Shown here piece by piece: positions 1 to 54,821 of a stretch of 54,821 bases of DNA. Below the pieces are notes generated by a model. It worked only from the letters and a program-made list of their open reading frames with translations. It did no database searches and was not told the DNA's origin. The DNA lies in NCBI GenBank assembly GCA_012797775.1, contig JAAZOM010000011.1, positions 1 through 54,821 of the forward strand, written 5' to 3'. How positions within the stretch are numbered: position 1 is the first letter of the stretch; the number at the start of each line of letters is the position of its first letter. Origin of the DNA: Candidatus Kuenenbacteria bacterium. Its GTDB lineage: Bacteria; Patescibacteriota; Patescibacteriia; UBA2196; GWA2-42-15. The position numbers were made by a program, and so were the translations under genes.

Positions 1-795
1 CCTTACACTTACACGTGGAGCAATGGCGCCAGTGGATCATCGATCAACGTCAACCCGACAACCAACACGACCTACACAGTCACGGCCAAGGATGCGGACA
101 ACCGCACGGCGACCGACAATGTGACGGTTACGGTTAATCCGCCGGCACCCGTCATCCTGACCTTCTCCATCGAGCCCCGTAGTGGCCTGAAGCCGTTGAC
201 GGTCACCTTCTCTGCGACCGGAACCGGAACTCCTTACTGGAGTTTCGGCGATGGTGGCCACTTCTCGGGTTGGTCTGGAACCTATGTCTATCAAAATGCC
301 GGAACGTTTGAGGCGAGCCTCACGGTGACCAGTGGCGGATCTTCTGTCCGCCAGTCTGCAATCATCACCGTGACAGCGCCACCCCCGTTGGTGGAGATTA
401 CGCTCCTCTCCAACACCCGTGGCATTGGTGTTGGAGATTCTACCGGTTCCGGCAATGATGAGAACAAGTTGCCGGCATATTGGATGTCGCCCCCAGCAAC
501 ACTGGCCGGAATGACACCCTACATCACGGTCTCCTGCGAGGCTGGTCAGCGGTGGTATCTCAAAATCTACCGCTCGGCTGATGCTGAGCCGGAGTTGGTC
601 TGGTTCACGGGTCCTGGTGAACACCAGGTCTGTGGGCCACTCCCCAACAATTTTCTCGGCTTGATAATTGGGGTCCAAACCGGTGGTGTAAAGGTTCATC
701 TGCTGGTGGTGCGTGGCGTGGTTGCTCCGACCGCACGCTTGATGACAAATGAAAAATGGGTTCCGAAATACCTGGATCCCAAACCCCTGAACTAG
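1..795 (+). CDS. PKD/Ig-like domain surface protein, C-terminal part (5' end outside window)
   Basis: The reading frame is open from base 1 and ends at 795, so the gene starts upstream of the window. The first 40 or so residues look like the end of an Ig-like repeat (a TTYTV-type strand followed by a D-N-V-T-V-T-V strand). They are followed by a PKD domain with the typical WSFGDGG core, a Tyr-containing strand and a G-T-F-x-A-S-L-T-V closing strand. The last 110 residues match no domain I recognise. PKD domains are extracellular beta-sandwiches in adhesins and polysaccharide-degrading enzymes, so a secreted or surface role is inferred. Codon use is markedly GC-rich compared with everything downstream, which suggests transfer or, less happily, an assembly join near 800-880. 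Confidence 0.75.
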   Translation, partial: PYTYTWSNGASGSSINVNPTTNTTYTVTAKDADNRTATDNVTVTVNPPAPVILTFSIEPRSGLKPLTVTFSATGTGTPYWSFGDGGHFSGWSGTYVYQNAGTFEASLTVTSGGSSVRQSAIITVTAPPPLVEITLLSNTRGIGVGDSTGSGNDENKLPAYWMSPPATLAGMTPYITVSCEAGQRWYLKIYRSADAEPELVWFTGPGEHQVCGPLPNNFLGLIIGVQTGGVKVHLLVVRGVVAPTARLMTNEKWVPKYLDPKPLN

Positions 796-892
796 TCCCT
801 TAACCCTGCCTGGCGAGTGAGCCGACATAAACGAGAGCAACTCGTGCGTCGTGCTCCTCGCCATGGCAGATAATAAAAAATAAAAACAAAAA

Positions 893-908
893 TCCGCCAG
901 CTGGCGGA
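893..908. repeat. Perfect 16-bp palindrome TCCGCCAGCTGGCGGA
   Basis: Two 8-base arms meet with no spacer, in A-rich DNA after the PKD gene. It could form a small cruciform or RNA hairpin followed by AAAAC. It looks like a dispersed palindromic repeat rather than a classical terminator, because no T-run follows on the plus strand. Confidence 0.6.
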
Positions 909-930
909 AAACAAACGGGAGGAAAAACGA

Positions 931-986
931 GCCCGTAGAAAGGAATTGTAAAAATATAAAAGCAATTCTATTTCTACGGGCTTTTA
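931..986 (+). terminator. Intrinsic terminator downstream of the PKD gene
   Basis: GCCCGTAGAAA (931-941) pairs with TTTCTACGGGC (971-981); an inner AATTG/CAATT pair extends the stem. The plus strand continues with CTTTTATATTT. It is 135 bases after the PKD stop codon. Confidence 0.7.
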
Positions 987-1005
987 TATTTGAAAAAAAT
1001 ACCCA

Positions 1006-1034
1006 CAAAAAAACGGCCGCATGGCCGCTTTTTT
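1006..1034 (-). terminator. Terminator of ndk
   Basis: A-run, then CGGCCG-CAT-GGCCG, then T-run. On the minus strand this is a GC stem followed by seven or more T, 28 bases past the ndk stop. The symmetric A and T runs could make it bidirectional. Confidence 0.75.
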
Positions 1035-1061
1035 AAAATCACAATTATTAAGTCTTAATAC

Positions 1062-1664
1062 TTATTCTTTGATCCCATCCAAGTTGACATCATAAAGTAT
1101 TTTGTCATGTGCCAGATTATAGCTCAAGATTTCATTATCATCAAACCACAATTTTATTTCTCTTTCTGCTTCTTCCGGTGATTCAGAACAGTGTACTAGG
1201 TTGCGGACCGCGCGGCCGGACAGGTTGGCCAGATCATAGGAATCAACAGTATAATCACCCCTAATAGTGCCGACGTCAGAGGTGGCCGGCTCTGTACCCC
1301 CGGTGATTTTGCGAACTACTGCCACGGCCTGATTGCCCTCAAAAACCATCGGGATAACCGGGCCGGCAGTCATAAATTCGACCAACTGCCTGACAATGTC
1401 TTTACCATATTCAACCGGCTCTTTTTCTGGGGTCAGACCTTTGTCCTTCATTTTACCGACGAGCATCTCGCCTTTCTCCAAAAACCACTTATCGTCTTTA
1501 TTATAATGAGACCACAGGGCTTCTTCTTTGGCCATCATAATTTTTATAGCAGCCAGGCGAAGGCCAGTTTGCTCAAAGCGTTTTACAATCTCCCCTATCA
1601 AGGCGCGCTGGACAGCGTCTGGTTTCAAAATGACAAGGGTTCTCTCTCTTTTTATAGCTGGCAT
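1062..1664 (-). CDS. ndk: Nucleoside diphosphate kinase, long form
   Basis: Transfers the gamma phosphate from NTPs to NDPs through a phosphohistidine. The N-terminus RTLVILKPDAVQR is the family signature; RNLVHCSES carries the catalytic His (H158) and IRGDYTVDSYDLANLSG precedes it. The protein is 200 aa against about 140-150 for the usual enzyme; the extra length is an insert at about residues 50-95 (WFLEKGEMLVGKMKDKG region) and a longer C-terminus. Such long NDKs are known from some archaea and candidate phyla. It is followed by its own terminator and is probably monocistronic. The ATG at 1664 directly precedes the conserved strand, so the start is secure. Confidence 0.93.
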   Translation of the reverse strand: MPAIKRERTLVILKPDAVQRALIGEIVKRFEQTGLRLAAIKIMMAKEEALWSHYNKDDKWFLEKGEMLVGKMKDKGLTPEKEPVEYGKDIVRQLVEFMTAGPVIPMVFEGNQAVAVVRKITGGTEPATSDVGTIRGDYTVDSYDLANLSGRAVRNLVHCSESPEEAEREIKLWFDDNEILSYNLAHDKILYDVNLDGIKE

Positions 1665-1725
1665 ACTTTTATGATTTAATTTATAACTTTATTAAATAAT
1701 AGAATAACATGGGGGCAGCGACAAG

Positions 1726-1834
1726 TCAATTATACAATTTTCAATTTACAATTTTTAAACAATTAATCAATTTCCCAATTTTAAAATTAAGATATTATAA
1801 AATTGTTTGAAAATTAAAAATTAGAAATTGAAAA
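1726..1834. repeat. AT-only inverted repeat block between trmD and ndk
   Basis: This stretch holds TTTTCAATTTACAATTTTT near 1738 and the inverted AAATTAGAAATTGAAAATT near 1818. The TTTTCAATTTACAATTTT box is the same one that forms the outer edge of the DUF559 element at 3003-3020. It may be a decayed or gene-less relative of that element. No gene is visible in 1665-1834. Confidence 0.5.
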
Positions 1835-2497
1835 TTATTTCCGGTGTTCCTCTCGCCACTCTTTTATCTCTCTGTGGTTTCCTGATAATAATACCTTGGG
1901 TACAGCCAATTTTTTCTTTTTGCCTTTTTCCATATATTCAAAAACTTCTGGTCGAGTGTAGTGTGGGTATTCGACATAGCTACCGTCACCGGAAAATGTT
2001 TCTTCGACCGATGACTGATCATCACCCAAGACGCCGGGCAGTAATCGCGAGACCGCCTCAACTACGATCGCGGCTGGCAATTCTCCACCGGATAAAACGT
2101 ATGGGCCGATGGAAATTTTTTCATCAATAAATTTTTCCACCCGGGCGTCCACGCCTTCATAGCGGCCGGCGATCATAATGAGCTGATCCAGCTTGGAGAA
2201 TTCTTGGGCCTTGGCTTGATCAAATTTTTTGCCAGCGGGATCAAAAAGAATGACTCGTGATTTTTTGGCGCGTTTAATCTTCTTTAAAGTTTTGTAAAGT
2301 GGCTCGATTTTCATGAGCATGCCCGGTCCCCCGCCAAAGGGGCGATCATCTACAGTCTTGTGCACATCGGTGGCAAATTGGCGTGGATCGTGAAAATTTA
2401 TGGTGATCAATTTTTTCTTTTGTGCGCGCTTTAAAATAGATTCATTGAAATATGAATCCAGGATATTGGGAAAAATGGTGATAACTTCAAAGTGCAT
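1835..2497 (-). CDS. trmD: tRNA (guanine37-N1)-methyltransferase TrmD
   Basis: SPOUT-class enzyme that methylates G37 of tRNAs with SAM, preventing frameshifting. Visible motifs: start MHFEVITIFPNILDSYF, the RPFGGGPGMLMKIEPL loop, IAGRYEGVDARV, and the knot region ISIGPYVLSGGELPAAIVVEAVSRLLPGVLG, then the C-terminal EYPHYTRPEVF segment. Length 220 aa is slightly short for the family (about 230-250). In most bacteria trmD sits in rpsP-khpA-rimM-trmD-rplS. Here khpA lies upstream on the same strand, but rpsP, rimM and rplS are absent and a DUF559 element with its own repeats sits between khpA and trmD. Confidence 0.95.
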   Translation of the reverse strand: MHFEVITIFPNILDSYFNESILKRAQKKKLITINFHDPRQFATDVHKTVDDRPFGGGPGMLMKIEPLYKTLKKIKRAKKSRVILFDPAGKKFDQAKAQEFSKLDQLIMIAGRYEGVDARVEKFIDEKISIGPYVLSGGELPAAIVVEAVSRLLPGVLGDDQSSVEETFSGDGSYVEYPHYTRPEVFEYMEKGKKKKLAVPKVLLSGNHREIKEWREEHRK

Positions 2498-2509
2498 AGG
2501 ACAATCTAT

Positions 2510-3020
2510 TAATTTTCAATTTCTTTCCCCTCCTTCTTGAGGAGGGGTGGCCGATCCCGCAGTCGCGGGAGAGGACGGGGTGGTGGGACAACTAGCCCAA
2601 ACATGTTTTATCTCTTCAACAACTCCTGATAGATTATAGCGAATATCATTATTCCATATTCTTAAAATTTTTAAACCTAGTGTATTCAAATATTCTGTTC
2701 TTTTATTATCATATTCTAAATTGGCTTCTAAGTGTTGGCTACCATCAAGCTCAATAACTAGTTTATGGCTCGGACAATAAAAGTCCACAATATATGTGCC
2801 GAAACTAGCTTGGCGTCTAAATTTAGCTCCCAATTGATTGTTCCTAATTTGAGCCCAAAGGATAGCTTCTTCTTCAGTAGCTTTGTTTCTTAATTTTTTT
2901 CTAAGTGGCTTATATTTGTTTAAATTATGAGTTAGACGCATAGAGAATATCTCCCACCACCCCCTTCCCTTCGGGAAGTCCCCTCCTCAGAGAGGAGGGG
3001 AAAATTGTAAATTGAAAATT
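2510..3020 (-). mobile_element. DUF559 endonuclease element with terminal inverted repeats
   Basis: The DUF559 gene is bracketed by imperfect inverted repeats of about 75 bases. Reading inward from each end: a TTAATTTTCAATTT box, a TCCCCTCCT..TGAGGAGGGG palindrome (2526-2548 and 2980-3000), a second GC palindrome (2555-2570 on one side, CTTCCCTTCGGGAAG at 2966-2980 on the other), then GGGGTGGTGGGA. The right end stops where the khpA terminator stem begins (3021). This architecture looks like a small mobile unit that keeps its gene, with the endonuclease as the likely driver. No target duplication could be identified. Confidence 0.7.
2516..2941 (-). CDS. DUF559 (Vsr/PD-(D/E)XK-type) endonuclease-like protein
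   Basis: DUF559 proteins have a very-short-patch-repair-like nuclease fold. The core is seen in order: KLRNKATEEEAILWAQIRN helix (about residues 15-35), KFRRQASFGTYIVDFYCPSHKLVIELDGSQH with the acidic D and E-x-D residues of the active site (about 40-70), and RTEYLNTLGLKILRIWNNDI. The last 27 or so codons (CPTTPSSPATAGSATPP...) are translated from the flanking terminal repeat, and the stop codon lies in the outermost repeat box, so the gene and the repeat evolve together. Function in DNA cleavage is inferred from fold; the biological role of this family is not known to me. Confidence 0.85.
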   Translation of the reverse strand: MRLTHNLNKYKPLRKKLRNKATEEEAILWAQIRNNQLGAKFRRQASFGTYIVDFYCPSHKLVIELDGSQHLEANLEYDNKRTEYLNTLGLKILRIWNNDIRYNLSGVVEEIKHVWASCPTTPSSPATAGSATPPQEGGERN

Positions 3021-3056
3021 AAAAGAGCCACTCTACTATTGTAGCATGGCTCTTTT
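3021..3056 (-). terminator. Bidirectional terminator after khpA
   Basis: AAAAGAGCCA (3021-3030) pairs perfectly with TGGCTCTTTT (3047-3056). It lies 13 bases past the khpA stop on the minus strand and directly abuts the right end of the DUF559 element, so khpA is probably not co-transcribed with trmD. Confidence 0.75.
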
Positions 3057-3068
3057 GTTAAACAAAAA

Positions 3069-3389
3069 TTAAATCTTCAAGTCGTCGACTGCGGAAGTGT
3101 CGGTCATATCTTCGCTATGAGACATGCCCATGGACCTTCGGCCGCCTTCTGGCTCATTGATTTTCAGATTGACGTGGGCATTGTTTCTGGCGCCGACCAA
3201 GCGGAGCAAGGTGCGGACAGCCTTGGCATTTTGGCCTTTGCGGCCAATAACATAACCCATATCTTCTGGGGCGAGATTGAGAGTTAAGAGAACTCCCATT
3301 TCATCCACTTTTCTTTCCACGGAAACCTTTTCCGGGTGATCAACGAGAGCCTTGACAACATATTCCAAGAACTCTTTATCATTTACCAT
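3069..3389 (-). CDS. khpA: KH-domain RNA-binding protein KhpA
   Basis: Small single KH-domain protein (106 aa) of the YlqC/KhpA family, which binds RNA and in Firmicutes pairs with KhpB to influence cell elongation. The hallmark GxxG loop is GRKG in MGYVIGRKGQNAKAVRTLLRLVGARNNAHVNLKI. The C-terminal 25 residues (EGGRRSMGMSHSEDMTDTSAVDD) are polar, probably disordered, and longer than in typical homologues (75-80 aa). It would normally stand beside rpsP and rimM; both are missing here. Confidence 0.88.
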   Translation of the reverse strand: MVNDKEFLEYVVKALVDHPEKVSVERKVDEMGVLLTLNLAPEDMGYVIGRKGQNAKAVRTLLRLVGARNNAHVNLKINEPEGGRRSMGMSHSEDMTDTSAVDDLKI

Positions 3390-3600
3390 ATTTCTTTGCT
3401 GATGAGTTTATAAGGTACAAATTGTTTAGTAAAAACGACCTTTACTGTTGAATTTATAGTAGCACGAATAATCTGTGAGGTCAACCTGTGCCATTCTCAG
3501 TATTTTTTGACACTTGACTGGTTATTAAAATGGGGATAGAATAATAAAAAAGTTTTAAAAATTAAATCCAAAAAATATGGGTCATAAGGAAGGAGAGACC

Positions 3601-4332
3601 ATGGAACACAGCCACAGGGATCAAATTGAGAGAGACTGGACAGGACAGTTGGCGATTTACCAAAAAATAAAGCAATTGGGCGCCGAAGAATATTTTGCCA
3701 GTGTGGCCGACCTGGCCGCGGCTTTTAATGCCGACGATCACCATGTCCACTGCATGGACGAAAGAACGCCTGGCGGCATACATTGTGCTGGTTCTGGAAT
3801 TCTTTTGGGCTTGGATGCGGCCGCTGAATTTTGCGCTAAGTCTGGAGCCAGAGGCATTACTAGCCACGAGAGTTGCGGTGCGGCTGCCATTTACGCACGA
3901 CTTAATGGTCTGACCGGCAATTCGGATGAGCTTGGTGTAAGGTTTGCTCAAGATTTGGCAGTAAAAACTGGCTTGCCCTATGTTGGACATTTGCCAGTTA
4001 AAAAAGAACATCATTTTGCCCGTGCGGCATACTATGATGGCACGGGGATTTTTGACTCTACCAAAGCGGCTGATTTGCCACCAGGGTTTTTTATAAACCG
4101 TGCCAATTTGCCAGCTGATTATGCGGCCAATACGGAAGCTGCCACGGCGGCGAGAATCGCTATGGGGGACCATGGCTATGGTCAATTAATCACCACTCAA
4201 GAACCTTTTTGGTTTTTTGCCATTGCTAAAGGTGAGCTAACACTAGGAAAACTTATGGCCGAGCTGGAGCCTCTCAAAAAAGAATTTGGGGATAAGATAA
4301 TCATCGCTGGATTTAACGCTCCCCAGAAATAG
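3601..4332 (+). CDS. Beta-carbonic-anhydrase-like zinc protein, function uncertain
   Basis: The pattern C-M-D-E-R (C59, D61, R63 counted from the upstream ATG at 3577) followed by S-H-E-S-C-G-A (H97, C100) reproduces the Cys-x-Asp-x-Arg and His-x-x-Cys spacing of beta-carbonic anhydrases, including the Asp/Arg dyad. The rest (TPGGIHCAGSGILLG, the VGHLPVKKEHHFARAAYYDGTG segment) does not look like a standard member, so another activity on the same metal site is possible. I prefer the ATG at 3601 over 3577 because AAGGAGAG stands 6-9 bases before it, giving 243 aa. The gene has its own terminator and stands alone between oppositely oriented genes. Confidence 0.6.
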   Translation: MEHSHRDQIERDWTGQLAIYQKIKQLGAEEYFASVADLAAAFNADDHHVHCMDERTPGGIHCAGSGILLGLDAAAEFCAKSGARGITSHESCGAAAIYARLNGLTGNSDELGVRFAQDLAVKTGLPYVGHLPVKKEHHFARAAYYDGTGIFDSTKAADLPPGFFINRANLPADYAANTEAATAARIAMGDHGYGQLITTQEPFWFFAIAKGELTLGKLMAELEPLKKEFGDKIIIAGFNAPQK

Positions 4333-4346
4333 CCTTTCTTGATTCA

Positions 4347-4376
4347 AAACCCTGATCACTAGATCAGGGTTTGTTT
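4347..4376. terminator. Terminator between convergent genes
   Basis: AACCCTGATC-ACTA-GATCAGGGTTTGTTTTTTA: a 10-bp stem followed by a T-rich tract, 15 bases after the carbonic-anhydrase-like gene and in front of the minus-strand regulator's end. Confidence 0.75.
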
Positions 4377-4405
4377 TTTATTGGTTGTTAATTGCTGGTT
4401 GTTTT

Positions 4406-5137
4406 TTATGGCAGGGTTGCCCAAAGTATATCAAAAATCTGCTGATATCCTTTGGCTAAATTATTATCAATGATCACATAGAGGGCCAAGTCTTTCTCGT
4501 TTTCACCTTCAACAACAGAAACAATGTGATCACCAAAAATATTGATACTCATGTCGCTTGCCTTACCTTCTGGTAAAAATTTGCAACTGTCAGCAGAAAT
4601 TTTGCTGCCCTCAAAAAATATATCTTTTTGGATACTATTCAAAATGTGTTTTTCTTTTAGCCCTATTGCCTCCGCTTCTAGGTGAAAACTATTAACGAAA
4701 CTTTTTATTTTTTCATTAAATAAAAAACCGGCGCTGCCAATCGTATAAAGATCGGCGCCGGTTTTTAAAATATCACGTAAATAATTTTTAACTCCTTCGA
4801 GCCCGCGATAGACAAAAATTTCTTGTTTGCGCGGGTTTTTGTGGTATTGCTCCTCTAGGGCTGGCAAAATGGCCGAGAGTTTGTTCTCTTTGGCCCTGAT
4901 AATTTCTAGTAATTTTGAGGGGCTGGCAGCTTTATAGGTATTTTCCTCTTTACTTAATACTGGAAAAATTAGGCCTTTTTCCACCAATCGATCAATGGCA
5001 TCATAAGCGTTGCGACGGTGGATACCAGAATTAAGCGAAACTGAAGATACATTAAGTGCCCCTTCATTAAGTAGGGTTTCGTAAATTTTTGCTTCATTGG
5101 GCGTTAGCCCTATTTCTTGAAAAATTTGAGAGTACAT
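4406..5137 (-). CDS. TrmB-family transcriptional regulator
   Basis: N-terminal winged helix (about residues 1-80 from the ATG at 5137): IFQEIGLTPNEAKIYETLLNEGALNVSSVSLNSGIHRRNAYDAIDRLVEKGLI is the typical TrmB HTH with its recognition helix. It is followed by a coiled linker ending near LPALEEQYHK and a C-terminal sensor domain (EIFVYRGLEGVKNYLRDILKTGADLYTIGS). TrmB proteins sense sugars or redox state in archaea and are also common in candidate phyla. The open frame extends to 5191, but MYSQIFQEIGLT at 5137 is the family-like start. Palindromes about 130-170 bases upstream may be its operators. Confidence 0.8.
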   Translation of the reverse strand: MYSQIFQEIGLTPNEAKIYETLLNEGALNVSSVSLNSGIHRRNAYDAIDRLVEKGLIFPVLSKEENTYKAASPSKLLEIIRAKENKLSAILPALEEQYHKNPRKQEIFVYRGLEGVKNYLRDILKTGADLYTIGSAGFLFNEKIKSFVNSFHLEAEAIGLKEKHILNSIQKDIFFEGSKISADSCKFLPEGKASDMSINIFGDHIVSVVEGENEKDLALYVIIDNNLAKGYQQIFDILWATLP

Positions 5138-5262
5138 TTTATTTTTGTAATTATTTTTGTTTAAATATTGACTTTTTTGTTTTGGTACCAAGTCGGCCGG
5201 TTATTTTGTTTTTGTCTGTCTGTTGGTGGATTGGCTAATTTTTGTATTTATTTTATGCTTTA

Positions 5263-5303
5263 TATTGTGGTGGTGGATATCACCATATGGTGTTGATTAT
5301 CAC
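5263..5303. promoter_or_regulatory. Candidate operator palindromes upstream of the TrmB-like gene
   Basis: Overlapping inverted repeats GGTGGATATCACC and ATCACCATATGGTGTTGAT occur here in otherwise simple AT sequence. Symmetric GATATCACC-type repeats are what dimeric winged-helix regulators use, and the position would allow autoregulation. This is inference from symmetry and position only. Confidence 0.4.
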
Positions 5304-5412
5304 TCATTATATATTTATTATATCACTTATTAACAAAAAAATTAATAACCACTGTATTTTTGTCTTTGTTTTATTTTTTTGGCTAATATTGTTTATTTTA
5401 TAAATTAAAAAA

Positions 5413-5428
5413 TGTTCCACGTGGAACA
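5413..5428. promoter_or_regulatory. parS-like ParB binding site
   Basis: TGTTCCACGTGGAACA is a perfect 16-bp palindrome differing from the canonical parS TGTTTCACGTGAAACA only at the symmetric pair. It lies in a gene-free region about 13 kb from dnaA, consistent with the origin-proximal location of parS. No parA or parB is present in the window. Confidence 0.75.
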
Positions 5429-5948
5429 TTTTTCAACATTTTTTAATGTTTTTACCCAACTTGTCCACATATTTGTAGACAAAGCCATATAATTATCTTG
5501 ACATTATCAGTATAATTACAATTTTCTTTTGTTTTTGTGGCGATTCTGCTTTAATATTTTTAATTTTTAAATTATTTTATTAAAATTACTCTTTTTCTTT
5601 GGTCTTGCCTGTTTTATTAGATCTCTGGTGCCCGATGCTCATTGTCTTTAATATTAATTAATATATATTCTGTCTCTCTTGCGATAAAGTGGATATTAAT
5701 TATTCTTTTTTATTGTTTTTTATTCTTTTTGATATTTTAGAAAAAATAATATATTTTAAAAAAATTACTATAATTTTAATTATTATTTAATTTTAGCAAA
5801 TATTATTCTTTTCTTGAAAATAAATTATTTTTTGTGAAATTTGTCTATTTTTTATTATTTTTTGCTAATATTAGTTAAATATTGCTTTTTTGATAAAAAA
5901 AATAATGTTGATAACCTGTGTATTGTTTAGCAAATCTGTTTAAAACTA
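5429..5948. other. Gene-free T-rich intergenic region
   Basis: No ORF, RNA gene or terminator was recognised. The plus strand is strongly T-rich, with long runs of TTTTTATT type. TTGTCCACA and TTGATAACC-like words occur, but no clear cluster of DnaA boxes. Around 5622-5640 there is an isolated TCTGGTGCCC that could be the 3' end of a decayed tRNA read on the minus strand. The whole region 5192-5980 is likely non-coding chromosomal space around parS. Confidence 0.5.
5449..5469 (+). repeat. Direct repeat unit 1 (TTTTTACCCAACTTGTCCAC)
   Basis: The 21-base block at 5449-5469 recurs identically at 7004-7024. Each copy is followed within about 10 bases by a TTG(T)AGACAAAG / TTGACAAAAAC segment, so similarity extends further. 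The two copies bracket the parS/tRNA region. Confidence 0.7.
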
Positions 5949-5972
5949 AAAACAGCCCCCATCGGCTGTTTT
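5949..5972 (-). terminator. Hairpin terminator in tRNA region
   Basis: AAACAGCC (5950-5957) pairs with GGCTGTTT (5964-5971). It resembles the hairpin at 6121-6142 after the intact tRNA-Ala, as expected if the tRNA with its terminator had been duplicated. Confidence 0.6.
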
Positions 5973-5981
5973 AAATTAATC

Positions 5982-6043
5982 TGGTGGACCCTAGGGGGAT
6001 CGGTTCCTGGGTAGCGCACAAAAGTGCCGCTGGCACTTTTGAC
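5982..6043 (-). pseudogene. tRNA-Ala 3' remnant joined to a palindrome
   Basis: On the minus strand CGATCCCCCTAGGGTCCACCA (5982-6002) repeats the T-arm and acceptor end of tRNA-Ala(GGC). Immediately 5' of it the tRNA body is lost and replaced by sequence carrying CAAAAGTGCC-GCT-GGCACTTTTG (6021-6043). No functional tRNA can be folded. Confidence 0.7.
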
Positions 6044-6117
6044 GACGCCCACTGCGTCACTATGCTCCTTGTTCGCTTCTACCCTTCGATCCCCTTAAAA
6101 GTCATAAAATTAACCCC

Positions 6118-6142
6118 AAAAAACAGCTATTTCTAGCTGTTT
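6118..6142 (-). terminator. Terminator of tRNA-Ala(GGC)
   Basis: AAACAGCT (6121-6128) pairs with AGCTGTTT (6135-6142); the minus strand ends in TTTTTT. It lies 10 bases after the tRNA 3' end. Confidence 0.75.
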
Positions 6143-6151
6143 AATATATAT

Positions 6152-6227
6152 TGGTGGACCCTAGGGGGATCGAACCCCTCACCTCTTCCATGCCATGGAA
6201 GCGCTCTACCAGATGAGCTAAGGGCCC
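6152..6227 (-). tRNA. tRNA-Ala(GGC)
   Basis: 76-nt cloverleaf with encoded CCA: acceptor GGGCCCT/AGGGTCC, D stem GCTC/GAGC, anticodon stem CTTCC/GGAAG with loop ATGGCAT (anticodon GGC), and TTCGATC T-loop. The stop codon of the GIY-YIG gene at 6228 is immediately adjacent to the first tRNA base, so the tRNA is transcribed directly after, and probably processed out of, that message. Confidence 0.93.
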
Positions 6228-6494
6228 TTATCTTAAACTTATACACCCACTTTTTATAATTTTCTCAATAATTTTCCGACTTTTTAATCTTTTAATTCTA
6301 TACTCTAGTCTTCTTGCCTCTTTAATATCTAACAAGGGATAAAACATAATCAGTTGCCACGGTCTTAGGCCCTTGGTTGATTTTACTAATCCAGCATTGT
6401 GCTCAATGAGTCTATGGTCGACATTTTTTGAGCTACCAACATAATAACTACTATTTTTTAAACTTTTTAGAACATAAACACCAATTTTGTTCAT
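6228..6494 (-). CDS. GIY-YIG endonuclease-domain protein abutting tRNA-Ala
   Basis: 88-aa single-domain GIY-YIG protein of the YhbQ/UPF0213 size class. Motifs in order: GVYVLKS (GIY), YYVGSSKNVDHRLIEHN (YIG, with the catalytic-type Arg in DHRL), STKGLRPWQLIMFYPL, and the Glu-containing KEARRLEYRIKRLKSR helix. GIY-YIG modules cut DNA in UvrC, homing endonucleases and small stand-alone proteins. The ATG at 6494 is preferred over an in-frame TTG at 6500. It starts inside the T-arm position of a broken tRNA-Ala and ends exactly at an intact tRNA-Ala. A homing-like relationship with the tRNA gene is an inference. Confidence 0.85.
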   Translation of the reverse strand: MNKIGVYVLKSLKNSSYYVGSSKNVDHRLIEHNAGLVKSTKGLRPWQLIMFYPLLDIKEARRLEYRIKRLKSRKIIEKIIKSGCISLR

Positions 6495-6500
6495 AAGCAA

Positions 6501-6562
6501 GTCCTCACCTCCCCGACAGCACCAAGCTTGTCGGGACGCTCTACCAGATGAGCTAAGGGCCC
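6501..6562 (-). pseudogene. Broken tRNA-Ala copy: 5' half plus foreign palindrome
   Basis: The minus strand starts GGGCCCTTAGCTCATCTGG and runs through the D arm (6562-6537), identical to tRNA-Ala(GGC). The anticodon arm is then replaced by CCCGACA-loop-TGTCGGG (6512-6535), followed by AGGTGAGG of the variable/T region, after which the GIY-YIG gene begins. The anticodon stem-loop and acceptor 3' end are missing, so no function as tRNA is possible. Confidence 0.85.
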
Positions 6563-6634
6563 AAAATATAATTATTATTATAAAGTATAATTGATGTAAA
6601 AAATAAAATCAAATTGGCTAATATAAAATAAATT

Positions 6635-6712
6635 CTGGTGGACTTACCGGGAATTGTCCCGAGATAAACTCGGGATGCCGACTTCATGTCGGCAAACCCG
6701 GAACCCGGTCCC
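6635..6712 (-). pseudogene. tRNA 3' remnant with two palindromes
   Basis: The minus strand ends CAATTCCCGGTAAGTCCACCA, a tRNA T-arm/acceptor 3' end with CCA. Upstream lie two perfect palindromes, TCCCGAG/CTCGGGA (6657-6675) and TGCCGAC/GTCGGCA (6676-6694), instead of tRNA arms. The 5' half of a tRNA is not recognisable. Confidence 0.6.
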
Positions 6713-6781
6713 TCACTTTTTCCAAAACAACAAATAAAAATACCCTTGCTAAAAAGTGGCGACTATTAATTCCCCTTGTTT

Positions 6782-6857
6782 TGGTGGACCAAGGGGGATT
6801 CGAACCCCCCACCTCGGCAATGCGAATGCCGCGCTCTACCAAATGAGCTATTGGCCC
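6782..6857 (-). tRNA. tRNA-Ala(CGC)
   Basis: 76-nt cloverleaf: acceptor GGGCCAA/TTGGTCC, D arm GCTC/GAGC, anticodon stem CGGCA/TGCCG with loop TTCGCAT (anticodon CGC), TTCGAAT T-loop and encoded CCA. It is closely related in D arm to tRNA-Ala(GGC). Confidence 0.93.
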
Positions 6858-6886
6858 ACTAAAATAAGGGTTTAAAAGTGTGGGAC

Positions 6887-6919
6887 GAATGCCGTGTTAT
6901 ACCGTTTAACTATAAGCCC
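6887..6919 (-). pseudogene. tRNA 5'-half remnant
   Basis: The minus strand GGGCTTATAGTTAAACGG followed by TATAACACGGCATTC looks like acceptor, D arm (GTTA/TAAC) and the start of an anticodon arm. The 3' half is absent: no complementary anticodon stem, T-loop or acceptor strand follows. The original isoacceptor cannot be assigned. Confidence 0.5.
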
Positions 6920-7003
6920 GAGGCCATGGCGGGCAGGTGCAAATATGGGGATATAACCAAACGAGCCAGGGGATATTAAAAATATTATCCCCTATTATCA
7001 ACT

Positions 7004-7024
7004 TTTTTACCCAACTTGTCCACA
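7004..7024 (+). repeat. Direct repeat unit 2 (TTTTTACCCAACTTGTCCAC)
   Basis: Second identical copy of the 21-base block at 5449-5469, located between the tRNA-Ala group and tRNA-Arg. Confidence 0.7.
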
Positions 7025-7074
7025 ATTGCGTTGACAAAAACTTTTTACCTCTTTATAAACAAACTCTGGTCTAT

Positions 7075-7146
7075 TCTCCCCAGTAGGAATTGAACCTACA
7101 TCTAGGGCTTAGGAGTCCCTTGTTCTATCCGTTGAACTATGGGGAG
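7075..7146 (-). tRNA. tRNA-Arg(CCT)
   Basis: Acceptor CTCCCCA/TGGGGAG, D arm with AACGGAT loop, anticodon loop CTCCTAA (anticodon CCT) on an AGGGA/GCCCT stem with one terminal mismatch, and TAGGT-TCAATTC T arm. The CCA end is not encoded, unlike the two tRNA-Ala genes. It reads AGG codons. Confidence 0.85.
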
Positions 7147-7307
7147 AGAAAATAACAAACTCTTGGCACTGTGCCATGTCTGCGAATAGATCCGAAAATG
7201 TATTGGACTAACTAAAGCATAATTTATTTTTGGGTTCTTGGCAAACAAAAATAATTTCAAAATAAAATAATTGTGTTATAATAATAATATAGAAAATAAC
7301 GGATTGT

Positions 7308-10300
7308 ATGATGTCCGAGATTTTTGGTGATAATCAAAAACAAACCCTAAAAAAAACTAACTTTGTTTTAAAGTCCGCTTTTTTTATAGCGGTTTTTATT
7401 TTATGTGGAAATATTATAGCCCTGAAAACCGGGCTAACAGAACAACTGTCAAAAATTTTTTACTACCCTATAGGAGGATCAGTGGCGGGGGAATATGCGG
7501 TGAGAATAGCGGCAGGAGATGAGCCCAACTGGAACCCCTCATACCCAAGGGTTACCTATGTTACCCCATCGGCAGACTCCTATTTCACTGGTTGCGCTGA
7601 GATCTCGGGAAACTTTGATGTGGTAGGCGTCTCTTATGGTAACTCTAGCTGTGCTCAAGCAATAAAAAATAAAAATAATCAGGTAATAATTTTTGGCCAA
7701 CTTAGAAGCGCGGTCTCTCTACTAGATGAGACACAAAAAGAGGATGATTTTGTCGATGTTTTGCCATATTTAGCCTTCAGAAGTGACGGCTACCAGCTAG
7801 CACAAGATGTGGCACCAAATACTACGGATGTTGATATAAAATTAAATAAAATTGACGGACTATCTACTGGCAATGGAAGATCTATTATTGTTGTTGGACC
7901 AAATAAGCTTAGTGATATTGACCAAATCGTAAACTACCCTGGGCTTGATCGTTTTTCTTATGCTTCAATAGATGCAGCTAATACGACGCTAAGGGGTGTT
8001 GGCGCTGGGCACGTAGATAAAAATTATAGTGCCGGTGATTATGTTATCCAGGTACCAAAAGTTGGGGGCTGGTTGGTAAATGTTTCCACAAGAAATCCAA
8101 CCTATAAAGACAATATAGCTTTTTATATTAATGATAAATACAAAAATGTTTCATCCTCTTATTTAAAATCTATAGATGCTATTTGGTATGATGCTTTCCG
8201 TTTTACCGGGGCCGAATCAGAGTTTGACAATGTGGATTTCAATCTTGATTTCGTGGCAGACACGCTGGCGGAAAAAACTAGCTCTTGGCAGGCTGGGCTG
8301 AAAGAAACATTTACCGCAGAAAAACAATATACTGGTAAAAAATATGTAATAACAAATGATGGTAATGGTGTGGTTCTCCCCAGCAGTGTAGCATCTTGGC
8401 ATGATGGTTTTATAGTTGAGTCTTGCATGTTCTATATAAATTCGTGGAATGACTATCTAAAAACACTCCAGGCGTGGAGCGATGCTGGGGATAGATTTAT
8501 CCTCTGCACTGATGAAAAATTTGATCCCTCTTATTGGACTGCTGAAAAAAAAGAGCGTTATAAAAATTATTTCAGCGACATGCGCTATGGCTTAACAACC
8601 AACACGATGGGAGATGCTTTCTATGGTCGTGAGGTTGGACAATACTACCAAATAAATCTTTGGTACGATGAGTACCAGACAGATTTGGGGTATCCGAAAA
8701 GTAAGGCACAAAAAATTAACAGCTTGTGCTTCAATGAAAAAATTGACTACACAACTTATGAACGTTGCCCATATGTCCGATTTTTTGACAATGGAGCGGC
8801 AATTGTTAACCCAACATTTAAAGATATAACAATAAAAGATAGTGATATAAAAGGTTTGGCTGGCTATGCCGGCCCATATTATAGATTTTATGGGGGGCAA
8901 TCTCCCACTGTTAATAATGGAAAGCAGTTGACGGATGGCGACCCCGTTGTTTTAACAGGACAGTATGCCGGCAATCCGGGCAAAGATGGAAAAAATAAGG
9001 GTGATGGAATTTTATTATTTAAAAAACCTGATTATTATGTAGTAGCCGATATTTTGGTCGGTAATTTTAATAATAATGATACATCTCCGGGGAGTAAGCC
9101 CGTCGAAACGACTGGCAGTTGGCCCAATGGCATAGATACTGGGGCGAAAACAAATCCTTATTTTTCACAATGGAACTGGGATGGTGATGAAGGTTGGGGA
9201 TATTTTTATACTACTGATCAAAGTGCTACGGCTACTTTCAGGCCAACCATTGGCATCGGTGGTGAGTATGAGGTTTTTGAGTGGCATGGCTGGGCCAACA
9301 ACGGTGGGGGTGGTGGGGAAGCTACAAATGTAAAAACAGAAATAAAACATGCCAACGGCACACAAAATACAACTATCAACCAGCGTGGCAACTATGGCAA
9401 GTGGAACAGTCTTGGAAAATTTATTTTTAATGCTGGTACTGATTGTTATGTAAAAATTTCAGCATCTGGGGCCGACGGAACCGTCTTGGCTGACGCGGTA
9501 AAATTTGTTTTTACCGGAAACTCCATACAACCACCACAACCACCGCCACCACCAGTTTGTAATAATAACGGTAACTGTGATGAACCTGGAGAAACAAATG
9601 CTAACTGCCCAAATGATTGCCCACCAGTCCCTAGCGGACAGTGCTATGCGGCGGATCATTTTTTAAACAGTACTTTAACTGATTTTAGTAAGTTTCATTT
9701 CAAGGGTGGCCCAGAAAAACAGGTTGATTTTCCAGATAATACTCATGCGCGCATACACCTAGAAGGAAGTATGAATAATCCAACTTCTGGAATCATTATG
9801 AAAAACGACATCCCTGCTGGCACGACTGACTTTGAAGTAAAAGTAGAGAGGTCTGGTCCGGAAGACGAAGTTGAAATTCTTTTCATGGAGGGCGATCCTG
9901 ATGCTTGTAAAAATTTTCTGATTGCCCTGCACCCGGTTTCCTTTGCCAATGCGGTCGGCAAAACAAGCCCAACTGGCTCAGCCGGACTAGGCTGCACCGA
10001 CAGCAACCAATGCAAGAGATTCTTAGAGATCCAATATTATGGTGATGGCACCAAGGGCACTAGCGCCGACAATTTGCCTGGCTATCCCAATTGTGATGAT
10101 GCAAACCCAAAAGAATTTGTCTTGGTCTCTGAACAAAGCAAGGTTGATAATTTGCTGGTATTAAAAGTGGTAAAACAAGGTTCGGTTTATGATATTTACA
10201 ATGATGACCAAAAAATCGGCACCTATACTGATTCAAAAAATCTTAATATTACCAAGGTGGCTGTGGTTAATCGCTCTAGTAACAGTCTAAAAAGTGACTA

Positions 10301-10580
10301 TGCAACAATTGGACCAATAGGCGTAGATTGCTTTACTAATAATACCAACTTAATGGCTGATCTAAACTGCGATGGCAGGGTGGACGTAATCGACCTTGGT
10401 GTTTTGCTTTCCTGTTGGCAGGATAATTTTAAAATAGGGTGTGTGAGCAGCTCGATAAGTTGTGACAAATCACCCGATATAAATATCGACGGTGCGGTCA
10501 ATATTGTTGATTTTGGGCTAATGCTTGGCTGCTGGGGCAATAATACTAGTGATAGTTGCAAGGCGCCCGTCTCGCCATAA
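7308..10580 (+). CDS. Giant secreted glycoside-hydrolase-like protein with golvesin, lectin-like and dockerin modules
   Basis: 1090 aa. An N-terminal hydrophobic segment (about residues 20-40) is followed by GGSVAGEYAVRIAAG, a motif shared with the next gene. Residues about 80-560 resemble a TIM-barrel hydrolase (AIWYDAFRF, FNLDFVADTL, WHDGFIVESCMF, RYGLTTNTMGDAFYG), closest in feel to GHL15-type putative hydrolases, but without a certain catalytic pair. Residues about 605-735 match the golvesin/xanthan-lyase C-terminal domain (GKWNSLGKFIFNAG, VLADAVKFVF). A CNNNGNCDEPGETNANCPND Cys motif, a LamG-like sandwich (780-1010) and a dockerin-like pair (DLNCDGRVDVIDLGVLLSCW, DINIDGAVNIVDFGLMLGCW; 1016-1085) follow. 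It is probably exported and attached to a partner via the dockerin. A TATAAT stands about 25 bases upstream. It is followed 27 bases later by a related gene. Confidence 0.75.
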   Translation: MMSEIFGDNQKQTLKKTNFVLKSAFFIAVFILCGNIIALKTGLTEQLSKIFYYPIGGSVAGEYAVRIAAGDEPNWNPSYPRVTYVTPSADSYFTGCAEISGNFDVVGVSYGNSSCAQAIKNKNNQVIIFGQLRSAVSLLDETQKEDDFVDVLPYLAFRSDGYQLAQDVAPNTTDVDIKLNKIDGLSTGNGRSIIVVGPNKLSDIDQIVNYPGLDRFSYASIDAANTTLRGVGAGHVDKNYSAGDYVIQVPKVGGWLVNVSTRNPTYKDNIAFYINDKYKNVSSSYLKSIDAIWYDAFRFTGAESEFDNVDFNLDFVADTLAEKTSSWQAGLKETFTAEKQYTGKKYVITNDGNGVVLPSSVASWHDGFIVESCMFYINSWNDYLKTLQAWSDAGDRFILCTDEKFDPSYWTAEKKERYKNYFSDMRYGLTTNTMGDAFYGREVGQYYQINLWYDEYQTDLGYPKSKAQKINSLCFNEKIDYTTYERCPYVRFFDNGAAIVNPTFKDITIKDSDIKGLAGYAGPYYRFYGGQSPTVNNGKQLTDGDPVVLTGQYAGNPGKDGKNKGDGILLFKKPDYYVVADILVGNFNNNDTSPGSKPVETTGSWPNGIDTGAKTNPYFSQWNWDGDEGWGYFYTTDQSATATFRPTIGIGGEYEVFEWHGWANNGGGGGEATNVKTEIKHANGTQNTTINQRGNYGKWNSLGKFIFNAGTDCYVKISASGADGTVLADAVKFVFTGNSIQPPQPPPPPVCNNNGNCDEPGETNANCPNDCPPVPSGQCYAADHFLNSTLTDFSKFHFKGGPEKQVDFPDNTHARIHLEGSMNNPTSGIIMKNDIPAGTTDFEVKVERSGPEDEVEILFMEGDPDACKNFLIALHPVSFANAVGKTSPTGSAGLGCTDSNQCKRFLEIQYYGDGTKGTSADNLPGYPNCDDANPKEFVLVSEQSKVDNLLVLKVVKQGSVYDIYNDDQKIGTYTDSKNLNITKVAVVNRSSNSLKSDYATIGPIGVDCFTNNTNLMADLNCDGRVDVIDLGVLLSCWQDNFKIGCVSSSISCDKSPDINIDGAVNIVDFGLMLGCWGNNTSDSCKAPVSP

Positions 10581-10607
10581 AAATATTTTGATAATTAAAA
10601 TTAGGGT

Positions 10608-13600
10608 ATGAAAAAAAATAAACAAAAAATAAATTGGAGTTTTTGTTTAAAGTCTTTTTTGGTGATTTTTGTTTTTATTATTACCTCAATGGTTTTACTT
10701 TATGGTTCGGGAATAACTGATCGGCTATCAAATTGTTTTTATGTAGAACAATATGGTGAAGTGGCTGGAGAATATAGTGTAAGGATGGCGGCAACACAAG
10801 TGAATACGCTAGCTATAAATCAAAATAATTTTACCATTAACGGACAAACATCTTTTCTTTTGGGGGCTTCCGTTTTCGATGCTATAAATTGGGACGAGAC
10901 AAAAATGGTTTCTGATTTGGATTATCTGGCACAAAATAATTATAATCTGATCCGTGTTTGGGCTGATTGGCAGTGGCAGGATGGGACTCAAAATAGTTCA
11001 CGTAATAGTACTGTATATGATACGACAAAAAAGGATGGCTCTCTAGACACAATAAAAATTGAAAAACTCAAAAGAATAATAGACGCGGCAAAGACCAGGG
11101 GAATTATAGTTGACTTGGTTATTACTGATTTTAATCCATCTTATTATGTAGATGGAGAGTCCTTACAAAGTTTGTTGTCAAAACACCAAAAAGCGGCTAC
11201 CAACATAACCACTGCCTTACAAGGAAAACCAAATTTGTTTTTTGATTTAATGAACGAGCATGATAATAATGGCAGTAGCTCTTATCTGCCTTTCCCTAGT
11301 CATGATGACATAAAAAAAATCGCCGAAGCTGTGCGAGCGGCTGACGGCTCTAGATATATTACTGTTTCCAACCGAGGCAATACATCTATGGTACAAACAC
11401 AAATAGTTGATGAGTTATCAAAAACCAATAACCCTTTTTATACCCCACATTTTAGCAGAACCTCCGACTGGTGGAGTAGTACAGGAGAGAGAATCGGGGC
11501 TGTTAAAACTATTTTAAATAATATGTCCCCAGTAAGGAATATTCCCATCTACCTGCAAGAAGAACAAAATTTTGGCGATGATCCTACACAGAGCCACTTT
11601 GTAGAGGCGGCCAAACAAGCCAAAAATAACAATGCGGCGGGGTGGGTCTTCCATCAAACCGCTGGCTTTGATCTAAAAAATAGCAAATCATTTAAAGACC
11701 AGCTCGGTGATAATGGGAGAGCAACCCTTGAAGCTATTGGAGCGGCTGTGGGGACTCCAGGCGGGCCGACTGGAGATTGTAATATAAAAACAGATGTGAA
11801 TTTTTGGTCTGTTTCTAATGGTAATGACTTCAAAGAAATACCTATTTGTAATAGTTCTCAGGCTGGGTATGTTGAGTTTGAGGTTTCTGGAATAAGTCTT
11901 GATAATATGCCACTAAAAACTGGTTATTCTGTTTTTACGATTTTGGATAAAAGCGGAGTTAACAACCCCTATGAAACAAGCCAAAATCCAAATTATATAA
12001 CACTAAAAATCTTGGGACAAGGATATGGTGGGGAGTATCCAGGAATGATTCATTATCGATCAAATATAAACAACACTTGTGATTATATGCAATGCCATCA
12101 TGAAAATGATGGGGTAAAGGGCTCAAGGTGTAGCGATGACACTGACTCCCCCTCTGATCAGTGCCCACCGGCGTGGGAATGGTACGGTGATTTTCCTTAC
12201 GAACCATGGGAAAATAAAACCCACAAATTTAGAATAGAGTGGGGCGCGGGAAGCAACAACAAACATTTGATTTATAAATATTGGTCCAACGGCACTTGGC
12301 AAACATTAAAAGATTGGGATCCTGGCCAAATAACCAATGCAAAATATCAAAACTTTGGCTGGCTAGCAGATAATATGGTTTTAAGATTGGGCAATAGTAC
12401 AATGTACCCGGGTATAAAGGGGTCTATATATAAAAACATAACAGTAAAAACAACCAGCCCCGGCACTACCCCAAAAAAATGCGTGGCTGATTTGGCTGGG
12501 AAAATTTGCCAACCAAATCAGACCTGCTCGACTGGGAACTTTGCTACGGCTAGTGATACAAATTATTGTTGCGTGGGCGGGACGTGTCAGGGTGGCTGCT
12601 CAGCCGGCTACTCTTATTGCAAGCTGGGGAAAATGTGCGCGAGTGATCGATGGTATTATAATACGCCAACAACCGAATGCTGCGCCACGAATTGCATGAC
12701 AATGCCAAGAATAAGTAATTTCCCTGTCCAACTACCTCCTTATTTAAATACTGATAAATCAAAATATGATTTGAATATTGGCACAGCCGACAATCAAGTT
12801 GATTTGTTTATAAATTATAATACAACGCTACAAAACAATGCATTGGCTCCTTTGAGCCAAATACTAATAACCCCAGCTTCCCCGGTGCCGAGTGCCCCAA
12901 CAAATGAAAAAGTAATAAAGGCCTACAATTTTGGTTTGGGTGGGGCGCAATTTGATCCACCAATAAAATTGGCCTTTAATTATACCAACGCAGAAATGAC
13001 CGGGATTGTCGAAAGTAGTTTATATATCGGACTGTGGGATAGCGGTAATAATAAATGGATAAAACAAACAACTAGCTTGGACCAAGCAAATAATAAAGCC
13101 GAGGCACAAATCTCTCATTTTTCTATCTATGGATTACTGGGAGGATTGCTTTGTGGTAATGGTACTTGTGACACTGGGGAAAATAGTATAAATTGCCCGG
13201 CTGATTGTCCACCTACTCCCCAAATTAATTGTGGAAATGGGATCTGCGAGGGTGGCGAGACAAATGCCAATTGCCCGGCTGACTGCCCGACAGGCGGTGG
13301 CTCGGCAGATTTGATAAAAATAGATGACAACGCTAGGAATCCAGCCGTGGTAGTCGATAGTATGGGAAACCTACATGTGGCATACGACTGTGTTAGCGCT
13401 GGTGGAGTTTGTTATAGAAAAATTTATCAGGAAATGGGACAAATCAAAAAGGGCCCGGTAATACCCCTAGCCTCTGGGACCAATGACCCAAGGGTTGGGA
13501 TAACAGATGGCGACCAGATACATATCGTCACTGCAGTCAAATATATAGTCATTGAACCAGACGGGACCATAATAAAAAAGGATTTGCCCGCCTTAAATAG

Positions 13601-14993
13601 CCCAAGGCTGGCGTTAAGTACAAAAAACCCTGGGGAGGCATATGTTCTGTATCGGGAGACTGATCGTTATGGGGCTATAAAAATGAAAAAGATAAAGGCC
13701 TCTGGTGGTACTATTAGTGAGGAGGCAACAATAACAGTAAATGATAAATGTTCAAAACCACAAATGCCAGGAAATGTTGTGGTTGACAAGGATGATGTCG
13801 TCCATTTGACCTGGCGTCAATTTGGAGATAGTGACTCGATTTGTCCGGGGAGAAATGTCCAATATATACAATACAAAAATAATTCTTTCGTAAACAAGAA
13901 AGAGATTTTTGGCGCCACTAGCGATTATACCGACATGGAACTAAATGAAGCAACTGGAGAATTTCATATGATTGCAACTACCCCCCAAGGCACCTGTGGC
14001 TTGGCTTATCGCACAATGGATATGGGTGGCAACTTAAGCCCAATATATTATCTATATTTACCTTATGGTATAACCTATGCTTGCACCAAGCCGGCTGGAG
14101 AAACGGCCAGCTATATAATAAGCGGTGCGGCGGACAGGCGTGGTGAGGCGAATATTACTGCTCCGTATATGTCTTTTGAAAATGATGGAAAATTACACAT
14201 TGCTTTTATTGGTGCTGGCACACAAATAAGACCAGACACCATAGAAGATGCACTAAAAAATGTTTATTGGGAGGTAGATAATATAGACCCCAATAGTATG
14301 CCAGTGCCAAATTCTTCTGACCTAGAGCAACTAAAGGCCAGGTGGCTTTCTCAAAACTCCGGCAAGACAACTAATGATTATATAGAAATGTTGAATGAAG
14401 AAATTTTTTGTTGGAATAATCCTGCCTCCTATTTATCAGCAAAAGGATGCTATTATTATACTGCTTATCATACTGTTTTGGATAAAGCGACCCTGAAGTC
14501 AGACACGCCTCCTGGTGGGGATGCCCCAAACAATATCCCAACTCCGGAAAAATTTACTCCAGAAAGAACAAAAGAAAGCGACCAGGGGAGCGATGCGAGC
14601 AATCCAATCATTGACAAGGCCTGGAATCAGGGAGTGTTTATGGTTTTTGAAGATGATTATGAAAATCCAAAATTTAATATTTATCTAAAAGCGGTGGGTG
14701 GAGCTGTGATCGGCATACCACAAATGAAAGCTGATCTAAACTGCAGCGGCAAGGTGGATGTGGTAGATCTTGGTATTTTGATGTCTTGCTGGGGAAATAA
14801 TTATGATCAATACAGTCCTCAATCCTGTGCCTTGGGGGCTAATATAAAAGCTGCTTGCAAAAGGCCTATAAATATTGATGGCCTAACAGGCTCTGATGGT
14901 AAAGAAACTATTGATATTAGTGATTTTTCAATTATGATGGGCTGTTGGGGGGTAAATAATAGCCCCCAATGTTTCGCTGTTATTGGTCCGTAA
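10608..14993 (+). CDS. Giant secreted GH5-like hydrolase with Cys-rich repeats, propeller-like region and dockerin
   Basis: 1461 aa. Signal/anchor (about 15-35), then GEVAGEYSVRMAAT as in the gene upstream. Residues about 60-390 form a GH5-like TIM barrel: NNYNLIRVWADWQWQDG, LFFDLMNEHDN with the acid/base Glu after Asn (E217), and IPIYLQEEQNFG with the expected nucleophile Glu (E318 or E319), WVFHQTAGF last strand. Next come a beta domain with LPPAWEWYGD-like segments, a Cys-rich stretch (about 622-700), two CGNGxCDxGExxxNCPxDCP repeats (about 845-895), a propeller-like region with VVDxxGNLHVAY/VVDKDDVVHLTW repeats (about 905-1260) and a two-repeat dockerin (DLNCSGKVDVVDLGILMSCW). Likely acts on glycans outside the cell together with the previous protein. 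Confidence 0.8.
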   Translation: MKKNKQKINWSFCLKSFLVIFVFIITSMVLLYGSGITDRLSNCFYVEQYGEVAGEYSVRMAATQVNTLAINQNNFTINGQTSFLLGASVFDAINWDETKMVSDLDYLAQNNYNLIRVWADWQWQDGTQNSSRNSTVYDTTKKDGSLDTIKIEKLKRIIDAAKTRGIIVDLVITDFNPSYYVDGESLQSLLSKHQKAATNITTALQGKPNLFFDLMNEHDNNGSSSYLPFPSHDDIKKIAEAVRAADGSRYITVSNRGNTSMVQTQIVDELSKTNNPFYTPHFSRTSDWWSSTGERIGAVKTILNNMSPVRNIPIYLQEEQNFGDDPTQSHFVEAAKQAKNNNAAGWVFHQTAGFDLKNSKSFKDQLGDNGRATLEAIGAAVGTPGGPTGDCNIKTDVNFWSVSNGNDFKEIPICNSSQAGYVEFEVSGISLDNMPLKTGYSVFTILDKSGVNNPYETSQNPNYITLKILGQGYGGEYPGMIHYRSNINNTCDYMQCHHENDGVKGSRCSDDTDSPSDQCPPAWEWYGDFPYEPWENKTHKFRIEWGAGSNNKHLIYKYWSNGTWQTLKDWDPGQITNAKYQNFGWLADNMVLRLGNSTMYPGIKGSIYKNITVKTTSPGTTPKKCVADLAGKICQPNQTCSTGNFATASDTNYCCVGGTCQGGCSAGYSYCKLGKMCASDRWYYNTPTTECCATNCMTMPRISNFPVQLPPYLNTDKSKYDLNIGTADNQVDLFINYNTTLQNNALAPLSQILITPASPVPSAPTNEKVIKAYNFGLGGAQFDPPIKLAFNYTNAEMTGIVESSLYIGLWDSGNNKWIKQTTSLDQANNKAEAQISHFSIYGLLGGLLCGNGTCDTGENSINCPADCPPTPQINCGNGICEGGETNANCPADCPTGGGSADLIKIDDNARNPAVVVDSMGNLHVAYDCVSAGGVCYRKIYQEMGQIKKGPVIPLASGTNDPRVGITDGDQIHIVTAVKYIVIEPDGTIIKKDLPALNSPRLALSTKNPGEAYVLYRETDRYGAIKMKKIKASGGTISEEATITVNDKCSKPQMPGNVVVDKDDVVHLTWRQFGDSDSICPGRNVQYIQYKNNSFVNKKEIFGATSDYTDMELNEATGEFHMIATTPQGTCGLAYRTMDMGGNLSPIYYLYLPYGITYACTKPAGETASYIISGAADRRGEANITAPYMSFENDGKLHIAFIGAGTQIRPDTIEDALKNVYWEVDNIDPNSMPVPNSSDLEQLKARWLSQNSGKTTNDYIEMLNEEIFCWNNPASYLSAKGCYYYTAYHTVLDKATLKSDTPPGGDAPNNIPTPEKFTPERTKESDQGSDASNPIIDKAWNQGVFMVFEDDYENPKFNIYLKAVGGAVIGIPQMKADLNCSGKVDVVDLGILMSCWGNNYDQYSPQSCALGANIKAACKRPINIDGLTGSDGKETIDISDFSIMMGCWGVNNSPQCFAVIGP

Positions 14994-15122
14994 TTTTTGA
15001 TAAAAATAGCAAAAATTGGCCAAAAAAATCTGGTCAATTTTTGTTTTATGTGGGGCTTTACAATGAGCCCTAAAAATATTAAGCTAACTATAAGATTATT
15101 ATTAATTCATGCTATAAAATAT

Positions 15123-15521
15123 ATGTTTGGCAAAAATCAATCCATGGAAAACGATAGCTCGGCTATAGACACAATTATTGGGCCTTCTGTCAGCGTAGAG
15201 GGAAACTTCAAGGGTGAGGGTAATATTGTAGTAGAGGGTGAAGTAAAGGGTAGTTTAAAAACAAAGGGGTATTTAAAGGCATCAGAGTCATCTGTAATTG
15301 TGGCCAATATCTCGGCTGGTGATGCGGAAATTGCCGGACAATTGGTTGGAAACATAAAAGTAAGGGGCATCTTGGATATAAAGAATACCGCATCTGTTCA
15401 GGGCGACATAGAAGCACAGGGGATCTCTGTGGCCAACGGAGCAATAATAAATGGTAATCTAAAAATGAAGTCCATACAGGGAGAGAAAGACATAGCCACA
15501 GAGGAACAAAACAATAATTAA
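15123..15521 (+). CDS. Bactofilin (polymer-forming cytoskeletal protein)
   Basis: DUF583 right-handed beta-helix protein. IGPSVSVEGNFKGEGNIVVEGEVKGSLKTKGYLKASESSVIVANISAGDAEIAGQLVGNIKVRG shows the regular G-x-(V/I)-x-G spacing of bactofilins, which assemble into membrane-associated filaments that scaffold cell wall enzymes. The frame is open from 14997, but the ATG at 15123 (MFGKNQSMENDSSAIDTIIG) is the usual family start, giving 132 aa. It sits between the secreted hydrolases and the lipid-kinase-like gene on the same strand. Confidence 0.88.
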   Translation: MFGKNQSMENDSSAIDTIIGPSVSVEGNFKGEGNIVVEGEVKGSLKTKGYLKASESSVIVANISAGDAEIAGQLVGNIKVRGILDIKNTASVQGDIEAQGISVANGAIINGNLKMKSIQGEKDIATEEQNNN

Positions 15522-15533
15522 TTTTTTAGAACG

Positions 15534-16304
15534 ATGTATTGTTATATTTACGATAGTTTTCTAAATCAAAAAAAATATGAAAAACAACTCTCAAAAATAG
15601 AGTTGTTTTTGGCTGATTTGGGTATTGGCGGGAGAATACACAAATTAAATGTATTAAAAAATTTGGAGGAATTAATCAGTGAAGAAATTAATGGTGGAAC
15701 AAAAAACTTAATAGTGGTAGGCAATGATCAAACGGTTAGCCGCGTATTGGATTTTTTGGTTGGGAAAAATGTAGCACTTGGAATAATTCCGATGGGAGAA
15801 AACAATGCATTGGCTGAGTCTATCGGCATTGGCTCTCCAGAAGATGCCTGTAAAATAATTTCGGCCAGGCTGATCGGAGAGATGGATGTGGGAAAAATAA
15901 ATGAACAATATTTTCTGATGGGACTAGAGGTTGATGATCATAATGTTATTTTTAATTTTAAAGAATACAACATTAACCCCAGAGAAAATAATAATACTGT
16001 TGGTATTTGTAATATAAATACCAAAAAATACGATTTCAATTCCCGATTTGATGACGGCGTGATGGAGGCGGTGTTTATACCCGGGCAACAGAGCTGGTGG
16101 CAAGGATTATTTAATAAAAAAGAACCGGAAAATGCCCAGAAAATCAGCATTTTCCCAATAAAAACGCTGGAAATTGAACACCGAAAAAAACCAGTTAATA
16201 TTATTATAGATGGGCAAAGAACAATAAAAACCCCAGCGAGAATAGAGGTGTTAAAGAGAAAATTAAAAATAATAATGGGAAAAAGTTTTATAAATAACAT
16301 TTAA
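15534..16304 (+). CDS. Diacylglycerol-kinase-fold protein with altered nucleotide motif
   Basis: 256 aa. KNLIVVGNDQTVSRVLDFLVGKNVALGIIPMGENNALAESIGIGSPEDACKII aligns with the DAGK catalytic signature (GGDGTxNEVxNGL...LGIIPxGTGNxxA), and the beta-sandwich half follows (FLMGLEVDDHNVIFNF ... ILKTLEIEHRKKPVNIIIDGQ-like end). GGDGT is replaced by GNDQT, and GTGN by GENN, so phosphate binding is probably changed and kinase activity is doubtful. The gene follows bactofilin by 12 bases, so they are likely co-transcribed. A lipid-related or purely binding role is inferred. Confidence 0.7.
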   Translation: MYCYIYDSFLNQKKYEKQLSKIELFLADLGIGGRIHKLNVLKNLEELISEEINGGTKNLIVVGNDQTVSRVLDFLVGKNVALGIIPMGENNALAESIGIGSPEDACKIISARLIGEMDVGKINEQYFLMGLEVDDHNVIFNFKEYNINPRENNNTVGICNINTKKYDFNSRFDDGVMEAVFIPGQQSWWQGLFNKKEPENAQKISIFPIKTLEIEHRKKPVNIIIDGQRTIKTPARIEVLKRKLKIIMGKSFINNI

Positions 16305-16333
16305 GAACCCCGACAGATGCCGGGGTTCTTAAA
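16304..16333. terminator. Terminator between convergent DAGK-like and PRC genes
   Basis: AAGAACCCCG-ACAGATG-CCGGGGTTCTT with A/T on both sides; usable in both directions. Confidence 0.8.
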
Positions 16334-16342
16334 TAAACAATA

Positions 16343-16642
16343 TTATTCTGGGGTAGGACTGGTGACTGGCTGTTTTTTCCTCTCGGTACTAAATTTTTTT
16401 TCTTTGCTCTTAACAAAATTATCAGAAACAATAATTTTATCTTCTGAAATATCTATAATTTGACCACGATTGATAATTAATCTGTTTTTAAAAAGGCTGG
16501 TAATGGCGTGGTGGGGAATAATATAATAATTAATAATGCTCTGTGAGTCTATGTCAATCTCAAAATCTGCCAGGCGGCCAATCTCCTGACCCGCCTCGGT
16601 AAAAACCGGCAAATTAATAATTTTTTTATTGTTTATTATCAT
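16343..16642 (-). CDS. PRC-barrel domain protein
   Basis: 99 aa. KIINLPVFTEAGQEIGRLADFEIDIDSQSIINYYI is a typical PRC-barrel strand pattern (hinge G-x-x-I/L-G-x-x-x-D), followed by RLIINRGQIIDISEDKIIVSDNFV. PRC barrels occur in RimM and photosynthetic reaction centre H subunits as protein/RNA interaction folds. Its start overlaps the yidC stop by 17 bases, so it is the last gene of the rpmH-rnpA-yidD-yidC operon. The C-terminal 20 residues are charged and probably disordered. Function unknown. Confidence 0.75.
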   Translation of the reverse strand: MIINNKKIINLPVFTEAGQEIGRLADFEIDIDSQSIINYYIIPHHAITSLFKNRLIINRGQIIDISEDKIIVSDNFVKSKEKKFSTERKKQPVTSPTPE

Positions 16643-17417
16643 TGTCTGTTATTTCTTTTAAATTGATGGGCTTGGCGTCGGTTGAAATGACCACCCCATC
16701 CTTTTTTTCTTTAAAATGTTTCTTAAAAATATAGAGTTGTTGAAGCGCGGTTAAAACCGTACTTAAAAACCAATAAAAGGTAAGACCGGCGGGAAGGCTT
16801 AGGCCAATCAAAAAAGTGAAGGCTGGCATAAAATAAAGAGTTTGTTTGTTGAGGGCCGACGTTAGGGCCTCGTCTTTGGAGCCACCAACTTTTGGTTGAC
16901 GCTTGGTGATAAGCATACTAGATGCCCAATATTGAGCAATGGCGGCTAGAAAGGCCAATATAATATTTTTGACCGAAAAATCAAGAAACCCAAAGGCCAT
17001 GGGGTTGATATTGCCGGGGTTTTTTACAAAAGAGTACAAAATCTCCAAACTCTCTGGCTTGAGTCCGTTTCGAAAAACATTATAAACGGCGATAAGGAAG
17101 GGTAGTTGTATCAAAAGTGGGAGACACGAAGATGTAGGATTAATTTTCTCGTTTTTGTATAGAGCCATCATTTCGCGCCCCATAGCCTCTTGGTTGCCTT
17201 TATTTTTGGCTTTTATGGCATCCATTTTGGGCTGGAGGTCTTGGAGGGCCTTTTGGGCCTTTATGGACTTGACTGAGAGTGGGTAAAGGATGATTTTGAT
17301 AAAAAGGGTCATTAAAATAACAGCAATGCCAATATCCTGGAAAGAAATAGTATTATAAAAAAAGACCAACAAATTAAAGAGTGGTTGATATATTAAGACA
17401 TGATAAATTTCGGTCAT
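16626..17417 (-). CDS. yidC: Membrane protein insertase YidC (Oxa1 family)
   Basis: 263 aa, the short Gram-positive/Oxa1 type without the periplasmic P1 domain. TM1 lies at about residues 6-45 (LFNLLVFFYNTISFQDIGIAVILMTLFIKIILYPL), followed by the cytoplasmic Q/K-rich hairpin (KAQKALQDLQPKMDAIKAKNKGNQEAMGREMMALYKNEKINP), then LPLLIQLPFLIAVYNVFRNG, the MAFGFLDFSVKNIILAFLAAIAQYWAS pair and TLYFMPAFTFLIGLSLPAGLTFYWFLSTVLTALQQLYI. It inserts and folds inner membrane proteins with or without Sec. It is preceded by yidD with a 10-base gap. Confidence 0.93.
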   Translation of the reverse strand: MTEIYHVLIYQPLFNLLVFFYNTISFQDIGIAVILMTLFIKIILYPLSVKSIKAQKALQDLQPKMDAIKAKNKGNQEAMGREMMALYKNEKINPTSSCLPLLIQLPFLIAVYNVFRNGLKPESLEILYSFVKNPGNINPMAFGFLDFSVKNIILAFLAAIAQYWASSMLITKRQPKVGGSKDEALTSALNKQTLYFMPAFTFLIGLSLPAGLTFYWFLSTVLTALQQLYIFKKHFKEKKDGVVISTDAKPINLKEITDNDNKQ

Positions 17418-17427
17418 AAAAAAATAT

Positions 17428-17688
17428 TTATTTTACTGGATCATAGCCGCCAGAAGAAAGCGGGTGGCAACGAAAGACTCTTTTAAAAGAAAACAAAAAT
17501 CCTTTAAATAAGCCATATTTTTTAATACTTTGGATGGCATAATCAGAACAGGTGGGGTAAAAACGGCACTGTCCTTGGGGTTTGATAATTTTACCCAAAA
17601 AGCCATGATCAAAAGATAGGGTTTTTTGATATATTTTAATAATAAAAATTGCTAATTTTCGCGGAAAATATTTAATATTTAAAGTCAT
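17428..17688 (-). CDS. yidD: Membrane protein insertion efficiency factor YidD
   Basis: 86 aa with the diagnostic CRFYPTCSDYAIQSIKKYGLFKGFLFSFKRVFRCHPLSSGGYDPV block. The N-terminal amphipathic helix (IKYFPRKLAIFIIKIYQKTLS) associates with the inner face of the membrane. YidD assists YidC-dependent insertion. Its start overlaps the rnpA stop by four bases (ATGA), indicating translational coupling. Confidence 0.93.
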   Translation of the reverse strand: MTLNIKYFPRKLAIFIIKIYQKTLSFDHGFLGKIIKPQGQCRFYPTCSDYAIQSIKKYGLFKGFLFSFKRVFRCHPLSSGGYDPVK

Positions 17689-18035
17689 TCTTTGTTTTTT
17701 AAGATATGGGATTTATAAAAAAGAGAGACCAACTCTTGTTCTAGCTCTGAATAAGATAATAAAACAGAGGATATTTTGGCTATTATGACAATATCAAAGC
17801 CGTCTTTAAATTCTGATAAATGTTTTTTAATGATGGCCCTAATTCGCCTTTTTAATAAGTTCCTAACCGTCGCTTTTTTGCTAATATTAGTAGAAATTAT
17901 AATACCAAAACGGTTTTTGGAGTCTACTAAATGGTGGATCACTAGATTAAAAAAGGGACTAGAATATCTTTGCCCTTTTTTAAAAACCTGATCATACTCT
18001 TTTTTGAGGCGCAAGCGGTTGTTTTTAGCCAGCAT
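17685..18035 (-). CDS. rnpA: Ribonuclease P protein component
   Basis: 116 aa. N-terminal LAKNNRLRLKKEYDQVFKKGQRYSSPFFNLV and the RNR-type helix KKATVRNLLKRRIRAIIKKH are the conserved substrate/RNA-binding parts; DIVIIAKISSVLLSYSELEQEL forms the C-terminal strand and helix. It pairs with the M1 RNA to mature tRNA 5' ends. It lies 24 bases downstream of rpmH, the standard arrangement. Confidence 0.92.
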   Translation of the reverse strand: MLAKNNRLRLKKEYDQVFKKGQRYSSPFFNLVIHHLVDSKNRFGIIISTNISKKATVRNLLKRRIRAIIKKHLSEFKDGFDIVIIAKISSVLLSYSELEQELVSLFYKSHILKNKE

Positions 18036-18059
18036 ATTTTTGGCTAAAATTAGAAAAAA

Positions 18060-18200
18060 TTATAAAGCTAAGCGAGCCCTTTTTTTGGCTCTGCGCCTTT
18101 TTATTACCTTACGACCATTTTTGGTCGACATGCGCACCAAAAAGCCGTGAGTTTTGGCCCTTTTCCGTTTTTTCGGCTGGTAAGTTCTTTTTGTTGCCAT
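18060..18200 (-). CDS. rpmH: 50S ribosomal protein L34
   Basis: 46 aa read on the minus strand: [20 protein letters not shown], then [20 protein letters not shown] and RARLAL. This is the complete L34 pattern (TxQPxxRKRxxxHGFxxRMxTxxGRxVLxxRRxKGR). It opens the rpmH-rnpA-yidD-yidC operon, divergent from dnaA. Confidence 0.95.
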
Positions 18201-18313
18201 AAAATTAAATTTAATTTATAAAAACATTAAAATTCAATTTTACAATAACACAAAATACAAAACAAATCAAAATATTGGGCTAAAATTTGTTTTTGTTAAT
18301 TAATCTTTATATT

Positions 18314-18384
18314 ATTAACCTATACACAAAAATATCCACATTTTTTGCACTTTTTTTACTCTTTCTGTTGCTTTGTGTATAAGT
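18314..18384. promoter_or_regulatory. Candidate DnaA boxes between rpmH and dnaA
   Basis: Near-consensus 9-mers occur at 18320-18328 (CTATACACA), 18332-18340 (ATATCCACA) and, on the minus strand, 18374-18382 (TTATACACA). Three within 65 bases in an AT-rich gap upstream of dnaA suggest autoregulation of dnaA and/or part of the origin. Confidence 0.55.
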
Positions 18385-18443
18385 CCGGAGTGTGCTATTA
18401 TTTAGATAGATTTTTTAGAAAATAAACAAAATATACAAAAAAT

Positions 18444-19817
18444 ATGACCAGAGATGAATTATGGCAGGCAGTCTTGGGAGAGCTGGAGTTGACCCTGTCA
18501 AAAGCTAATTTTACTACGTGGTTTAAAAACACCTTTATCATAGCCGAGGAGAATGATCAGGTAATTATTGGGGTGCCAAACCTGTTCACGCAGGCCTGGT
18601 TTGAGAAAAAATATAATGATTTAATTATAAAAACTCTAAAAAAAATTACAAACAATCGGGTAAAAAACATAATCTATAAAATAGAGATAAGAAAACAAAA
18701 TCTGCTAATATTGGCTGAAAAAAATACACAAACAGAGTCAACATCATCACCTGAAAGCATAAATTTAACAATAGAACAAAATAATTACAACGGCTTAAAC
18801 CCAAAATATACTTTTGATAAGTTTATAGTGGGGAAAAACAATGAGCTGGCCCATGCGGCGGCAAAAGCGATTAGTGACAAACCCGGTGAAACCTATAACC
18901 CCTTATTCCTTTATGGTGGAGTGGGATTGGGAAAAACACACCTTTTGCAAGCGGTTGGCCACTTTTTAATAGAAAAAAACCCAAAAATAAAGGTTTTATA
19001 TACCACCTGTGAAAAATTTACTAACGATTTTGTTCAGGCAATAAGAACGGGGAAAACAAAGATTTTCCAAGATAAATACCGAGATGTTGATTTGTTGATT
19101 ATGGATGACATTCAATTTATGGAAGGAAAAGAACAAACACAGGAGCAGTTTTTTCATACTTTTAACGATTTGTACCAAAAAAACAAGCAAATTGTGATAT
19201 CTTCTGATCGCCCACCCAAAGCTATTCCAACGCTGGAAGACAGACTAAGGTCAAGATTTGAATGTGGAATGATAGCAGATATAAGCGAGCCAGATCTAGA
19301 GACAAGAATTGCTATTATTGGCTCAAAATTGGCCGAAAAGAGCTACTTTTTACCAGATGAGGTGGTGAGCCACATTGCCTCAAACATACAAAGCAATATT
19401 AGAGAATTGGAGGGTGCATTAAATAGAATTATTGCCCACCACGAGCTAAGAAAAGAAAAACCAACCCTAGAGTCAGTAAAACCAATTATTTCTACTCTGG
19501 TAAACCTGCCGCGCAAGGGGTCTATTTCGCCCAAACTGATAATCCAGACCGTTTCTGAGTATTTTTCTATTAATATAAATGATATTGTTGGGAGCTGTAG
19601 AAAAAAAGAATTAGTGGTGCCAAGACAAATAGTTATGTATTTTTTGAGGGAGGAGCTAGACGCCTCTTTCCCAAATATTGGGCAGGAATTGGGTGGCAGA
19701 GACCACACCACTGCTATGCACGCTCATAGTAAAATAAAAAATCAGTTAATTGATGATGAAAAACTAAAACAAGATATTACTATTTTAAAACAAAAAATAT
19801 TTAATAGTGCTGTTTAG
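18444..19817 (+). CDS. dnaA: Chromosomal replication initiator DnaA
   Basis: 457 aa with all four domains: N-terminal domain I (ELWQAVLGELELTLSKANFTTWFKNTFI), a variable linker with Glu/Ser-rich sequence (about residues 95-115), AAA+ domain III (YTFDKFIVGKNNELAHAAA, Walker A GGVGLGKTHLL, Walker B DLLIMDDIQF, sensor region ISSDRPPKAIPTLEDRLRSRFECGM) and the C-terminal DnaA-box binding helix-turn-helix (PRQIVMYFLREEL ... LGGRDHTTAMHAHSKI). It opens double-stranded DNA at oriC and starts replication. It is followed by dnaN in the standard order after a 257-base AT-rich gap. Confidence 0.97.
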   Translation: MTRDELWQAVLGELELTLSKANFTTWFKNTFIIAEENDQVIIGVPNLFTQAWFEKKYNDLIIKTLKKITNNRVKNIIYKIEIRKQNLLILAEKNTQTESTSSPESINLTIEQNNYNGLNPKYTFDKFIVGKNNELAHAAAKAISDKPGETYNPLFLYGGVGLGKTHLLQAVGHFLIEKNPKIKVLYTTCEKFTNDFVQAIRTGKTKIFQDKYRDVDLLIMDDIQFMEGKEQTQEQFFHTFNDLYQKNKQIVISSDRPPKAIPTLEDRLRSRFECGMIADISEPDLETRIAIIGSKLAEKSYFLPDEVVSHIASNIQSNIRELEGALNRIIAHHELRKEKPTLESVKPIISTLVNLPRKGSISPKLIIQTVSEYFSININDIVGSCRKKELVVPRQIVMYFLREELDASFPNIGQELGGRDHTTAMHAHSKIKNQLIDDEKLKQDITILKQKIFNSAV

Positions 19818-20074
19818 GGTTGTTTATATCATTGGGGAAAAGTTGTGCTAAATAATAATAAATAAAATTTAAAAAAGTTATTAACCTTTTATATAAAAAG
19901 TAATTATAGTCTTAATAACAGAAGAAAGACAGATTTGTTTAAAAAATCAAAGCAAAATAAGAAAAAATTTTAATTATCAACATTTCCACAACGCTTATTA
20001 ATAATAATATTTAATATATAATATAAATAACTATTAATATATAATATGGACAACTATTAATTAATTTTTAAAAT
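19818..20074. other. dnaA-dnaN intergenic region, candidate oriC/DUE
   Basis: Very AT-rich, with TATATAATAT-type direct repeats (AACTATTAATATATAATAT at about 20029-20047 and near copies on both sides), a typical DNA-unwinding-element composition. A TTTCCACAA word occurs at about 19982. Clear consensus DnaA boxes are few, so the origin could equally be in the rpmH-dnaA gap. Confidence 0.5.
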
Positions 20075-21181
20075 ATGAAAATAACTTGTACTCAAGAAAA
20101 TTTAATAAAAGGCCTTAGTGCTGTTTCACACATTGTTGGAAAAAACGTTAGTCTACCTATTTTGAATAATATTTTAATAAAGGCAGAGGGGGGAATAATT
20201 AGATTAATGAGCACCAATCTCGACATTGGGATAAAAACAAACGTGAGAGGAAAGGTTGATAATGAAGGAGAAATAACCGTTGGATCGAAGATCTTAACAG
20301 ACTATATCGCTTTGGTAAAAGATGGCACTGTTGATGTTGAGGTAAAGGACAATAATCTGATAATAATGACAGAAAATCAAGAAACAACCATAAAATGTCA
20401 GGGGGCAGAAGATTATCCGGTTATCCCTTGGGTGGAGCCAGAAGGGGGAATAATAATAGAAGCGAAAACACTAAAAGAGTCTCTGGGCCAGGTAATTAAT
20501 AGCGCCTCATATGATGACATTAGGCCCGAATTGTCGGGGATTTTGATGGTTGTTGATGGGGAAGAAATGGTTTTAGCGGCAACAGATAGTTATAGGTTGG
20601 CAGAAAAGAAGGCCAAATTAACAAAAAATGAATTGGTTCAAAAAAAGGCTTATAAAATAATCCCCTTGAGGGTTTTACAGGAAGTGCTGCGTATTTGTGG
20701 GGAGGGGAATGAACCGGTAGAAATAAATTTTGATGAAAGTCAGGTCGTTTTTAATCTTCAAGATACAACCATAATGTCTAGATTAATAGAAGGAAATTAT
20801 CCCGACTACAAAGAGATAATTCCAAAGGAATATAAAACCAGGGCAGTGGTGGAAAAAAATAGCCTGATCTCTCAGGTAAAGGTGGCAAGTTTGTTTTCTA
20901 GGGCCGGCATTAATGATATATTAATAGAATTTAATCAAAATAAAGATTTGATTATTTCTGCTAATAATATCCAAAATGGGGAAAATAAATCAACGCTTAA
21001 AGCGGAGGTGGGTGGAGAGAATAATAGTGTGGTTTTTAATTATAAGTATTTATTGGATGGGTTGCAAAATATAAATTCTAAAAAAGTTGTTATAGAGGTT
21101 AATTCTTCAGATATGCCTGTGATTTTAAAACCGGAAGAAGATAATAGCTATCTTTATTTGATAATGCCAATTAGGAGATAG
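20075..21181 (+). CDS. dnaN: DNA polymerase III beta subunit (sliding clamp)
   Basis: 368 aa, the usual length. Three repeated clamp folds: MKITCTQENLIKGLSAVSHIVGKNVSLPILNNILIKAEGG (domain 1), GIIIEAKTLKESLGQVINSASYDDIRPELSGILMVVDGEEMVLAATDSYRLAEKK (domain 2) and IPKEYKTRAVVEKNSLISQVKVASLFSRAGINDILIEF (domain 3), ending in VILKPEEDNSYLYLIMPIRR. It encircles DNA and tethers polymerases and repair proteins. Confidence 0.97.
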   Translation: MKITCTQENLIKGLSAVSHIVGKNVSLPILNNILIKAEGGIIRLMSTNLDIGIKTNVRGKVDNEGEITVGSKILTDYIALVKDGTVDVEVKDNNLIIMTENQETTIKCQGAEDYPVIPWVEPEGGIIIEAKTLKESLGQVINSASYDDIRPELSGILMVVDGEEMVLAATDSYRLAEKKAKLTKNELVQKKAYKIIPLRVLQEVLRICGEGNEPVEINFDESQVVFNLQDTTIMSRLIEGNYPDYKEIIPKEYKTRAVVEKNSLISQVKVASLFSRAGINDILIEFNQNKDLIISANNIQNGENKSTLKAEVGGENNSVVFNYKYLLDGLQNINSKKVVIEVNSSDMPVILKPEEDNSYLYLIMPIRR

Positions 21182-21210
21182 TTTTTATCTTCTAAATATA
21201 AATAAAATTA

Positions 21211-21237
21211 AAATACCCCCGGTTGGGGGTATTTGTA
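21211..21237. terminator. Terminator after dnaN
   Basis: AAATACCCCC (21211-21220) pairs with GGGGGTATTT (21225-21234); A/T tracts on both sides serve both dnaN and the convergent 3D gene. Confidence 0.8.
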
Positions 21238-21250
21238 TTAAGAAAGATAA

Positions 21251-21772
21251 TTATTTAAGGACAATTATTTTTACATATTTGGAGCCCCAAATTTTTGCAG
21301 AGTTTAAATCAGACATCCAGATATCGATATGATGATAATAGCGAGGATTCATGCGATCTAAGACCGTAAAAACTTTAGAGCCAAAATATTCAGGTATTTG
21401 AATTTTGGTGCCCTTGGGGAAGGCATTACTGGCAATCATCCCCCAATAAACGCGATCACCCCAAGCGGCAATAAAGGGGCTGTCGTCGGTTTCTGATTCT
21501 CTGGATGTATAGGCGGTGGCAGTAATATAGGTGGTATAATAATCAATCTCATTTGTTTCTGGGAGTGTATTTATATCAATACTATCGCCGGCAATTTTTG
21601 GGTTGTCGGGATGATTTACGATCAACACTTCAACTGGTCCGCGACCAAAATCAGAATTTATTTCTTCGGCCAAAACAAAGTGGTGTGGATTGGTTTGCAA
21701 TAAAGCAAAAATCAAAGAAACCGCGAAAAGAATTCTTTTATAGAAAATAAGGGATTTTTTATCCAAGAACAT
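21251..21772 (-). CDS. Secreted 3D-domain cell wall protein
   Basis: 173 aa. A hydrophobic signal segment (KRILFAVSLIFALLQTNPHHFVLA, about residues 12-35) precedes a spacer and the C-terminal 3D domain: YITATAYTSRESETDDSPF, YWGMIASNAFPKGTKIQIPEYFG, and FTVLDRMNPRYYHHIDIWMSD with conserved Asp residues. The 3D domain is shared with MltA/RPF-type lytic transglycosylases and is thought to act on peptidoglycan. A strong promoter with a hairpin at its start site lies upstream. Confidence 0.85.
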   Translation of the reverse strand: MFLDKKSLIFYKRILFAVSLIFALLQTNPHHFVLAEEINSDFGRGPVEVLIVNHPDNPKIAGDSIDINTLPETNEIDYYTTYITATAYTSRESETDDSPFIAAWGDRVYWGMIASNAFPKGTKIQIPEYFGSKVFTVLDRMNPRYYHHIDIWMSDLNSAKIWGSKYVKIIVLK

Positions 21773-21808
21773 ATAAAAGTATTATTTATATGATATTTGG
21801 CCAATTAA

Positions 21809-21871
21809 AAAACTTCCCATATCTGGAAAGTTTCCTACTATAATAGTAGCATATTGAGTGAAAAATGTCAA
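21809..21871 (-). promoter_or_regulatory. Promoter of the 3D gene overlapping a terminator-like hairpin
   Basis: On the minus strand TTGACA (21871-21866), 17 bases, TACTAT (21848-21843). The predicted start is near 21836, immediately before a hairpin ACTTTCCA/TGGGAAGT (21833-21809) followed by TTTTTTAATT. The hairpin may terminate the upstream smc-HAD transcript, or sit at the extreme 5' end of the 3D mRNA. Confidence 0.6.
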
Positions 21872-22557
21872 GGACCTGTGAGGCTTTTTTGAAATTCTTT
21901 TAATAATTTTTTATGAGAAAAAAATATTTTGTCTGCTGAGAGTAGGAACTTTTTATGGAGAGTTGTTTTAATTGCGTATGTTGTGAGTCCAGCTTTTTTT
22001 GCACTTTTAATGCCGAGGGGGGAGTTTTCTATTACTAAAATTTCTTTAGCATTAAATTTTAATTTTTTAATTGCCAAGAGATAGGGTTCGGGATTTGGTT
22101 TGTTTTTGTTTGTGTCGTCGCCAGAAATTATTACTTTAAAAAAATTTTTAAAAAATTTATCAACTATTTTTTGGACAAATTTTTTATTGGCCCCACTAAC
22201 TAGGGCCAAGCTTAATCCTCTTTTTTTGAGTAATTTTAACAACATGGAAACATATGGATATGGAGAAACACGAAGGAGGGTTTTTACTTTTTCTTTTTTT
22301 ATAAGGTGAATTTTTTCTCTATCAACGGTATTTAATTTTTTAGAATATTTTTTTAGAATAAAGTTTATAGTTTCTTTATAAGACATGCCCTCTAATAAAA
22401 GTAGGTCTTTTTTCGTTGCATTGATACCAAATTTTTTAAAGGCATATTGCCAGCTGACAATATGGTGGGGGATGTTCTTAATAAGAACACCGTCTAGATC
22501 AAAAATTATTGCCCTTATGCTATCCTTTAATATTTTATTATTTGCTGTTTCTGGCAT
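21868..22557 (-). CDS. HAD-superfamily phosphatase (beta-phosphoglucomutase-like)
   Basis: 229 aa. HAD motif I is IIFDLDGVLIKN (nucleophile Asp and the +2 Asp), motif II ALVSGANKKF, motif III the Lys in NKNKPNPEPYLLAIKKL, motif IV VIENSPLGIKSAKKAGL. An alpha-helical C1 cap lies between motif I and II (about residues 25-95), as in PGM/phosphatase-type HADs. Substrate unknown. The ATG at 22557 overlaps the end of smc by 20 bases, so the two are translated from one mRNA. Confidence 0.85.
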   Translation of the reverse strand: MPETANNKILKDSIRAIIFDLDGVLIKNIPHHIVSWQYAFKKFGINATKKDLLLLEGMSYKETINFILKKYSKKLNTVDREKIHLIKKEKVKTLLRVSPYPYVSMLLKLLKKRGLSLALVSGANKKFVQKIVDKFFKNFFKVIISGDDTNKNKPNPEPYLLAIKKLKFNAKEILVIENSPLGIKSAKKAGLTTYAIKTTLHKKFLLSADKIFFSHKKLLKEFQKSLTGP

Positions 22558-24766
22558 ATTTTTCAGATTCTTCTAGTTTGATGCTGATTAGTTTAGAGAT
22601 GCCATCATCGCCCATGGTGACACCATAAAGTAGGCGGGCTTTTTCCATGGTGGCACGATTGTGGGTGATAACAATAAATTGTGTTTTGTGAGAGAGATCT
22701 TCTAAGATTTGAGCGAAGCGCAGGGAGTTTGATTCGTCTAGGGCGGCATCGACCTCGTCGAGCACAATAAAGGGCGCTGGGTTGGATGAAATAATGGCAC
22801 AGATAAGGGCAATGCTGGTAAGGGCTCTTTCGCCCCCAGAGAGAATACTAATTGATTTCAGTTTTTTACCCGGGGGGGTAGCATAAATTTCAATACCACT
22901 ATAACCATCGCGATTTTTTTCTTGAAAAAAATTAATAGCGGTATTTTCATTTGGTTGATTTTCTTCTTGCTCTTTTTCCGTTGATTCTTTTAGGAGAGAT
23001 AATTCTGCCTTGCCCCCATTGAAGAGCATTTTAAAATATTTTTGAAAATAATTATTTATTTCTGCGAATGATTCGGTCATTTGTTTTTTGATGATTTGAT
23101 CCAATTCATTAATTATTTTTTTGAGTGATTCCATGGTTTCTCTCAGGTCGGATATCTGGGTCGTGATAAATTCATATTGTTTTTGGGTTTCTGTATATTC
23201 TTTTTCTATTTCTGGGTCGAGGCCGCCAATCATTTCCAATTGGCCTTTCAGTTTGTTGATTTTATTTAGGATAGAATTTTTTTCTTCCAAGTTTTCAATT
23301 TTTGGAGCATCTTTTTTTAGTAAATCAAAACCACCCAGCTCGCGCAATATTTCTTCTTTGAGATCAAACCTTTTTGTTTCTATTCTGGCTAGATTAATTT
23401 TTATTTCATTGAGTTCGTTATTTTTAATATTTAGCTCATTTTGGTGTTTTTGGTAGTTTTGCTGGAGGTGCCAGAGGTTGGAACGATCACTGTTCTCCTC
23501 ATCAAGGATTTTTTTGATGTTTGATTGTAATGAAGAGGCCTCGGCTTCTAAGGACTTTATTTTTTCCTCCAAGCTGGTTATTTTGGGGCTGGTGTTGTTT
23601 TTTTCTGGTTCGGGAGTTGTCTTTTGCAGGTAAGGGCGGAGTAGAGAGAGAAGGGCGGTTATCTTTTCCTTGGCAGAAAAGACGAGCTTTTGTATTGTGT
23701 CTATATTTTGACCAGTTTGAAATTCTTTCTCGGTGTCCTGATGGAGCCGATCTATAGTTTCGAGGTGCTGAAAAATTTGGTTGATTTTTTCCTCAGATAA
23801 GTTTTTGGCTGATGGCTGGCTATTGTTTTTTGCCATCTGTGAATTTTTTAAAATAAATAATTCTTCCTTGAGGGACATTTTTTTGTCGAGAAGAGATTGA
23901 TGTTCTTGGCGTAGTTTTTCTATTTTTTCATTGGTATTGTTGTTTTTGAGAATTTTATCCAGTTCGTCTTTGGCTGACTGCCAGAGCTCATGAATTTTGT
24001 TTTTTTCTTCTTCTATTAGATTTATTTTTTTTATTTCAGTATCATAGTTGGAATTGATTTCTTGCCAGTAGGCGCTGTAATAATTTAATTGGGCTTCCCG
24101 GAGCTCGGCTTCTATCTCTTTTCTTTTGTTGAGCTTTTTGACTTGTCTGGTGAGGAGGTTGAGGTGTGGCTCCATTTCTTGGATTTTTATTTGGGCGGCA
24201 GAAAGATTTTGTCCAACTTGTTGAAGCTTGGAAATTGTTTGATTTTTTTTAATTTGATATTGTTTGACCCCGGTGGCTTCCTCAAAAAACTCTTTTCTTT
24301 CTTCGGGGGTGGCAATGAGGAAGTTGTCGATCATGCCTTGGCCGATAATAGCATAGGTGCGGTGGCCAAAGTTGGCCTGAGTCAGGAGGAGATTGATGTC
24401 AGCGAGCTTGCTTTTACTATTATTGATCAGATATTCACTTTCACCATTGCGATAGATTTTTCTGGTGATTAAGAGGTCGCTATAATCAATGGGGACTTTT
24501 TTGTCAGAATTGTCCAAATCCAAAGAAACCTCAGCTAGTCCGAGTCGGGCTTTTTTGTCTGAGCCGGAGAAAATTACATCCTCACTTTTTTTGCCGCGGA
24601 GGGTTTTGATGCTTTGTTCGCCCATAACCCAACGGATGGCGTCGGAGACATTGCTTTTGCCAGAACCATTGGGCCCGACGATGGCAGTAATGCCGTGGGA
24701 AAACTCCAAGGTAGTTTTTTGGGCGAAGGATTTGAAGCCGTTGATTTCTAGTTTTTTGAGATACAT
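22538..24766 (-). CDS. smc: Short, apparently hinge-less SMC protein
   Basis: 742 aa against about 1150-1200 for bacterial SMC. The N-terminal head has Walker A AIVGPNGSGKSNVSDAIRWVMGEQ and the Q loop; the C-terminal head has signature LSGGERALTSIALICAI, Walker B PFIVLDEVDAALDE and the H loop VITHNRATMEKA, so both ATPase halves are intact. Coiled coils occupy about residues 170-350 and 400-560. Between them is only a polar stretch (KTTPEPEKNNTSPK region); I see no hinge domain with its Gly-rich dimerisation motif. There is no internal stop or frameshift. ScpA and ScpB genes are not in the window. It could compact chromosomes in a simplified way or act in repair. Confidence 0.85.
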   Translation of the reverse strand: MYLKKLEINGFKSFAQKTTLEFSHGITAIVGPNGSGKSNVSDAIRWVMGEQSIKTLRGKKSEDVIFSGSDKKARLGLAEVSLDLDNSDKKVPIDYSDLLITRKIYRNGESEYLINNSKSKLADINLLLTQANFGHRTYAIIGQGMIDNFLIATPEERKEFFEEATGVKQYQIKKNQTISKLQQVGQNLSAAQIKIQEMEPHLNLLTRQVKKLNKRKEIEAELREAQLNYYSAYWQEINSNYDTEIKKINLIEEEKNKIHELWQSAKDELDKILKNNNTNEKIEKLRQEHQSLLDKKMSLKEELFILKNSQMAKNNSQPSAKNLSEEKINQIFQHLETIDRLHQDTEKEFQTGQNIDTIQKLVFSAKEKITALLSLLRPYLQKTTPEPEKNNTSPKITSLEEKIKSLEAEASSLQSNIKKILDEENSDRSNLWHLQQNYQKHQNELNIKNNELNEIKINLARIETKRFDLKEEILRELGGFDLLKKDAPKIENLEEKNSILNKINKLKGQLEMIGGLDPEIEKEYTETQKQYEFITTQISDLRETMESLKKIINELDQIIKKQMTESFAEINNYFQKYFKMLFNGGKAELSLLKESTEKEQEENQPNENTAINFFQEKNRDGYSGIEIYATPPGKKLKSISILSGGERALTSIALICAIISSNPAPFIVLDEVDAALDESNSLRFAQILEDLSHKTQFIVITHNRATMEKARLLYGVTMGDDGISKLISIKLEESEKYARNSK

Positions 24767-24871
24767 AAGTTGAGGGGCAAATAAAAATTGACTACAGAAG
24801 AGTCAAATTTATTATATCAGGAAAAGGGTTTTGGGCAAAAAGCACGTAGGTGAGTGAAGCGAGCGATATCC

Positions 24872-25014
24872 TCATAGCGTTTGCGTGTATGAGAAGTTTC
24901 GCCGGCTTCCTTATTATTTTATCATAGAGGAGGCGAAATTTGGGTGAAAGAAAAAGTGCAACCCCTGAAAATTATCTACGTACTTTTTCTTGAACCCCAT
25001 ACACGCTGTTATGT
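24872..25014 (-). repeat. attC-like site A
   Basis: Stem GCGTGTATG (24883-24891)/CATACACGC (24998-25006). Two arms inside: TTTCGCC/GGCGAAA, then linker AAATTTGGGTG, then AAGAAAAAGT/ACTTTTTCTT. The box at 25008-25014 is GTTATGT; the opposite box reads CATAGCG, a decayed AAC side. About 90% similar to site D in its left half. Confidence 0.8.
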
Positions 25015-25022
25015 GCTGTTGA

Positions 25023-25505
25023 TTATAATTTTTTTGGTGACTCTCTGCGTTTTTTATTATAAAATTCTTCTTGTTTCTGATGAAATTCAAGACTTACTAG
25101 ATCTAATTCTTGAATCAGTAAATCAATAATGTCATTAAAGAATTCTCCGCCATTTTCGGCCTTGCTTAGTTTTCGATCCGCTAAACTTCTGGCAATATTT
25201 TGATTAGATCGCTGTCCGAATTCAAGCAAATTGGTCATCGCTAGGTTAAGCCTAGAGAGCGTTTTTTGTTTTTGTTGGAGGGATAAAGATTCTTCTTTGT
25301 TTATCATTTCAACACATTGCTCATAGGAGTCATAAAGGGAAGAAAGGACTATTTTTGTAGCCATTTTAATATCATCTTCATTAAACATGGTTCCAGCATC
25401 AGCCATCTGTCGTTGCCAATCGGACAAAAAATGCTTTCGATCCCAAGAACGAGCTGGCATTTCGTTAAAAATAGTGGAGAATTCTTTTCCTTCAAAATAT
25501 GGCAT
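25023..25505 (-). CDS. Cassette I: hypothetical protein
   Basis: 160 aa, not recognised. MPYFEGKEFSTIFNEMPARSWDRKHFLSDWQRQMADAG is followed by mostly helical, charged sequence (LSLQQKQKTLSRLNLAMTNLLEFGQRSNQNIARSLADRK, QELDLVSLEFHQKQEEFYNKKRR). There is no signal peptide or membrane segment, so it is probably cytoplasmic. The stop codon is 9 bases from the site A box and the start 37 bases from site B. There is no room for a terminator and no clear promoter, as expected for an integron cassette. Confidence 0.7.
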   Translation of the reverse strand: MPYFEGKEFSTIFNEMPARSWDRKHFLSDWQRQMADAGTMFNEDDIKMATKIVLSSLYDSYEQCVEMINKEESLSLQQKQKTLSRLNLAMTNLLEFGQRSNQNIARSLADRKLSKAENGGEFFNDIIDLLIQELDLVSLEFHQKQEEFYNKKRRESPKKL

Positions 25506-25541
25506 GGTGTTTTAAGTTGGTAAGTAATTATGGTCAATTGC

Positions 25542-25616
25542 ACACAACGTACCCGAATATCTGAAGTTGTGAAACAATTTGGGTGAACGAAGTGAACCAG
25601 ATATTCGGTGTTGTAC
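25542..25616 (-). repeat. attC-like site B (short)
   Basis: 75 bases. Stem CCGAATATCTG (25553-25563)/CAGATATTCGG (25598-25608), boxes CACAAC at 25543-25548 and GTTGTAC at 25610-25616. Inner arms are minimal: TTGT-GAA-ACAA and GGT...ACC, with linker AATTTGGGTG between them. This is the shortest and most classical-looking attC of the array. Confidence 0.82.
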
Positions 25617-25635
25617 GATGTCGAATCCCGAAGCA

Positions 25636-25980
25636 TTAATCAATGAGAAAATCCAGCTGTTCTTTTGGTATACCGATTGAAAGTCCGTGTTCAACCGCGG
25701 GTACCCACGAAGATTTATCATCATAATTAAACTCAAACTTCTTGCCCTGGAAAATCGCAATAACTTCTCTATCTTTCCAAAAATGCATATACCACTTAGG
25801 CTTGATATTCTCAGACAGCCTAGCTATATCTTCGTGGGTAACAGAAACAGTATATAGATGCCACCTATCTGCTGGATTTTCATCCTTTGAAATTCTAAAA
25901 CCAATAATTTTAAAATCGTTGATTACACGATTGTCATTTAAACTTTCCTCAACGATAGTTCCTTTGTACATGTCTGACAT
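25636..25980 (-). CDS. Cassette II: hypothetical protein
   Basis: 114 aa, acidic, probably cytoplasmic. MYKGTIVEESLNDNRVINDFKIIGFRI, DRWHLYTVSVTHEDIARLSENIKPKWYMHFWKDREVIAIFQGKKFEFNYDDKSSW and EHGLSIGIPKEQLDFLID read like a well-conserved small alpha/beta protein; I have the impression that close relatives exist widely as hypothetical proteins, but no function is known to me. The Trp-rich WYMHFWKD segment and the final P-x-E-Q-L-D-F motif would be useful search anchors. Stop is 20 bases from site B. Confidence 0.75.
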   Translation of the reverse strand: MSDMYKGTIVEESLNDNRVINDFKIIGFRISKDENPADRWHLYTVSVTHEDIARLSENIKPKWYMHFWKDREVIAIFQGKKFEFNYDDKSSWVPAVEHGLSIGIPKEQLDFLID

Positions 25981-26196
25981 ATGATTATTTTAAAATTATT
26001 GGTTTGCCTCGGGATTCGATTTTGTACAACGTTTCTGTGTATCTGAAGTTTCAGATACTTTATTGTAGCTTCTCAGTAATGTTCAATCAATAAAAAGCTA
26101 CAATGAAGAATCTGAAATTTGGGTGAGGGGATAAGAAAATAAAATGAATTATTACCTTCAATTAAAAGCCCTTTTGAAACTTTAGATGACTGTGTG

Positions 26197-26224
26197 TTGA
26201 CAAAATTAGCGATAGTGCTAAGTT
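26197..26224 (+). promoter_or_regulatory. Promoter of the nested gene in site C
   Basis: TTGACA (26197-26202), 16 bases, TAAGTT (26219-26224), about 44 bases before the ATG. The -35 is perfect, the -10 weak. It lies wholly within the arm-2 loop. Confidence 0.5.
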
Positions 26225-26267
26225 TAATTTCTAGAATGTACAATAATCATTTAACTCAGGAGGAAAA

Positions 26268-26465
26268 ATGAAATACTCTAAAATATTCAACGGCCAATAT
26301 TTTGTTTTGGTGCAAAACGGTCATTCGCCCTTATTTCGCAAACTGGATGGAAAAGCTCTTCAAATATACGTAAGTACGAATATTCTTAGTCCTGGTTTGT
26401 GTAGTGGCGATGAGATCGTCATTAAGCCTGATAGAAAAGTCCAGCCAGTTGACATGAGCCGTTGA
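26268..26465 (+). CDS. Small protein encoded inside the arm of attC-like site C
   Basis: 65 aa: MKYSKIFNGQYFVLVQNGHS..., KLDGKALQIYVSTNILSPGL, CSGDEIVIKPDRKVQPVDMSR. Not recognised. It looks like a small beta-rich soluble domain (alternating hydrophobic strands), with no membrane segment. An excellent ribosome binding site (AGGAGG, 6 bases before ATG), an upstream TTGACA box and a downstream hairpin terminator make it a convincing expressed gene. It is the only gene of the array on the plus strand and lies wholly in the loop of arm 2. Confidence 0.7.
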   Translation: MKYSKIFNGQYFVLVQNGHSPLFRKLDGKALQIYVSTNILSPGLCSGDEIVIKPDRKVQPVDMSR

Positions 26466-26471
26466 TGGTAT

Positions 26472-26511
26472 TACCCGCTTATTAGCAGAACAATGCGAAC
26501 GGCGGGTTTTA
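26472..26511 (+). terminator. Terminator of the nested gene
   Basis: ACCCGC (26473-26478) pairs with GCGGGT (26502-26507) followed by TTTT; 8 bases after the stop codon. Confidence 0.6.
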
Positions 26512-26608
26512 AATTTCAAAAGGGCTTTTAAAAATATAAAAATTATTCATTTTATTTTCTTATTCCTGAACCAGATACACAGTGTTATACGAAGTTGGGT
26601 TTTGTTTC

Positions 26609-26869
26609 TTACCCGTATCTTAATTTAAGGATTAACATAATGAGGCCAAGTGTTGTGCCAACACTATTCATGGCAGTGAGTGGACCATTATGCAGAATTA
26701 TTCCATAGATTGTCCATAGAATAACACCAACCGCGTATATTATTGAACGTGACAAAGAAATATCTCTCGTGGATTTAGTACGAAAGCTTTTAATCACTTG
26801 GGGCAACATTGAAATGACGACCAAAATTCCAGCGATGTAGCCCAAAATATTAAGCCATTGTAATTGCAT
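26609..26869 (-). CDS. Cassette III: SemiSWEET-type PQ-loop transporter
   Basis: 86 aa with three transmembrane helices, the size of bacterial SemiSWEETs that dimerise to move sugars. The first helix carries the PQ motif: LNILGYIAGILVVISMLPQVIKSFRTKSTRDISLSRSIIYAVGVILWTIYGII, followed by LTAMNSVGTTLGLIMLILKLRYG (third helix with conserved Asn). Transport substrate is not determined by sequence. The stop codon falls inside the cassette terminal inverted repeat. Confidence 0.88.
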   Translation of the reverse strand: MQLQWLNILGYIAGILVVISMLPQVIKSFRTKSTRDISLSRSIIYAVGVILWTIYGIILHNGPLTAMNSVGTTLGLIMLILKLRYG

Positions 26870-26907
26870 AATCGTTTTTTAGTAGAAAAGAAACAAAACT
26901 CAATTTC

Positions 26908-27047
26908 GTATAACGTTTGCGTGTATGAGAAGTTTCGCCGACTTCCTTACTTTATTCTAGAGGAGGCGAAATTTGGGTGAAAGAAAAAGTGCAACCTTTG
27001 AAAATTATTAACGCGCTTTTTCTTGAGCCTCATACACGCTGTTAAGT
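26908..27047 (-). repeat. attC-like site D
   Basis: Stem GCGTGTATGAG (26919-26929)/CTCATACACGC (27029-27039); boxes GTATAAC (26908-26914) and GTTAAGT (27041-27047), the latter a perfect GTTRRRY. Arms TTTCGCC/GGCGAAA and AAGAAAAAGTGC/GCGCTTTTTCTT (one G-T-type mismatch) flank linker AAATTTGGGTG. Confidence 0.85.
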
Positions 27048-27054
27048 GATGTAT

Positions 27055-27774
27055 TTATAATTTTTTACCGTCCTTATTGTTGTCAATTTTTTTCGAACCG
27101 AATATTATGTAAAGGAAAACTTTATAGTACAAAACAATAGCGGCAATAAATCCGGCAATGACCAATAGAGATATTTTTAGAATATAAAAAGTTGTAAGAA
27201 AATCTGATTTTCTATAAAAAACTAAATCTTTGTAGAACAAAGAATTGTCATCTATTGGCTCTAAAAATCTAAGTTTTCCGTCTTCTTGCCCATTGCTATC
27301 ATAATGCGTGTATGCGTCAGGAAGTAAACACTTGATATTGTTTATTCTTATATAATTTGCGAATGTTTCTATTGGGACATCATTTTTGCCGTATATATCT
27401 CTGATAAACAAAGTTCGTATTCCGCTTTTGTTTTGTACGTCAGCAACTTTATTTTCAAGATTATTGGAACAATAAATATCGTCATATAAAGTTTTATCGG
27501 TCGTTGCATTTAGGTGGTATGAAGCCCCGGGACGATCATACAATTCTTCAACTATTTCATTTGGTTTCTTTAGTTCTCGGATTTGTTTAACTTCGGTCGT
27601 TATTCGATCGTTAACAGAATCAACAATTTCGTATTGAGGAATAATGAGCGAGTCAAAATAATCATATAGTGTGTATAACGCCAAGATGAAAGACGCGAAA
27701 AAAATTACCAAAAGTAATCTGTGCCACCAACGACCACCTAAATTTAAGTCTTTTCGAAAAAAATTGTTTTTCAT
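27055..27774 (-). CDS. Cassette IV: two-pass membrane protein, unknown
   Basis: 239 aa. TM1 at about residues 15-40 (WWHRLLLVIFFASFILALYTLYDYF) and TM2 at about 195-228 (FLTTFYILKISLLVIAGFIAAIVLYYKVFLYIIFG), enclosing an approximately 150-residue soluble domain (ITTEVKQIRELKKPNEIVEELYDRPG ... DAYTHYDSNGQEDGKLRFLEPI) that should face outside. The cytoplasmic tail KKIDNNKDGKKL is Lys-rich. The domain is not recognised. Stop is 8 bases from site D. Confidence 0.75.
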   Translation of the reverse strand: MKNNFFRKDLNLGGRWWHRLLLVIFFASFILALYTLYDYFDSLIIPQYEIVDSVNDRITTEVKQIRELKKPNEIVEELYDRPGASYHLNATTDKTLYDDIYCSNNLENKVADVQNKSGIRTLFIRDIYGKNDVPIETFANYIRINNIKCLLPDAYTHYDSNGQEDGKLRFLEPIDDNSLFYKDLVFYRKSDFLTTFYILKISLLVIAGFIAAIVLYYKVFLYIIFGSKKIDNNKDGKKL

Positions 27775-27799
27775 ATGAGTAAAAAATTATAAATATTTC

Positions 27800-27995
27800 A
27801 CTTAACGTTTGCGTGTATCCGATGTTTTCATCCCGATTAAACGAGATAAATTTTGGTTATCGAACGCAAGCTTGTAATAGAACTCCACCCAAATCTTCAT
27901 CGAACTAAGGGATGAAAATTTGGGTCGAGGGAAATGGACACTCCTTAAGGATATAATTTGCGTCAATTTCCCGAGCCGGATACACGCTGTTATAC
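27800..27995 (-). repeat. attC-like site E
   Basis: Stem GCGTGTATCCG (27811-27821)/CGGATACACGC (27977-27987); boxes ACTTAAC (27800-27806) and GTTATAC (27989-27995). Arm 1 TTTTCATCCC/GGGATGAAAA has a long loop; linker AATTTGGGTCGA; arm 2 GGGAAAT/ATTTCCC. Confidence 0.85.
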
Positions 27996-28042
27996 GCTGT
28001 TTTGAAAAGTCCCTACCTTAATGTATTTATTTTGGCAATTCA

Positions 28043-28375
28043 TTATTCTTCCATAAGCTCATAAATTCTATCAGCCGCCTTACCTTGGATATGAAATTCC
28101 GTGCCGCCTACATAGAAATGAAAGCTTAATTTTTCAGGGTCGGAAGTAGGGGATGTTTGAAAGTGAGATATTTCGAAATCACCTGATTGTACTCGTTTCA
28201 TATCATCTATTTTCGGATCACTAATGTCAAAATCAAATCCATAACCTTGTTTTTTTGTTTCAGGATTATCTGGCCACTGTTCCCTGAAAAATTTTCTTAT
28301 TGCGGACTCAAATTGTTCTCCTTGATTTTCTTTACTCTCTTGTGGCGGAGTGGCGCCTTCAAATTTTTCTGGCAT
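28043..28375 (-). CDS. Cassette V: hypothetical protein
   Basis: 110 aa, acidic and soluble. A disordered N-terminus (MPEKFEGATPPQESKENQGEQ) precedes AIRKFFREQWPDNPETKKQGYGFDFDISDPKIDDMKRVQSGDFEISHF and LSFHFYVGGTEFHIQGKAADRIYELMEE, which looks like a small beta-sheet fold. Function unknown. It is flanked by the longest terminal inverted repeats of the array (about 55 bases each). Confidence 0.7.
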   Translation of the reverse strand: MPEKFEGATPPQESKENQGEQFESAIRKFFREQWPDNPETKKQGYGFDFDISDPKIDDMKRVQSGDFEISHFQTSPTSDPEKLSFHFYVGGTEFHIQGKAADRIYELMEE

Positions 28376-28477
28376 AATTTTTACTTTAATTAATATTGGT
28401 TAAATTATATCTTAAGTTATATCGACTCCGCCACATGAATTGCCAAAATTTTAATAAATGGGACTTTTCAAAATGGC

Positions 28478-28567
28478 GTATAACTGGTTGTTATCTATAC
28501 TTTTTTGTAGATAACAACTAAAATTTGTAGGTTATCCATACAGATCGAGCAAGGCGTTGGGTTGATT
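28478..28567 (-). repeat. Degenerate attC-like site F (right edge of array)
   Basis: Box GTATAAC (28478-28484), perfect hairpin GTTGTTATCTA (28487-28497)/TAGATAACAAC (28508-28518) as arm 1, linker AAAATTTGTAGG, then a decayed second arm and GTTGGGT (28557-28563), which fits GTTRRRY. The outer stem is not conserved. In minus orientation this is the upstream end of the array; a role as an attI-like simple site cannot be excluded. Confidence 0.55.
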
Positions 28568-28634
28568 TTATTATACCAAAAAAGAGGGGGATCTTAAATT
28601 TGGCACAAAATGTGGGTAATGGTAAGATAAAATC

Positions 28635-30062
28635 ATGAATTTAACACAAAAAATAGCTTGGAATACGATAATCCATACCATTGGCAAATTTGGCGCTTCG
28701 GCTATTGGGGTTTTGGTAGTGGCTATTTTGACCCGATATTTGGGAGTGGAGGGGTATGGCGAGTACACTACGGTTTTTGCTTATCTTTTTTTCTTTGCGG
28801 TTTTGGCCGATTTGGGATTGTATGTGGTGACGATCAACGAGCTCAAAAGGAGCCAGTGGGGTGAGGAAAGATTTTTTAATAATATTTTTACCATGCGCTT
28901 TGTGTCAGCTATTTTTATGATGGCTCTGGCTGGGGCTCTGGTTTGGTTTTTTCCTTATAATAATAATATAAAATGGGGGGTGCTTTTGGCTTCACTGTCC
29001 GTAGCTTTGGGTTTGATTGACCAGACACTGGTGGCTTATTTTCAAAACAAGATTAATATGAAGATGGTGGCGGCGGCGGAGCTGGCTGGGAAAATATTGC
29101 TTTTGATTTTGACTGGGCTGGTGATTTCTCGGGGATTGGGACTGATGGCAATTTTGGCGACAGTGGTAATCGGGTTTGTTTTGAACGTCGGGATAAATCT
29201 GGTAGTTTTTTTGAAGCAAGCCAAGCTGAAATTGACATTTGACCTAATAGTATGGCGAGAAATATTTGGTAAGTCCTGGCCAATCGCGGTGACTAGTATT
29301 TTTTCTTTGATTTATTTCAAGGCCGACACCTTACTTCTGTCTATTTTGCCGATCAATCCAGCCTATGCTTTGAGTAATAGCGAAGCGGTAGGAATTTATG
29401 GCGCGCCGTATAAAATTTTGGAAGTGTTGATTGCTTGGCCGGCGATTTTTATGGGATTGGTTGGGCCGGTTTTGGCCAAGGCGTTTGCCGAGGGGGATCT
29501 GGCTGGTTTTAAGAAAGCCTGGCAAAAAGCGTTTGACGGTTTGGCGGTGATAATTTGGCCGATGATTGTGGGGACAACGATTTTGGCTAGACCAATAATT
29601 GTGCTTTTGGCCGGGGAGAGCTTTGCGGCGGCTGGGACAATTTTGAAAATATTGATTTGGGCGACGGGGATTATTTTTTTGAGTCATCTGACGACTTATG
29701 CGATTATCGCCATTGGCCGGCAAAAACAGATGATCAAATATTATCTTTCAGCAGCAGTGATCGCCCTGGTTTTGTATATAATTTTAATACCCAAATATGC
29801 CTACTTCGGTGCGGCTGGGGTGACAGTTGGGGTGGAATTATTTATGCTCATGGCTACGATGATTCTACTAGGAAAAGCGACGGGACTGAAAATAAATTTG
29901 ATGATTTTCGGTAAAGCCTTTTTGGCGGCAATGGTGATGGGGATGGCCTTGTGGCTGGCTAGTGGTTGGCACATTGTATTATCAATACCTCTGGGTATAA
30001 TTATATATTTAATAGTAATGTTTCTGGCTGGAGGAATAGACAGAAATCTATTAAAAAAGTGA
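28635..30062 (+). CDS. Polysaccharide flippase (MATE/MOP, Wzx-like)
   Basis: 475 aa with about 12-14 transmembrane segments. The N-terminus (LTQKIAWNTIIHTIGKFGASAIGVLVVAILTRYLGVEGYGEYTTVFAY) is typical of the Wzx/RfbX branch of the MOP superfamily, and ADLGLYVVTINELKR follows. These proteins flip undecaprenyl-linked oligosaccharides across the membrane. The downstream O-antigen-ligase-like gene, 10 bases away, supports a role in surface polysaccharide export. Confidence 0.88.
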   Translation: MNLTQKIAWNTIIHTIGKFGASAIGVLVVAILTRYLGVEGYGEYTTVFAYLFFFAVLADLGLYVVTINELKRSQWGEERFFNNIFTMRFVSAIFMMALAGALVWFFPYNNNIKWGVLLASLSVALGLIDQTLVAYFQNKINMKMVAAAELAGKILLLILTGLVISRGLGLMAILATVVIGFVLNVGINLVVFLKQAKLKLTFDLIVWREIFGKSWPIAVTSIFSLIYFKADTLLLSILPINPAYALSNSEAVGIYGAPYKILEVLIAWPAIFMGLVGPVLAKAFAEGDLAGFKKAWQKAFDGLAVIIWPMIVGTTILARPIIVLLAGESFAAAGTILKILIWATGIIFLSHLTTYAIIAIGRQKQMIKYYLSAAVIALVLYIILIPKYAYFGAAGVTVGVELFMLMATMILLGKATGLKINLMIFGKAFLAAMVMGMALWLASGWHIVLSIPLGIIIYLIVMFLAGGIDRNLLKK

Positions 30063-30072
30063 ACGATGAATT

Positions 30073-31392
30073 ATGGGTTATGTCTTTTTATTAACTTTAT
30101 ATTTTATTGCCTTTGCTGGCTTGGCGTGGAAGAAAATAAATTGGGCAATTTATTTGATAGTTTTTGCTTTGCCAGGCTATTTGATTCGGTTTAATTTGGG
30201 GCCAGTGCCGATGACGGTATTGGAAGGGATGATTTTGATTTTGTTTATAATTTTTTTATTGCGGCTACGGCGGGACGGAATTTTGGATTTTTGGAAAAAG
30301 ATTAGAGGGTTAAAATTGTTTCATTGTTTCATTGTTTCATTGCTGACGTTTTTATTGGCGGCAACGGTGGCGGTTTTGGTGGGGCCGGATTTGCGGGCGG
30401 CGCTTGGGATCTGGAAAGCTTATTTTGTGGAGCCAATATTGTTTTTTGGGGTTTTTGTGGCGGTGATAAAAAAAGAAGAGTTAAAAAATATTTTTTGGGC
30501 TTTGGCCGGATCGTCTTTGACAGTGAGCACGGTGGCTATTTATCAAAAATTGACCGGCAATTGGATCGCTAATGAGTTTTGGGCGGCCGAAGCGACGAGA
30601 AGGGTGAGCGGGATTTTCCCTTATCCGAATGCGCTGGCACTTTATTTGGGGCCGATAATCATATTATTAATTGGTTTTTTGGTCGGGCAGGAGAAAGAAA
30701 AGAGCAAATTGTTAAATTATTATAGTGTTAAATTGTTGGGATGGGGGATAGTGGCGTTGAGTTTATTATCAGTTTGGTGGAGCGGGTCAAAAGGAGCAAT
30801 GATAGGGGTAGTGGCCGGGTTGATATTTTACGCGATTTTTTATAGGGGTTATAGAAAATATTTTGTACCCTTGGTGGCGGTAATATTTTTGGTCGGGATA
30901 ATTTTGTTGCAGAGCGGTCGAATAAACCTAAAGGGAAACTATAGCGTAGAGGGCGGCGATTCCTTGACGGTACGTCAAGAAATGTGGATGGAGAGCTGGC
31001 AGATGCTCAAAACAAAACCAATTTTTGGGGCTGGTTTGGCCGGCTACCAGGAGGCAATGGAGCCATTTCACCAAAAAAGTTATATTGAGATTTATTTGTA
31101 TCCGCATAATATTGTTTTGAATTTTTGGAGTGAGTTGGGGATATTGGGGCTATTGGCGTTTATTCTGGTTATTGTTTGGTTTTATAAGAGAGTATTTTTT
31201 AGGCTAGATAAAGATTTAGGATTTGCGATTTATGATTTAAGAATATTATTAGCGGCGACGATGGCCGTGATTATAGTGCACGGCTTGGTGGATGTGCCTT
31301 ATTTTAAAAATGATTTGAGTGTGTTTTTTTGGCTACTAGTTGGAATGATGGCGGTAGATAATATTCGCCAAAAAAACAAACAGCAGGTATAA
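30073..31392 (+). CDS. O-antigen ligase/polymerase family membrane protein (Wzy_C)
   Basis: 439 aa, around 10-12 membrane segments. The hallmark loop is the stretch RVSGIFPYPNALALYLGP followed later by VWWSGSKGAMIGV and TKPIFGAGLAGYQEAM...YLYPHNIVLNFWSELGILGL, the Wzy_C signature with the PHN(I/L)xLN(F/I)W motif. It ligates or polymerises lipid-linked glycans on the outer membrane face. A ninefold-base tandem repeat (TTGTTTCA units at about 30318-30346) and an ATTTATGATTTAAG-type repeat (about 31227-31245) are read in frame. Confidence 0.87.
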   Translation: MGYVFLLTLYFIAFAGLAWKKINWAIYLIVFALPGYLIRFNLGPVPMTVLEGMILILFIIFLLRLRRDGILDFWKKIRGLKLFHCFIVSLLTFLLAATVAVLVGPDLRAALGIWKAYFVEPILFFGVFVAVIKKEELKNIFWALAGSSLTVSTVAIYQKLTGNWIANEFWAAEATRRVSGIFPYPNALALYLGPIIILLIGFLVGQEKEKSKLLNYYSVKLLGWGIVALSLLSVWWSGSKGAMIGVVAGLIFYAIFYRGYRKYFVPLVAVIFLVGIILLQSGRINLKGNYSVEGGDSLTVRQEMWMESWQMLKTKPIFGAGLAGYQEAMEPFHQKSYIEIYLYPHNIVLNFWSELGILGLLAFILVIVWFYKRVFFRLDKDLGFAIYDLRILLAATMAVIIVHGLVDVPYFKNDLSVFFWLLVGMMAVDNIRQKNKQQV

Positions 31393-31429
31393 TTAAGGTG
31401 GGTAAGAATTATGAATTAAGGATAAAAAC

Positions 31430-33541
31430 ATGGTAGATAGCAATCAAATACAAAAAAAATTAAATGATCTCCTGGCTGGCATTGATGACGGGGACGAAGA
31501 TGTTTTTTTGGTTGAATCAGCAAAGCAGGAGCAACAAACCCCACAAACAGCTCCTATGGTGCCAGTAGAGCCGAAGATAAAAACAGAGCAAGAGGCGTCA
31601 GGCGTGCTCGAAGAAAAAGCGCAGTCAATTTTTTTATCAGAAGAAAAACCGCCGGAGCCAGAGAGCGGGGTGGAGGAAAAAAAAGAGGAAACAAAAGACA
31701 CCACGCCGCCAGAGGAGCGATTATTATTAGATAATAAAGATGGGGCAGAAGGGGCAGCGGGTGATTTTTTAGAGGGAAAAGGTGTATTGATAAAAGAAAA
31801 ACAAGATATACCATTTGTTCAAAAAGAAGAGATTGCTATAGAGGAAAGACCATCTGGATTTACTATAAAAAATAATGGCTTTTTGGGTAAACAAGCAGAA
31901 CTTAATGACAAAATAAGGGCGATGGAGTCAGACAGGAGAGAAGATCAGATAAAAATGAAAGCCATGAATTTGGGTTTTGGTTATATAAACTTGCGAGGGT
32001 TGCCGATAATGGCTGAATTTTTGAAATTAGTAGAAGAGGATGAGGCCAAGGAGGCTAGACTTGTTTGTTTTTTTTATAAGCGCGGTGAGGGGTTGAGGTT
32101 GGCCATTGCCGGAATGAGCCCCGGGGCGCAAGAGCTAATAGCTAAAATAAAAGAAGAACATCCGGGAGAAAGAGTCTCTATTTTTCTGACAAGCGAGGAG
32201 AGTATAGATGCCGTCCTGAGGCTTTATGCCTCAATCCCAAAAAAGGTGGAGAGGATAGATGATATAAAAGTTTTGGAAGGAGAAATTTCTCAATCAAGCC
32301 AAGAGATTGGTGATATAAAAGAAATACAGGAAAAGATTAACGGGGCTTCTACTACAGAGGCCATGGGCGTTATAATAATGGCGGCCGCCAGGATTGAAGC
32401 GAGTGATATTCATATAGAGGCAGAGGAGAATGATGTAAAAGTGAGATTTAGAATAGATGGCGTCTTGCACGACGTAGCGGTTTTGGCCAAAGAGAAATGG
32501 AATCATTTGGTGGCCAGAATAAAATTAAATGCTGGGCTGAAAATCAATATACAAGACAGGCCACAGGATGGAAATTTTAATTTATTAATATTGGATAAGC
32601 CAATTGATTTTAGAGTCTCTACTTTGCCGACAAATTACGGAGAGAGCGTGGCGATGAGAATTTTATATCATGACAAGATAAAGAAGATGAGCCTTGACAA
32701 TTTGGGTTTGGATGAGTATAACCGGGCTATTTTAGAAAAAGAAATAATCAAACCAAATGGGCTTTTGGTGATAACTGGACCGACGGGATCTGGTAAGACG
32801 ACAACATTGTATTCTATTTTGAATAAATTAAATTCTTCGGATAATAAAATAATCACAGTGGAAGACCCAATAGAGTATAAACTTGAGGGGATTAATCAGT
32901 CGGAGGTCAGAGAAGATAAAGGTTATACTTTTGCCAAGGCTTTGCGGTCACTGGTGCGCCAGGATCCGGATGTTATTCTGGTGGGTGAAATCAGGGACGA
33001 GGAAACCGTGGACATAGTTTTAAATGCTGCTCTGACCGGGCACTTGGTGCTGTCTACTATTCATACCAATAGTGCGGCCGGGACAATCCCTAGATTTATG
33101 GCTCTTGGAGCAAAACCATATCTGCTTTCTCCGGCGATAAATGTAGCGATATCACAAAGATTGGTGCGCCGGGTCTGCCAGGCGTGCAAGGAGACAGAGG
33201 CTCTTGATGAACTGAAGAAAGAAAGATTGCAACAGGAGGTGGCCATTTTACCCGATAAATATAGGAGTATTATTAGTCCGGAAAATTTTGATAAAATAAC
33301 TTTTTATAAGGGTAAGGGGTGCAAGGAGTGCTCTGGTCTTGGCTATAAGGGGCAGATAGCTATTTTTGAGATCTTAAGGATAAATGATGAGATAAAAAAT
33401 ATGGTTTTGGCTGGAGAAATATCAGAACAGCAGATAAAACAGGTGGCCGCAAAAGATGGAATGGTATCTTTGGCTCAAGATGGTATTTTAAAAGCGGTCA
33501 GGGGGGTTACCAGTCTGGAAGAGGTGTTTAGGGTGGCCTAA
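31430..33541 (+). CDS. pilB: Type IV pilus assembly ATPase PilB/GspE family
   Basis: 703 aa. The first 150 residues are Pro/Glu-rich and probably disordered. The N2-type region (LGFGYINLRGLPIMAEFLKLV) precedes the ATPase: ARIEASDIHIEAEENDVKVRFRIDGVLHDV, Walker A TGPTGSGKTTTLYSIL, Asp box EDPIEYKLEGINQSEV, Walker B RQDPDVILVGEIRDEETVD, His box TGHLVLSTIHTNSA. The C-terminal tetracysteine zinc site is CQACKE / CKECSGLGYKGQ. It powers pilus extension. Other pilus genes are not in the window. Confidence 0.94.
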   Translation: MVDSNQIQKKLNDLLAGIDDGDEDVFLVESAKQEQQTPQTAPMVPVEPKIKTEQEASGVLEEKAQSIFLSEEKPPEPESGVEEKKEETKDTTPPEERLLLDNKDGAEGAAGDFLEGKGVLIKEKQDIPFVQKEEIAIEERPSGFTIKNNGFLGKQAELNDKIRAMESDRREDQIKMKAMNLGFGYINLRGLPIMAEFLKLVEEDEAKEARLVCFFYKRGEGLRLAIAGMSPGAQELIAKIKEEHPGERVSIFLTSEESIDAVLRLYASIPKKVERIDDIKVLEGEISQSSQEIGDIKEIQEKINGASTTEAMGVIIMAAARIEASDIHIEAEENDVKVRFRIDGVLHDVAVLAKEKWNHLVARIKLNAGLKINIQDRPQDGNFNLLILDKPIDFRVSTLPTNYGESVAMRILYHDKIKKMSLDNLGLDEYNRAILEKEIIKPNGLLVITGPTGSGKTTTLYSILNKLNSSDNKIITVEDPIEYKLEGINQSEVREDKGYTFAKALRSLVRQDPDVILVGEIRDEETVDIVLNAALTGHLVLSTIHTNSAAGTIPRFMALGAKPYLLSPAINVAISQRLVRRVCQACKETEALDELKKERLQQEVAILPDKYRSIISPENFDKITFYKGKGCKECSGLGYKGQIAIFEILRINDEIKNMVLAGEISEQQIKQVAAKDGMVSLAQDGILKAVRGVTSLEEVFRVA

Positions 33542-33559
33542 AAATAGAGAAAGAATTTT

Positions 33560-33590
33560 AAAACCCCGATATTGAATCGGGGTTTTGATA
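33560..33590. terminator. Terminator between convergent pilB and M23 genes
   Basis: AAAACCCCGAT-ATTG-AATCGGGGTTTT; 8-bp GC-rich stem with A and T tails on either side. Confidence 0.82.
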
Positions 33591-33599
33591 ATTGTATTT

Positions 33600-34925
33600 T
33601 TATAGATAACTAAGGGGATTTCCTCTGGATCCATTGATAATAATTTCTAGATGGATGTGTGGCCCGGTTGACCAACCCGTAGAACCGACTTCGCCCAAGA
33701 CTTCGCCCTGGCTGACTTGGTCGCCTACTTTGACATAAAGCTTTCTAGAGTGGGCATACAGACTTTTGACTCCGTTGCCGTGATTGACGACGATATTGTA
33801 GCCGTAACCGGTAGACCAGCCAGCCCTCTCTACCCGCCCTCCTTTCATGGCATATATGGGGCTGCCTGATTTGGCTCCAATATCAATGGCATTGTGTCTC
33901 CAGCTAAAATATTGAGTGATACGACGGGAGTTGCTCGGCCAAACAAAACTTTTGTCGGCGTTGGTGGCTGGTTTGTCGGAAAATATATTTTTTATAGAGC
34001 CAGTGCTGCGGCTAGCAAGGGTGCCGCTGGAAAGCGGTTTGCCGTCGGGGATAATAATTTTTTGTTTTATTTTTATATTGGCGGCGTCGGCGATATTATT
34101 GTAAGATAATATTTTTTCTATGCTGGAGCCGAATTTTTTGGCGATGCTGCCAAGGGTGTCACCAGACTTTATATTGTAGGTAACGCCATTGGTCGGTAGG
34201 ATGGAGAGTTTTTCTCCCGGTCGGATATAGCTGCCAATAGAGAGGTTGTTTTCCCAAAGAAGGGTGTTGATAGAAATATTGAAGCGGCTGGCAATACTCC
34301 CCAAGGTGTCACCAGCCTGTACTGTATATGTTTGGATGGTGTTACCTTGGTTGGCAGGAACAGTGCCTCCGTTTTCGGTGAAGGGAGAAATGTTTGATTT
34401 TATCAAAGCCTCACCAGACTGCGAGAGGAGGGCGAGAGACTTGTTTTCGGGGCTGGTTTCCTGGGTATCTATTTTTTTTCTACTTTCCAAAGTATCAAGC
34501 TGACTCAAAATAGTTTCTGTTTTTGGATAGCCGGACTCTTTTTTATTTAAGTTTGATTTTTCAACAATTTCTTCTTCGTTTTCTGGGATAAAAATTTTGG
34601 CCAAAATACTATTTTTATTAAATTCGTCGGCATAAGCGTTTTTGGTCGAAAGGTTTGTGATAATAATAAGTAAAAAGATTATTAAGAGAATAGTGTGAAC
34701 AATATATTTTTGACGAAAAGATTTTTTGTACTCAACAAGTTGTTGGCTCAGGGTGTCCTCAAAAAATATTTTTTTTATTTTTTTTTCTAAAAATAAAAAA
34801 ACCTTATAAAAAGGTACAAGAATTTTTCTAAAAAACACAAGCCACAAGTTTTTGCCAAGCAAGGAGGTTATTTTTAAAAAAAACCTGGAAAATAGGGAAG
34901 CAAGTTGGCTGAATATTTTTAGCAT
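33600..34925 (-). CDS. LysM-M23 peptidoglycan endopeptidase
   Basis: 441 aa. A cytoplasmic N-terminal part with several Lys-rich helices, one membrane segment (about residues 77-96, IVHTILLIIFLLIIITNLS), a Ser/Thr-rich linker, two LysM repeats (YTVQAGDTLGSIASRFNISINTLLWENNL and YNIKSGDTLGSIAKKFGSSIEKILSYNNI), then an M23 domain: WRHNAIDIGAKSGSPIYAMKGGRVERAGWSTGYGYNIVVNHGNGVKSLYAH and GSTGWSTGPHIHLEI. The zinc ligands H and D (RHNAID) and the final HxH are all present, so it should be an active peptidoglycan cross-link hydrolase anchored in the membrane. Confidence 0.93.
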   Translation of the reverse strand: MLKIFSQLASLFSRFFLKITSLLGKNLWLVFFRKILVPFYKVFLFLEKKIKKIFFEDTLSQQLVEYKKSFRQKYIVHTILLIIFLLIIITNLSTKNAYADEFNKNSILAKIFIPENEEEIVEKSNLNKKESGYPKTETILSQLDTLESRKKIDTQETSPENKSLALLSQSGEALIKSNISPFTENGGTVPANQGNTIQTYTVQAGDTLGSIASRFNISINTLLWENNLSIGSYIRPGEKLSILPTNGVTYNIKSGDTLGSIAKKFGSSIEKILSYNNIADAANIKIKQKIIIPDGKPLSSGTLASRSTGSIKNIFSDKPATNADKSFVWPSNSRRITQYFSWRHNAIDIGAKSGSPIYAMKGGRVERAGWSTGYGYNIVVNHGNGVKSLYAHSRKLYVKVGDQVSQGEVLGEVGSTGWSTGPHIHLEIIINGSRGNPLSYL

Positions 34926-35089
34926 AAAGAATTAACAAATTGGTGCCTAGCCATGACAATTCGTTGGTATTTAGCGTATCAAAAAAGGCAAATTTAGTAA
35001 AGCTTAATAAATTTGATTTTGGACAAAGTAAGTGATAAGATAAAGGACACTGGAGCATAAAAACATTAAAACACGAAAGCATAAAATAT

Positions 35090-38047
35090 ATGGAGAAATA
35101 TAATCCACAACTAATAGAACCCAAGTGGCAAATAATTTGGGAAGAACAAAAATTATTTCGAGCTAAAGAGTCTGCCTCTTCGGCCGATGGGGATGAAAAT
35201 AAAAAGAAATTTTATGGGTTGATAGAGTTCCCGTATCCTTCTGGCGATGGTCTGCATACTGGGCATTTGCGATCTAATACCGCCATGGATATTATTGCGA
35301 GGAAGAGACGGATGCAGGGCTATAGCGTGTTATATCCGATTGGTTTTGACGCGTTTGGCTTGCCCACAGAAAATTATGCCATCAAGAAAAAAATAAAACC
35401 CCAAGAGGCAACAGCTAAAAATATTGCCACTTTTACCAAACAGCTGAAAGAAGCTGGTTTTTCTTTTGATTGGAGCCGGTCATTTTCCACCACCGATGAG
35501 GATTATTATAAATGGACGCAGTGGATTTTTGTACAGATGTTTAAGCACGGTTTGGCTGAAAAGAAAAAAGAAACAATTAATTGGTGTACTTCATGCAAGA
35601 TTGGTTTGGCCAATGAAGAGGTGGTGAATGGAGTGTGCGAAAGATGTGGGGGCGAGGTAATAAAAAAGGATAAAGAGCAGTGGGTTTTGAAAATTACCCA
35701 ATATGCTGATCGGTTGATTGAAGATTTGGATTTGGTAAATTATTTGGAGCGAATAAAGACACAACAGATAAACTGGATAGGAAAAAGTGAAGGTGCATCT
35801 ATAAAATTTCCAATTTTTAATTTCCAATTTCCAAATAAATCTCAAATCTCAAATTCCAACAACCAAGATTATTTAGAGGTGTTTACGACTAGACCAGATA
35901 CTTTGTTTGGTGTGACTTTTATGGTGGTGGCACCGGAACATTCAATTATCAAAAATCAATTAGCAATTATCAATAACAAAGAAGAGGTTTTGAATTATAT
36001 TGAAGAGGCAAAAAATAAATCAGAATTAGAGCGAACAGATTTAAATAAAGAAAAAACTGGTGTAGAAATAAAAGGCATTAAAGCGATCAATCCAGTCAAT
36101 GGTAAAGAGATTCCGATTTTTGTGGCAGATTATGTGGTGATGGGATATGGTACAGGCGCCATTATGGCCGTGCCAGCGCATGATGAAAGAGATTTTGAGT
36201 TTGCGAAGAAGTATGGGATAGAAATAAAGCAGGTGGTGGCGTTAAAATTTGATGATTATAAAAGGACTATAAAAGTATTAGAGGCATTAAAAGAAATTCA
36301 AGATAAGGCCACAGAGCAAAAGTTGGACATCTGGTTGTTGGGTGGTTTGGCTTCTGCTTTTGTGGCGCGAACGATATATCGGGTGCATGAAGATTTGGAT
36401 TTGATCGTAAAAAATGATAGTGATTTGAACCGACTGAAAGATCTTTTGCTTAATTTGGGTTATATCTTTGAAGGTGAACAAAATTACGAGGATGATACGC
36501 AGCTTTTTGATTTTAGATCGTCTAGCGGGGTCAAGGTTCAGATTGGCAAAAATCAGGGTAAGTTAGGAATTGAAAATGGTGATTTTATAAATACCAGGCT
36601 GGAGCTGGCGGGTGTGACGTCTTTGGTTTTATCTGAGAGGTTTCTTGAGAATTTTAAAAAATGGAGGCGTACACAAGAATGGGTACAGGACTATCAGATA
36701 GTGGCCGATGATTTGGATTTGGAATTTATGTTCGGCCGAGTGATAACTGAAGATGGATTTGCTGTTAATTCTGGTGAATTTGATGGATTATCAACAAGGG
36801 AGTTTAAGGAAAAAATTATTAAATGGCTAGAAGAAAAAAATATTGGTAAAAAACAAATACAATATAAATTGCATGATTGGATTTTTTCAAGACAACGATA
36901 TTGGGGCGAACCGATTCCTATGGTGTATTGCGAAAAGTGTGGTTGGCAAACCGTGCCAGAAAATGAACTACCAATTGTTTTGCCCGAAATTGACGATTAT
37001 CTTCCAACCGATGAAGGTGATTCACCCTTGGCTAAAAATGAGAGTTGGGTGAAAACCAAATGCCCGGTGTGCGGCGGCGAGGCGAGGCGGGAAACTGATG
37101 TCATGCCCAATTGGGCTGGTTCGAATTGGTATTTTGTTCGCTATACTGATCCGAAAAACGAAAAAATGATGGTGGATCCAGAGCGCGCCAAATATTGGCT
37201 ACCAGTTGATTGGTATAATGGCGGCATGGAGCATACCACCTTGCATCTTTTGTATTCCAGATTTGTGTGGAAATTTTTGTATGATATTGGCGCCGTGCCG
37301 AAAGAGTGCGGCGTGGAACCATACGCAAAAAGAACAGCGCATGGCATGATTTTGGGTGAGGGTGGAGTGAAGATGAGTAAGTCAAAAGGCAATGTGATCA
37401 ACCCTGATGAATATGTAAAAAAATACGGGGCTGACACGCTTCGGGTTTATGAGATGTTTATGGGACCGTTTGATCAGCCGATTGCCTGGGAGGACAAGAG
37501 TGTGAATGGGGTGTATAGGTTTTTGAATAGAGTATGGTCATTGCAGGACAAGCTCCAAGCAAGTTCCAAATCTCAAACTTCAAATTCTAAATTAATTACA
37601 TTACTACATCAGACAATTAAAAAGGTGGAGGAGGATATTGAGGAAATGAAGTTTAATACGGCAGTGGCGCAGATGATGATTTTCCTTAATGAGTTGGAAA
37701 AAACAGAAGAATTATCTCAAGGATTGTGGGAGAAATTTATTTTGATTTTATCTCCCTTTGCGCCGCACCTGGCGGAAGAGTTGTGGCAGAATTTGGGACA
37801 CAAAGAATCCTTGGTGCATGAGAAATGGCCAGAGTATGATCCAGCCCTAATCAGGGCAGAAGAGTTTGAATTGGTAATTCAAATAAATGGCAAGGTCAGA
37901 GAAAGGATTTTGGTGGCAACGGATATTGGCGAGGAAGAGGTAAAAGAGCTAGCTCTCAAGAGCGATAAGGTACAAAAGTGGCTGGAAGGTAAAGAGCCAA
38001 AAAAGATGGTTTATATCAAAGGGAAGTTGTTGAGTATGGTAATATAA
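35090..38047 (+). CDS. leuS: Leucyl-tRNA synthetase with inserted nucleotidyltransferase-like domain
   Basis: 985 aa against about 810-870 normally. Class I signatures: PYPSGDGLHTGHLRSNT (HIGH), GVKMSKSKGNVINP (KMSKS), zinc-type CTSCKIGLANEEVV...CERCGGEV and CEKCGW...CPVCGG, and editing CP1 with TTRPDTLFGVTF and YGTGAIMAVPAHDERD. After that last motif (residue 384) come about 165 extra residues before NSGEFDGLSTREFKEKI resumes normal LeuRS sequence. The insert carries DIWLLGGLASAFVARTIYRVHEDLDLIV, a pattern of small ANT(2'')/LinA-like nucleotidyltransferases. Short repeats at 35803-35866 and 37551-37596 are also in frame. The HIGH, KMSKS and core anticodon parts are intact, so the enzyme is probably functional. 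Confidence 0.95.
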   Translation: MEKYNPQLIEPKWQIIWEEQKLFRAKESASSADGDENKKKFYGLIEFPYPSGDGLHTGHLRSNTAMDIIARKRRMQGYSVLYPIGFDAFGLPTENYAIKKKIKPQEATAKNIATFTKQLKEAGFSFDWSRSFSTTDEDYYKWTQWIFVQMFKHGLAEKKKETINWCTSCKIGLANEEVVNGVCERCGGEVIKKDKEQWVLKITQYADRLIEDLDLVNYLERIKTQQINWIGKSEGASIKFPIFNFQFPNKSQISNSNNQDYLEVFTTRPDTLFGVTFMVVAPEHSIIKNQLAIINNKEEVLNYIEEAKNKSELERTDLNKEKTGVEIKGIKAINPVNGKEIPIFVADYVVMGYGTGAIMAVPAHDERDFEFAKKYGIEIKQVVALKFDDYKRTIKVLEALKEIQDKATEQKLDIWLLGGLASAFVARTIYRVHEDLDLIVKNDSDLNRLKDLLLNLGYIFEGEQNYEDDTQLFDFRSSSGVKVQIGKNQGKLGIENGDFINTRLELAGVTSLVLSERFLENFKKWRRTQEWVQDYQIVADDLDLEFMFGRVITEDGFAVNSGEFDGLSTREFKEKIIKWLEEKNIGKKQIQYKLHDWIFSRQRYWGEPIPMVYCEKCGWQTVPENELPIVLPEIDDYLPTDEGDSPLAKNESWVKTKCPVCGGEARRETDVMPNWAGSNWYFVRYTDPKNEKMMVDPERAKYWLPVDWYNGGMEHTTLHLLYSRFVWKFLYDIGAVPKECGVEPYAKRTAHGMILGEGGVKMSKSKGNVINPDEYVKKYGADTLRVYEMFMGPFDQPIAWEDKSVNGVYRFLNRVWSLQDKLQASSKSQTSNSKLITLLHQTIKKVEEDIEEMKFNTAVAQMMIFLNELEKTEELSQGLWEKFILILSPFAPHLAEELWQNLGHKESLVHEKWPEYDPALIRAEEFELVIQINGKVRERILVATDIGEEEVKELALKSDKVQKWLEGKEPKKMVYIKGKLLSMVI

Positions 38048-38116
38048 AAGTAACGTGTAATAAGTAATGAGTAATGTGGACAAGGAGTGTTTTTATAAAA
38101 TTAAAAATCGGAAAAT

Positions 38117-39379
38117 ATGAATGCATTTAATAATGCGATGGAGCAATTGAAAAAATCCGCAGAACTGATCAATCTTGAGGCCAGCGTGTGGGAAAGATTG
38201 AAAAAACCGGAGAATATTTTACAAGTATCTTTACCAGTAAAAATGGATAGCGGGGAATTGAAAGTTTTTGAAGGCTATAGGGTGCAATACAATAATAGTC
38301 GCGGACCATATAAGGGGGGATTGCGTTTTCATCCGAAGACTGATTTGAATGAAGTGAAAGCCTTGGCTTTTTGGATGGCGATCAAGTGCGCGGTGGTGGG
38401 GGTTCCTTATGGCGGGGCCAAGGGTGGAATAACGGTGGACCCAAAAAAATTATCAGTGGGAGAATTGGAAAGATTGACTCGGGTCTTCACACAAAAATTG
38501 GCAAATTTTATTGGGCCAGAGAAAGATATCCCGGCCCCAGATGTTTATACCAATCCGCAAATCATGGCTTGGATGGTTGATGAATATTCAAAAATAAAAG
38601 GATATAATGTGCCGGGGTTAGTAACGGGTAAGCCGGTGGAAATCGGCGGGTCGCTCGGTCGCAATGAGGCGACAGGGCTCGGCGGATTTTTTGTGATGGA
38701 GCAACTGGCCAAGAAAATAAAATTAAACCCAAAAAAGACAACGGTCGCGATTCAGGGTTTTGGTAATGTAGGCTATAATTTGGCAGTGTTTTTGCACAAA
38801 GCAGGATATAAAATAATGGCGGTGTCTGATTCGCAAGGTGGGATCTGGAATAAAAATGGCCATGACATGGACCCAGAGGAAGTGATGAAAGCAAAAAAAG
38901 AAAAAGGGCAGATTGATGGTTGCTATTGTCGGGGTACGGTGTGTGATTGTTTGAATTTTGCCAAAATTGATAATGAAAAATTATTACAACTATCAGTAGA
39001 TATTTTGGTACCAGCGGCTTTGGAAGGGGCGATCAATGAGAAAAATGTCGGTCGGGTAAAAGCGAAAATAGTTTTGGAGATGGCCAATGGTGGGATAACC
39101 CCGGAAGCAGAAGAAAAGTTAAACAAGAAGGGGGTTGTCGTAGTACCGGATGTGCTGGCCAATGCAGGTGGGGTGGCGGTGTCGTATTTTGAGTGGGTGC
39201 AAAATTTGCAGAATTATCATTGGAGTTTGGAGGAAGTCAATAAAAGATTGGAGAAAATCATGAGTGAGTCTTTTGATGAGGTGTGGCAGAGGAAAGAAAA
39301 ATATCAGACTAATCTGCGTATGGGCGCATTTGCTTTGGCCCTGGAGAGGATTGGGGCGGCGATGAAAGTACGCGAATAA
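38117..39379 (+). CDS. gdhA: Glutamate dehydrogenase (Glu/Leu/Phe/Val family)
   Basis: 420 aa. Substrate part: VKMDSGELKVFEGYRVQYNNSRGPYKGGLRFHP (K-G-G-L-R-F-H) and PYGGAKGGITVDPK (catalytic Lys environment), PAPDVYTNPQIMAWMVDEYSK. The NAD(P)-binding domain is VAIQGFGNVGYNLAVFLHKAGY. It interconverts glutamate and 2-oxoglutarate plus ammonia. An unusual cluster CYCRGTVCDC stands at about residue 275 where family members usually have no Cys. It lies about 70 bases downstream of leuS and is followed by its own terminator. Confidence 0.94.
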   Translation: MNAFNNAMEQLKKSAELINLEASVWERLKKPENILQVSLPVKMDSGELKVFEGYRVQYNNSRGPYKGGLRFHPKTDLNEVKALAFWMAIKCAVVGVPYGGAKGGITVDPKKLSVGELERLTRVFTQKLANFIGPEKDIPAPDVYTNPQIMAWMVDEYSKIKGYNVPGLVTGKPVEIGGSLGRNEATGLGGFFVMEQLAKKIKLNPKKTTVAIQGFGNVGYNLAVFLHKAGYKIMAVSDSQGGIWNKNGHDMDPEEVMKAKKEKGQIDGCYCRGTVCDCLNFAKIDNEKLLQLSVDILVPAALEGAINEKNVGRVKAKIVLEMANGGITPEAEEKLNKKGVVVVPDVLANAGGVAVSYFEWVQNLQNYHWSLEEVNKRLEKIMSESFDEVWQRKEKYQTNLRMGAFALALERIGAAMKVRE

Positions 39380-39387
39380 TGAATAAT

Positions 39388-39417
39388 GGGAAAACCCGGG
39401 CGAGAGCTCGGGTTTTA
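39388..39417. terminator. Terminator between convergent gdhA and spoU genes
   Basis: AAAACCCGGGC-GAGA-GCTCGGGTTTT; the last bases coincide with the 3' end of the minus-strand methyltransferase gene. Confidence 0.75.
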
Positions 39418-39882
39418 TTGTTTATATTTGCCAAGCTCATAAAGGCCGATACTCGCGGCGATGGCGACGTTGAGGGATTCTTTTTGACCGAGCATGGGGA
39501 TGGAGATGACAGCGTCGGCTTGGCTCAATATTTTTCTACTAATGCCCTTGACTTCGTTGCCGACGACGAGGGCGCAGGGTAACTGGGGTTTAAAAGTGGT
39601 GAGGTTTTTGGTTTTGGGACCAGTTTCTAGGGCATAGATTTTAACGCCTTGGCTCTTGAGCTTGGATACCAACAAGTGAGTTTGCCAGTGTTTTTCCCAA
39701 GGCACAAAATTTTCTGCGCCAAGAGAGACTTTTTCTATTTTCTGGTTGGGCGGAGCGGCAGTGTAGCCGCAGAGATAGATTTTGGTTACGCCAAAAACAT
39801 CGGCCGACCTAAAGATGGAGCCAATATTAAAGAGACTTCTAATATTTTGGGCGATTAGGTAGAGCTCTTTTTTATTTTTCAT
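39415..39882 (-). CDS. SpoU/TrmH-family RNA 2'-O-methyltransferase
   Basis: 155 aa, SPOUT knot protein. Motif 1: NIRSLFNIGSIFRSADVFGVTKIYLCG; motif 2: ALVVGNEVKGISRKIL; motif 3: ISIPMLGQKESLNVAIAASIGLYEL. This compact form lacks an N-terminal RNA-binding domain, like TrmL/YibK. Methylates a ribose 2'-OH in tRNA or rRNA; the target cannot be read from the sequence. It reads convergently with gdhA and diverges from rnhB. Confidence 0.92.
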   Translation of the reverse strand: MKNKKELYLIAQNIRSLFNIGSIFRSADVFGVTKIYLCGYTAAPPNQKIEKVSLGAENFVPWEKHWQTHLLVSKLKSQGVKIYALETGPKTKNLTTFKPQLPCALVVGNEVKGISRKILSQADAVISIPMLGQKESLNVAIAASIGLYELGKYKQ

Positions 39883-39945
39883 TTATTTTAATTATAGTGT
39901 GGTTATGATAGAATTATAGTAAGATAATGGAATTGGTCAATAAAT

Positions 39946-40578
39946 ATGTTTAATTATCCAAATTATAAAATAGAAAAAGATCTTTGGAAGAAGGGCTTTG
40001 ATTGTGTGGCGGGTTTGGATGAGGCGGGTCGGGGGGCTTGGGCAGGGCCGGTAGTGGCGGCGGCTGTGATTTTACCAAGAGATTTTAGGTTTAGAGGATT
40101 GAAAGACTCCAAGCTTTTGAGTCCGCAAAAAAGGGAAGAATTGTTTGTGGTGATAAACAAAAATGCTTTGGCTATAGGAGTGGGAATTGTTTCGGAAAAA
40201 ATTATTGATAATGAGGGAATTATTGGGGCGACCAGAAAAGCCTTTTTGGAAGCAGTGGAAAAAATAAAAGAAACAGCGGATTATCTTTTGGTTGATGGAA
40301 TAAAAATTTTTGAGCATCTAATCCCTAGTAGTTTTCATATAAAAGGTGACAGAAAGATTGCTTCGGTGGCAGCGGCTAGTGTCGTGGCTAAGGTGACAAG
40401 GGATCATATTATGAAAGATTATCATCAACGGTATCCTCATTATAGTTTTGATCAGCATAAAGGATATGGGACGGCCGAACATGCTGGATTTTTGGAACAA
40501 CATGGCTGGTGTGATATTCATCGCAAGAGTTTTCGGCCGGTGGCAGAAAAGGGATATCGGCATTTCGAAGAAGATTAG
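39946..40578 (+). CDS. rnhB: Ribonuclease HII
   Basis: 210 aa. GLDEAGRGAWAGPVVAAAVIL (catalytic D and E), LKDSKLLSPQKREELF, and KGDRKIASVAAASVVAKVTRDHIMKD (DxK...ASVxAKVxRD), then DQHKGYGTAEHAGFLEQHG. It removes ribonucleotides and RNA primers from DNA. The full active site carboxylate set appears intact. Confidence 0.95.
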   Translation: MFNYPNYKIEKDLWKKGFDCVAGLDEAGRGAWAGPVVAAAVILPRDFRFRGLKDSKLLSPQKREELFVVINKNALAIGVGIVSEKIIDNEGIIGATRKAFLEAVEKIKETADYLLVDGIKIFEHLIPSSFHIKGDRKIASVAAASVVAKVTRDHIMKDYHQRYPHYSFDQHKGYGTAEHAGFLEQHGWCDIHRKSFRPVAEKGYRHFEED

Positions 40579-40584
40579 ATTCAT

Positions 40585-40613
40585 TTGATTTTTTGGTCGT
40601 TTTTTTATATAAT
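40585..40613 (+). promoter_or_regulatory. Promoter of the methyltransferase-YraN-VanW operon
   Basis: TTGATT (40585-40590), 17 bases, TATAAT (40608-40613), 26 bases before the ATG. One mismatch from consensus at -35 and none at -10. Confidence 0.7.
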
Positions 40614-40638
40614 AGGAAAGTAAAATAAATTTAAAAAT

Positions 40639-41202
40639 ATGGAAGACAAAATATTCCCGGGGGGCAGGGAGCTTTTGGACGCCCATGATTTATTGATAAA
40701 TCAACTGGGTATTAGCTATGGTTCAAAGGTGGCTGATTTGGGTTGTGGCACGACTGGCTATTTTGCTTTTCAGGCGGCTCAGGTGGCTGGTGATACGGGC
40801 ATGGTTTATGTGGTTGATATTCAAAAATTGATTTTGAAAAATATAGAGAATAGGGCAAAAATGCTTGGGCTTGGGAACATAAAGACTGTTTGGTCAAATC
40901 TTGAGAACTATGGGGCGACAGAAATTAATGATGGCTCTGTAGATTATGCTTTTTTGATTAATGTTTTATTTCAGAATAAAAAACCGGAGACTATTTTGAG
41001 AGAGGCGGCGAGACTCCTGAAGCGGGGTGGAAAAATTTTGGTGGTTGATTGGAAGAGTGGAAGGTTTCCTTTTGGGCCCACAAGTGAAGCAAAGGTTTTG
41101 CCAGAAAGAGTGCGGGAACTGGCTTTGGGCGCCGGCTTGAAAGAAATAAAAGAAATAAATGCTGGAAAATTTCATTACGGATTAATTTTTGAAAAAATAT
41201 AA
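40639..41202 (+). CDS. Class I SAM-dependent methyltransferase
   Basis: 187 aa. Motif I VADLGCGTTGYFAFQAAQVAG, motif II VYVVDIQ, an acidic D/N pair in ENYGATEINDGSVDYAFLINVLFQ and post-III AARLLKRGGKILVVDWK, so it belongs to the UbiE-like Methyltransf_11/31 group. Substrate unknown. First gene of a close-packed plus-strand operon with five downstream genes. Confidence 0.87.
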   Translation: MEDKIFPGGRELLDAHDLLINQLGISYGSKVADLGCGTTGYFAFQAAQVAGDTGMVYVVDIQKLILKNIENRAKMLGLGNIKTVWSNLENYGATEINDGSVDYAFLINVLFQNKKPETILREAARLLKRGGKILVVDWKSGRFPFGPTSEAKVLPERVRELALGAGLKEIKEINAGKFHYGLIFEKI

Positions 41203-41203
41203 T

Positions 41204-41596
41204 ATGACAAATTTATTAACCTTGGTTTATTGGTTTGATTTTACTCCAGAGCCATGGCTCGGTGGGGTATTTAGAGTTTTGACGGTGATTTTTTGTTTAA
41301 TAGTGATTGTTGGTTTGGTGTCTGGATTGTTTGTAAACAAAAACAAAGAAGACAATTTAAAGAGAAAGTTTTGGGACAAGGTGCGCACTTGGGGGCTATT
41401 GATAGGTTTTTTGGGGTTATTTTTGATATTTGCTAGGCAGCAGGGTATAGGATTTTTGGGGATGCCATTTTTGTTTTTAGCTTTATGCATTTGGGCTATC
41501 TGGTGGGCTTATAAAATTTTTAGGTATTTGATAAAGATAGTGCCAGAGAGGCGGGAAGAGCAAAAGAAAAAAGAGGAGATGAAAAAATATTTATAA
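41204..41596 (+). CDS. Small membrane protein, unknown
   Basis: 130 aa from the ATG at 41204 (one base after the previous stop; an in-frame TTG at 41189 would overlap). Three predicted membrane segments: GVFRVLTVIFCLIVIVGLVSGLFV, TWGLLIGFLGLFLIFA and GIGFLGMPFLFLALCIWAIWWAYKIF. The tail ERREEQKKKEEMKKYL is highly charged. No domain recognised; it may be an accessory subunit linked to the neighbouring envelope gene VanW. Confidence 0.7.
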   Translation: MTNLLTLVYWFDFTPEPWLGGVFRVLTVIFCLIVIVGLVSGLFVNKNKEDNLKRKFWDKVRTWGLLIGFLGLFLIFARQQGIGFLGMPFLFLALCIWAIWWAYKIFRYLIKIVPERREEQKKKEEMKKYL

Positions 41597-41601
41597 AAGG
41601 T

Positions 41602-41967
41602 ATGAATAATCGCGAGAAGGGCAGGAGGGGTGAAGAGTTGGCAGAAAAATATTTACAGGAAAATAATTATAAAGTTGTAGAAAAAAATTATTATACACGC
41701 TGGGGTGAGATAGACATCATAGCGAGAGATAGAAAAACTGAAGAACTGGTTTTTGTGGAGGTAAAAATGAGGAATTCCGTGGCTTGTGGTTTACCAGAGG
41801 AATCAGTGACGGAGGGCAAGCTAGAGAAATTGGAGATGACGGCAGAAGTTTATCGTCAGGAGAAGGCAGAGGATGGGCGCTATCGTTTTGACTGCCTAGC
41901 GATAGAGGGAAGGGGAAATAATAAAGATTTTAGAATAACACATTATAAAAATATTGGTTTAAGCTAG
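41602..41967 (+). CDS. YraN/UPF0102-family nuclease-fold protein
   Basis: 121 aa. EKGRRGEELAEKYLQENNYKVVEKNYYTRWGEIDIIARDRKTEELVFVEVKMR is the complete UPF0102 signature, with the PD-(D/E)XK-like E, ID and EVK residues. The family is a putative Holliday junction or mismatch-related nuclease of unknown exact role, often near rnhB and ruv genes; rnhB is only 1 kb upstream. Confidence 0.92.
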   Translation: MNNREKGRRGEELAEKYLQENNYKVVEKNYYTRWGEIDIIARDRKTEELVFVEVKMRNSVACGLPEESVTEGKLEKLEMTAEVYRQEKAEDGRYRFDCLAIEGRGNNKDFRITHYKNIGLS

Positions 41968-41970
41968 TAT

Positions 41971-42213
41971 ATGGGTCAGGATTTTTTTGGACAAAGGAGA
42001 TTTGTGTTGGGGACATTGGATCGCTTTGAGGGAGAGCAGGCTGTTTTGAAAATGGAAGATGGGCAGACAATAAATTGGCCAAAAGGAGATTTGCCGGGCG
42101 ATGCTGTCGAAGGAGCGGCGGTAAAAATATTTTTGACTACGGCCAGGACAGAAGAAGAAGAAAGAGAGCGCACAGCCAAGGCGGTTTTGAATGAGTTATT
42201 AAAGACAGAATAA
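41971..42213 (+). CDS. DUF3006-like small protein
   Basis: 80 aa. FVLGTLDRFEGEQAVLKMEDGQTINWPKGDLPGDAVEGAAVKIFLTT follows the DUF3006 pattern (D-R-x-E-x-x-x-A-V-L...L-P...G-x-x-V). It ends with a charged helix (EEEERERTAKAVLNELL). Function unknown. It starts 3 bases after YraN and is followed 4 bases later by the VanW gene. Confidence 0.65.
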   Translation: MGQDFFGQRRFVLGTLDRFEGEQAVLKMEDGQTINWPKGDLPGDAVEGAAVKIFLTTARTEEEERERTAKAVLNELLKTE

Positions 42214-42217
42214 TATT

Positions 42218-44068
42218 ATGGCAAAAGAGGGGGAGAATATAAGCAGTAAAATTATTTTTAAATGGCTACTGATAACGGCCGTTTTTTTGATAGTGGCAGT
42301 GGTTTTGGTTGGCGGTCTCCAGGTTTATGGCTATTTTTATAAGGATAAAATTTATCCTGGGGTAATAGTGGGGCGGTTAGAACTTGGTGGTAAAACAAGA
42401 GAACAGGCTCGAGTTTTACTACAAGCGCAAATTGATAAGTTGGCAGAAGAGGGTCAATCATTTGAATATTTAGATAATAAGTTTCAAGTCAATCCAGTGG
42501 TTTATGGCGGGGCAGAGAGCGGGGTGGCCTATGAGCTGTGGAGTTATGATTTGGAGAGGACTATTAGCGGGGCTTATGGTTGGGGTAGGGGGAAGAATTT
42601 TTGGCAGGGGATGACAGAAAAAATAAGAACATTTTTCGGTAAAAATAAAGTAGAGGCAGAATATAAAATAAACAGTGAGGGCTTGATACAAATATTAAAG
42701 AAAGAGTTTGGCAAGTGGGAGATGCCGGGTAATAATGCCAAGATATTTTTTGATAATGGTGTGGTTAAGATTGAAAAAGAAAAGGAAGGAAGGGTTTTTG
42801 ATTATAGTAAAGCGTTAATTTCATTGGGAAAAAATTTGGGAGAAGCAAAGACTGGCGCGGTAAAGTTGGAGCTGGTGGCTGAGGTGCCATCTATAAACAC
42901 ACAGGAAGCGGAAATGTTTTTGGGCCAAGTGGATGTTGTGGTTGATTCGGCGCCCGTTGTTTTGTATTTAGATAATGGTCAAGAAGAAACAAAAGAATGG
43001 AAGATAAAAAAACAGGAAATTCAGGAGTGGCTAGAGCTAAAGAAAAATCAAGCGCGGGGCGTCCATCTTGGATTTAATGATGACTTGGTAAAAGGAAGAC
43101 TGAAAAAGATAGCAGAGGAAATTGACCGGCCGGCGAAGGAAGCGAGATTTTTGGTGGCTGGTGATAGGGTCCAAGAATTTCAAAATTCTCAAGATGGGGA
43201 GATATTGGATATAGAAAACACAACAAAAGAAATAGAAAATAAATTTTTTGGAGACAAAAATACAAGGGTGGCTTTGGTTATGAAAATTGATAAGGCAAAA
43301 ATAGATAACGAGAGTGTAAATAATTTGGGGATAAAAGAGTTGATAGGCAGTGGGGCGTCTGATTTTAGTGGATCGCCGGTAAACAGGAGACACAATATCA
43401 GTGTAGGGGCCGGATCTTTAAATGGCATATTGATAAAACCAGAGGAAGAATTTTCTTTGCTTAGTGCCCTTGGCGAGATAAATGCAGAGAGCGGCTATAA
43501 GCCCGAATTGGTGATAAAAGAAGGTAAAACTATACCAGAGTTTGGTGGGGGGTTGTGCCAAATCGGAACTACTTTATTTCGTTTGGCTATTAATACTGGT
43601 TTACCCATCACTGAAAGGCGCAACCATTCTTATCGGGTGTCATATTATGAACCAGCTGGAACAGACGCGACGATTTATGACCCTTGGCCGGATTTTAAGT
43701 TTATCAACGATACAGGAAATTATTTATTATTGCAGACAAAAGTAGACGGCAATAAATTGTTTTTTGATTTTTGGGGGACACGCGACGGGAGAAGCGTGGC
43801 AACAACCAGCCCGGTGATTTATAATATTGTGAAACCAGGGGAAACAAAAATAATTGAGAGCGAGGATCTGAAGCCGGGAGAAAAGAAGTGCACAGAAAAA
43901 CCGCATAATGGCGCCGATGCTTATTTTAAAAGAAATATTACTTGGCCAGAGGGAATTGGCAAGGAAAATAGTGAAGAGACCTTTAGGTCTCATTATGTGC
44001 CGTGGAGCGAGGTGTGTCTAGTTGGTAAGGCAGCGACGAGTACAGCGGAGATAATAGAAGCACAGTAG
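42218..44068 (+). CDS. VanW-family protein with peptidoglycan-binding-like repeats
   Basis: 616 aa. Membrane anchor at about residues 14-36 (LLITAVFLIVAVVLVGGLQVYGYF), then two PG_binding_4-type repeats (GVIVGRLELGGKTREQARVLLQAQI and AEEIDRPAKEARFLVAGDRVQEF) and the VanW domain (about residues 375-520): NRRHNISVGAGSLNGILIKPEEEFSLLSALGEI, GGGLCQIGTTLFRLAINTGLPITERRNHSYRVSYYEPAGTDATIYDPWPDFKF. VanW proteins are linked to cell wall remodelling and antibiotic resistance clusters; the activity is unproven. Last gene of this operon. Confidence 0.92.
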   Translation: MAKEGENISSKIIFKWLLITAVFLIVAVVLVGGLQVYGYFYKDKIYPGVIVGRLELGGKTREQARVLLQAQIDKLAEEGQSFEYLDNKFQVNPVVYGGAESGVAYELWSYDLERTISGAYGWGRGKNFWQGMTEKIRTFFGKNKVEAEYKINSEGLIQILKKEFGKWEMPGNNAKIFFDNGVVKIEKEKEGRVFDYSKALISLGKNLGEAKTGAVKLELVAEVPSINTQEAEMFLGQVDVVVDSAPVVLYLDNGQEETKEWKIKKQEIQEWLELKKNQARGVHLGFNDDLVKGRLKKIAEEIDRPAKEARFLVAGDRVQEFQNSQDGEILDIENTTKEIENKFFGDKNTRVALVMKIDKAKIDNESVNNLGIKELIGSGASDFSGSPVNRRHNISVGAGSLNGILIKPEEEFSLLSALGEINAESGYKPELVIKEGKTIPEFGGGLCQIGTTLFRLAINTGLPITERRNHSYRVSYYEPAGTDATIYDPWPDFKFINDTGNYLLLQTKVDGNKLFFDFWGTRDGRSVATTSPVIYNIVKPGETKIIESEDLKPGEKKCTEKPHNGADAYFKRNITWPEGIGKENSEETFRSHYVPWSEVCLVGKAATSTAEIIEAQ

Positions 44069-44103
44069 AAATAGGTGGAGATAAATAGAAATAAATATAA
44101 AAA

Positions 44104-44139
44104 CTAAAACACCCCGCACAGGCGCGTGGTGTTTTTAAA
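44104..44139. terminator. Terminator after VanW gene
   Basis: AAAACACC-CCGCACAGGCGCG-TGGTGTTTTTAAAT, 40 bases past the VanW stop. Confidence 0.65.
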
Positions 44140-44156
44140 TCTTTTGAAATATAAAG

Positions 44157-45395
44157 CTAGAGATATAATTTTTTAATTTGGTTCAAAAATAATTTTATTT
44201 GCTGTATAGCTTGCCTGTTTTCTCTGTTGGAAATTATAAATAAATTATCTAGAATTTTCTCTAGGGTTTTGGTAGAATTTTTGGGGGTAACTTTTTTAAT
44301 TTTGGGGAATGACTTTTGGCGCAAATCATTATATATTTCCACGAGAAAATCTAAGAACTTATTATCATTTTTGCGGATAATTTTTTTTATACCGTTGAAG
44401 GTCATACAAATGATGAACTTAACTCGGTCTTGAATATCGCGTGTTTCTCTTTTGGTTTCATAAATCATTTTACCCTTGGGAATTTTTAGATTTTTTTTAT
44501 TAAAAAGTATTTTGGATTTACCCCAGAGGCGGGCGCTGTTTTTTGGTGATAAATAAAGATCAACATGAATTGGCCCAGCGCTGGTTTGGAATAATAAGTA
44601 GGCGTATGTTCCCCCGAGCGGATAATTTTGTTGAGCCTCGTGATAAATTATAATTTTACCGATTTTTTTGTAGAGTTTGAGCCGTTGAGCTATTATTTTC
44701 TTAATTTTTTGATCAGAAAAAGTGGCCCAAAAATCTATATCGCTAAATTCATCTGATGAGCCACGAGCAAGCGAGCCAAAAATGTGACCCTCTAGAGCAA
44801 TAGCGGAGAAGATGGTTATTAGTTTTTTAAAAATTTTATTTTTTTCTTTTTGCCTTGCGTTTTGGAAGGCGGTGATATTATTTGACCAAGCCAGGGCTTT
44901 CTTTTTTATAGTAGCCATCAGTTTATATTTTTGAGCGCTGTATTTTTGGTAATAGTTGGGAAATTTTTTAAATAAGGAAAATTTAAGGACGCTATACTTT
45001 TTGGTGTCTAATGGATGTGAGCGAAGATAATCTCTCGTGGCGAGCATTTGTTTTATTTCTGGGTGATTGACTGGATAAAAATGGGCGATGAAACGCCTTT
45101 GTCCGTTAACGTACTTTTCTAAAAGGCGAGTACCAGGATCATTTTTCGCGCCAAGTGATTGATAGCCAATTTTTTCCATAAGGATAAGCTGGGAGTCGAT
45201 TTGGGAAACATTTTTGACAATAAACAACATATCAATAGTTGGTTTTCCGGCCAGACCGGGGACCGAGGTACTGCCAATATGGTGACTTTTTAAAATAGCA
45301 TGTTTAAAAATGAGCTTGATGTTATCACTTTCTTCTTTGAACCAGATAGGCCAAGATGGCTGGTAGGGAACCACGGTATAATTTTTGATGGTCAT
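44157..45395 (-). CDS. GrpB domain fused to nucleotidyltransferase
   Basis: 412 aa. The first 165 residues are GrpB/UPF0157: VVPYQPSWPIWFKEESDNIKLIF, HHIGSTSVPGLAGKPTIDMLFIV, RRFIAHFYPVN. From about residue 180 a second, MNT-type nucleotidyltransferase follows with IFGSLARGSSDEFSDIDFWATF (GSxARGxxxxxSDxD metal site), a substrate strand GPIHVDLYLSP (third Asp) and an extended helical C-terminus. GrpB itself also has a nucleotidyltransferase fold, so the protein may hold two related domains. Substrate unknown. Upstream lies a structured RNA with a terminator. Confidence 0.85.
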   Translation of the reverse strand: MTIKNYTVVPYQPSWPIWFKEESDNIKLIFKHAILKSHHIGSTSVPGLAGKPTIDMLFIVKNVSQIDSQLILMEKIGYQSLGAKNDPGTRLLEKYVNGQRRFIAHFYPVNHPEIKQMLATRDYLRSHPLDTKKYSVLKFSLFKKFPNYYQKYSAQKYKLMATIKKKALAWSNNITAFQNARQKEKNKIFKKLITIFSAIALEGHIFGSLARGSSDEFSDIDFWATFSDQKIKKIIAQRLKLYKKIGKIIIYHEAQQNYPLGGTYAYLLFQTSAGPIHVDLYLSPKNSARLWGKSKILFNKKNLKIPKGKMIYETKRETRDIQDRVKFIICMTFNGIKKIIRKNDNKFLDFLVEIYNDLRQKSFPKIKKVTPKNSTKTLEKILDNLFIISNRENRQAIQQIKLFLNQIKKLYL

Positions 45396-45489
45396 GGAGA
45401 TTAAATAATACTTAATTTAAGAGATGACAGGATTGGTGAATTTTAATAAATATCGTCTTTAGATTAATTTTACTGCAATTAATCTAAAA

Positions 45490-45655
45490 TTAAAACCCCG
45501 TCTTTGGTGAAAGGCGGGGTTGAAATCCCTAATTACTCCAAGAGAAGAAAATCCTTATAAGGGCAATCCGAGTCGAAACCAGGATTATCCTTAAAAGAGA
45601 TCCCCATGCTCGTCGTCTCTTGGAGAAATTAAGGATTGGTTAGTTTTAAAGCGTC
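45490..45655 (-). ncRNA. Unassigned structured RNA with own promoter and terminator
   Basis: On the minus strand an outer stem CTCCAAGAGA (about 45626-45617)/TCTCTTGGAG encloses UAAGG-AUA-AUCC-loop-GGAU-UGC-CCUUA, an extended hairpin with apical loop UGGUUUCGACUC. AGAGA can pair instead with the nearby UCUCU (45602-45597), a switch-like alternative. Then comes a strong terminator ACCCCGCCTTTC...GACGGGGTTTTAATTTT (45518-45490). It could be a stand-alone sRNA or a leader that controls the GrpB fusion gene 95 bases further down. I do not recognise a known family. Confidence 0.6.
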
Positions 45656-45660
45656 TAGCT

Positions 45661-45689
45661 AGCATATCATAAGGACCAAAACTTGTCAA
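45661..45689 (-). promoter_or_regulatory. Promoter of the structured RNA
   Basis: TTGACA (45689-45684), exactly 17 bases, TATGCT (45666-45661). Transcription should start near 45654, 28 bases before the outer stem. Confidence 0.75.
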
Positions 45690-45737
45690 GGCGGGGGTAA
45701 TCTGGTAGAGTAGATTTATAAGATTAACTAAGAAAAT

Positions 45738-47138
45738 ATGCCTAATAATAGGAAAAATGGAGGGAAAAAGTTTTTGATGGGAGGGGGTCTTTTTTGGGAT
45801 TTAACCTCAAAGAAAGAGCAGGGGGTGGCCGAGAGCCTGGGTGATGAATATAAGAAATTTTTGAAAGTTTGTAGGACAGAGAAGCAGACTATCAGAGAGG
45901 TAGAAAGACTGGCAAAGCAGAGGGGGTTTGTACGAGGTGATTTAAACAGTGGATTGGCAAAAGGCAAAGATAAATTGATTTTTATAAACCGAGACAAGAG
46001 CGCTGTTTTGATAAATTTTGGTAAAGGCGATTTAATGGCTGGGGCCAATTTTTTGGTGGCGCACACGGATTCACCACGAATGGACCTGAAGGTAAAACCG
46101 CTTTATGAGGATGGGGGTATTGCCTATTTTAAACCAAATTATTATGGTGGCATAAAAAAATATCATTGGCCAGTAACGCCTTTGGCAATGCAAGGAACAG
46201 TGGTTTTGAAAAATGGACAAGAGATAGAGATCGATATTGGCTTAAAGGAAAATGATCCAGTGTTTGTGATTTCTGATTTATTGCCGCACCTAGATCACGA
46301 GAGGATGGATAAGCCTCTGGGTAAGGCGATCGATGCGGAGGAACTCAATATTATTGTGGGGACAAAACCAGTAGCAGACAAAAAGGCCAAAGAGAGGGTA
46401 AAAATGGCAGCATTAGAATGGCTCAATAAAAATTATCAAATAGGCGAAGAGGAGTTATTTGCGGCAGATATCAGATTCGTGCCGGCTTACAGCCCGAGAG
46501 ATGTTGGTTTTGATCGGGGCCTTATAGCGAGCTATGGGCAAGATGATCGAGTATGTGTGTTTGCGGCCCTGGAAGCATTTTTGGAGACAAAAAACAAAAG
46601 GGTTAGTGTTTTGTATTTGGTGGACAAGGAAGAGACAGGTAGTATTGGGGCGACTAGTGCCGAATCAATGTTTTTGGAAAACGTGATTAGCTGGCTAATA
46701 GAACAAAGAGGAATAAAAATAAATATTTATGATTTTTATAGAAAGTCGAGAGGCATCTCGGCTGACGTAACTGCGGCCTATGACCCGGACTATAAACAGG
46801 CATATGATCTCAATAATGTGGCGCACCTGGGCCACGGGGTAGTAATAGAGAAATATTTGGGACACCGAGGCAAATCTTATACTATGGAAGCAGAACCATT
46901 TTTTATTAGAGAGATTATAACTTTATTTAATAAAAATAAAGTGGTTTGGCAGACAGGGCACCTGGGTAAGGCAGAAGCTGGTGGGGGTGGATCGATCGCC
47001 GGGTATTTGGCCAATCGTAATATGGAAATGGTAGATATTGGGGTGCCACTTCTGAACATGCATGCGCCGTATGAACTTTCTAGTAAGGCGGATATATATT
47101 CAGCTTATAAAGGTTATAAAGCGTTTTTGGAAAATTAA
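45738..47138 (+). CDS. M18-family aminopeptidase
   Basis: 466 aa zinc metallopeptidase of the aspartyl aminopeptidase family. Metal and active site motifs: [17 protein letters not shown] (His and Asp), [17 protein letters not shown] (two Glu), [15 protein letters not shown] and [32 protein letters not shown] (terminal His). It removes N-terminal acidic residues in the cytoplasm. It is followed 2 bases later by ruvB on the same strand, suggesting shared transcription. Confidence 0.9.
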
Positions 47139-47140
47139 TT

Positions 47141-48157
47141 ATGGCAGAAGAAAGGATAACAACACCAGAAGAAAAAGAAGAAGATCAGGGTTTTGATTTG
47201 ACACTAAGGCCGAGAAGTCTAGATGAATTTATCGGGCAGGGACAGATCAAGTCAAATTTGAAAATTTTTATTGAGGCGGCTCGGCAGCGAGGCGAGGCCT
47301 TGGAGCATGTGCTTTTTTATGGAGCGCCGGGTCTGGGCAAGACAACTCTGTCACATATCATTGCCAGAGAGATGGATGTGAATATAAAGGTGACAAGTGG
47401 GCCAGCGATTGAAAAGGCTGGAGATTTGGCCGCAATTTTGACCAACCTAGAGAGAGGCGATGTCCTTTTTATTGATGAGATACATAGATTGAATAGGAGT
47501 ATTGAAGAAATTCTTTATCCGGCGATGGAAGATTATGCCTTGGATATTATTATTGGCAAGGGGCCATCAGCTAGGACATTGAAATTGGATTTACCACATT
47601 TTACTTTGGTCGGGGCAACAACCAGATTGAGTTTGTTGTCTTCACCCCTTCGTGATCGGTTTGGTAATATTTTTAGAATTGATTTTTATAAGCCAGAGGA
47701 AATACATAAAGTGGTAGAGAGGTCGGCAAAGATATTGGGAGTTGATATAGAAAATGAGGCGGCAGGAGAGATATCTAGGCGTGCTCGTTCTACGCCGAGA
47801 ATTGCCAATAGGCTTTTGAAGAGAGTCCGGGATTTTGCCCAAGTCAAAGGGAATGATAAAATTAATAAAGAGGTGAGTGATGAGGCGTTGAAGATGCTCG
47901 ATATCGATATGCTTGGACTGGACGAGATCGATAGGAGAGTGTTGAAAGTAATTATTGAAAAATATAATGGAGGCCCGGTGGGACTCGGTACAATTGCGGC
48001 GGCGACGAATGAAGAAATAGCTACGATAGAGGAAATTTATGAACCGTTTTTGTTGCAACAGGGATTTTTGATGCGGACACCACGAGGGCGGGTAGCGACC
48101 AAAAGTGCTTATGAGCATCTGGGTTTTAAGCCGCCAGAAGAGACTAAATTATTTTAA
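47141..48157 (+). CDS. ruvB: Holliday junction branch migration ATPase RuvB
   Basis: 338 aa. [54 protein letters not shown] (Walker A), [27 protein letters not shown] (Walker B, beta hairpin) and [26 protein letters not shown] (sensor, arginine finger); C-terminal winged helix ending in [16 protein letters not shown]. It works with RuvA, whose gene is 3 kb away on the opposite strand, so ruvA and ruvB are not one operon here. Confidence 0.97.
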
Positions 48158-48216
48158 CTCCTACAAATCTACAAATATTTTACAAATATACAAATAATAT
48201 TTAAGAACATATTTAG

Positions 48217-48441
48217 ATGGGGATACCACTTTTCATCATATTAATATTATATCTTTTGTTGGCGGCGTGTTTTGTGCTTTTTTCTTTGTTTTTGGTTTAT
48301 CATGCTTTGCGTTTTGGGGTAGCGACAATTTCCAATGTTTTGGTAATGATAATTTATATTGTGGTATCTGCGGTGATACTCGTATCTGCCTATTCTTTTA
48401 TTGTGTCAGTTGATTGGATGCAGACTATTCAAATATTATAA
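48217..48441 (+). CDS. Small two-pass membrane protein
   Basis: 74 aa with two hydrophobic helices: GIPLFIILILYLLLAACFVLFSLFLVYHALRFG and VLVMIIYIVVSAVILVSAYSFIVS. No cytoplasmic or extracellular domain to speak of. Related short proteins accompany ruv genes in CPR genomes, in my impression. Function unknown. Confidence 0.6.
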   Translation: MGIPLFIILILYLLLAACFVLFSLFLVYHALRFGVATISNVLVMIIYIVVSAVILVSAYSFIVSVDWMQTIQIL

Positions 48442-48551
48442 TTTTTTTAAGTTTATTTTACCTTTTTTGCGAAGGGCGGGGGTAAATTCCGTATTGTTGG
48501 TGGAGGATGCGGGATCTTTCGCTTCGCTCAGGATAAATTATTTGCAAAATT

Positions 48552-49121
48552 ATGTTTAGCTTGAAGTATATACCGCACAGAGAACCAGACGAAAAAGTGG
48601 TTTTTGTATTGCATAGGCACAAATTTGTTTTTGGGGTCGTGGCTCTGGCTTTTTTGATTTTGGCCATTTTGCCATTTTTTATTTATTTTTTAATTAGCAA
48701 AGAAATGCCCCAGGCTTTAGAGAGCCAGTTTTGGTCAATATTTTTGAAATTATTACTATTTCTGTTTTATATGTTTTGGTGGATGTTGTTTTATTATGCT
48801 TTTTTGGATTATTACCTAGATGTTTGGATGGTGACAAATTATAGGGTAATTGGCGTGGAGCAGCGAGGGCTTTTTCATCGAGTGGTGGCTGAATACAAAC
48901 TTTTTCGCATTCAGGATGTTTTGGCGGAGCAAAAAGGATTTTTCCCAACGGTGATTGATTATGGTAATGTGCATATTCAAACAGCCGGAGAACAGGAAGT
49001 GGTGAACTTTAAACAAGTACCCAATCCCAATCATGTGGCGAGAGAGTTGATACGGCTTATAGAATTCAATAAAAAGAAATTAGCCGCCAAAGAATTAAAA
49101 GATGAAGTTAAAACTATTTGA
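48552..49121 (+). CDS. Bacterial PH-domain (YdbS/YdbT-like) membrane protein
   Basis: 189 aa. Basic N-terminus followed by two membrane segments (FVFGVVALAFLILAILPFFIYFLI and FLKLLLFLFYMFWWMLFYYAFLDYYLDVWMVTNYRVIGVEQ), then a bPH2 fold: VTNYRVIGVEQRGLFHRVVAEYKLFRIQDVLAEQKGFFPTVIDYGNVHIQTAGEQEVVNFKQVPNPNHVARELIRLI. Function unknown. Its end overlaps queA's start by 20 bases, so both are translated from one mRNA. Confidence 0.87.
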   Translation: MFSLKYIPHREPDEKVVFVLHRHKFVFGVVALAFLILAILPFFIYFLISKEMPQALESQFWSIFLKLLLFLFYMFWWMLFYYAFLDYYLDVWMVTNYRVIGVEQRGLFHRVVAEYKLFRIQDVLAEQKGFFPTVIDYGNVHIQTAGEQEVVNFKQVPNPNHVARELIRLIEFNKKKLAAKELKDEVKTI

Positions 49122-50112
49122 TTACAATTTACCAAATGAATTGATAGCCCAAAAACAAATGAAGCCGCGAGATATTTCGCGGCTCATGGTTATTAATAAG
49201 GCTAGTCGGCAAATAAGGCATGATTATTTTTTTAATTTGGACAAATATTTAAAAGAAGGGGATGTATTGGTCTTTAATAATAGTAAGGTTTTCCCGGCGA
49301 GGATCAGATTTGGCGGTAGAGAAATATTTTTACTTAAAGAATTGAGAGGTGGAAAATGGGAAGTGATGGGAAGAAATTTAAGATTTATGATTTATGATTT
49401 AGGATTTAAGAGTAATGTTTTAAAATGTGAGATATTAAAAAAAATGGATAGTGGCAATTATATAGTCAGATTTAATTTGCAAGGGAAAAAATTCAGAGAG
49501 TGGTTAGAGAAATACGGAGAGACGCCCTTGCCACCGTATATAAAGACCAAGGATTCGGCGCAGATACGGAAAGATTATCAGACTGTTTTTGCGAAGAGTG
49601 AAGGGTCAGTGGCAGCGCCGACAGCGGGGTTACATTTTACCAAAAGAGTTTTTGGAAAATTGGAAAAGAAGGGGATAAAAATTGAATTTGTAACTCTTCA
49701 TGTGGGCGCAGGGACATTTCAAACAGTGAAGACGGAAAATATTGAGGAGCACAAATTGCACGAAGAGTGGGCTGGAATAGACAAAATAACGGCAGGGAGA
49801 CTGAGTAGATATAAGAAAGAAGGGAGAAGAATTATTGCTGTGGGAACGACAAGTTGTCGAGCGCTAGAAGCATTGGTAGACAAAGAGGGAAGATTAAAAC
49901 CGGCAAAAAGAGAAGTTAATATTTTTATTTATCCGGGGTACAAATTTAAATTCGTGGATGGTTTAATCACCAATTTTCATTTACCCAAGTCATCACTTTT
50001 GATGCTGGTGTCGGCCTTGGCCGGGAGAAAGTTTATTTTGGAAGTATATAAAAAGGCAATTCAAAAGAAATATCGGTTTTATAGTTTTGGGGATGGGATG
50101 TTTATTAGGTAG
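49102..50112 (+). CDS. queA: S-adenosylmethionine:tRNA ribosyltransferase-isomerase
   Basis: 336 aa. LFDYNLPNELIAQKQMKPRDISRLMVINKASRQIRHDYFFNLDKYLKEGDVLVFNNSKVFPARI is the N-terminal signature; TPLPPYIKTKDSAQIRKDYQTVFAKSEGSVAAPTAGLHFT and GVTTFQTV-like GAGTFQTVKTENIEEHKLHEEW carry the active-site residues; ITNFHLPKSSLLMLVSALAG and the C-terminal YRFYSFGDGMFI finish the family pattern. It makes epoxyqueuosine at the tRNA wobble position. An ATTTATGATTTATGATTTAG-type repeat (about 49379-49412) adds RFMIYDLGFKS in frame. Confidence 0.95.
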   Translation: MKLKLFDYNLPNELIAQKQMKPRDISRLMVINKASRQIRHDYFFNLDKYLKEGDVLVFNNSKVFPARIRFGGREIFLLKELRGGKWEVMGRNLRFMIYDLGFKSNVLKCEILKKMDSGNYIVRFNLQGKKFREWLEKYGETPLPPYIKTKDSAQIRKDYQTVFAKSEGSVAAPTAGLHFTKRVFGKLEKKGIKIEFVTLHVGAGTFQTVKTENIEEHKLHEEWAGIDKITAGRLSRYKKEGRRIIAVGTTSCRALEALVDKEGRLKPAKREVNIFIYPGYKFKFVDGLITNFHLPKSSLLMLVSALAGRKFILEVYKKAIQKKYRFYSFGDGMFIR

Positions 50113-50255
50113 GTAGGGGTGTAGGGTCTGTAGGTTGGTAGGGGATTATTTTATTTGACTTTTGGGTGAGGCAGAGATAAGATGATTGAATTAATAAAAA
50201 TAAAATTTAAATGTAAAGATCTTTAAAATTTTCAATAAACTGGGAGGGCTAAGAG

Positions 50256-50687
50256 ATGAGCCGAGAGTGGGTTTTTTATTATAATCACAAGGGCGAAAGG
50301 ATAAAAGGAGATGATCCGCGGCAAGTGGACATCGTTTCAACTTTTCCCTTGCCCAAGCCATCACGAGCGACTGGGACAAGAAATTTACCTAAGTTTTCTT
50401 TTGGTACTCGATGGGGTTCAATCATTGATCATTTGCTCGTAGGAGCGAGTTTGATTCGCTCAAAATTGTGGTACTGGGGCTGGAGTTATAAGGAGCTGGA
50501 AGGGTTTATTGATCAGGAGGCGATTAAGTTTTTCAAGGATAGAAAAATCAGATTTTTATTTTTTTACAAAACAAGAGGGGGTGGGTATCTATTTGTGCGG
50601 CATGATCAATGTGCTTTTGCGGGGAAAACCGTGGTGATTGTGCCGCCGAAAAAATTGGAAAAGAAAAATGGAGAAAACCCAAGATGA
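50256..50687 (+). CDS. Orphan hypothetical protein (first of a coupled pair)
   Basis: 143 aa, basic, no recognised domain. REWVFYYNHKGERIKGDDPRQVDIVSTFPLPKPSRATGTRNLPKFSFGTRWGSIIDHLLVGASLIRSKLWYWGWSYKELEGF ends in EKKNGENPR. No membrane segment. A GGAGGG ribosome binding site is 9 bases before the ATG, so it is probably translated. Its stop overlaps the start of the next gene (ATGA). Confidence 0.55.
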   Translation: MSREWVFYYNHKGERIKGDDPRQVDIVSTFPLPKPSRATGTRNLPKFSFGTRWGSIIDHLLVGASLIRSKLWYWGWSYKELEGFIDQEAIKFFKDRKIRFLFFYKTRGGGYLFVRHDQCAFAGKTVVIVPPKKLEKKNGENPR

Positions 50688-51034
50688 AAACAAAAAAGTT
50701 TTACTATAATTGTTTTTCTTGGCAGCTAGTAGGGCCTAGGGGGGCCTGTGCAATATCAAATTTTCCTTTACCCGCAAAAGTGCGGGGGAGATGCGCTCAG
50801 TCATTTTCCCGCGTTGAGGTTCAAATCGGAGCGTTCTGCGACCCCGTGATACTGGACCCGATTTTATTGGGTAAAAGGTGGAGGATCGTGGGATCGGCTA
50901 GAAGAGACCCCAGATCCAGGAGGGCTGTTGAATCGGCGGGGTTGGGATTAGTTGACCGCTGGGTTTTATTGGAAAAGGGGGAAATGTGGGTGGCGGTGAT
51001 TTGGCGCTATCTCACTGATGCCAAATATTTTTAG
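50684..51034 (+). CDS. Orphan hypothetical protein (second of a coupled pair)
   Basis: 116 aa from ATG at 50684, which overlaps the previous stop by ATGA and marks translational coupling; a longer frame from 50609 would overlap too much. KTKKFYYNCFSWQLVGPRGACAISNFPLPAKVRGRCAQSF is followed by FCDPVILDPILLGKRWRIVGSARRDPRSRRAVESAGLGLVDRWVLLEKGEMWVAVIWRYL. Not recognised. Both pair members have the FPLP motif and a similar aromatic N-terminus (WVFYYN / KKFYYN), so they may be paralogues. Confidence 0.5.
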   Translation: MKTKKFYYNCFSWQLVGPRGACAISNFPLPAKVRGRCAQSFSRVEVQIGAFCDPVILDPILLGKRWRIVGSARRDPRSRRAVESAGLGLVDRWVLLEKGEMWVAVIWRYLTDAKYF

Positions 51035-51039
51035 TTTTA

Positions 51040-51076
51040 AAAATCCCTGACGGGAAACTGTCAGGGATTTTATTTA
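51040..51076. terminator. Terminator between convergent orphan pair and ruvA
   Basis: AAATCCCTGA (51041-51050) pairs with TCAGGGATTT (51061-51070), A and T tracts on both sides. Confidence 0.82.
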
Positions 51077-51083
51077 TGGAAAA

Positions 51084-51659
51084 TTATTTACTTAGATATT
51101 TGAAAGCGTTTTTGAGCTTGTCTTCCATGCGGATAATGTCGGGGGGAATTTTTTTGAGGGCTTCACGAACATCACGCTCATTGTAGCCAAGAGAGATCAA
51201 CGCATCAAATGTTTCGGTGTCAGTATCAGAGAGATTGAGTTCTTTTTCGGTGGCAGGCAGAACATCCAGTTTATTTTTTAATTCTACCACGATACGCTCG
51301 GCAGTTTTTTTGCCAATGCCGGAAACTTTATAGAGAATAGCCGGGTCATCACGCAGGATAGCTTTTTTGATATCAGAAAGTTTGGCCACTTCGAGGACGC
51401 CCAGCGCGGTTTTGGGGCCGACACCGGAGATGGTGATGAGGATCTCAAAAAAACGCAATTCTTCCTGGGTCTCAAAACCAAAAAGACTCATGGCATCTTC
51501 AGAGTGCCGCAGGTGGGTGTAGAGCTCTAGTTCAGAATTAATTTGAGCTTTTTGGAGGAGAGTGGTAGGCGCAAAAATTTGGTAGCCGATATTGCCAACT
51601 AAAAGAACTAGAGACTTGGAGTTTTTTGAGAGGATAGAGCCCTTGAGATAAGAAATCAT
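51084..51659 (-). CDS. ruvA: Holliday junction DNA helicase subunit RuvA
   Basis: 191 aa. N-terminal OB fold MISYLKGSILSKNSKSLVLLVGNIGYQIF, HLRHSEDAMSLFGFETQEELRFFEILITISGVGPKTALGVLEVAKLSDIKKAI (helix-hairpin-helix), VSGIGKKTAERIVVELKNKL (second HhH), and a C-terminal domain ETFDALISLGYNERDVREALKKI for RuvB contact. A tetramer binds the four-way junction. Opposite in orientation to the 23S rRNA gene, with a shared intergenic region. Confidence 0.96.
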   Translation of the reverse strand: MISYLKGSILSKNSKSLVLLVGNIGYQIFAPTTLLQKAQINSELELYTHLRHSEDAMSLFGFETQEELRFFEILITISGVGPKTALGVLEVAKLSDIKKAILRDDPAILYKVSGIGKKTAERIVVELKNKLDVLPATEKELNLSDTDTETFDALISLGYNERDVREALKKIPPDIIRMEDKLKNAFKYLSK

Positions 51660-51770
51660 GGGATAAGTATTTAGTATAAAGTATTAGGTATTAAGCATAA
51701 GATAAGTTTAACTTATTTGGGCTAATTTTGGAATAATGTTATAACCTTAAGGGGTGGATAAGGTGTGGAT

Positions 51771-51798
51771 TTGACAGATTTGTCATTTTTGGTATAAT
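51771..51798 (+). promoter_or_regulatory. Consensus promoter upstream of the 23S leader
   Basis: TTGACA (51771-51776), 16 bases, TATAAT (51793-51798). Both hexamers are perfect. Predicted start about 51805. No 16S rRNA gene lies in front, so this promoter probably drives the leader and 23S rRNA. Confidence 0.8.
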
Positions 51799-51866
51799 AG
51801 TTAGTGAAAATAAATACTTAATATTTTGGCTTAATTTGGCTAAAATAACTTGGTAAGAATAATAAT

Positions 51867-51960
51867 ATGAAAAAAACAATATTATTAACAAAAAATCTAA
51901 GCGGTTAGGCTCTGGATTGTCTTGTTTTCGTACCAAGCCGCTTAGAACAAGCGGTTTTTT
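51867..51960 (+). promoter_or_regulatory. Leader peptide ORF plus attenuator-like hairpins before 23S rRNA
   Basis: A 13-codon ORF (51867-51908; MKKTILLTKNLSG, stop TAG) overlaps segment 1, TCTAAGCGG (51896-51904). Segment 2, CCGCTTAGA (51938-51946), pairs with 1 perfectly over 9 bp. Segment 2 can also pair with segment 3 (AAGCGG, 51949-51954), forming a terminator followed by TTTTTT. The two pairings exclude each other, as in translational attenuation. No good Shine-Dalgarno sequence precedes the ATG, so translation of the peptide is unproven. Confidence 0.5.
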
Positions 51961-52124
51961 GTTACTTTAAAAAATAGTAAAGAATAAAATCAGTTCAGTT
52001 TTGAGGGTAGACCCTGAAAAGTGGATTGATTAGGATAGAATTTTAAAAACATTTATAAGGGAGGGTTGAGGAAAAAATTGCAATTTTATATTGTAAGGAG
52101 ATTTCTAAAATATAAGCTTTTAGG

Positions 52125-54821
<2,697 letters not shown>

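Follow-up and report, generated by a model that had tools for sequence, protein, structure and literature searches.

A GIY-YIG nuclease gene between a broken and an intact tRNA-Ala points to a widespread kind of selfish DNA in bacterial tRNA genes

Why should a gene for an 88-residue nuclease stand between two copies of the same tRNA gene, one in pieces and the other complete? The question is raised by a locus in the window, by which we mean the whole stretch of 54,821 nucleotides analysed here, from a Candidatus Kuenenbacteria bacterium with a genome of 930 kb in 31 contigs; related loci bear Patescibacteria names. Read along the minus strand, the locus consists of a promoter, nt 1-26 of tRNA-Ala(GGC), a palindrome, nt 43-51 of the same tRNA, a GIY-YIG open reading frame (ORF) and its stop codon. 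An intact tRNA-Ala(GGC), a terminator and a 3' fragment (nt 56-76) follow.

The tRNA-Ala genes of the window

6886..6919, minus: probable 5' remnant of another tRNA-Ala type (GGGCTTATAG..., as in genomes G006 and G007), 27/34 identical to the G007 tRNA
6782..6857, minus: intact tRNA-Ala(CGC), with remnants on both sides
6636..6716, minus: probable 3' remnant of the other tRNA-Ala type, with two T-loop palindromes
6584..6612, minus: promoter-like site TTGATT-17-TATACT, 9/12 consensus matches, upstream of the broken tRNA-Ala
6537..6562, minus: 5' fragment of tRNA-Ala(GGC), nt 1-26, 100% identical to the intact copy
6512..6536, minus: palindrome TCCCGACAAGCTTGGTGCTGTCGGG, spanning 25 nt and replacing the anticodon arm, with a compensatory stem change in the sister species
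6503..6511, minus: tRNA-Ala nt 43-51 (GAGGTGAGG), the end of the 5' remnant
6228..6494, minus: GIY-YIG nuclease ORF, 88 aa from an ATG start; an alternative TTG at 6500 gives 90 aa
6152..6227, minus: intact tRNA-Ala(GGC), the sole full copy in the genome
6121..6142, minus: terminator hairpin 3' of the intact tRNA-Ala(GGC), from a terminator scan
6020..6040, minus: palindrome AAAAGTGCCAGCGGCACTTTT within the downstream remnant
5982..6002, minus: 3' fragment of tRNA-Ala(GGC), nt 56-76, 100% identity, E 1.1e-4

The broken copy retains nt 1-26 and nt 43-51, so that the anticodon arm (nt 27-42) is absent and the palindrome takes its place. The TAA of the ORF ends at 6228 and the intact tRNA starts at 6227, with zero gap. 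A BLAST search of tRNA-Ala(GGC) against its own genome returned one full copy, the 5' fragment and the 3' fragment. Since the two fragments jointly cover most of one tRNA without overlap, a single native gene has apparently been split around the ORF and the complete tRNA. The 3' fragment is followed by its own terminator (5972-5949); for the terminator at 6121..6142, the scan scored the palindrome on the plus strand, and the minus strand likewise has a T run after the hairpin. The sequence-only reading had laid out the minus strand from 6152 to 6562 as broken tRNA-Ala, palindrome, ORF and intact copy. Every one of these elements was found at its coordinates, whereas the 3' fragment at 6002-5982 had been overlooked; the description of the native tRNA as a surviving 5' part thus needs the refinement that both ends may survive.

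The sister species (G001) has an orthologous locus with a matching arrangement, in which the palindrome stem carries a compensatory change. By eye, it also has identical promoter hexamers with the same spacing upstream of its broken tRNA-Ala, and in the window the promoter-like site probably serves nuclease ORF and intact tRNA jointly. The sister's copy of the nuclease carries a frameshift, a sign of decay, and the same genome retains a broken tRNA-Met without an ORF.

The ORF matches the Pfam GIY-YIG family (PF01541, 2e-13), its sole Pfam match, with the domain spanning residues 5-74 of 89. The catalytic residues Y7, Y18, G20, R28, H32 and E64 are invariant among 16 proteins, and the nearest solved structure is 1zg2. 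Its best curated matches are homing endonucleases, below the NCBIfam cut-off; TIGR01453 is matched in its first 37 of 215 positions alone, also below cut-off. Pfam and NCBIfam identified no separate DNA-binding region beyond the catalytic domain in the 88-residue protein. Substitutions relative to the sister species fall 19/16/41 by codon position, and this third-position excess argues that the nuclease is under purifying selection at the protein level. Searches of viruses, phages and plasmids returned distant relatives at best, and the phage relative examined has no annotated tRNA nearby.

An uninterrupted tRNA-Ala allele is found in G006, where an Arg(CCT)-Ala(CGC)-Ala(GGC) cluster occurs without a nuclease, with 59 nt between the Ala genes and an Ala(GGC) that is 99% identical. 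The nuclease-free Ala(CGC)-Ala(GGC) pair recurs in G003, G007 and G010. An empty site with different tRNA neighbours would have counted against the insertion, as stated at the outset; the neighbours are the same. A second empty site concerns tRNA-Asn, which follows rpoD as a plain gene in G008, while in the window genome rpoD is followed by a broken tRNA-Asn, a GIY-YIG gene and tRNA-Asn. In the sister species, a probable group I intron (49.9 bits, cut-off 50) with an HNH-like ORF interrupts the anticodon loop of the rpoD-linked tRNA-Asn (locus L300), upstream of which lie two broken copies of tRNA-Asn in tandem.

The neighbouring tRNA-Ala(CGC) is itself possibly a replacement without a surviving ORF. 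The remnants that flank it on the minus strand (6636-6919) suggest a second, older replacement, with modest similarity and hence weaker evidence at 6886..6919, upstream of the intact tRNA; the sister species has the same 3' remnant with different palindromes. In G007 (locus L317, 1673-1743), a complete and different tRNA-Ala(CGC), flanked by an inverted repeat, lies within the anticodon loop of a broken tRNA-Ala(CGC); this host tRNA is palindrome-broken and no nuclease is present there. Elsewhere in the window, two large predicted secreted proteins (7308-14993, plus strand) end in repeats that by eye resemble dockerin-type calcium-binding repeats, and a nucleoside diphosphate kinase of 200 aa (1062-1664, minus strand) matches Pfam in two stretches, which suggests an internal insertion.

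Recurrence at other tRNAs and in other phyla

The window genome holds seven PF01541 matches, one of them UvrC-like. Five of the remaining six small GIY-YIG genes stand at five tRNAs (Gln, Met, Asn, Cys and Ala). At four of these the intact tRNA lies directly 3' of the ORF, with the 5' part of the same tRNA and a palindrome upstream, and the Cys locus is reversed: the intact tRNA is upstream of the ORF and the palindrome-interrupted 3' part downstream. This count, together with the orthologous arrangement in the sister species, excludes chance.

Among 77 GIY-YIG loci drawn from the window genome and its same-class relatives (nearly all of one class), a tRNA lay within 400 nt in 27, nearly always on the same strand, and the other 50 genes had no tRNA nearby. 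For the 71 loci from relatives, a same-strand tRNA was counted by eye within 60 nt in 12, versus 0/29 DUF559 controls (p 0.012). The scan of named genomes used a three-protein alignment, alignment A1 being too diverse for collection scans, so that its 80 loci represent one subfamily and not all GIY-YIG genes; within that subfamily, 66 loci have a tRNA within 400 nt, versus 3/29 for the DUF559 control (Fisher p 5e-12), and several further loci hold tRNA fragments overlooked by the tRNA finder. The 80 loci span Bacteroidota, Patescibacteria, Omnitrophota, Ignavibacteriota, Planctomycetota and others. As the carriers include cultured isolates (Chryseotalea, Mangrovibacterium, Pedobacter, Algoriphagus, Flagellimonas and Salinimicrobium), metagenomics cannot have produced the arrangement; on the same ground, and because the sister species has it independently, an assembly artefact was rejected too. 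A look for the same arrangement in related genomes had been suggested as a check; it occurs at many tRNAs and in many phyla, and the opposite outcome, in which relatives' GIY-YIG genes show no link to tRNAs, did not appear.

Two mirror types were found: 5' remnant, ORF and intact tRNA; or intact tRNA, ORF and 3' remnant. In 39/68 and 13/23 loci, the opposite side of the ORF from the intact tRNA held a copy of it that scored above the 99% level of a cross-locus null; both tRNA ends are kept in only 8 of 91. The stop codon of the ORF often lies inside the intact tRNA, which would leave no space for a separate promoter between them. In the window, the GIY-YIG gene is the only ORF between the tRNA copies, without a site-specific recombinase. 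Two other explanations were rejected: split tRNAs joined in trans, given that an intact copy is present, and group I introns, since no Intron_gpI match at or above the gathering score was found in the window or in the 18 element loci scanned.

Some loci present other combinations. Seven (L001, L042, L052, L060, L085, L092 and L104) have GIY-YIG genes without tRNAs, several of them with palindromic repeats of the GTCATTC...GAATCT type on both flanks, possibly another nuclease-palindrome pair. At L201, about 480 nt separate a GIY-YIG gene with the CCTGCC palindrome from a downstream group I intron. At L139 and L140, in two genomes, DUF559 nuclease genes lie between tRNA-Leu(TAA) and tRNA-Phe/Met, and may possibly represent another nuclease family at tRNAs.

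The nuclease tree comprises 157 proteins over 85 columns and has many unresolved forks, so that it shows clustering and not detailed history. A supported clade of 17 is associated exclusively with tRNA-Leu, where a tRNA was found, in hosts from Bacteroidota, Patescibacteria lineages and Omnitrophota; another clade of 10 is exclusive to tRNA-Arg, and small Ser and Met clades also occur. Mapped on the tree, isotype requires 38 changes, versus a mean of 55.8 and a minimum of 51 in 300 shuffles. Within the named genomes, isotype clusters strongly (16 changes versus 26.9 shuffled, minimum 22) and host phylum weakly (17 versus 19.7, minimum 18). As far as these alignments can tell, nuclease clades follow tRNA isotype more than host phylum. 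Both the 5'-side and the 3'-side arrangement occur within one clade, a mixture that a single cut site fails to account for.

The clearest case of exchange concerns tRNA-Leu(CAA), intact in the window genome and broken by two palindromes in the sister species, where the promoter flank (42/48) and the fragment (41/42) remain close to the intact gene. The order there is broken native tRNA-Leu, GIY-YIG ORF and a different tRNA-Leu, which has another acceptor stem and is 77/86 identical to the native tRNA and 83/84 to that of G002. By this comparison the intact tRNA-Leu is a replacement of the native one, probably acquired together with the nuclease. In the window and at many other loci the intact copy is identical to the 5' fragment, so that replacement and partial duplication look the same there. 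The initial view of an insertion into a tRNA gene with a complete copy restored is therefore well backed by the recurrence, the empty sites and the isotype-tracking clades, with the amendment that the complete tRNA may be a replacement of different sequence and not a duplicate.

A selfish element and its rival explanations

Among the features observed directly at the loci are these: the native tRNA is left in pieces, a 5' part with the promoter and sometimes a 3' part with the terminator; and the nuclease ORF lies between remnant and complete tRNA, its stop codon touching or inside that tRNA. We propose that a free-standing GIY-YIG homing nuclease and a tRNA gene together form a small selfish element inside a native tRNA gene, with a probability of roughly 0.7. 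Mechanistically, the nuclease would cut the tRNA gene of an unoccupied allele and recombinational repair would copy the element in; the captured tRNA promoter would transcribe nuclease and tRNA together, and RNase P would free the tRNA. The broken tRNA would in this way be restored or replaced by the element, whose working tRNA, carried or rebuilt, would keep the invaded cell alive. Later the nuclease may decay, as in the sister species. Both DNA cleavage and mobility are inferred here, and a protein that is little more than a GIY-YIG domain counts against the homing model.

The palindromes give rise to the strongest rival. Remnants are broken by clean inserts, mostly hairpins, without target duplication, located in the D-loop (29), the anticodon region (11) or the T-loop (5). 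Palindrome similarity drops with nuclease distance (Mantel r -0.27, p 0.001), and this co-variation holds between different isotypes and hosts (p 0.001). The palindrome of the window does sit in the place of the anticodon arm, as first described, but it is not specific to the locus; its family goes with the nuclease clade. The commonest palindrome, CCTGCCTGCCGGCAGGCAGG, has 0-19 copies per relative, some away from tRNAs, and G039 has a single copy, inside a broken tRNA-Leu. Palindromes could thus be the mobile unit and the GIY-YIG protein their mobilising enzyme, as RAYT is for REP, with tRNA loops as preferred landing sites. This reading would account for a palindrome family that tracks the nuclease clade across isotypes and hosts (Mantel p 0.001), for the clean inserts and the dispersed copies, and for another GIY-YIG clade flanked by GTCATTC...GAATCT repeats without a tRNA. 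Palindrome movement itself has no direct evidence, however, and alone it leaves both the isotype matching and the complete adjoining tRNA unexplained, and we consider it unlikely. An interpretation of the palindrome as the mark of a single nuclease cut site was not adopted, as within one clade the D, anticodon and T loops all harbour palindromes. Under the selfish-element model, palindromes probably prevent renewed cutting, folding or recombinational loss of the leftover tRNA copy.

Alternatively, the loci could be ordinary debris, in which tandem tRNA duplicates decay and gather palindromes while unrelated mobile GIY-YIG genes land among them. Clusters of tRNAs are recombinogenic, ORF-less remnants exist, and the same palindrome families are found away from tRNAs too. 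Debris would not be expected to show remnant, ORF and tRNA time and again in the same order, on the same strand and in register, nor to keep an ORF that appears to be under purifying selection; the DUF559 control lacks close tRNAs, and the match between nuclease clade and tRNA isotype counts strongly against this explanation, which we judge quite improbable.

Isotype specificity, and a replacement tRNA-Leu that differs from the native one in the sister species, would also suit a tRNA-directed ribonuclease toxin: a GIY-YIG protein that attacks the tRNA molecule, with an immune version of that tRNA encoded next to it. Such a toxin is highly improbable: where intact tRNA and remnant can be matched, they often have the same sequence; the top curated matches go to homing endonucleases, although with scores under the NCBIfam cut-off; and a toxin would not account for broken copies both before and after the ORF. 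Least credible of all is that the broken tRNA and its palindrome are retained as a structured 5' leader regulating nuclease expression, an idea that fits the remnant always lying upstream of the ORF in one type and the stem preserved via a compensatory change in the sister species, but not the mirror type, with its remnant downstream, nor the isotype matching and the empty sites; a leader function in addition to homing could still exist.

Returning to the selfish element, a stronger version can be formulated. In bacteria, the element may act as a natural cleave-and-rescue gene drive: its nuclease would destroy the native essential tRNA gene and carry a working, sometimes differently coded copy, cells taking it up would become dependent on it, and nuclease, isotype and palindrome would travel together between phyla. 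We put this forward as a tentative proposition, with the odds somewhat against it.

Relation to known systems

The arrangement points to a widespread and apparently undescribed kind of selfish DNA; a search of the literature outside subscription papers and preprints found no description of it in bacteria. If the proposal is true, the abundance of small GIY-YIG genes in Patescibacteria and Bacteroidota would have an explanation: they would be selfish elements that turn over essential tRNA genes and are able to put foreign ones in their place, a natural counterpart to cleave-and-rescue gene drives. Many natural target sites would also be at hand for learning how an 88-residue nuclease selects its tRNA, and palindromic repeats of no known source would gain a candidate enzyme partner.

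Group I introns with homing endonucleases invade bacterial tRNA genes, and the tRNA is rescued by self-splicing. They are likewise endonuclease-bearing invaders of tRNA genes, with a probable case (HNH ORF) in the rpoD-linked tRNA-Asn of the sister species, whereas no catalytic intron surrounds the GIY-YIG ORFs in the window and the 18 loci scanned. Elements with tRNA-targeting tyrosine integrases also enter tRNA genes, and one of their junctions regenerates a complete tRNA; here there is neither integrase nor attachment-site cargo, and an element of about 400 nt has a GIY-YIG nuclease instead. In RAYT systems, a Y1 (HUH) transposase gene is associated with its own family of dispersed REP palindromes. 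The present loci share a palindrome family specific to an enzyme clade, a likeness judged by palindrome-enzyme co-variation alone, and differ in having a GIY-YIG nuclease and no Y1 (HUH) transposase.

Among GIY-YIG enzymes, SegB of phages T4 and T6 is a free-standing homing endonuclease that cuts inside tRNA genes (PMC13096335, citing Brok-Volchanskaya 2008). In the account given there, SegB often adjoins tRNAs, and the tRNA 5' end shares microhomology with the 3' end of the segB gene (PMC13096335). Common to both are a GIY-YIG domain with its catalytic residues, a location outside introns and inteins, and linkage to tRNA genes (66/80 loci here). The passages on SegB in that source place it in phage tRNA arrays and describe no broken-plus-replacement arrangement or palindromes; they report no isotype preference, whereas the clades here are isotype-specific (PMC13096335). 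The window protein also differs in its lack of a further DNA-binding region.

The logic is the same as in the mobile ORF elements (mORFs) of fungal mitochondria, known from Glomus atp6, atp9, cox2 and nad3 and from Allomyces atp6 (PMC3630166). According to the part of that source devoted to them, a free-standing endonuclease lies in an essential gene and brings a replacement of the displaced part, the native part being dead; the divergence of the replacement suggests horizontal transfer, and the atp9 mORF enzyme is a GIY-YIG protein (PMC3630166). mORFs reside in mitochondrial protein genes and are mostly LAGLIDADG, unlike the bacterial tRNA genes considered here, and palindromes in the dead copy do not figure in that description (PMC3630166). 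Both share a replacement gene part beside the nuclease and a dead native part, represented here by the intact tRNA and the tRNA remnants. A replacement that differs from the native gene is found at the tRNA-Leu of the sister species, while the identical copies of the window do not allow this to be judged there. These tRNA loci would accordingly be bacterial examples of a gene replacement hitherto known from fungal mitochondria.

Follow-up and report, generated by a model that had tools for sequence, protein, structure and literature searches.

The gene cassettes of an integron-like array in a Candidatus Kuenenbacteria genome carry long terminal inverted repeats (arms), and comparison at the sequence level indicates that these arms are specific to the excised cassette circle, have a conserved geometry and belong to a system linked to a tyrosine recombinase and an attI-like site. 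We consider it probable that, once a cassette is excised as a circle, the arms lengthen the site folded by its bottom strand and in this way favour insertion of the circle at attI. The array lies within positions 24,872 to 28,567 of the window (the whole stretch of 54,821 nucleotides that was analyzed), which is part of a 930-kb assembly of 31 contigs.

The region is a CALIN-like cassette array of an integron-like system, with the integrase not adjacent. Five cassette genes, all on the minus strand, are spaced by attC-like sites of 67-559 bases, and the cassette unit is one minus-strand gene with the attC-like site at its 3' end. Sites, arms and the attI-like site are given on the plus strand, and sites were assigned by covariance-model matches. 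Site 1 (24876-25010; also supported by its plus-strand fold), the own site of cassette I, closes the array distally and has a degenerate outer R box, with ATAGCG where nAACG is expected. Gene I (25023-25505; 160 aa, without Pfam match) is followed by site 2 (25546-25612), the own site of cassette II, which has a short form of 67 bases, and by gene II (25636-25980; 114 aa), which has homologues both within and outside arrays. Site 3 (26028-26586; covariance model and fold), the own site of cassette III, is enlarged, as about 400 bases with a 65-aa ORF open up its hairpin III. This ORF (26268-26465) lies on the plus strand, opposite to the cassette genes, and has no Pfam match; the left inner arm of hairpin III (26128-26184) pairs with the right one (26510-26566) over 57 nt with 72% complementarity. 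Gene III (26609-26869; 86 aa) encodes a PQ-loop / MtN3 (SWEET-like) small membrane protein (Pfam PF04193, PF03083). Site 4 (26912-27043) and site 5 (27804-27991) are the own sites of cassettes IV and V, with gene IV (27055-27774; 239 aa) and gene V (28043-28375; 110 aa) both lacking a Pfam match. The attI-like site (28482-28542) marks the proximal end. A scan of the window with Rfam returned rRNA and tRNAs only.

Folding predicts a three-way junction for the plus strand of the sites, in the order AAC, 4-base spacer, 11-bp stem I, hairpin II, TTTGGGTGA, hairpin III, GACC, stem I, T and GTT. Covariation over 8 sites of the genome supports the fold: 19 of 33 pairs had changed on both sides and 95% of the cells were paired, against 30-47% when partners were slid by up to 3 columns. 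A covariance model built from these sites detected 11 sites in the same genome, together with one weak hit on the reverse strand, and found sites in 46 of 94 relatives. The integron-like system is present in about half of the class, a second covariance model having detected sites in 137 of 286 genomes.

In the window, the initial annotation had reported terminal inverted repeats for all five cassettes, and recomputation gave identical counts: 18/23 matches for cassette I (25008-25030 vs 25526-25548), 19/22 for II (25610-25631 vs 26009-26030), 25/27 for III (26584-26610 vs 26888-26914), 26/30 for IV (27041-27070 vs 27777-27806) and 23/25 for the outer part of V (27989-28013, within the gene-3' arm 27989-28043; gene-5' arm 28435-28484). 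The further inner match that had been noted in cassette V is also present, with a length of 15 rather than 14 bases and no mismatch (28029-28043 vs 28435-28449). For two cassettes the arms were delimited slightly differently, as 26 nt with 85% matches in cassette II (25610-25635 and 26005-26030) and 28 nt with 93% in cassette IV (27041-27068 and 27779-27806). The gene-3' arms reach the genes: that of cassette I holds the stop codon, that of II has the stop codon directly after it (at 25636), that of III extends to the stop codon, and that of IV includes the final 14 bases of the gene. The genome has another array on contig C29, where 3 of 3 complete cassettes show repeats of this kind.

As a local control, all 14,726 GTT..AAC pairs of the window spaced by 250-1500 bases were scored over 26 positions. 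Cassette pairs took ranks 1-4, and the pair of cassette I scored 19/26, a value that only 8 of the 14,726 pairs reach or exceed. Three of the pairs with 19-20/26 are not cassette pairs, and the flanks are A+T-rich, as one would expect if the repeats were chance similarities of such flanks or remnants of an unrelated transposon. Larger samples make this explanation extremely improbable. We collected 166 cassettes, each between consecutive detected sites, and an independent replicate of 59, and called a cassette armed if at least 10 of 14 bases matched at positions 12-25 after GTT, beyond the R box. Armed cassettes made up 85 of 166 (51%), compared with 1.9% when arms were mispaired between cassettes and 2.3% when they were mispaired within the same locus, and 26 of 59 (44%) in the replicate, compared with 1.8%. 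These mispairing controls led us to reject chance similarity. Terminal repeats recur in cassettes of relatives. In every case the AAC/GTT boxes anchor the arms, whose sequences vary from cassette to cassette, and ORF and Pfam inspection of the array genes showed no transposase.

The distribution of match scores over the 166 cassettes was two-peaked. Armed cassettes shared an identity profile: values were 0.8-1.0 over the R box, dropped to 0.11 at position 10 and 0.02 at position 11, rose to 0.88-1.0 for positions 12-22, came to about 0.72 for 23-25 and had reached background by about position 28; the replicate reproduced this profile, including the mismatch at positions 10-11. Arms are about 26 bp long, reaching 55-70 bases in some cassettes. 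They are not simple perfect repeats, because positions 10-11 hold a conserved TG/AA mismatch (GTTnnnnGATGT vs GTTnnnnGAAAT). Many nominally unarmed cassettes have the same arms with a GC-rich insert of 37-65 bases exactly at positions 10-11 of one arm. When such an insert was allowed, 14 of the 33 remaining replicate cassettes matched at 13 or more of 15 positions (controls 1.1%). Some cassettes also have a second matching stem past unpaired side hairpins. About one third of the cassettes lack clear arms, among them pairs that enclose an undetected site or a site of a second type.

The arms are circle-specific in the sense that they match within a cassette and not across an integrated site. 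Among the four bases after GTT, 3.54 matched within a cassette, 1.92 across an integrated site and 1.94 at random; the replicate gave 3.73 within cassettes and 1.91 across the integrated site. Arms flanking one integrated site matched at 10 or more of 14 positions in just 4%. Predicted fold energies (means, DNA parameters) point in the same direction, with -52.3 kcal/mol for the bottom strand of the circle against -34.7 for the same site within the array; swapping the arms gave -32.8. For 96% of the replicate cassettes, the circle fold was predicted to be stabler than the array fold. Complementarity is therefore a property of the free circle. The initial annotation had pictured the arms as lengthening the attC stem beyond the R boxes in a circular cassette; going by these matches and modeled folds, this would be true of the circle only. 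That pairing is limited to the excised circle suggests that its folded single strand is the form that is inserted.

The circle fold was predicted to be stabler for the bottom strand than for the sense strand (mean -47.5 kcal/mol) in 98% of the cassettes of the first set and 88% of the replicate. The core, for which the bottom-strand fold was stabler in 89%, contributes a part of this difference. Leftover mismatches in the two stems lean towards G.T wobbles on the bottom strand, with 38:16 in the first set (p = 0.013 versus mispaired arms) and 6:4 in the replicate, which alone is not significant (pooled 44:20, p = 0.012); this bias is weak and suggestive only.

Strand preference bears on whether the repeats could instead act in the transcript, where pairing of the 5' and 3' untranslated ends would protect or regulate the mRNA. 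Each gene is flanked by its two arms, which sit near the start and stop codons, as such a role would accommodate. Yet both the predicted folds and the wobbles lean to the antisense strand. The repeats also directly adjoin the recombination boxes and include the nnnn of the R box, a segment without a role in an mRNA. We regard mRNA cyclization as very unlikely, on account of the strand preference.

The arms are more plausibly explained by a role in recombination, along the following lines. Excision of a cassette as a circle would bring its two ends together around its own site. There, the terminal repeats would prolong the hairpin that the bottom (antisense) strand forms. This hairpin would consist of the branched core, stem I, an unpaired spacer and the R box (GTTnnnnG). 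Past the R box would come either two conserved mismatched bases inside the stem or a side-hairpin domain, and after these another 12-15 bp; some cassettes would add a second stem that reaches about 55-70 bases. This long duplex might stabilize the free circle's single strand in its folded state or provide additional grip for the recombinase. Insertion at attI would then be favoured over excision, as the long stem could not form in the array. Folding in vivo, insertion as a single strand and a benefit to integration are parts of this model that we infer.

Arms follow the cassette and not the gene. According to the initial annotation, each pair of arms was specific to its gene, which is contradicted by gene II. 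Its homologue in L122 is 75% identical, and the two can be followed side by side as far as the stop codon, at position 27 of the gene-3' arm; past the stop codon the arms of the two cassettes are unrelated to each other, each matching its own partner. A search of 85,000 genomes gave two homologues inside arrays with arms, L151 and L150, the latter being the array already seen in L122. Four others (L148, L149, L152 and L153) have neither arms nor an adjacent detected site, the sites in L148 being about 0.6 kb from the gene. In a distant pair with 33% identity, arms differed and were self-matching, pairs with 63% and 84% identity shared their arms, and for a second gene family, of 204 aa, two homologues in arrays had arm sequence in common, with no arms in the flanks of the remaining homologues. 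Arms that differ between homologues and yet match themselves imply that the two arms change in concert.

Concerted change could come about by paired substitutions or by copying, and copying could reflect the way in which cassettes are born. If a nicked attC hairpin primed copying of the 3' flank of a gene, an inverted copy would be placed before the gene, and the arms would then decay. Such copying would account for arms that match within one cassette and differ between unrelated cassettes, for stop codons and coding bases in some gene-3' arms, for the abrupt switch to wholly different, self-matching arms in gene II and its homologue, and for homologues outside arrays without arms. However, simple copying is not expected to yield the conserved TG/AA mismatch and a near-fixed length, and neither the second matching stems past unpaired side hairpins nor wobbles leaning to one strand fit it well. 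As the main explanation, fold-back copying appears rather unlikely, though it is the strongest rival. A function of the stem in insertion and a birth by fold-back copying can both be true.

The genome encodes two tyrosine recombinases. For the one on contig C31 (272 aa), the best family match is the XerA-type model NF040815 (234.8 bits, cut-off 220); with the integron-integrase model TIGR02249 it reaches 203 bits and fails the cut-off of 265, which no protein of this genome or its relatives (94 genomes) exceeds. Aligned to IntI of V. cholerae (PDB 2a3v), the C31 recombinase lacks the segment that corresponds to residues about 201-239 of 2a3v, and both sides of this insert align. In classical integrons, the IntI insert binds extrahelical bases. 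Recognition of a single strand can therefore not simply be assumed for a recombinase without it. Relatives have recombinases of similar length, with the same gap, at one array end and encoded opposite to the cassette genes (for example G006, G041, G033, G017, G061, G075, G093 and G064); many arrays have such a recombinase, of about 270-300 aa, at their attI end, oriented as in an integron. Sites and recombinase co-occur: of the 94 genomes, 32 have both, 14 sites only, 6 a strong recombinase match only and 42 neither (Fisher p = 1.6e-8). The proximal end of the window array (28482 on) is near-identical to the start of C31, upstream of the genome's own integrase gene, and we therefore read this end of the array as an attI-like site that belongs to the same integron. 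Contig C31 appears, from its sequence, to break exactly where an array would be expected to begin.

These observations place the system close to classical integrons, with clear differences. As in class 1 cassettes and Vibrio VCR, each cassette has a single gene in one orientation (here the sense ORF is the longer one in 82 of 85 armed cassettes), with an imperfectly palindromic site at its 3' end, AAC/GTT R boxes, pairing past the R boxes in the free cassette and a bottom strand predicted to fold best (PMC2727003). As with IntI, a tyrosine recombinase lies beside attI in relatives, divergent from the cassettes, and the genome's own integrase on C31 is next to a matching attI-like site. The additional domain specific to IntI, an insert near patch III, is missing, and for this reason we would not count the system among the IntI integrons. 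We would nevertheless say that it works like one. Its recombinase resembles XerA-type proteins (PDB 4a8e, 5hxy) in score and length, and differs from them in its array-side position in relatives and in an attI-like site common to the window array. No association with cassette arrays or an attI-like site is known for the XerA of chromosome dimers. The window array resembles a CALIN in having five sites and no adjacent integrase; unlike a CALIN, it keeps an attI-like end, and its likely integrase is on another contig of the same genome.

The initial annotation knew of no description of such repeats in integrons. Short self-pairing of cassettes has in fact been published: most classical cassettes pair with themselves past the 7-nt R boxes, over a total of 9-11 consecutive nt (PMC2727003). 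In a Vibrio plasmid array, we measured 7-14 nt (median 11), with background from position 13. Terminal repeats specific to the cassette are, going by both ranges, already known in a short form. We did not find the long, branched version described. What is new is the length of about 26 bp, around double that of textbook integrons, with identity above 0.85 to position 22 and a second stem sometimes to 55-70, together with the mismatch fixed inside the stem, the side hairpins and a branched core. In place of the single hairpin with extrahelical bases of classical attC, this core is a three-way junction whose junction bases (TTTGGGTGA .. GACC) are conserved. The open-access literature that we searched yielded no description of integrons in Patescibacteria, CPR, Parcubacteria or Magasanikbacteria.

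Tentatively, and somewhat short of calling it probable, we suggest that Patescibacteria may have an integron system of their own, with a recombinase without the IntI insert, recognition via a branched DNA fold and a long stem formed in the circle only, a one-way switch for insertion, and concerted arm replacement that records cassette birth. If so, integron-like gene capture would extend to the reduced genomes of Patescibacteria, and an integron could work with a recombinase without the domain thought to define IntI. The origin of integron cassettes and the preference for insertion at attI over excision are open questions, and both become testable where the circle has, and the array lacks, a long stem that is easy to score. 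Archaeal integrons have been reported to retain the additional domain of IntI (PMC9668308), unlike the patescibacterial system.

At the junction of the attC-like cores, GGGTGA faces GACC in all genomes, and this junction is conserved despite variable hairpins. Tandem G.A pairs could form between the two motifs. For attC sites, conservation of the junction in this way is unusual.

The site belonging to cassette III of the array in the window (site 3, attC-like, 26028-26586) exceeds the other sites in length by about 400 bases. Its hairpin III is opened by a stretch that bears its own inverted arms of 57 nt and contains, on the opposite strand, an ORF of 65 aa, as if a gene had been placed in a hairpin loop that itself lies within a recombination site. 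Between some cassettes a second type of site was found (L063, L081, L086, L091, L120, L121), which is shorter, GC-rich and palindromic, and which recurs within an array.

A sizeable minority of cassettes (various ones in L082, L083, L088, L089 and L126) carry a GC-rich insert of 37-65 bases at arm positions 10-11, with the recurring motifs CCCGA... and GCGCAGCGTGG; it looks like an additional structured domain. Elsewhere in the window, three further GTT..AAC pairs (18289-18634, 7030-7701 and 34064-35399) showed matches at 19-20 of 26 positions, possibly by chance.

The source genome contains a second cassette array (L009, G000:C29:63000-72300, 101-8262). Its complete cassettes number three, with ORFs of 175, 216 and 169 aa. 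On contig C31 of the same genome (L001/L010), an attI-like site lies upstream of the integrase of 272 aa, and the end of the contig coincides exactly with this site; the array belonging to this integrase is therefore probably missing from the assembly.

Follow-up and report, generated by a model that had tools for sequence, protein, structure and literature searches.

Site C, in the array described here, is likely to be a recombination site that folds as a single strand and belongs to a Patescibacteria system resembling integrons, with arm 2 of the site serving as a second cargo bay that rides with it. The arm contains a short gene unit within a long palindromic stem. Sites with a gene in an arm recur in other genomes, the genes change while the sites around them are conserved, and the same type of unit is also found in the bodies of cassettes. 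Site C presumably still recombines, and its gene would be transcribed from its own promoter.

The array and its ordinary parts

The window, by which we mean the whole stretch of 54,821 nucleotides that was analysed, is contig C11 of a 930-kb genome. Its array consists of five short genes, all on the minus strand, separated by five palindromic attC-like sites (A-E), and is flanked by the chromosome-segregation gene smc (22538-24766) on one side and by a flippase-like gene (28635-30062) on the other. No integrase gene adjoins it. A second array with six further sites lies on contig C29 of the same genome. The ordinary sites of the window, and the gene of the cassette beside site C, are:

24871..25019, + strand, ordinary site A (R1 71.8 bits)
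25541..25621, + strand, ordinary site B (R1 72.0 bits)
26907..27052, + strand, ordinary site D (R1 77.2 bits)
27799..28000, + strand, ordinary site E (R1 65.5 bits)
26609..26869, - strand, PQ-loop/MtN3-like body gene, cassette beside site C (Pfam PF04193, E 6.6e-11)

Each cassette body has at its ends an inverted repeat of its own, 25-46 nt long and in some cases split into two blocks, which extends well beyond the R box of attC. The stretches in which this was noted are:

25610-26030, 26584-26914, 27041-27806 and 27991-28487 in the window
13735-14382, 14567-15387 and 16260-17301 in L027

Two of the repeats, I4 and I5, are intact on either side of site C and abut it as such repeats abut the other sites, so the loaded site C still forms an array boundary of the normal kind. 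In the second array, the last cassette (L027 16338-17216) encodes by eye an rRNA adenine dimethyltransferase-like protein of the Erm/KsgA type, and a cassette body of about 5 kb (L027 8391-13449) is apparently a type III restriction-modification operon, as judged from its translations.

Architecture of the attC-like sites

A covariance model and a structural alignment were built from 11 trimmed sites of this genome. All 11 sites have the same order: AAC, an unpaired GTTT, an outer stem of 10 bp, arm 1, arm 2, the strand that closes the outer stem, and GTT. The end triplets themselves are AAC...GTT in 10 of the 11, site A having AGC, and they correspond to the core ends of attC. Arm 1 follows the pattern AWGTT...AAYWT and arm 2 the pattern GG-g-Y...RCC. 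Compensatory changes on both sides were found in 19 of 30 pairs, 96% of the cells are paired, and none of 500 shuffles reached the value of the real alignment. When the partners were slid by 1-3 columns, the paired share fell to 27-49%, compared with the 96% in register. As in attC, it is thus the structure of an imperfect palindrome, more than the sequence, that is conserved. The right box, GTTRNRYG, is one position looser than the classical RYYYAAC / GTTRRRY consensus. Two further attC features can be read from the alignment: the GTTT opposite T would form the unpaired spacer between end triplet and stem, and the unpaired G in the GG-G-Y of arm 2 would be an extrahelical base.

Site C and its stems

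Site C consists of the following parts:

26028..26591, + strand, attC-like site C, AAC ... GTTATACG, a three-way junction (alignment with the genome's 10 other sites)
26035..26044, + strand, outer stem, left strand CTGTGTATCT (pairs with 26573-26582)
26573..26582, + strand, outer stem, right strand AGATACACAG, then T and GTT (pairing, fold)
26046..26120, + strand, arm 1, an ordinary long hairpin without a gene (inverted repeat I2, fold)
26121..26572, + strand, arm 2, with the gene unit (site scan)
26128-26153 / 26541-26566, + strand, outer block of arm 2 (24/26 paired)
26162..26182, + strand, left inner inverted repeat of arm 2, TTAAAAGCCCTTTTGAAACTT, of the recurrent RGCYCTTTTSAAWTTT type
26511..26531, + strand, right inner inverted repeat of arm 2 (20/21 paired with the left)

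Arm 2 is 452 nt long, compared with 10-60 nt in nearly all ordinary sites. A preliminary description of this DNA had reported a near-perfect stem of two blocks around about 330 bases; the two blocks (24 of 26 and 20 of 21 positions paired) were confirmed, with a mismatched stretch of 8/9 nt forming an internal loop between them and an interior of 328 nt inside the inner one. Folded as single-stranded DNA, site C reaches -97.2 kcal/mol against -50.8 +/- 3.7 for its shuffles (z = -12.5; all 100 shuffles fold less well). Arm 1, arm 2 and the outer stem are all present in its minimum-energy fold.

The gene unit inside arm 2

The interior of arm 2 contains, in order:

26197..26224, + strand, promoter-like TTGACA, 16 nt ending in TGC, and TAAGTT (layout as in other units)
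26258..26263, + strand, ribosome binding site AGGAGG, four bases 5' of the ORF
26268..26465, + strand, 65-aa ORF, an orphan (no relative found)
26473..26507, + strand, terminator-like hairpin, end of the unit (RNA fold -16.1 kcal/mol, z -3.3)

The unit lies on the + strand and all five cassette genes on the opposite one, exactly as described before. An ATG-initiated ORF of this length occurs in 5% of Markov-1 random inserts, and one that also has AGGAGG in 0.005% (5e-5); this part of the earlier reading, the ORF with its ribosome binding site, holds. The flanking signals agree with it in part. TTGACA is exact at 26197-26202, but the best -10 element (TAAGTT, 26219-26224, at a spacing of 16 and preceded by TGC) matches 3 of 6 positions and is weak, and a formal sigma-70 scan called no promoter in the unit. 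Similarly, the proposed terminator is indeed a GC-rich hairpin with a 7-bp stem, but its tail is poor in T and the formal scan did not call it.

No relative of the 65-aa protein was found in 94 genomes, genome_contigs, viral_contigs, Pfam or PHROGs; the matches at E 0.05-0.4 look like chance, several of them containing stops. The 65-aa ORF of this copy might be nonfunctional, the arm being a long structural hairpin or a decayed unit in which the palindrome alone matters, and its orphan status, the weak -10, a codon usage that gives a flat and uninformative score and a poor predicted structure (mean pLDDT 46) would all agree with this. We regard it as unlikely, since the ORF is uninterrupted, the AGGAGG is rightly spaced (the combination with a chance of 5e-5), and promoter, ribosome binding site and terminator follow each other as in related units that encode other proteins.

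Recurrence of gene-bearing arms

About 120 array regions were fetched from other genomes, amounting to 1.40 Mb of array DNA, and sites were parsed by the pairing of the outer stem, the pairing of arm 1 and the junction of arm 2. Of 182 sites parsed, 164 were ordinary, and in 18 a gene occupied arm 1 or arm 2. Reading L213, L234 and L235 by hand added four, which brings the total to 22 gene-bearing sites in 12 genomes of the class, and the view that a hairpin arm can carry a gene other than that of the cassette body is borne out well beyond the window. The count excludes seven composites (L063, L064, L069, L208, L240 twice, L250), which joined halves of two neighbouring sites and were removed because they had internal sites or no arm stem. 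The stems of the long arms contain exact matches of 10-27 nt; among random pairs of stretches, 10 nt is reached in 1% and 15 nt in 0.1%. At one locus, L202 (G200:C12, reverse-strand coordinates 7912-16393), arm 2 carries a gene in five sites, and one of these genes encodes a trypsin-like protease. An ordinary site of the same locus is 92.6% identical to site D of the window over 149 nt.

Gene-free cassette bodies of about 70-110 nt adjoin gene-bearing sites in several places, namely to the right of the gene-bearing sites of L213 (6290-6400), L091 and L061. In such cassettes the arm gene may be the only cargo.

Two types of cargo were distinguished. Type I, to which the unit of the window belongs, has the + orientation of the site and is enclosed by an inner repeat of the RGCYCTTTTSAAWTTT type. 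Its signals are TTGAC[AT], 16-18 nt, TA...T, an AGGAGG-like site and a terminator, and no Pfam match was obtained for any type I protein tested. Type II lies on the - strand like the cassette genes, mostly without a RGCYCTTTTSAAWTTT-type repeat, and sits in arm 1 in four cases and in arm 2 in the rest. Its genes encode two Fic proteins, of which one is a Fic/Doc protein with a small partner, HicA, which likewise has a small partner, a trypsin-like protease, a cupin, a GNAT acetyltransferase and, by eye, a HEAT-repeat-like protein.

Turnover of the cargo

The arms were also sought in other genomes, as the preliminary description had proposed, and related gene-bearing sites were found with other genes inside. 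Four genomes of four families (G023, G064, G361, G276) share one common site. On the left of the insert 174-274 nt, and on the right 100-141 nt, align at 82-94% identity; four different ORFs lie inside, and nothing aligns within the insert. A second common site is shared by G200 and G207 (93% / 91%), with an ORF of 58 aa in one and 51 aa in the other, and here the flanks outside the site are unrelated. With this second, gene-bearing site (L202 and L206) the right arm of site C shares 83.5% identity over 79 nt, and the left end of site C matches it exactly over 24-26 nt, which places site C in a family of gene-bearing sites. In the comparisons across genomes, homology of the gene-bearing sites ends at or near the site boundary, and the site with its arm thus behaves as a block that is joined to different cassettes.

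These comparisons modify three earlier statements. Absence of conservation of the 65-aa ORF had been named as a sign against the nested gene, and the ORF indeed shows no conservation; the related sites nevertheless show that this lack is explained by turnover of the cargo and not by absence of a unit. The gene had also been expected to move with the site: the block of site and arm does join different cassettes, but a given gene is not tied to a given site. Finally, the unit had been said not to be a cassette itself, which is only half right, since one and the same site holds different genes across genomes and the same type of unit also occurs as an ordinary cassette body. In one family of units (L172/L192), 33 synonymous codon differences were counted against 21 that change the amino acid. 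Searches for site C and the other gene-bearing sites in an empty state gave weak short matches at most, and no identical gene was found in two different arms.

The inner repeat and the arm tip

A search of 380 genomes for the RGCYCTTTTSAAWTTT-type repeat gave 41 matches, compared with about 15 for a reversed control pattern, and many of the matches are inverted pairs less than 1 kb apart around a gene. All pairs that could be placed by eye lie within arrays, either in arm 2 (the window, L120-L123, L151 twice, L185) or in a cassette body (by inspection, for example L172, L173, L181, L186 and L193); those of L127, L175 and L184 are, again by inspection, apparently at array ends. The repeat core was absent from the viral contigs, and a longer form of it was found twice in genome_contigs, in a Parcubacteria and a Falkowbacteria genome. 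Since these named genomes have parts of the system in common with the window, its host is taken to belong to the Patescibacteria. In most pairs CCTT precedes the repeat by 8-10 nt on the promoter side. Of 61 ordinary arm 2 loops, 27 have CCTT in the 5' half, where 2.6 would be expected, and 3 have it in the 3' half. Taken together, the bias in ordinary loops and the CCTT of the units suggest that the gene units may sit within a conserved arm-tip loop.

A terminal repeat that is conserved around varied contents could also belong to a non-autonomous, MITE-like transposon whose ends are the inner repeats and which has jumped into AT-rich hairpin tips. This seems quite improbable to us. Wherever a pair could be placed, it belonged to an integron-like array, with no pair seen outside one; no second copy of the site C arm exists elsewhere in its own genome, and in most cases the repeat is part of a longer paired stem. 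The ends are asymmetric, with CCTT solely on the promoter side; neither a target-site duplication nor a linked transposase was seen, so that the marks of a MITE with terminal inverted repeats are missing; and many gene-bearing arms (Fic, HicA, trypsin, cupin) have no RGCYCTTTTSAAWTTT-type repeat at all. The weakest alternative, that two neighbouring sites lost their inner halves and trapped a cassette body as an arm with no cargo-bay function, draws on stems of different sites that are alike enough to form hybrids and on the seven false composites in intact arrays, but it is very improbable given that the arm stems retain arm-specific junctions (GGGTGA...GAACC, AAGTT...AATTT) in place of GTT...AAC body ends, and that the layout is kept in conserved sites across genomes with different cargo.

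The recombinase and the attI-like sequence

Two tyrosine recombinases are encoded in the genome, and the one on contig C31 is closest to XerA and IntI4. Its alignment to IntI4 (2a3v) skips IntI4 residues 201-239, and the IntI-specific additional domain between the catalytic boxes is absent from it; it scores 203 bits with TIGR02249, under the cut-off of 265, and is over the cut-off of NF040815. The sequence TAACTAGTTGTTATCTATAC...GATAGATAACAAC...GTAGGTTATCTATAC lies directly 5' of the gene, at the contig end (L028 4100-4171). It has a counterpart at the end of the array in the window:

28480..28542, + strand, attI-like, hairpin-bearing array end, nearly identical to the sequence upstream of the C31 integrase gene

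The near-identity of the two makes this sequence a candidate attI. Of the array loci taken from other genomes, many include a homologue of the C31 recombinase. The system looks as if it worked like an integron, though its integrase would not be classed as an IntI.

A model for the loaded site

Under the reading of arm 2 as a second cargo bay, a tyrosine recombinase would act on the outer stem with its AAC/GTT ends. The two arms would correspond to the variable terminal structure of attC, for which a fixed sequence should not be needed. The tip of the long stem of arm 2 would hold a self-contained unit of promoter, ribosome binding site, ORF and terminator in its own inverted repeat. In single-stranded DNA the stem would hold the two halves of the site together, so that the site could fold and recombine despite several hundred bases of cargo, and the gene would travel with the site into any array that it joined. 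Over time the cargo of an arm might be replaced through homologous recombination between conserved flanks of the arm, or by another route, possibly recombination at the inner repeat. When a Vibrio attC is given a different sequence in place of its 65-nt variable terminal structure, the effect on recombination is small, only about two-fold (PMC2727003). Such a replaceable structure, together with the long stem of the arm, favours a cargo bay within the site. A more far-reaching version, which we offer tentatively and consider possible but doubtful, is a two-level cassette system in Patescibacteria, in which the arms would be dedicated cargo bays, loaded and unloaded at the arm-tip motif CCTTWAA..., with up to three separately exchanged genes per cassette.

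Relation to known systems

The arrays resemble integron arrays and CALINs in their tandem genes between imperfect, single-strand-foldable palindromes with AAC/GTT ends. Their sites share with attC an asymmetric unpaired spacer, an extrahelical base and a variable terminal part, and the genome has, as integrons have, an IntI-like tyrosine recombinase and an attI-like site. Unlike integron arrays, they have a three-way-junction core with two conserved arms and inverted repeats of 25-46 nt at the cassette ends; unlike in integrons, the recombinase is without the IntI-specific insertion and genes lie inside the arms of the sites.

In attC sites such as the VCR of Vibrio cholerae, the variable terminal structure ranges from 3 nt to a branched fold and is dispensable in vivo (PMC2727003). 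The sites described here likewise have their variable part at the top, but it can hold a whole gene with its own signals, up to about 1 kb, unlike that of the VCR. IS1111-attC elements place foreign sequence in the attC hairpin. Group IIC-attC introns also do so, in the orientation opposite to the cassette genes (PMC7923331). Both are self-mobile, with a reverse transcriptase or a transposase, and interrupt the site, whereas the unit of site C is short, has no mobility gene, lies at the arm tip and leaves the fold intact. A group IIC-attC intron in site C was considered and rejected, the interior of 328 nt being too small for a reverse transcriptase; no Rfam family matched this interior at its gathering score.

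Superintegrons contain toxin-antitoxin and other cassettes with their own promoter. Those described sit in the cassette body, and none is known from inside a recombination site. The Fic/Doc and HicA pairs in other arms are toxin-antitoxin-like and resemble such cassettes, as would expression from an own promoter.

attC sites are regarded as pure recombination signals, and models of them expect short sites of about 200 bases at most. In the system described here the recombination signal itself carries genes in many genomes, and the cargo changes while the site is kept. The counting and annotation of cassettes would change, because short-site models would miss or split gene-bearing sites. Our literature search, which lay outside preprints and most subscription journals, so that earlier work may exist, found no description of integrons in Patescibacteria and none of genes inside attC. 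The loaded sites show what load a folded site may tolerate in its variable part, and they offer a testable route for gene exchange in Patescibacteria.

Distribution of the site family

The covariance model matched in 73 of 143 relatives (E <= 0.01), in 160 of 380 genomes of the class (1e-5) and, in a sample of 192 genomes from across the phylum, in 34. In one genome that belongs to a different class, at least 15 sites are arrayed over 28 kb (G391:C1:257794-285830).

Follow-up and report, generated by a model that had tools for sequence, protein, structure and literature searches.

A short leader precedes an unlinked 23S rRNA gene

The window, the whole 54,821-nucleotide stretch analysed here, is contig 11 of a draft genome of Candidatus Kuenenbacteria, Patescibacteria/CPR (930 kb in 31 contigs). 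It ends in a 23S rRNA gene on the forward strand (52125–54821; RF02541, 2096 bits), the 3′ part of which is cut by the contig end; in relatives (L005 and L010), 5S lies downstream of 23S. An earlier note on this DNA had reported no 16S gene or spacer tRNA before the 23S gene, and Rfam searches agree, with no 16S in the window and tRNAs only at 6–7 kb. Because no 16S was found anywhere in this draft assembly, the description of the 23S gene as stand-alone is based on relatives, in which, across the set examined for both genes, 16S is either on another contig than 23S or separated from it by over 15 kb (for example, in the single-contig genome G346). Wherever both genes were located in that set, 16S was elsewhere in the genome, and linkage showed no contrast with leader presence, the two genes being unlinked both with and without a recognised leader. 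According to the sections of PMC8172020 consulted, such unlinked and distant 16S and 23S genes were already known in CPR bacteria (Brewer et al. 2020, cited there); those sections describe no regulatory leader on them.

Upstream, ruvA (51084–51659; Pfam) lies on the opposite strand. It is followed by a sigma-70-type promoter, TTGACA-16-TATAAT (51771–51798, forward strand), which matches the consensus at 12 of 12 positions, is the best of the region and bears out the earlier description of a perfect promoter before 23S. Next comes a 13-codon leader open reading frame (ORF) encoding MKKTILLTKNLSG (51867–51908, forward strand), which runs from an ATG at 51867 to a TAG at 51906–51908 (ATG AAA AAA ACA ATA TTA TTA ACA AAA AAT CTA AGC GGT TAG) and has no Shine–Dalgarno sequence. 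Its last codons and the first base of the stop codon make up segment 1, UCUAAGCGGUU (51896–51906, forward strand), which pairs with segment 2, AGCCGCUUAGA (51936–51946, forward strand). The first base of the stop is the last base of segment 1 (51906), in keeping with the earlier claim that the ORF ends within that segment. Segment 2 is common to the antiterminator and to an intrinsic terminator (51935–51960, forward strand) with a stem of 51935–51943 and 51949–51957, the latter arm being segment 3, and a T run to 51960. A terminator scan found this single intrinsic terminator, compared with 0.2 expected in shuffles. At the 5′ end of 23S, a conserved element (52109–52133, forward strand) is complementary to the 23S 3′ flank in relatives; it matches L005 and L010 just past 23S on the other strand and is probably a pre-23S processing stem.

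The leader forms mutually exclusive helices

Folding of 51893–51962 yielded the 1–2 hairpin (−20.1 kcal/mol), and removing segment 1, which mimics a ribosome on the stop codon, yielded the terminator (−10.8 kcal/mol); the entire leader folds 4.8 standard deviations better than its shuffles. The folds with and without segment 1 thus uphold the earlier proposal that 1–2 and 2–3 pairing exclude each other and that 2–3 is an intrinsic terminator, the two structures sharing one segment. Among 75 relatives, masking segment 1 produced the terminator in 73, and unmasked leaders showed 1–2 pairing in 45, compared with 15 when segment 1 was shuffled. The terminator hairpin was present in 33 of 75 minimum-energy folds of complete leaders, and antitermination would therefore depend on co-transcriptional folding.

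Covariation followed the same pairing. In an alignment of 70 leaders that was fitted by covariance model and is hence biased towards helix 1–2, this helix was paired in 91% of cells, as against 22–50% when slid, and had 34 double-change cells compared with 11 in shuffles, none of 500 shuffles reaching 34. Alignments fitted in this way were used because plain MAFFT placed segment 2 wrongly in distant relatives. A 6-nt word that segments 1 and 3 have in common, and to which segment 2 is complementary, occurred in 49 of 78 leaders, a set enriched for AAGCGG through a pattern scan, compared with 0.2 with shuffled segment 1.

The leader is conserved before 23S across the phylum

Searching the family with the leader DNA gave matches before 23S. 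Five relatives carry the leader peptides MKKVTLFTNSLSG, MQRIMLLTKYLSG, MQIQVLLTNKLSG, MQIQILLTNKLSG and MRDNNLLLDTLSG, and in every case the same pair of alternative helices comes after the ORF. In a second family, the outer pairs of helix 1–2 co-vary (UUCAAGCGG/CCGCUUGAA and UUACAAGCGG/CCGCUUGUAA against CUAAGCGG/CCGCUUAG). A covariance model placed the leader before 23S in 9 of 9 genomes of the order. Under strict filters, a nine-sequence model matched 74 of 380 genomes of the class, with the 23S 5′ motif downstream at 69 of 70 inspected loci and 23S confirmed by Rfam at all 20 loci checked. The figure of 74 is probably a lower bound, because several model-negative genomes (G014, G022, G025, G032, G012 and G019) have, on visual inspection, a terminator and an ORF resembling the leader; no recognisable leader was seen in class members G009, G021 and G034. 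A 70-sequence model found matches in 36 of 379 genomes from the other classes of the phylum, and 23S was present at 16 of 20 scanned loci of this phylum-wide search. In G391, the leader lies between a 16S–tRNA–tRNA cluster and 23S and has its own promoter-like sequence. Matches at E above 0.06 in search R1 (L022–L025) look unrelated to the leader, and those at E near 0.009 in search R3 (L317 and L321) had no 23S.

We also scanned 84,980 species genomes with a DNA pattern blind to the ORF, its start being left unspecified. This gave 52 matches, 45 of them in CPR genomes (counting as CPR-like one filed as Omnitrophica and one filed as Elulimicrobium, both before 23S) and 7 elsewhere. The CPR matches had 23S within 600 nt in 44 of 45 cases, and none of the seven others (Pseudoalteromonas, Paraburkholderia and Morganella) did; the latter look like background. 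None of 28 16S genes had a comparable leader. Loss of the exclusive stems in relatives had been named beforehand as an outcome that would speak against the proposal; instead, stems and ORF were kept across order, class and phylum.

Two loci stood apart. One assembly (G303) holds two differing 23S leaders, MRQQKQLFKYPSG and MSKIIIINKFISG (L107 and L089), which represent either two 23S copies or contamination. At L020 (G008:C18:25463–28117), the Rfam match covers the full 23S model in 1.1 kb of L020; this 23S seems to be without part of its first half, or misassembled.

Related leaders precede tRNA-Asn genes and suggest the polarity

One match of search R1 (L021) led to leaders of the same architecture before tRNA-Asn genes. 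Scanned for this architecture, 1.05 Mb of sequence containing 145 tRNA genes yielded nine distinct ORF matches, four of which, at three loci, precede tRNA-Asn, with leaders such as MKKLASNDNNNNNNQLTAG. With a strict pattern search, the tRNA-Asn-type leader pattern was found in 28 of 380 class genomes, compared with one match for a reversed-pattern control, and in 25 of these 28 loci at least five Asn codons of an ORF lie upstream of segment 1 and a tRNA-Asn gene follows. The genome studied here carries such a leader, MFYMKRLTNNLNNNNNRLRVG, before tRNA-Asn (G000:C28; L036:7252–7489), and others were seen at L040, L066, L075 and L288–L315. Each such unit combines a sequence resembling a promoter with a short ORF containing consecutive Asn codons and with antiterminator and terminator stems that exclude one another; second tRNA-Asn genes, where observed, lacked a leader. 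Cognate regulatory codons are thus present in the tRNA-Asn leaders and absent from the 23S leader.

From this arrangement, ribosome-mediated attenuation apparently makes the tRNA-Asn gene responsive to its own amino acid. When Asn-tRNA is scarce, expression of the gene should rise, as a ribosome halted early, on the Asn codons, would leave segment 1 free and permit readthrough; a ribosome at the stop codon would cover segment 1 and cause termination. Because the tRNA-Asn leaders of the same genomes share the architecture of the 23S leader, this polarity can be transferred by analogy, which suggests that a translated 23S leader leads to termination and an untranslated one to readthrough.

The opposite polarity, in which a ribosome paused on the leader aids 23S transcription in the manner of trp or erm leaders and an untranslated leader terminates, appears unlikely to us. 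Some leader codons favour Leu, Ile and Lys, which could mean pausing, and trp-type attenuation does terminate when its leader is untranslated. However, the 23S leader has only three segments, so that a free segment 1 would pair with segment 2 and bar the terminator; its peptide sequence is unconserved; and the Asn codons of the tRNA-Asn leaders lie upstream of segment 1, where stalling would free that segment and give readthrough to the needed tRNA.

Several tRNA-Asn loci have further features. The gene is flanked by a long stem at L036:7370–7570, L075:8840–9010, L066:12262–12390 and L040 (minus strand, about 5781–5853), and in some genomes the sequence outside it looks like another tRNA-Asn gene that the inner one interrupts, so that this tRNA-Asn appears nested. 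Separately, a GIY-YIG endonuclease ORF (Pfam PF01541), on the minus strand both in the window (6152–6566) and in L033 (about 10066–10420), has an incomplete copy of the 5′ part of a tRNA gene on one side and the complete gene, for tRNA-Ala in the window and tRNA-Asn in L033, on the other; this unit is a probable mobile element inserting at tRNA genes.

The promoter upstream of the leader is the only one detected for 23S

The promoter upstream of the leader matches the consensus at 12 of 12 positions in 41 of 67 relatives, and across these 67 loci the upstream promoters average 11.3 of 12, compared with 8.2 in shuffles. The stretch between terminator and 23S gave no promoter signal at the same 67 loci, its mean of 8.5 being that of its own shuffles (8.5). 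We accordingly rejected a second promoter for 23S, and the separate promoter after 51,960 that the earlier note had considered damaging to its proposal did not appear. The same stretch contains the boxA-like motif CTTTRACAATT in 42 of 69 loci, compared with 0.6 expected; the window itself has no boxA match at up to one mismatch.

These results bear on whether promoter, leader and terminator might instead constitute a small RNA or micropeptide gene of their own, with 23S transcribed from a separate promoter. The intrinsic terminator does separate the promoter from 23S, as such a gene would require, but the lack of promoter signal beyond it, boxA-like sites placed as expected for an rRNA transcript begun farther upstream, and an unconserved peptide make this reading very improbable.

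Start, length and stop of the leader ORF are conserved, its peptide hardly

The distance from the ATG to the stop codon is exactly 39 nt in 31 of 45 independent loci, compared with a mean of 0.2 per out-of-frame position, and in 51 of 78 leaders of the pooled non-redundant set. For the ORF, only the pattern scan counts as independent, as the covariance models were built with the ORF region. Stops within the leader frame numbered 7 in 858 in the pooled set, compared with 105 and 65 in the other two frames, and the identity of the stop codon varies at one fixed place (25 TAA, 15 TGA and 11 TAG). Codons 2–9, by contrast, drift, with a synonymous fraction of 0.236 versus 0.219 expected and thus no synonymous excess, and the only fixed residues of the peptide are Ser–Gly, coded inside segment 1. 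A Shine–Dalgarno sequence precedes the leader in 6 of 51 cases, compared with 3.1 expected, and so lends no clear support to translation of the ORF.

Because the ATG at −39 is kept, frame stops are suppressed and three stop codons alternate while codons 2–9 drift, the comparison indicates that start, length and stop are under selection and the peptide hardly so. It likewise points to a probably translated ORF, with start, frame, stop and length kept across the phylum. The earlier suggestion to look for conserved leader codons in relatives thus held for start, stop and length and failed for the peptide codons. We rejected amino-acid sensing by the 23S leader (no cognate codon bias, drifting codons 2–9) and an arrest peptide of the erm, tna or secM type (unconserved peptide, no synonymous excess), and found no codon bias in the leader that would fit 23S. 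An incidental ORF, with pre-23S controlled or processed solely by the RNA structure (intrinsic or protein-bound), would fit base-level conservation being that of the 1–2 and 2–3 helices, but is scarcely plausible given the fixed ATG, the suppressed frame-0 stops, three different stop codons at one position and the Asn-coding leaders before tRNA-Asn.

Model for control of 23S synthesis by leader translation

We consider it probable that the leader attenuates transcription of the unlinked 23S(–5S) unit through the ribosome, with translation leading to termination. RNA polymerase would start at the 51771–51798 promoter and make the 13-codon ORF. A ribosome translating to the stop codon would cover segment 1, leaving segment 2 to pair with segment 3, and RNA polymerase would stop near 51960 without reaching 23S. 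With an untranslated ORF, or with a ribosome still short of the stop at the time segment 2 appears, the 1–2 helix would form in place of the terminator and 23S would be made. With start, stop and length held but codons 2–9 drifting, the leader would act as a translation reporter and timer rather than an amino-acid sensor or arrest peptide, the timer asking whether ribosomes can translate 13 codons before RNA polymerase reaches the terminator. The earlier conjecture that 23S transcription might be controlled by ribosome movement on a small peptide gains support from the conserved stems and ORF and from the lack of a later promoter; we infer termination and readthrough in the cell, the control of both by translation, the polarity and the sensed signal.

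Ample working ribosomes would thereby lower 23S synthesis and shortage would raise it, giving negative feedback on 50S supply, and a leader on 23S and not 16S could balance 50S against 30S where their promoters are separate. Candidate signals include 50S supply, initiation, general translation speed and antibiotic stress. Ribosome feedback, the matching of rRNA synthesis to ribosome demand, is a classic problem; the answer for E. coli lies mainly in the action of ppGpp and initiating NTPs on promoters. A compact cis-acting device would let ribosomes shut off their own 23S RNA via 13 codons in one of the largest bacterial radiations, could explain subunit balance in cells with unlinked 16S and 23S genes, and would add to the few regulatory circuits predicted for the CPR, whose members are mostly uncultured. 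In its broadest form, the model is of phylum-wide cis feedback, with a codon-neutral 13-codon timer that sets 23S (50S) independently of 16S and so solves subunit balance, alongside an Asn-codon attenuator of a tRNA-Asn gene in the same bacteria, stable-RNA genes being governed by translation itself and not by promoter control; for this version we judge the case evenly balanced.

Comparison with known systems

In the window, only tRNA and 23S reached the Rfam 15 cut-offs; all matches in the leader were weak and chance-like, and known cis-regulatory RNAs such as the T-box were rejected, the leader matching no Rfam 15 family. No prior description of such a 23S leader was found in the literature searched, which covered few subscription journals.

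With attenuation of amino-acid operons (trp, his, phe and ilv) the 23S leader shares a short ORF, exclusive helices, an intrinsic terminator and, as proposed here, a decision made by ribosome position. Unlike those leaders, it has 23S rRNA as its target, no cognate codons, a length held at 13 codons and only three segments, so that an untranslated leader would mean readthrough. In erm-type and other antibiotic- or stress-sensing leaders, such as the E. coli topAI upstream ORF (PMC12121999), an upstream ORF senses the state of translation, as proposed here; however, those ORFs respond to stalling and regulate genes for resistance or stress, whereas the 23S leader has a drifting peptide and rRNA itself as its target. 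Antitermination by boxA and Nus factors acts on elongation of the rRNA transcript, as the 23S leader would, but is not coupled to translation and has no leader ORF, and the attenuator described here lies upstream of the boxA-like sites. With a target that lacks precedent in the literature searched, the 23S leader is, in our rating, a variant of ribosome-mediated attenuation.
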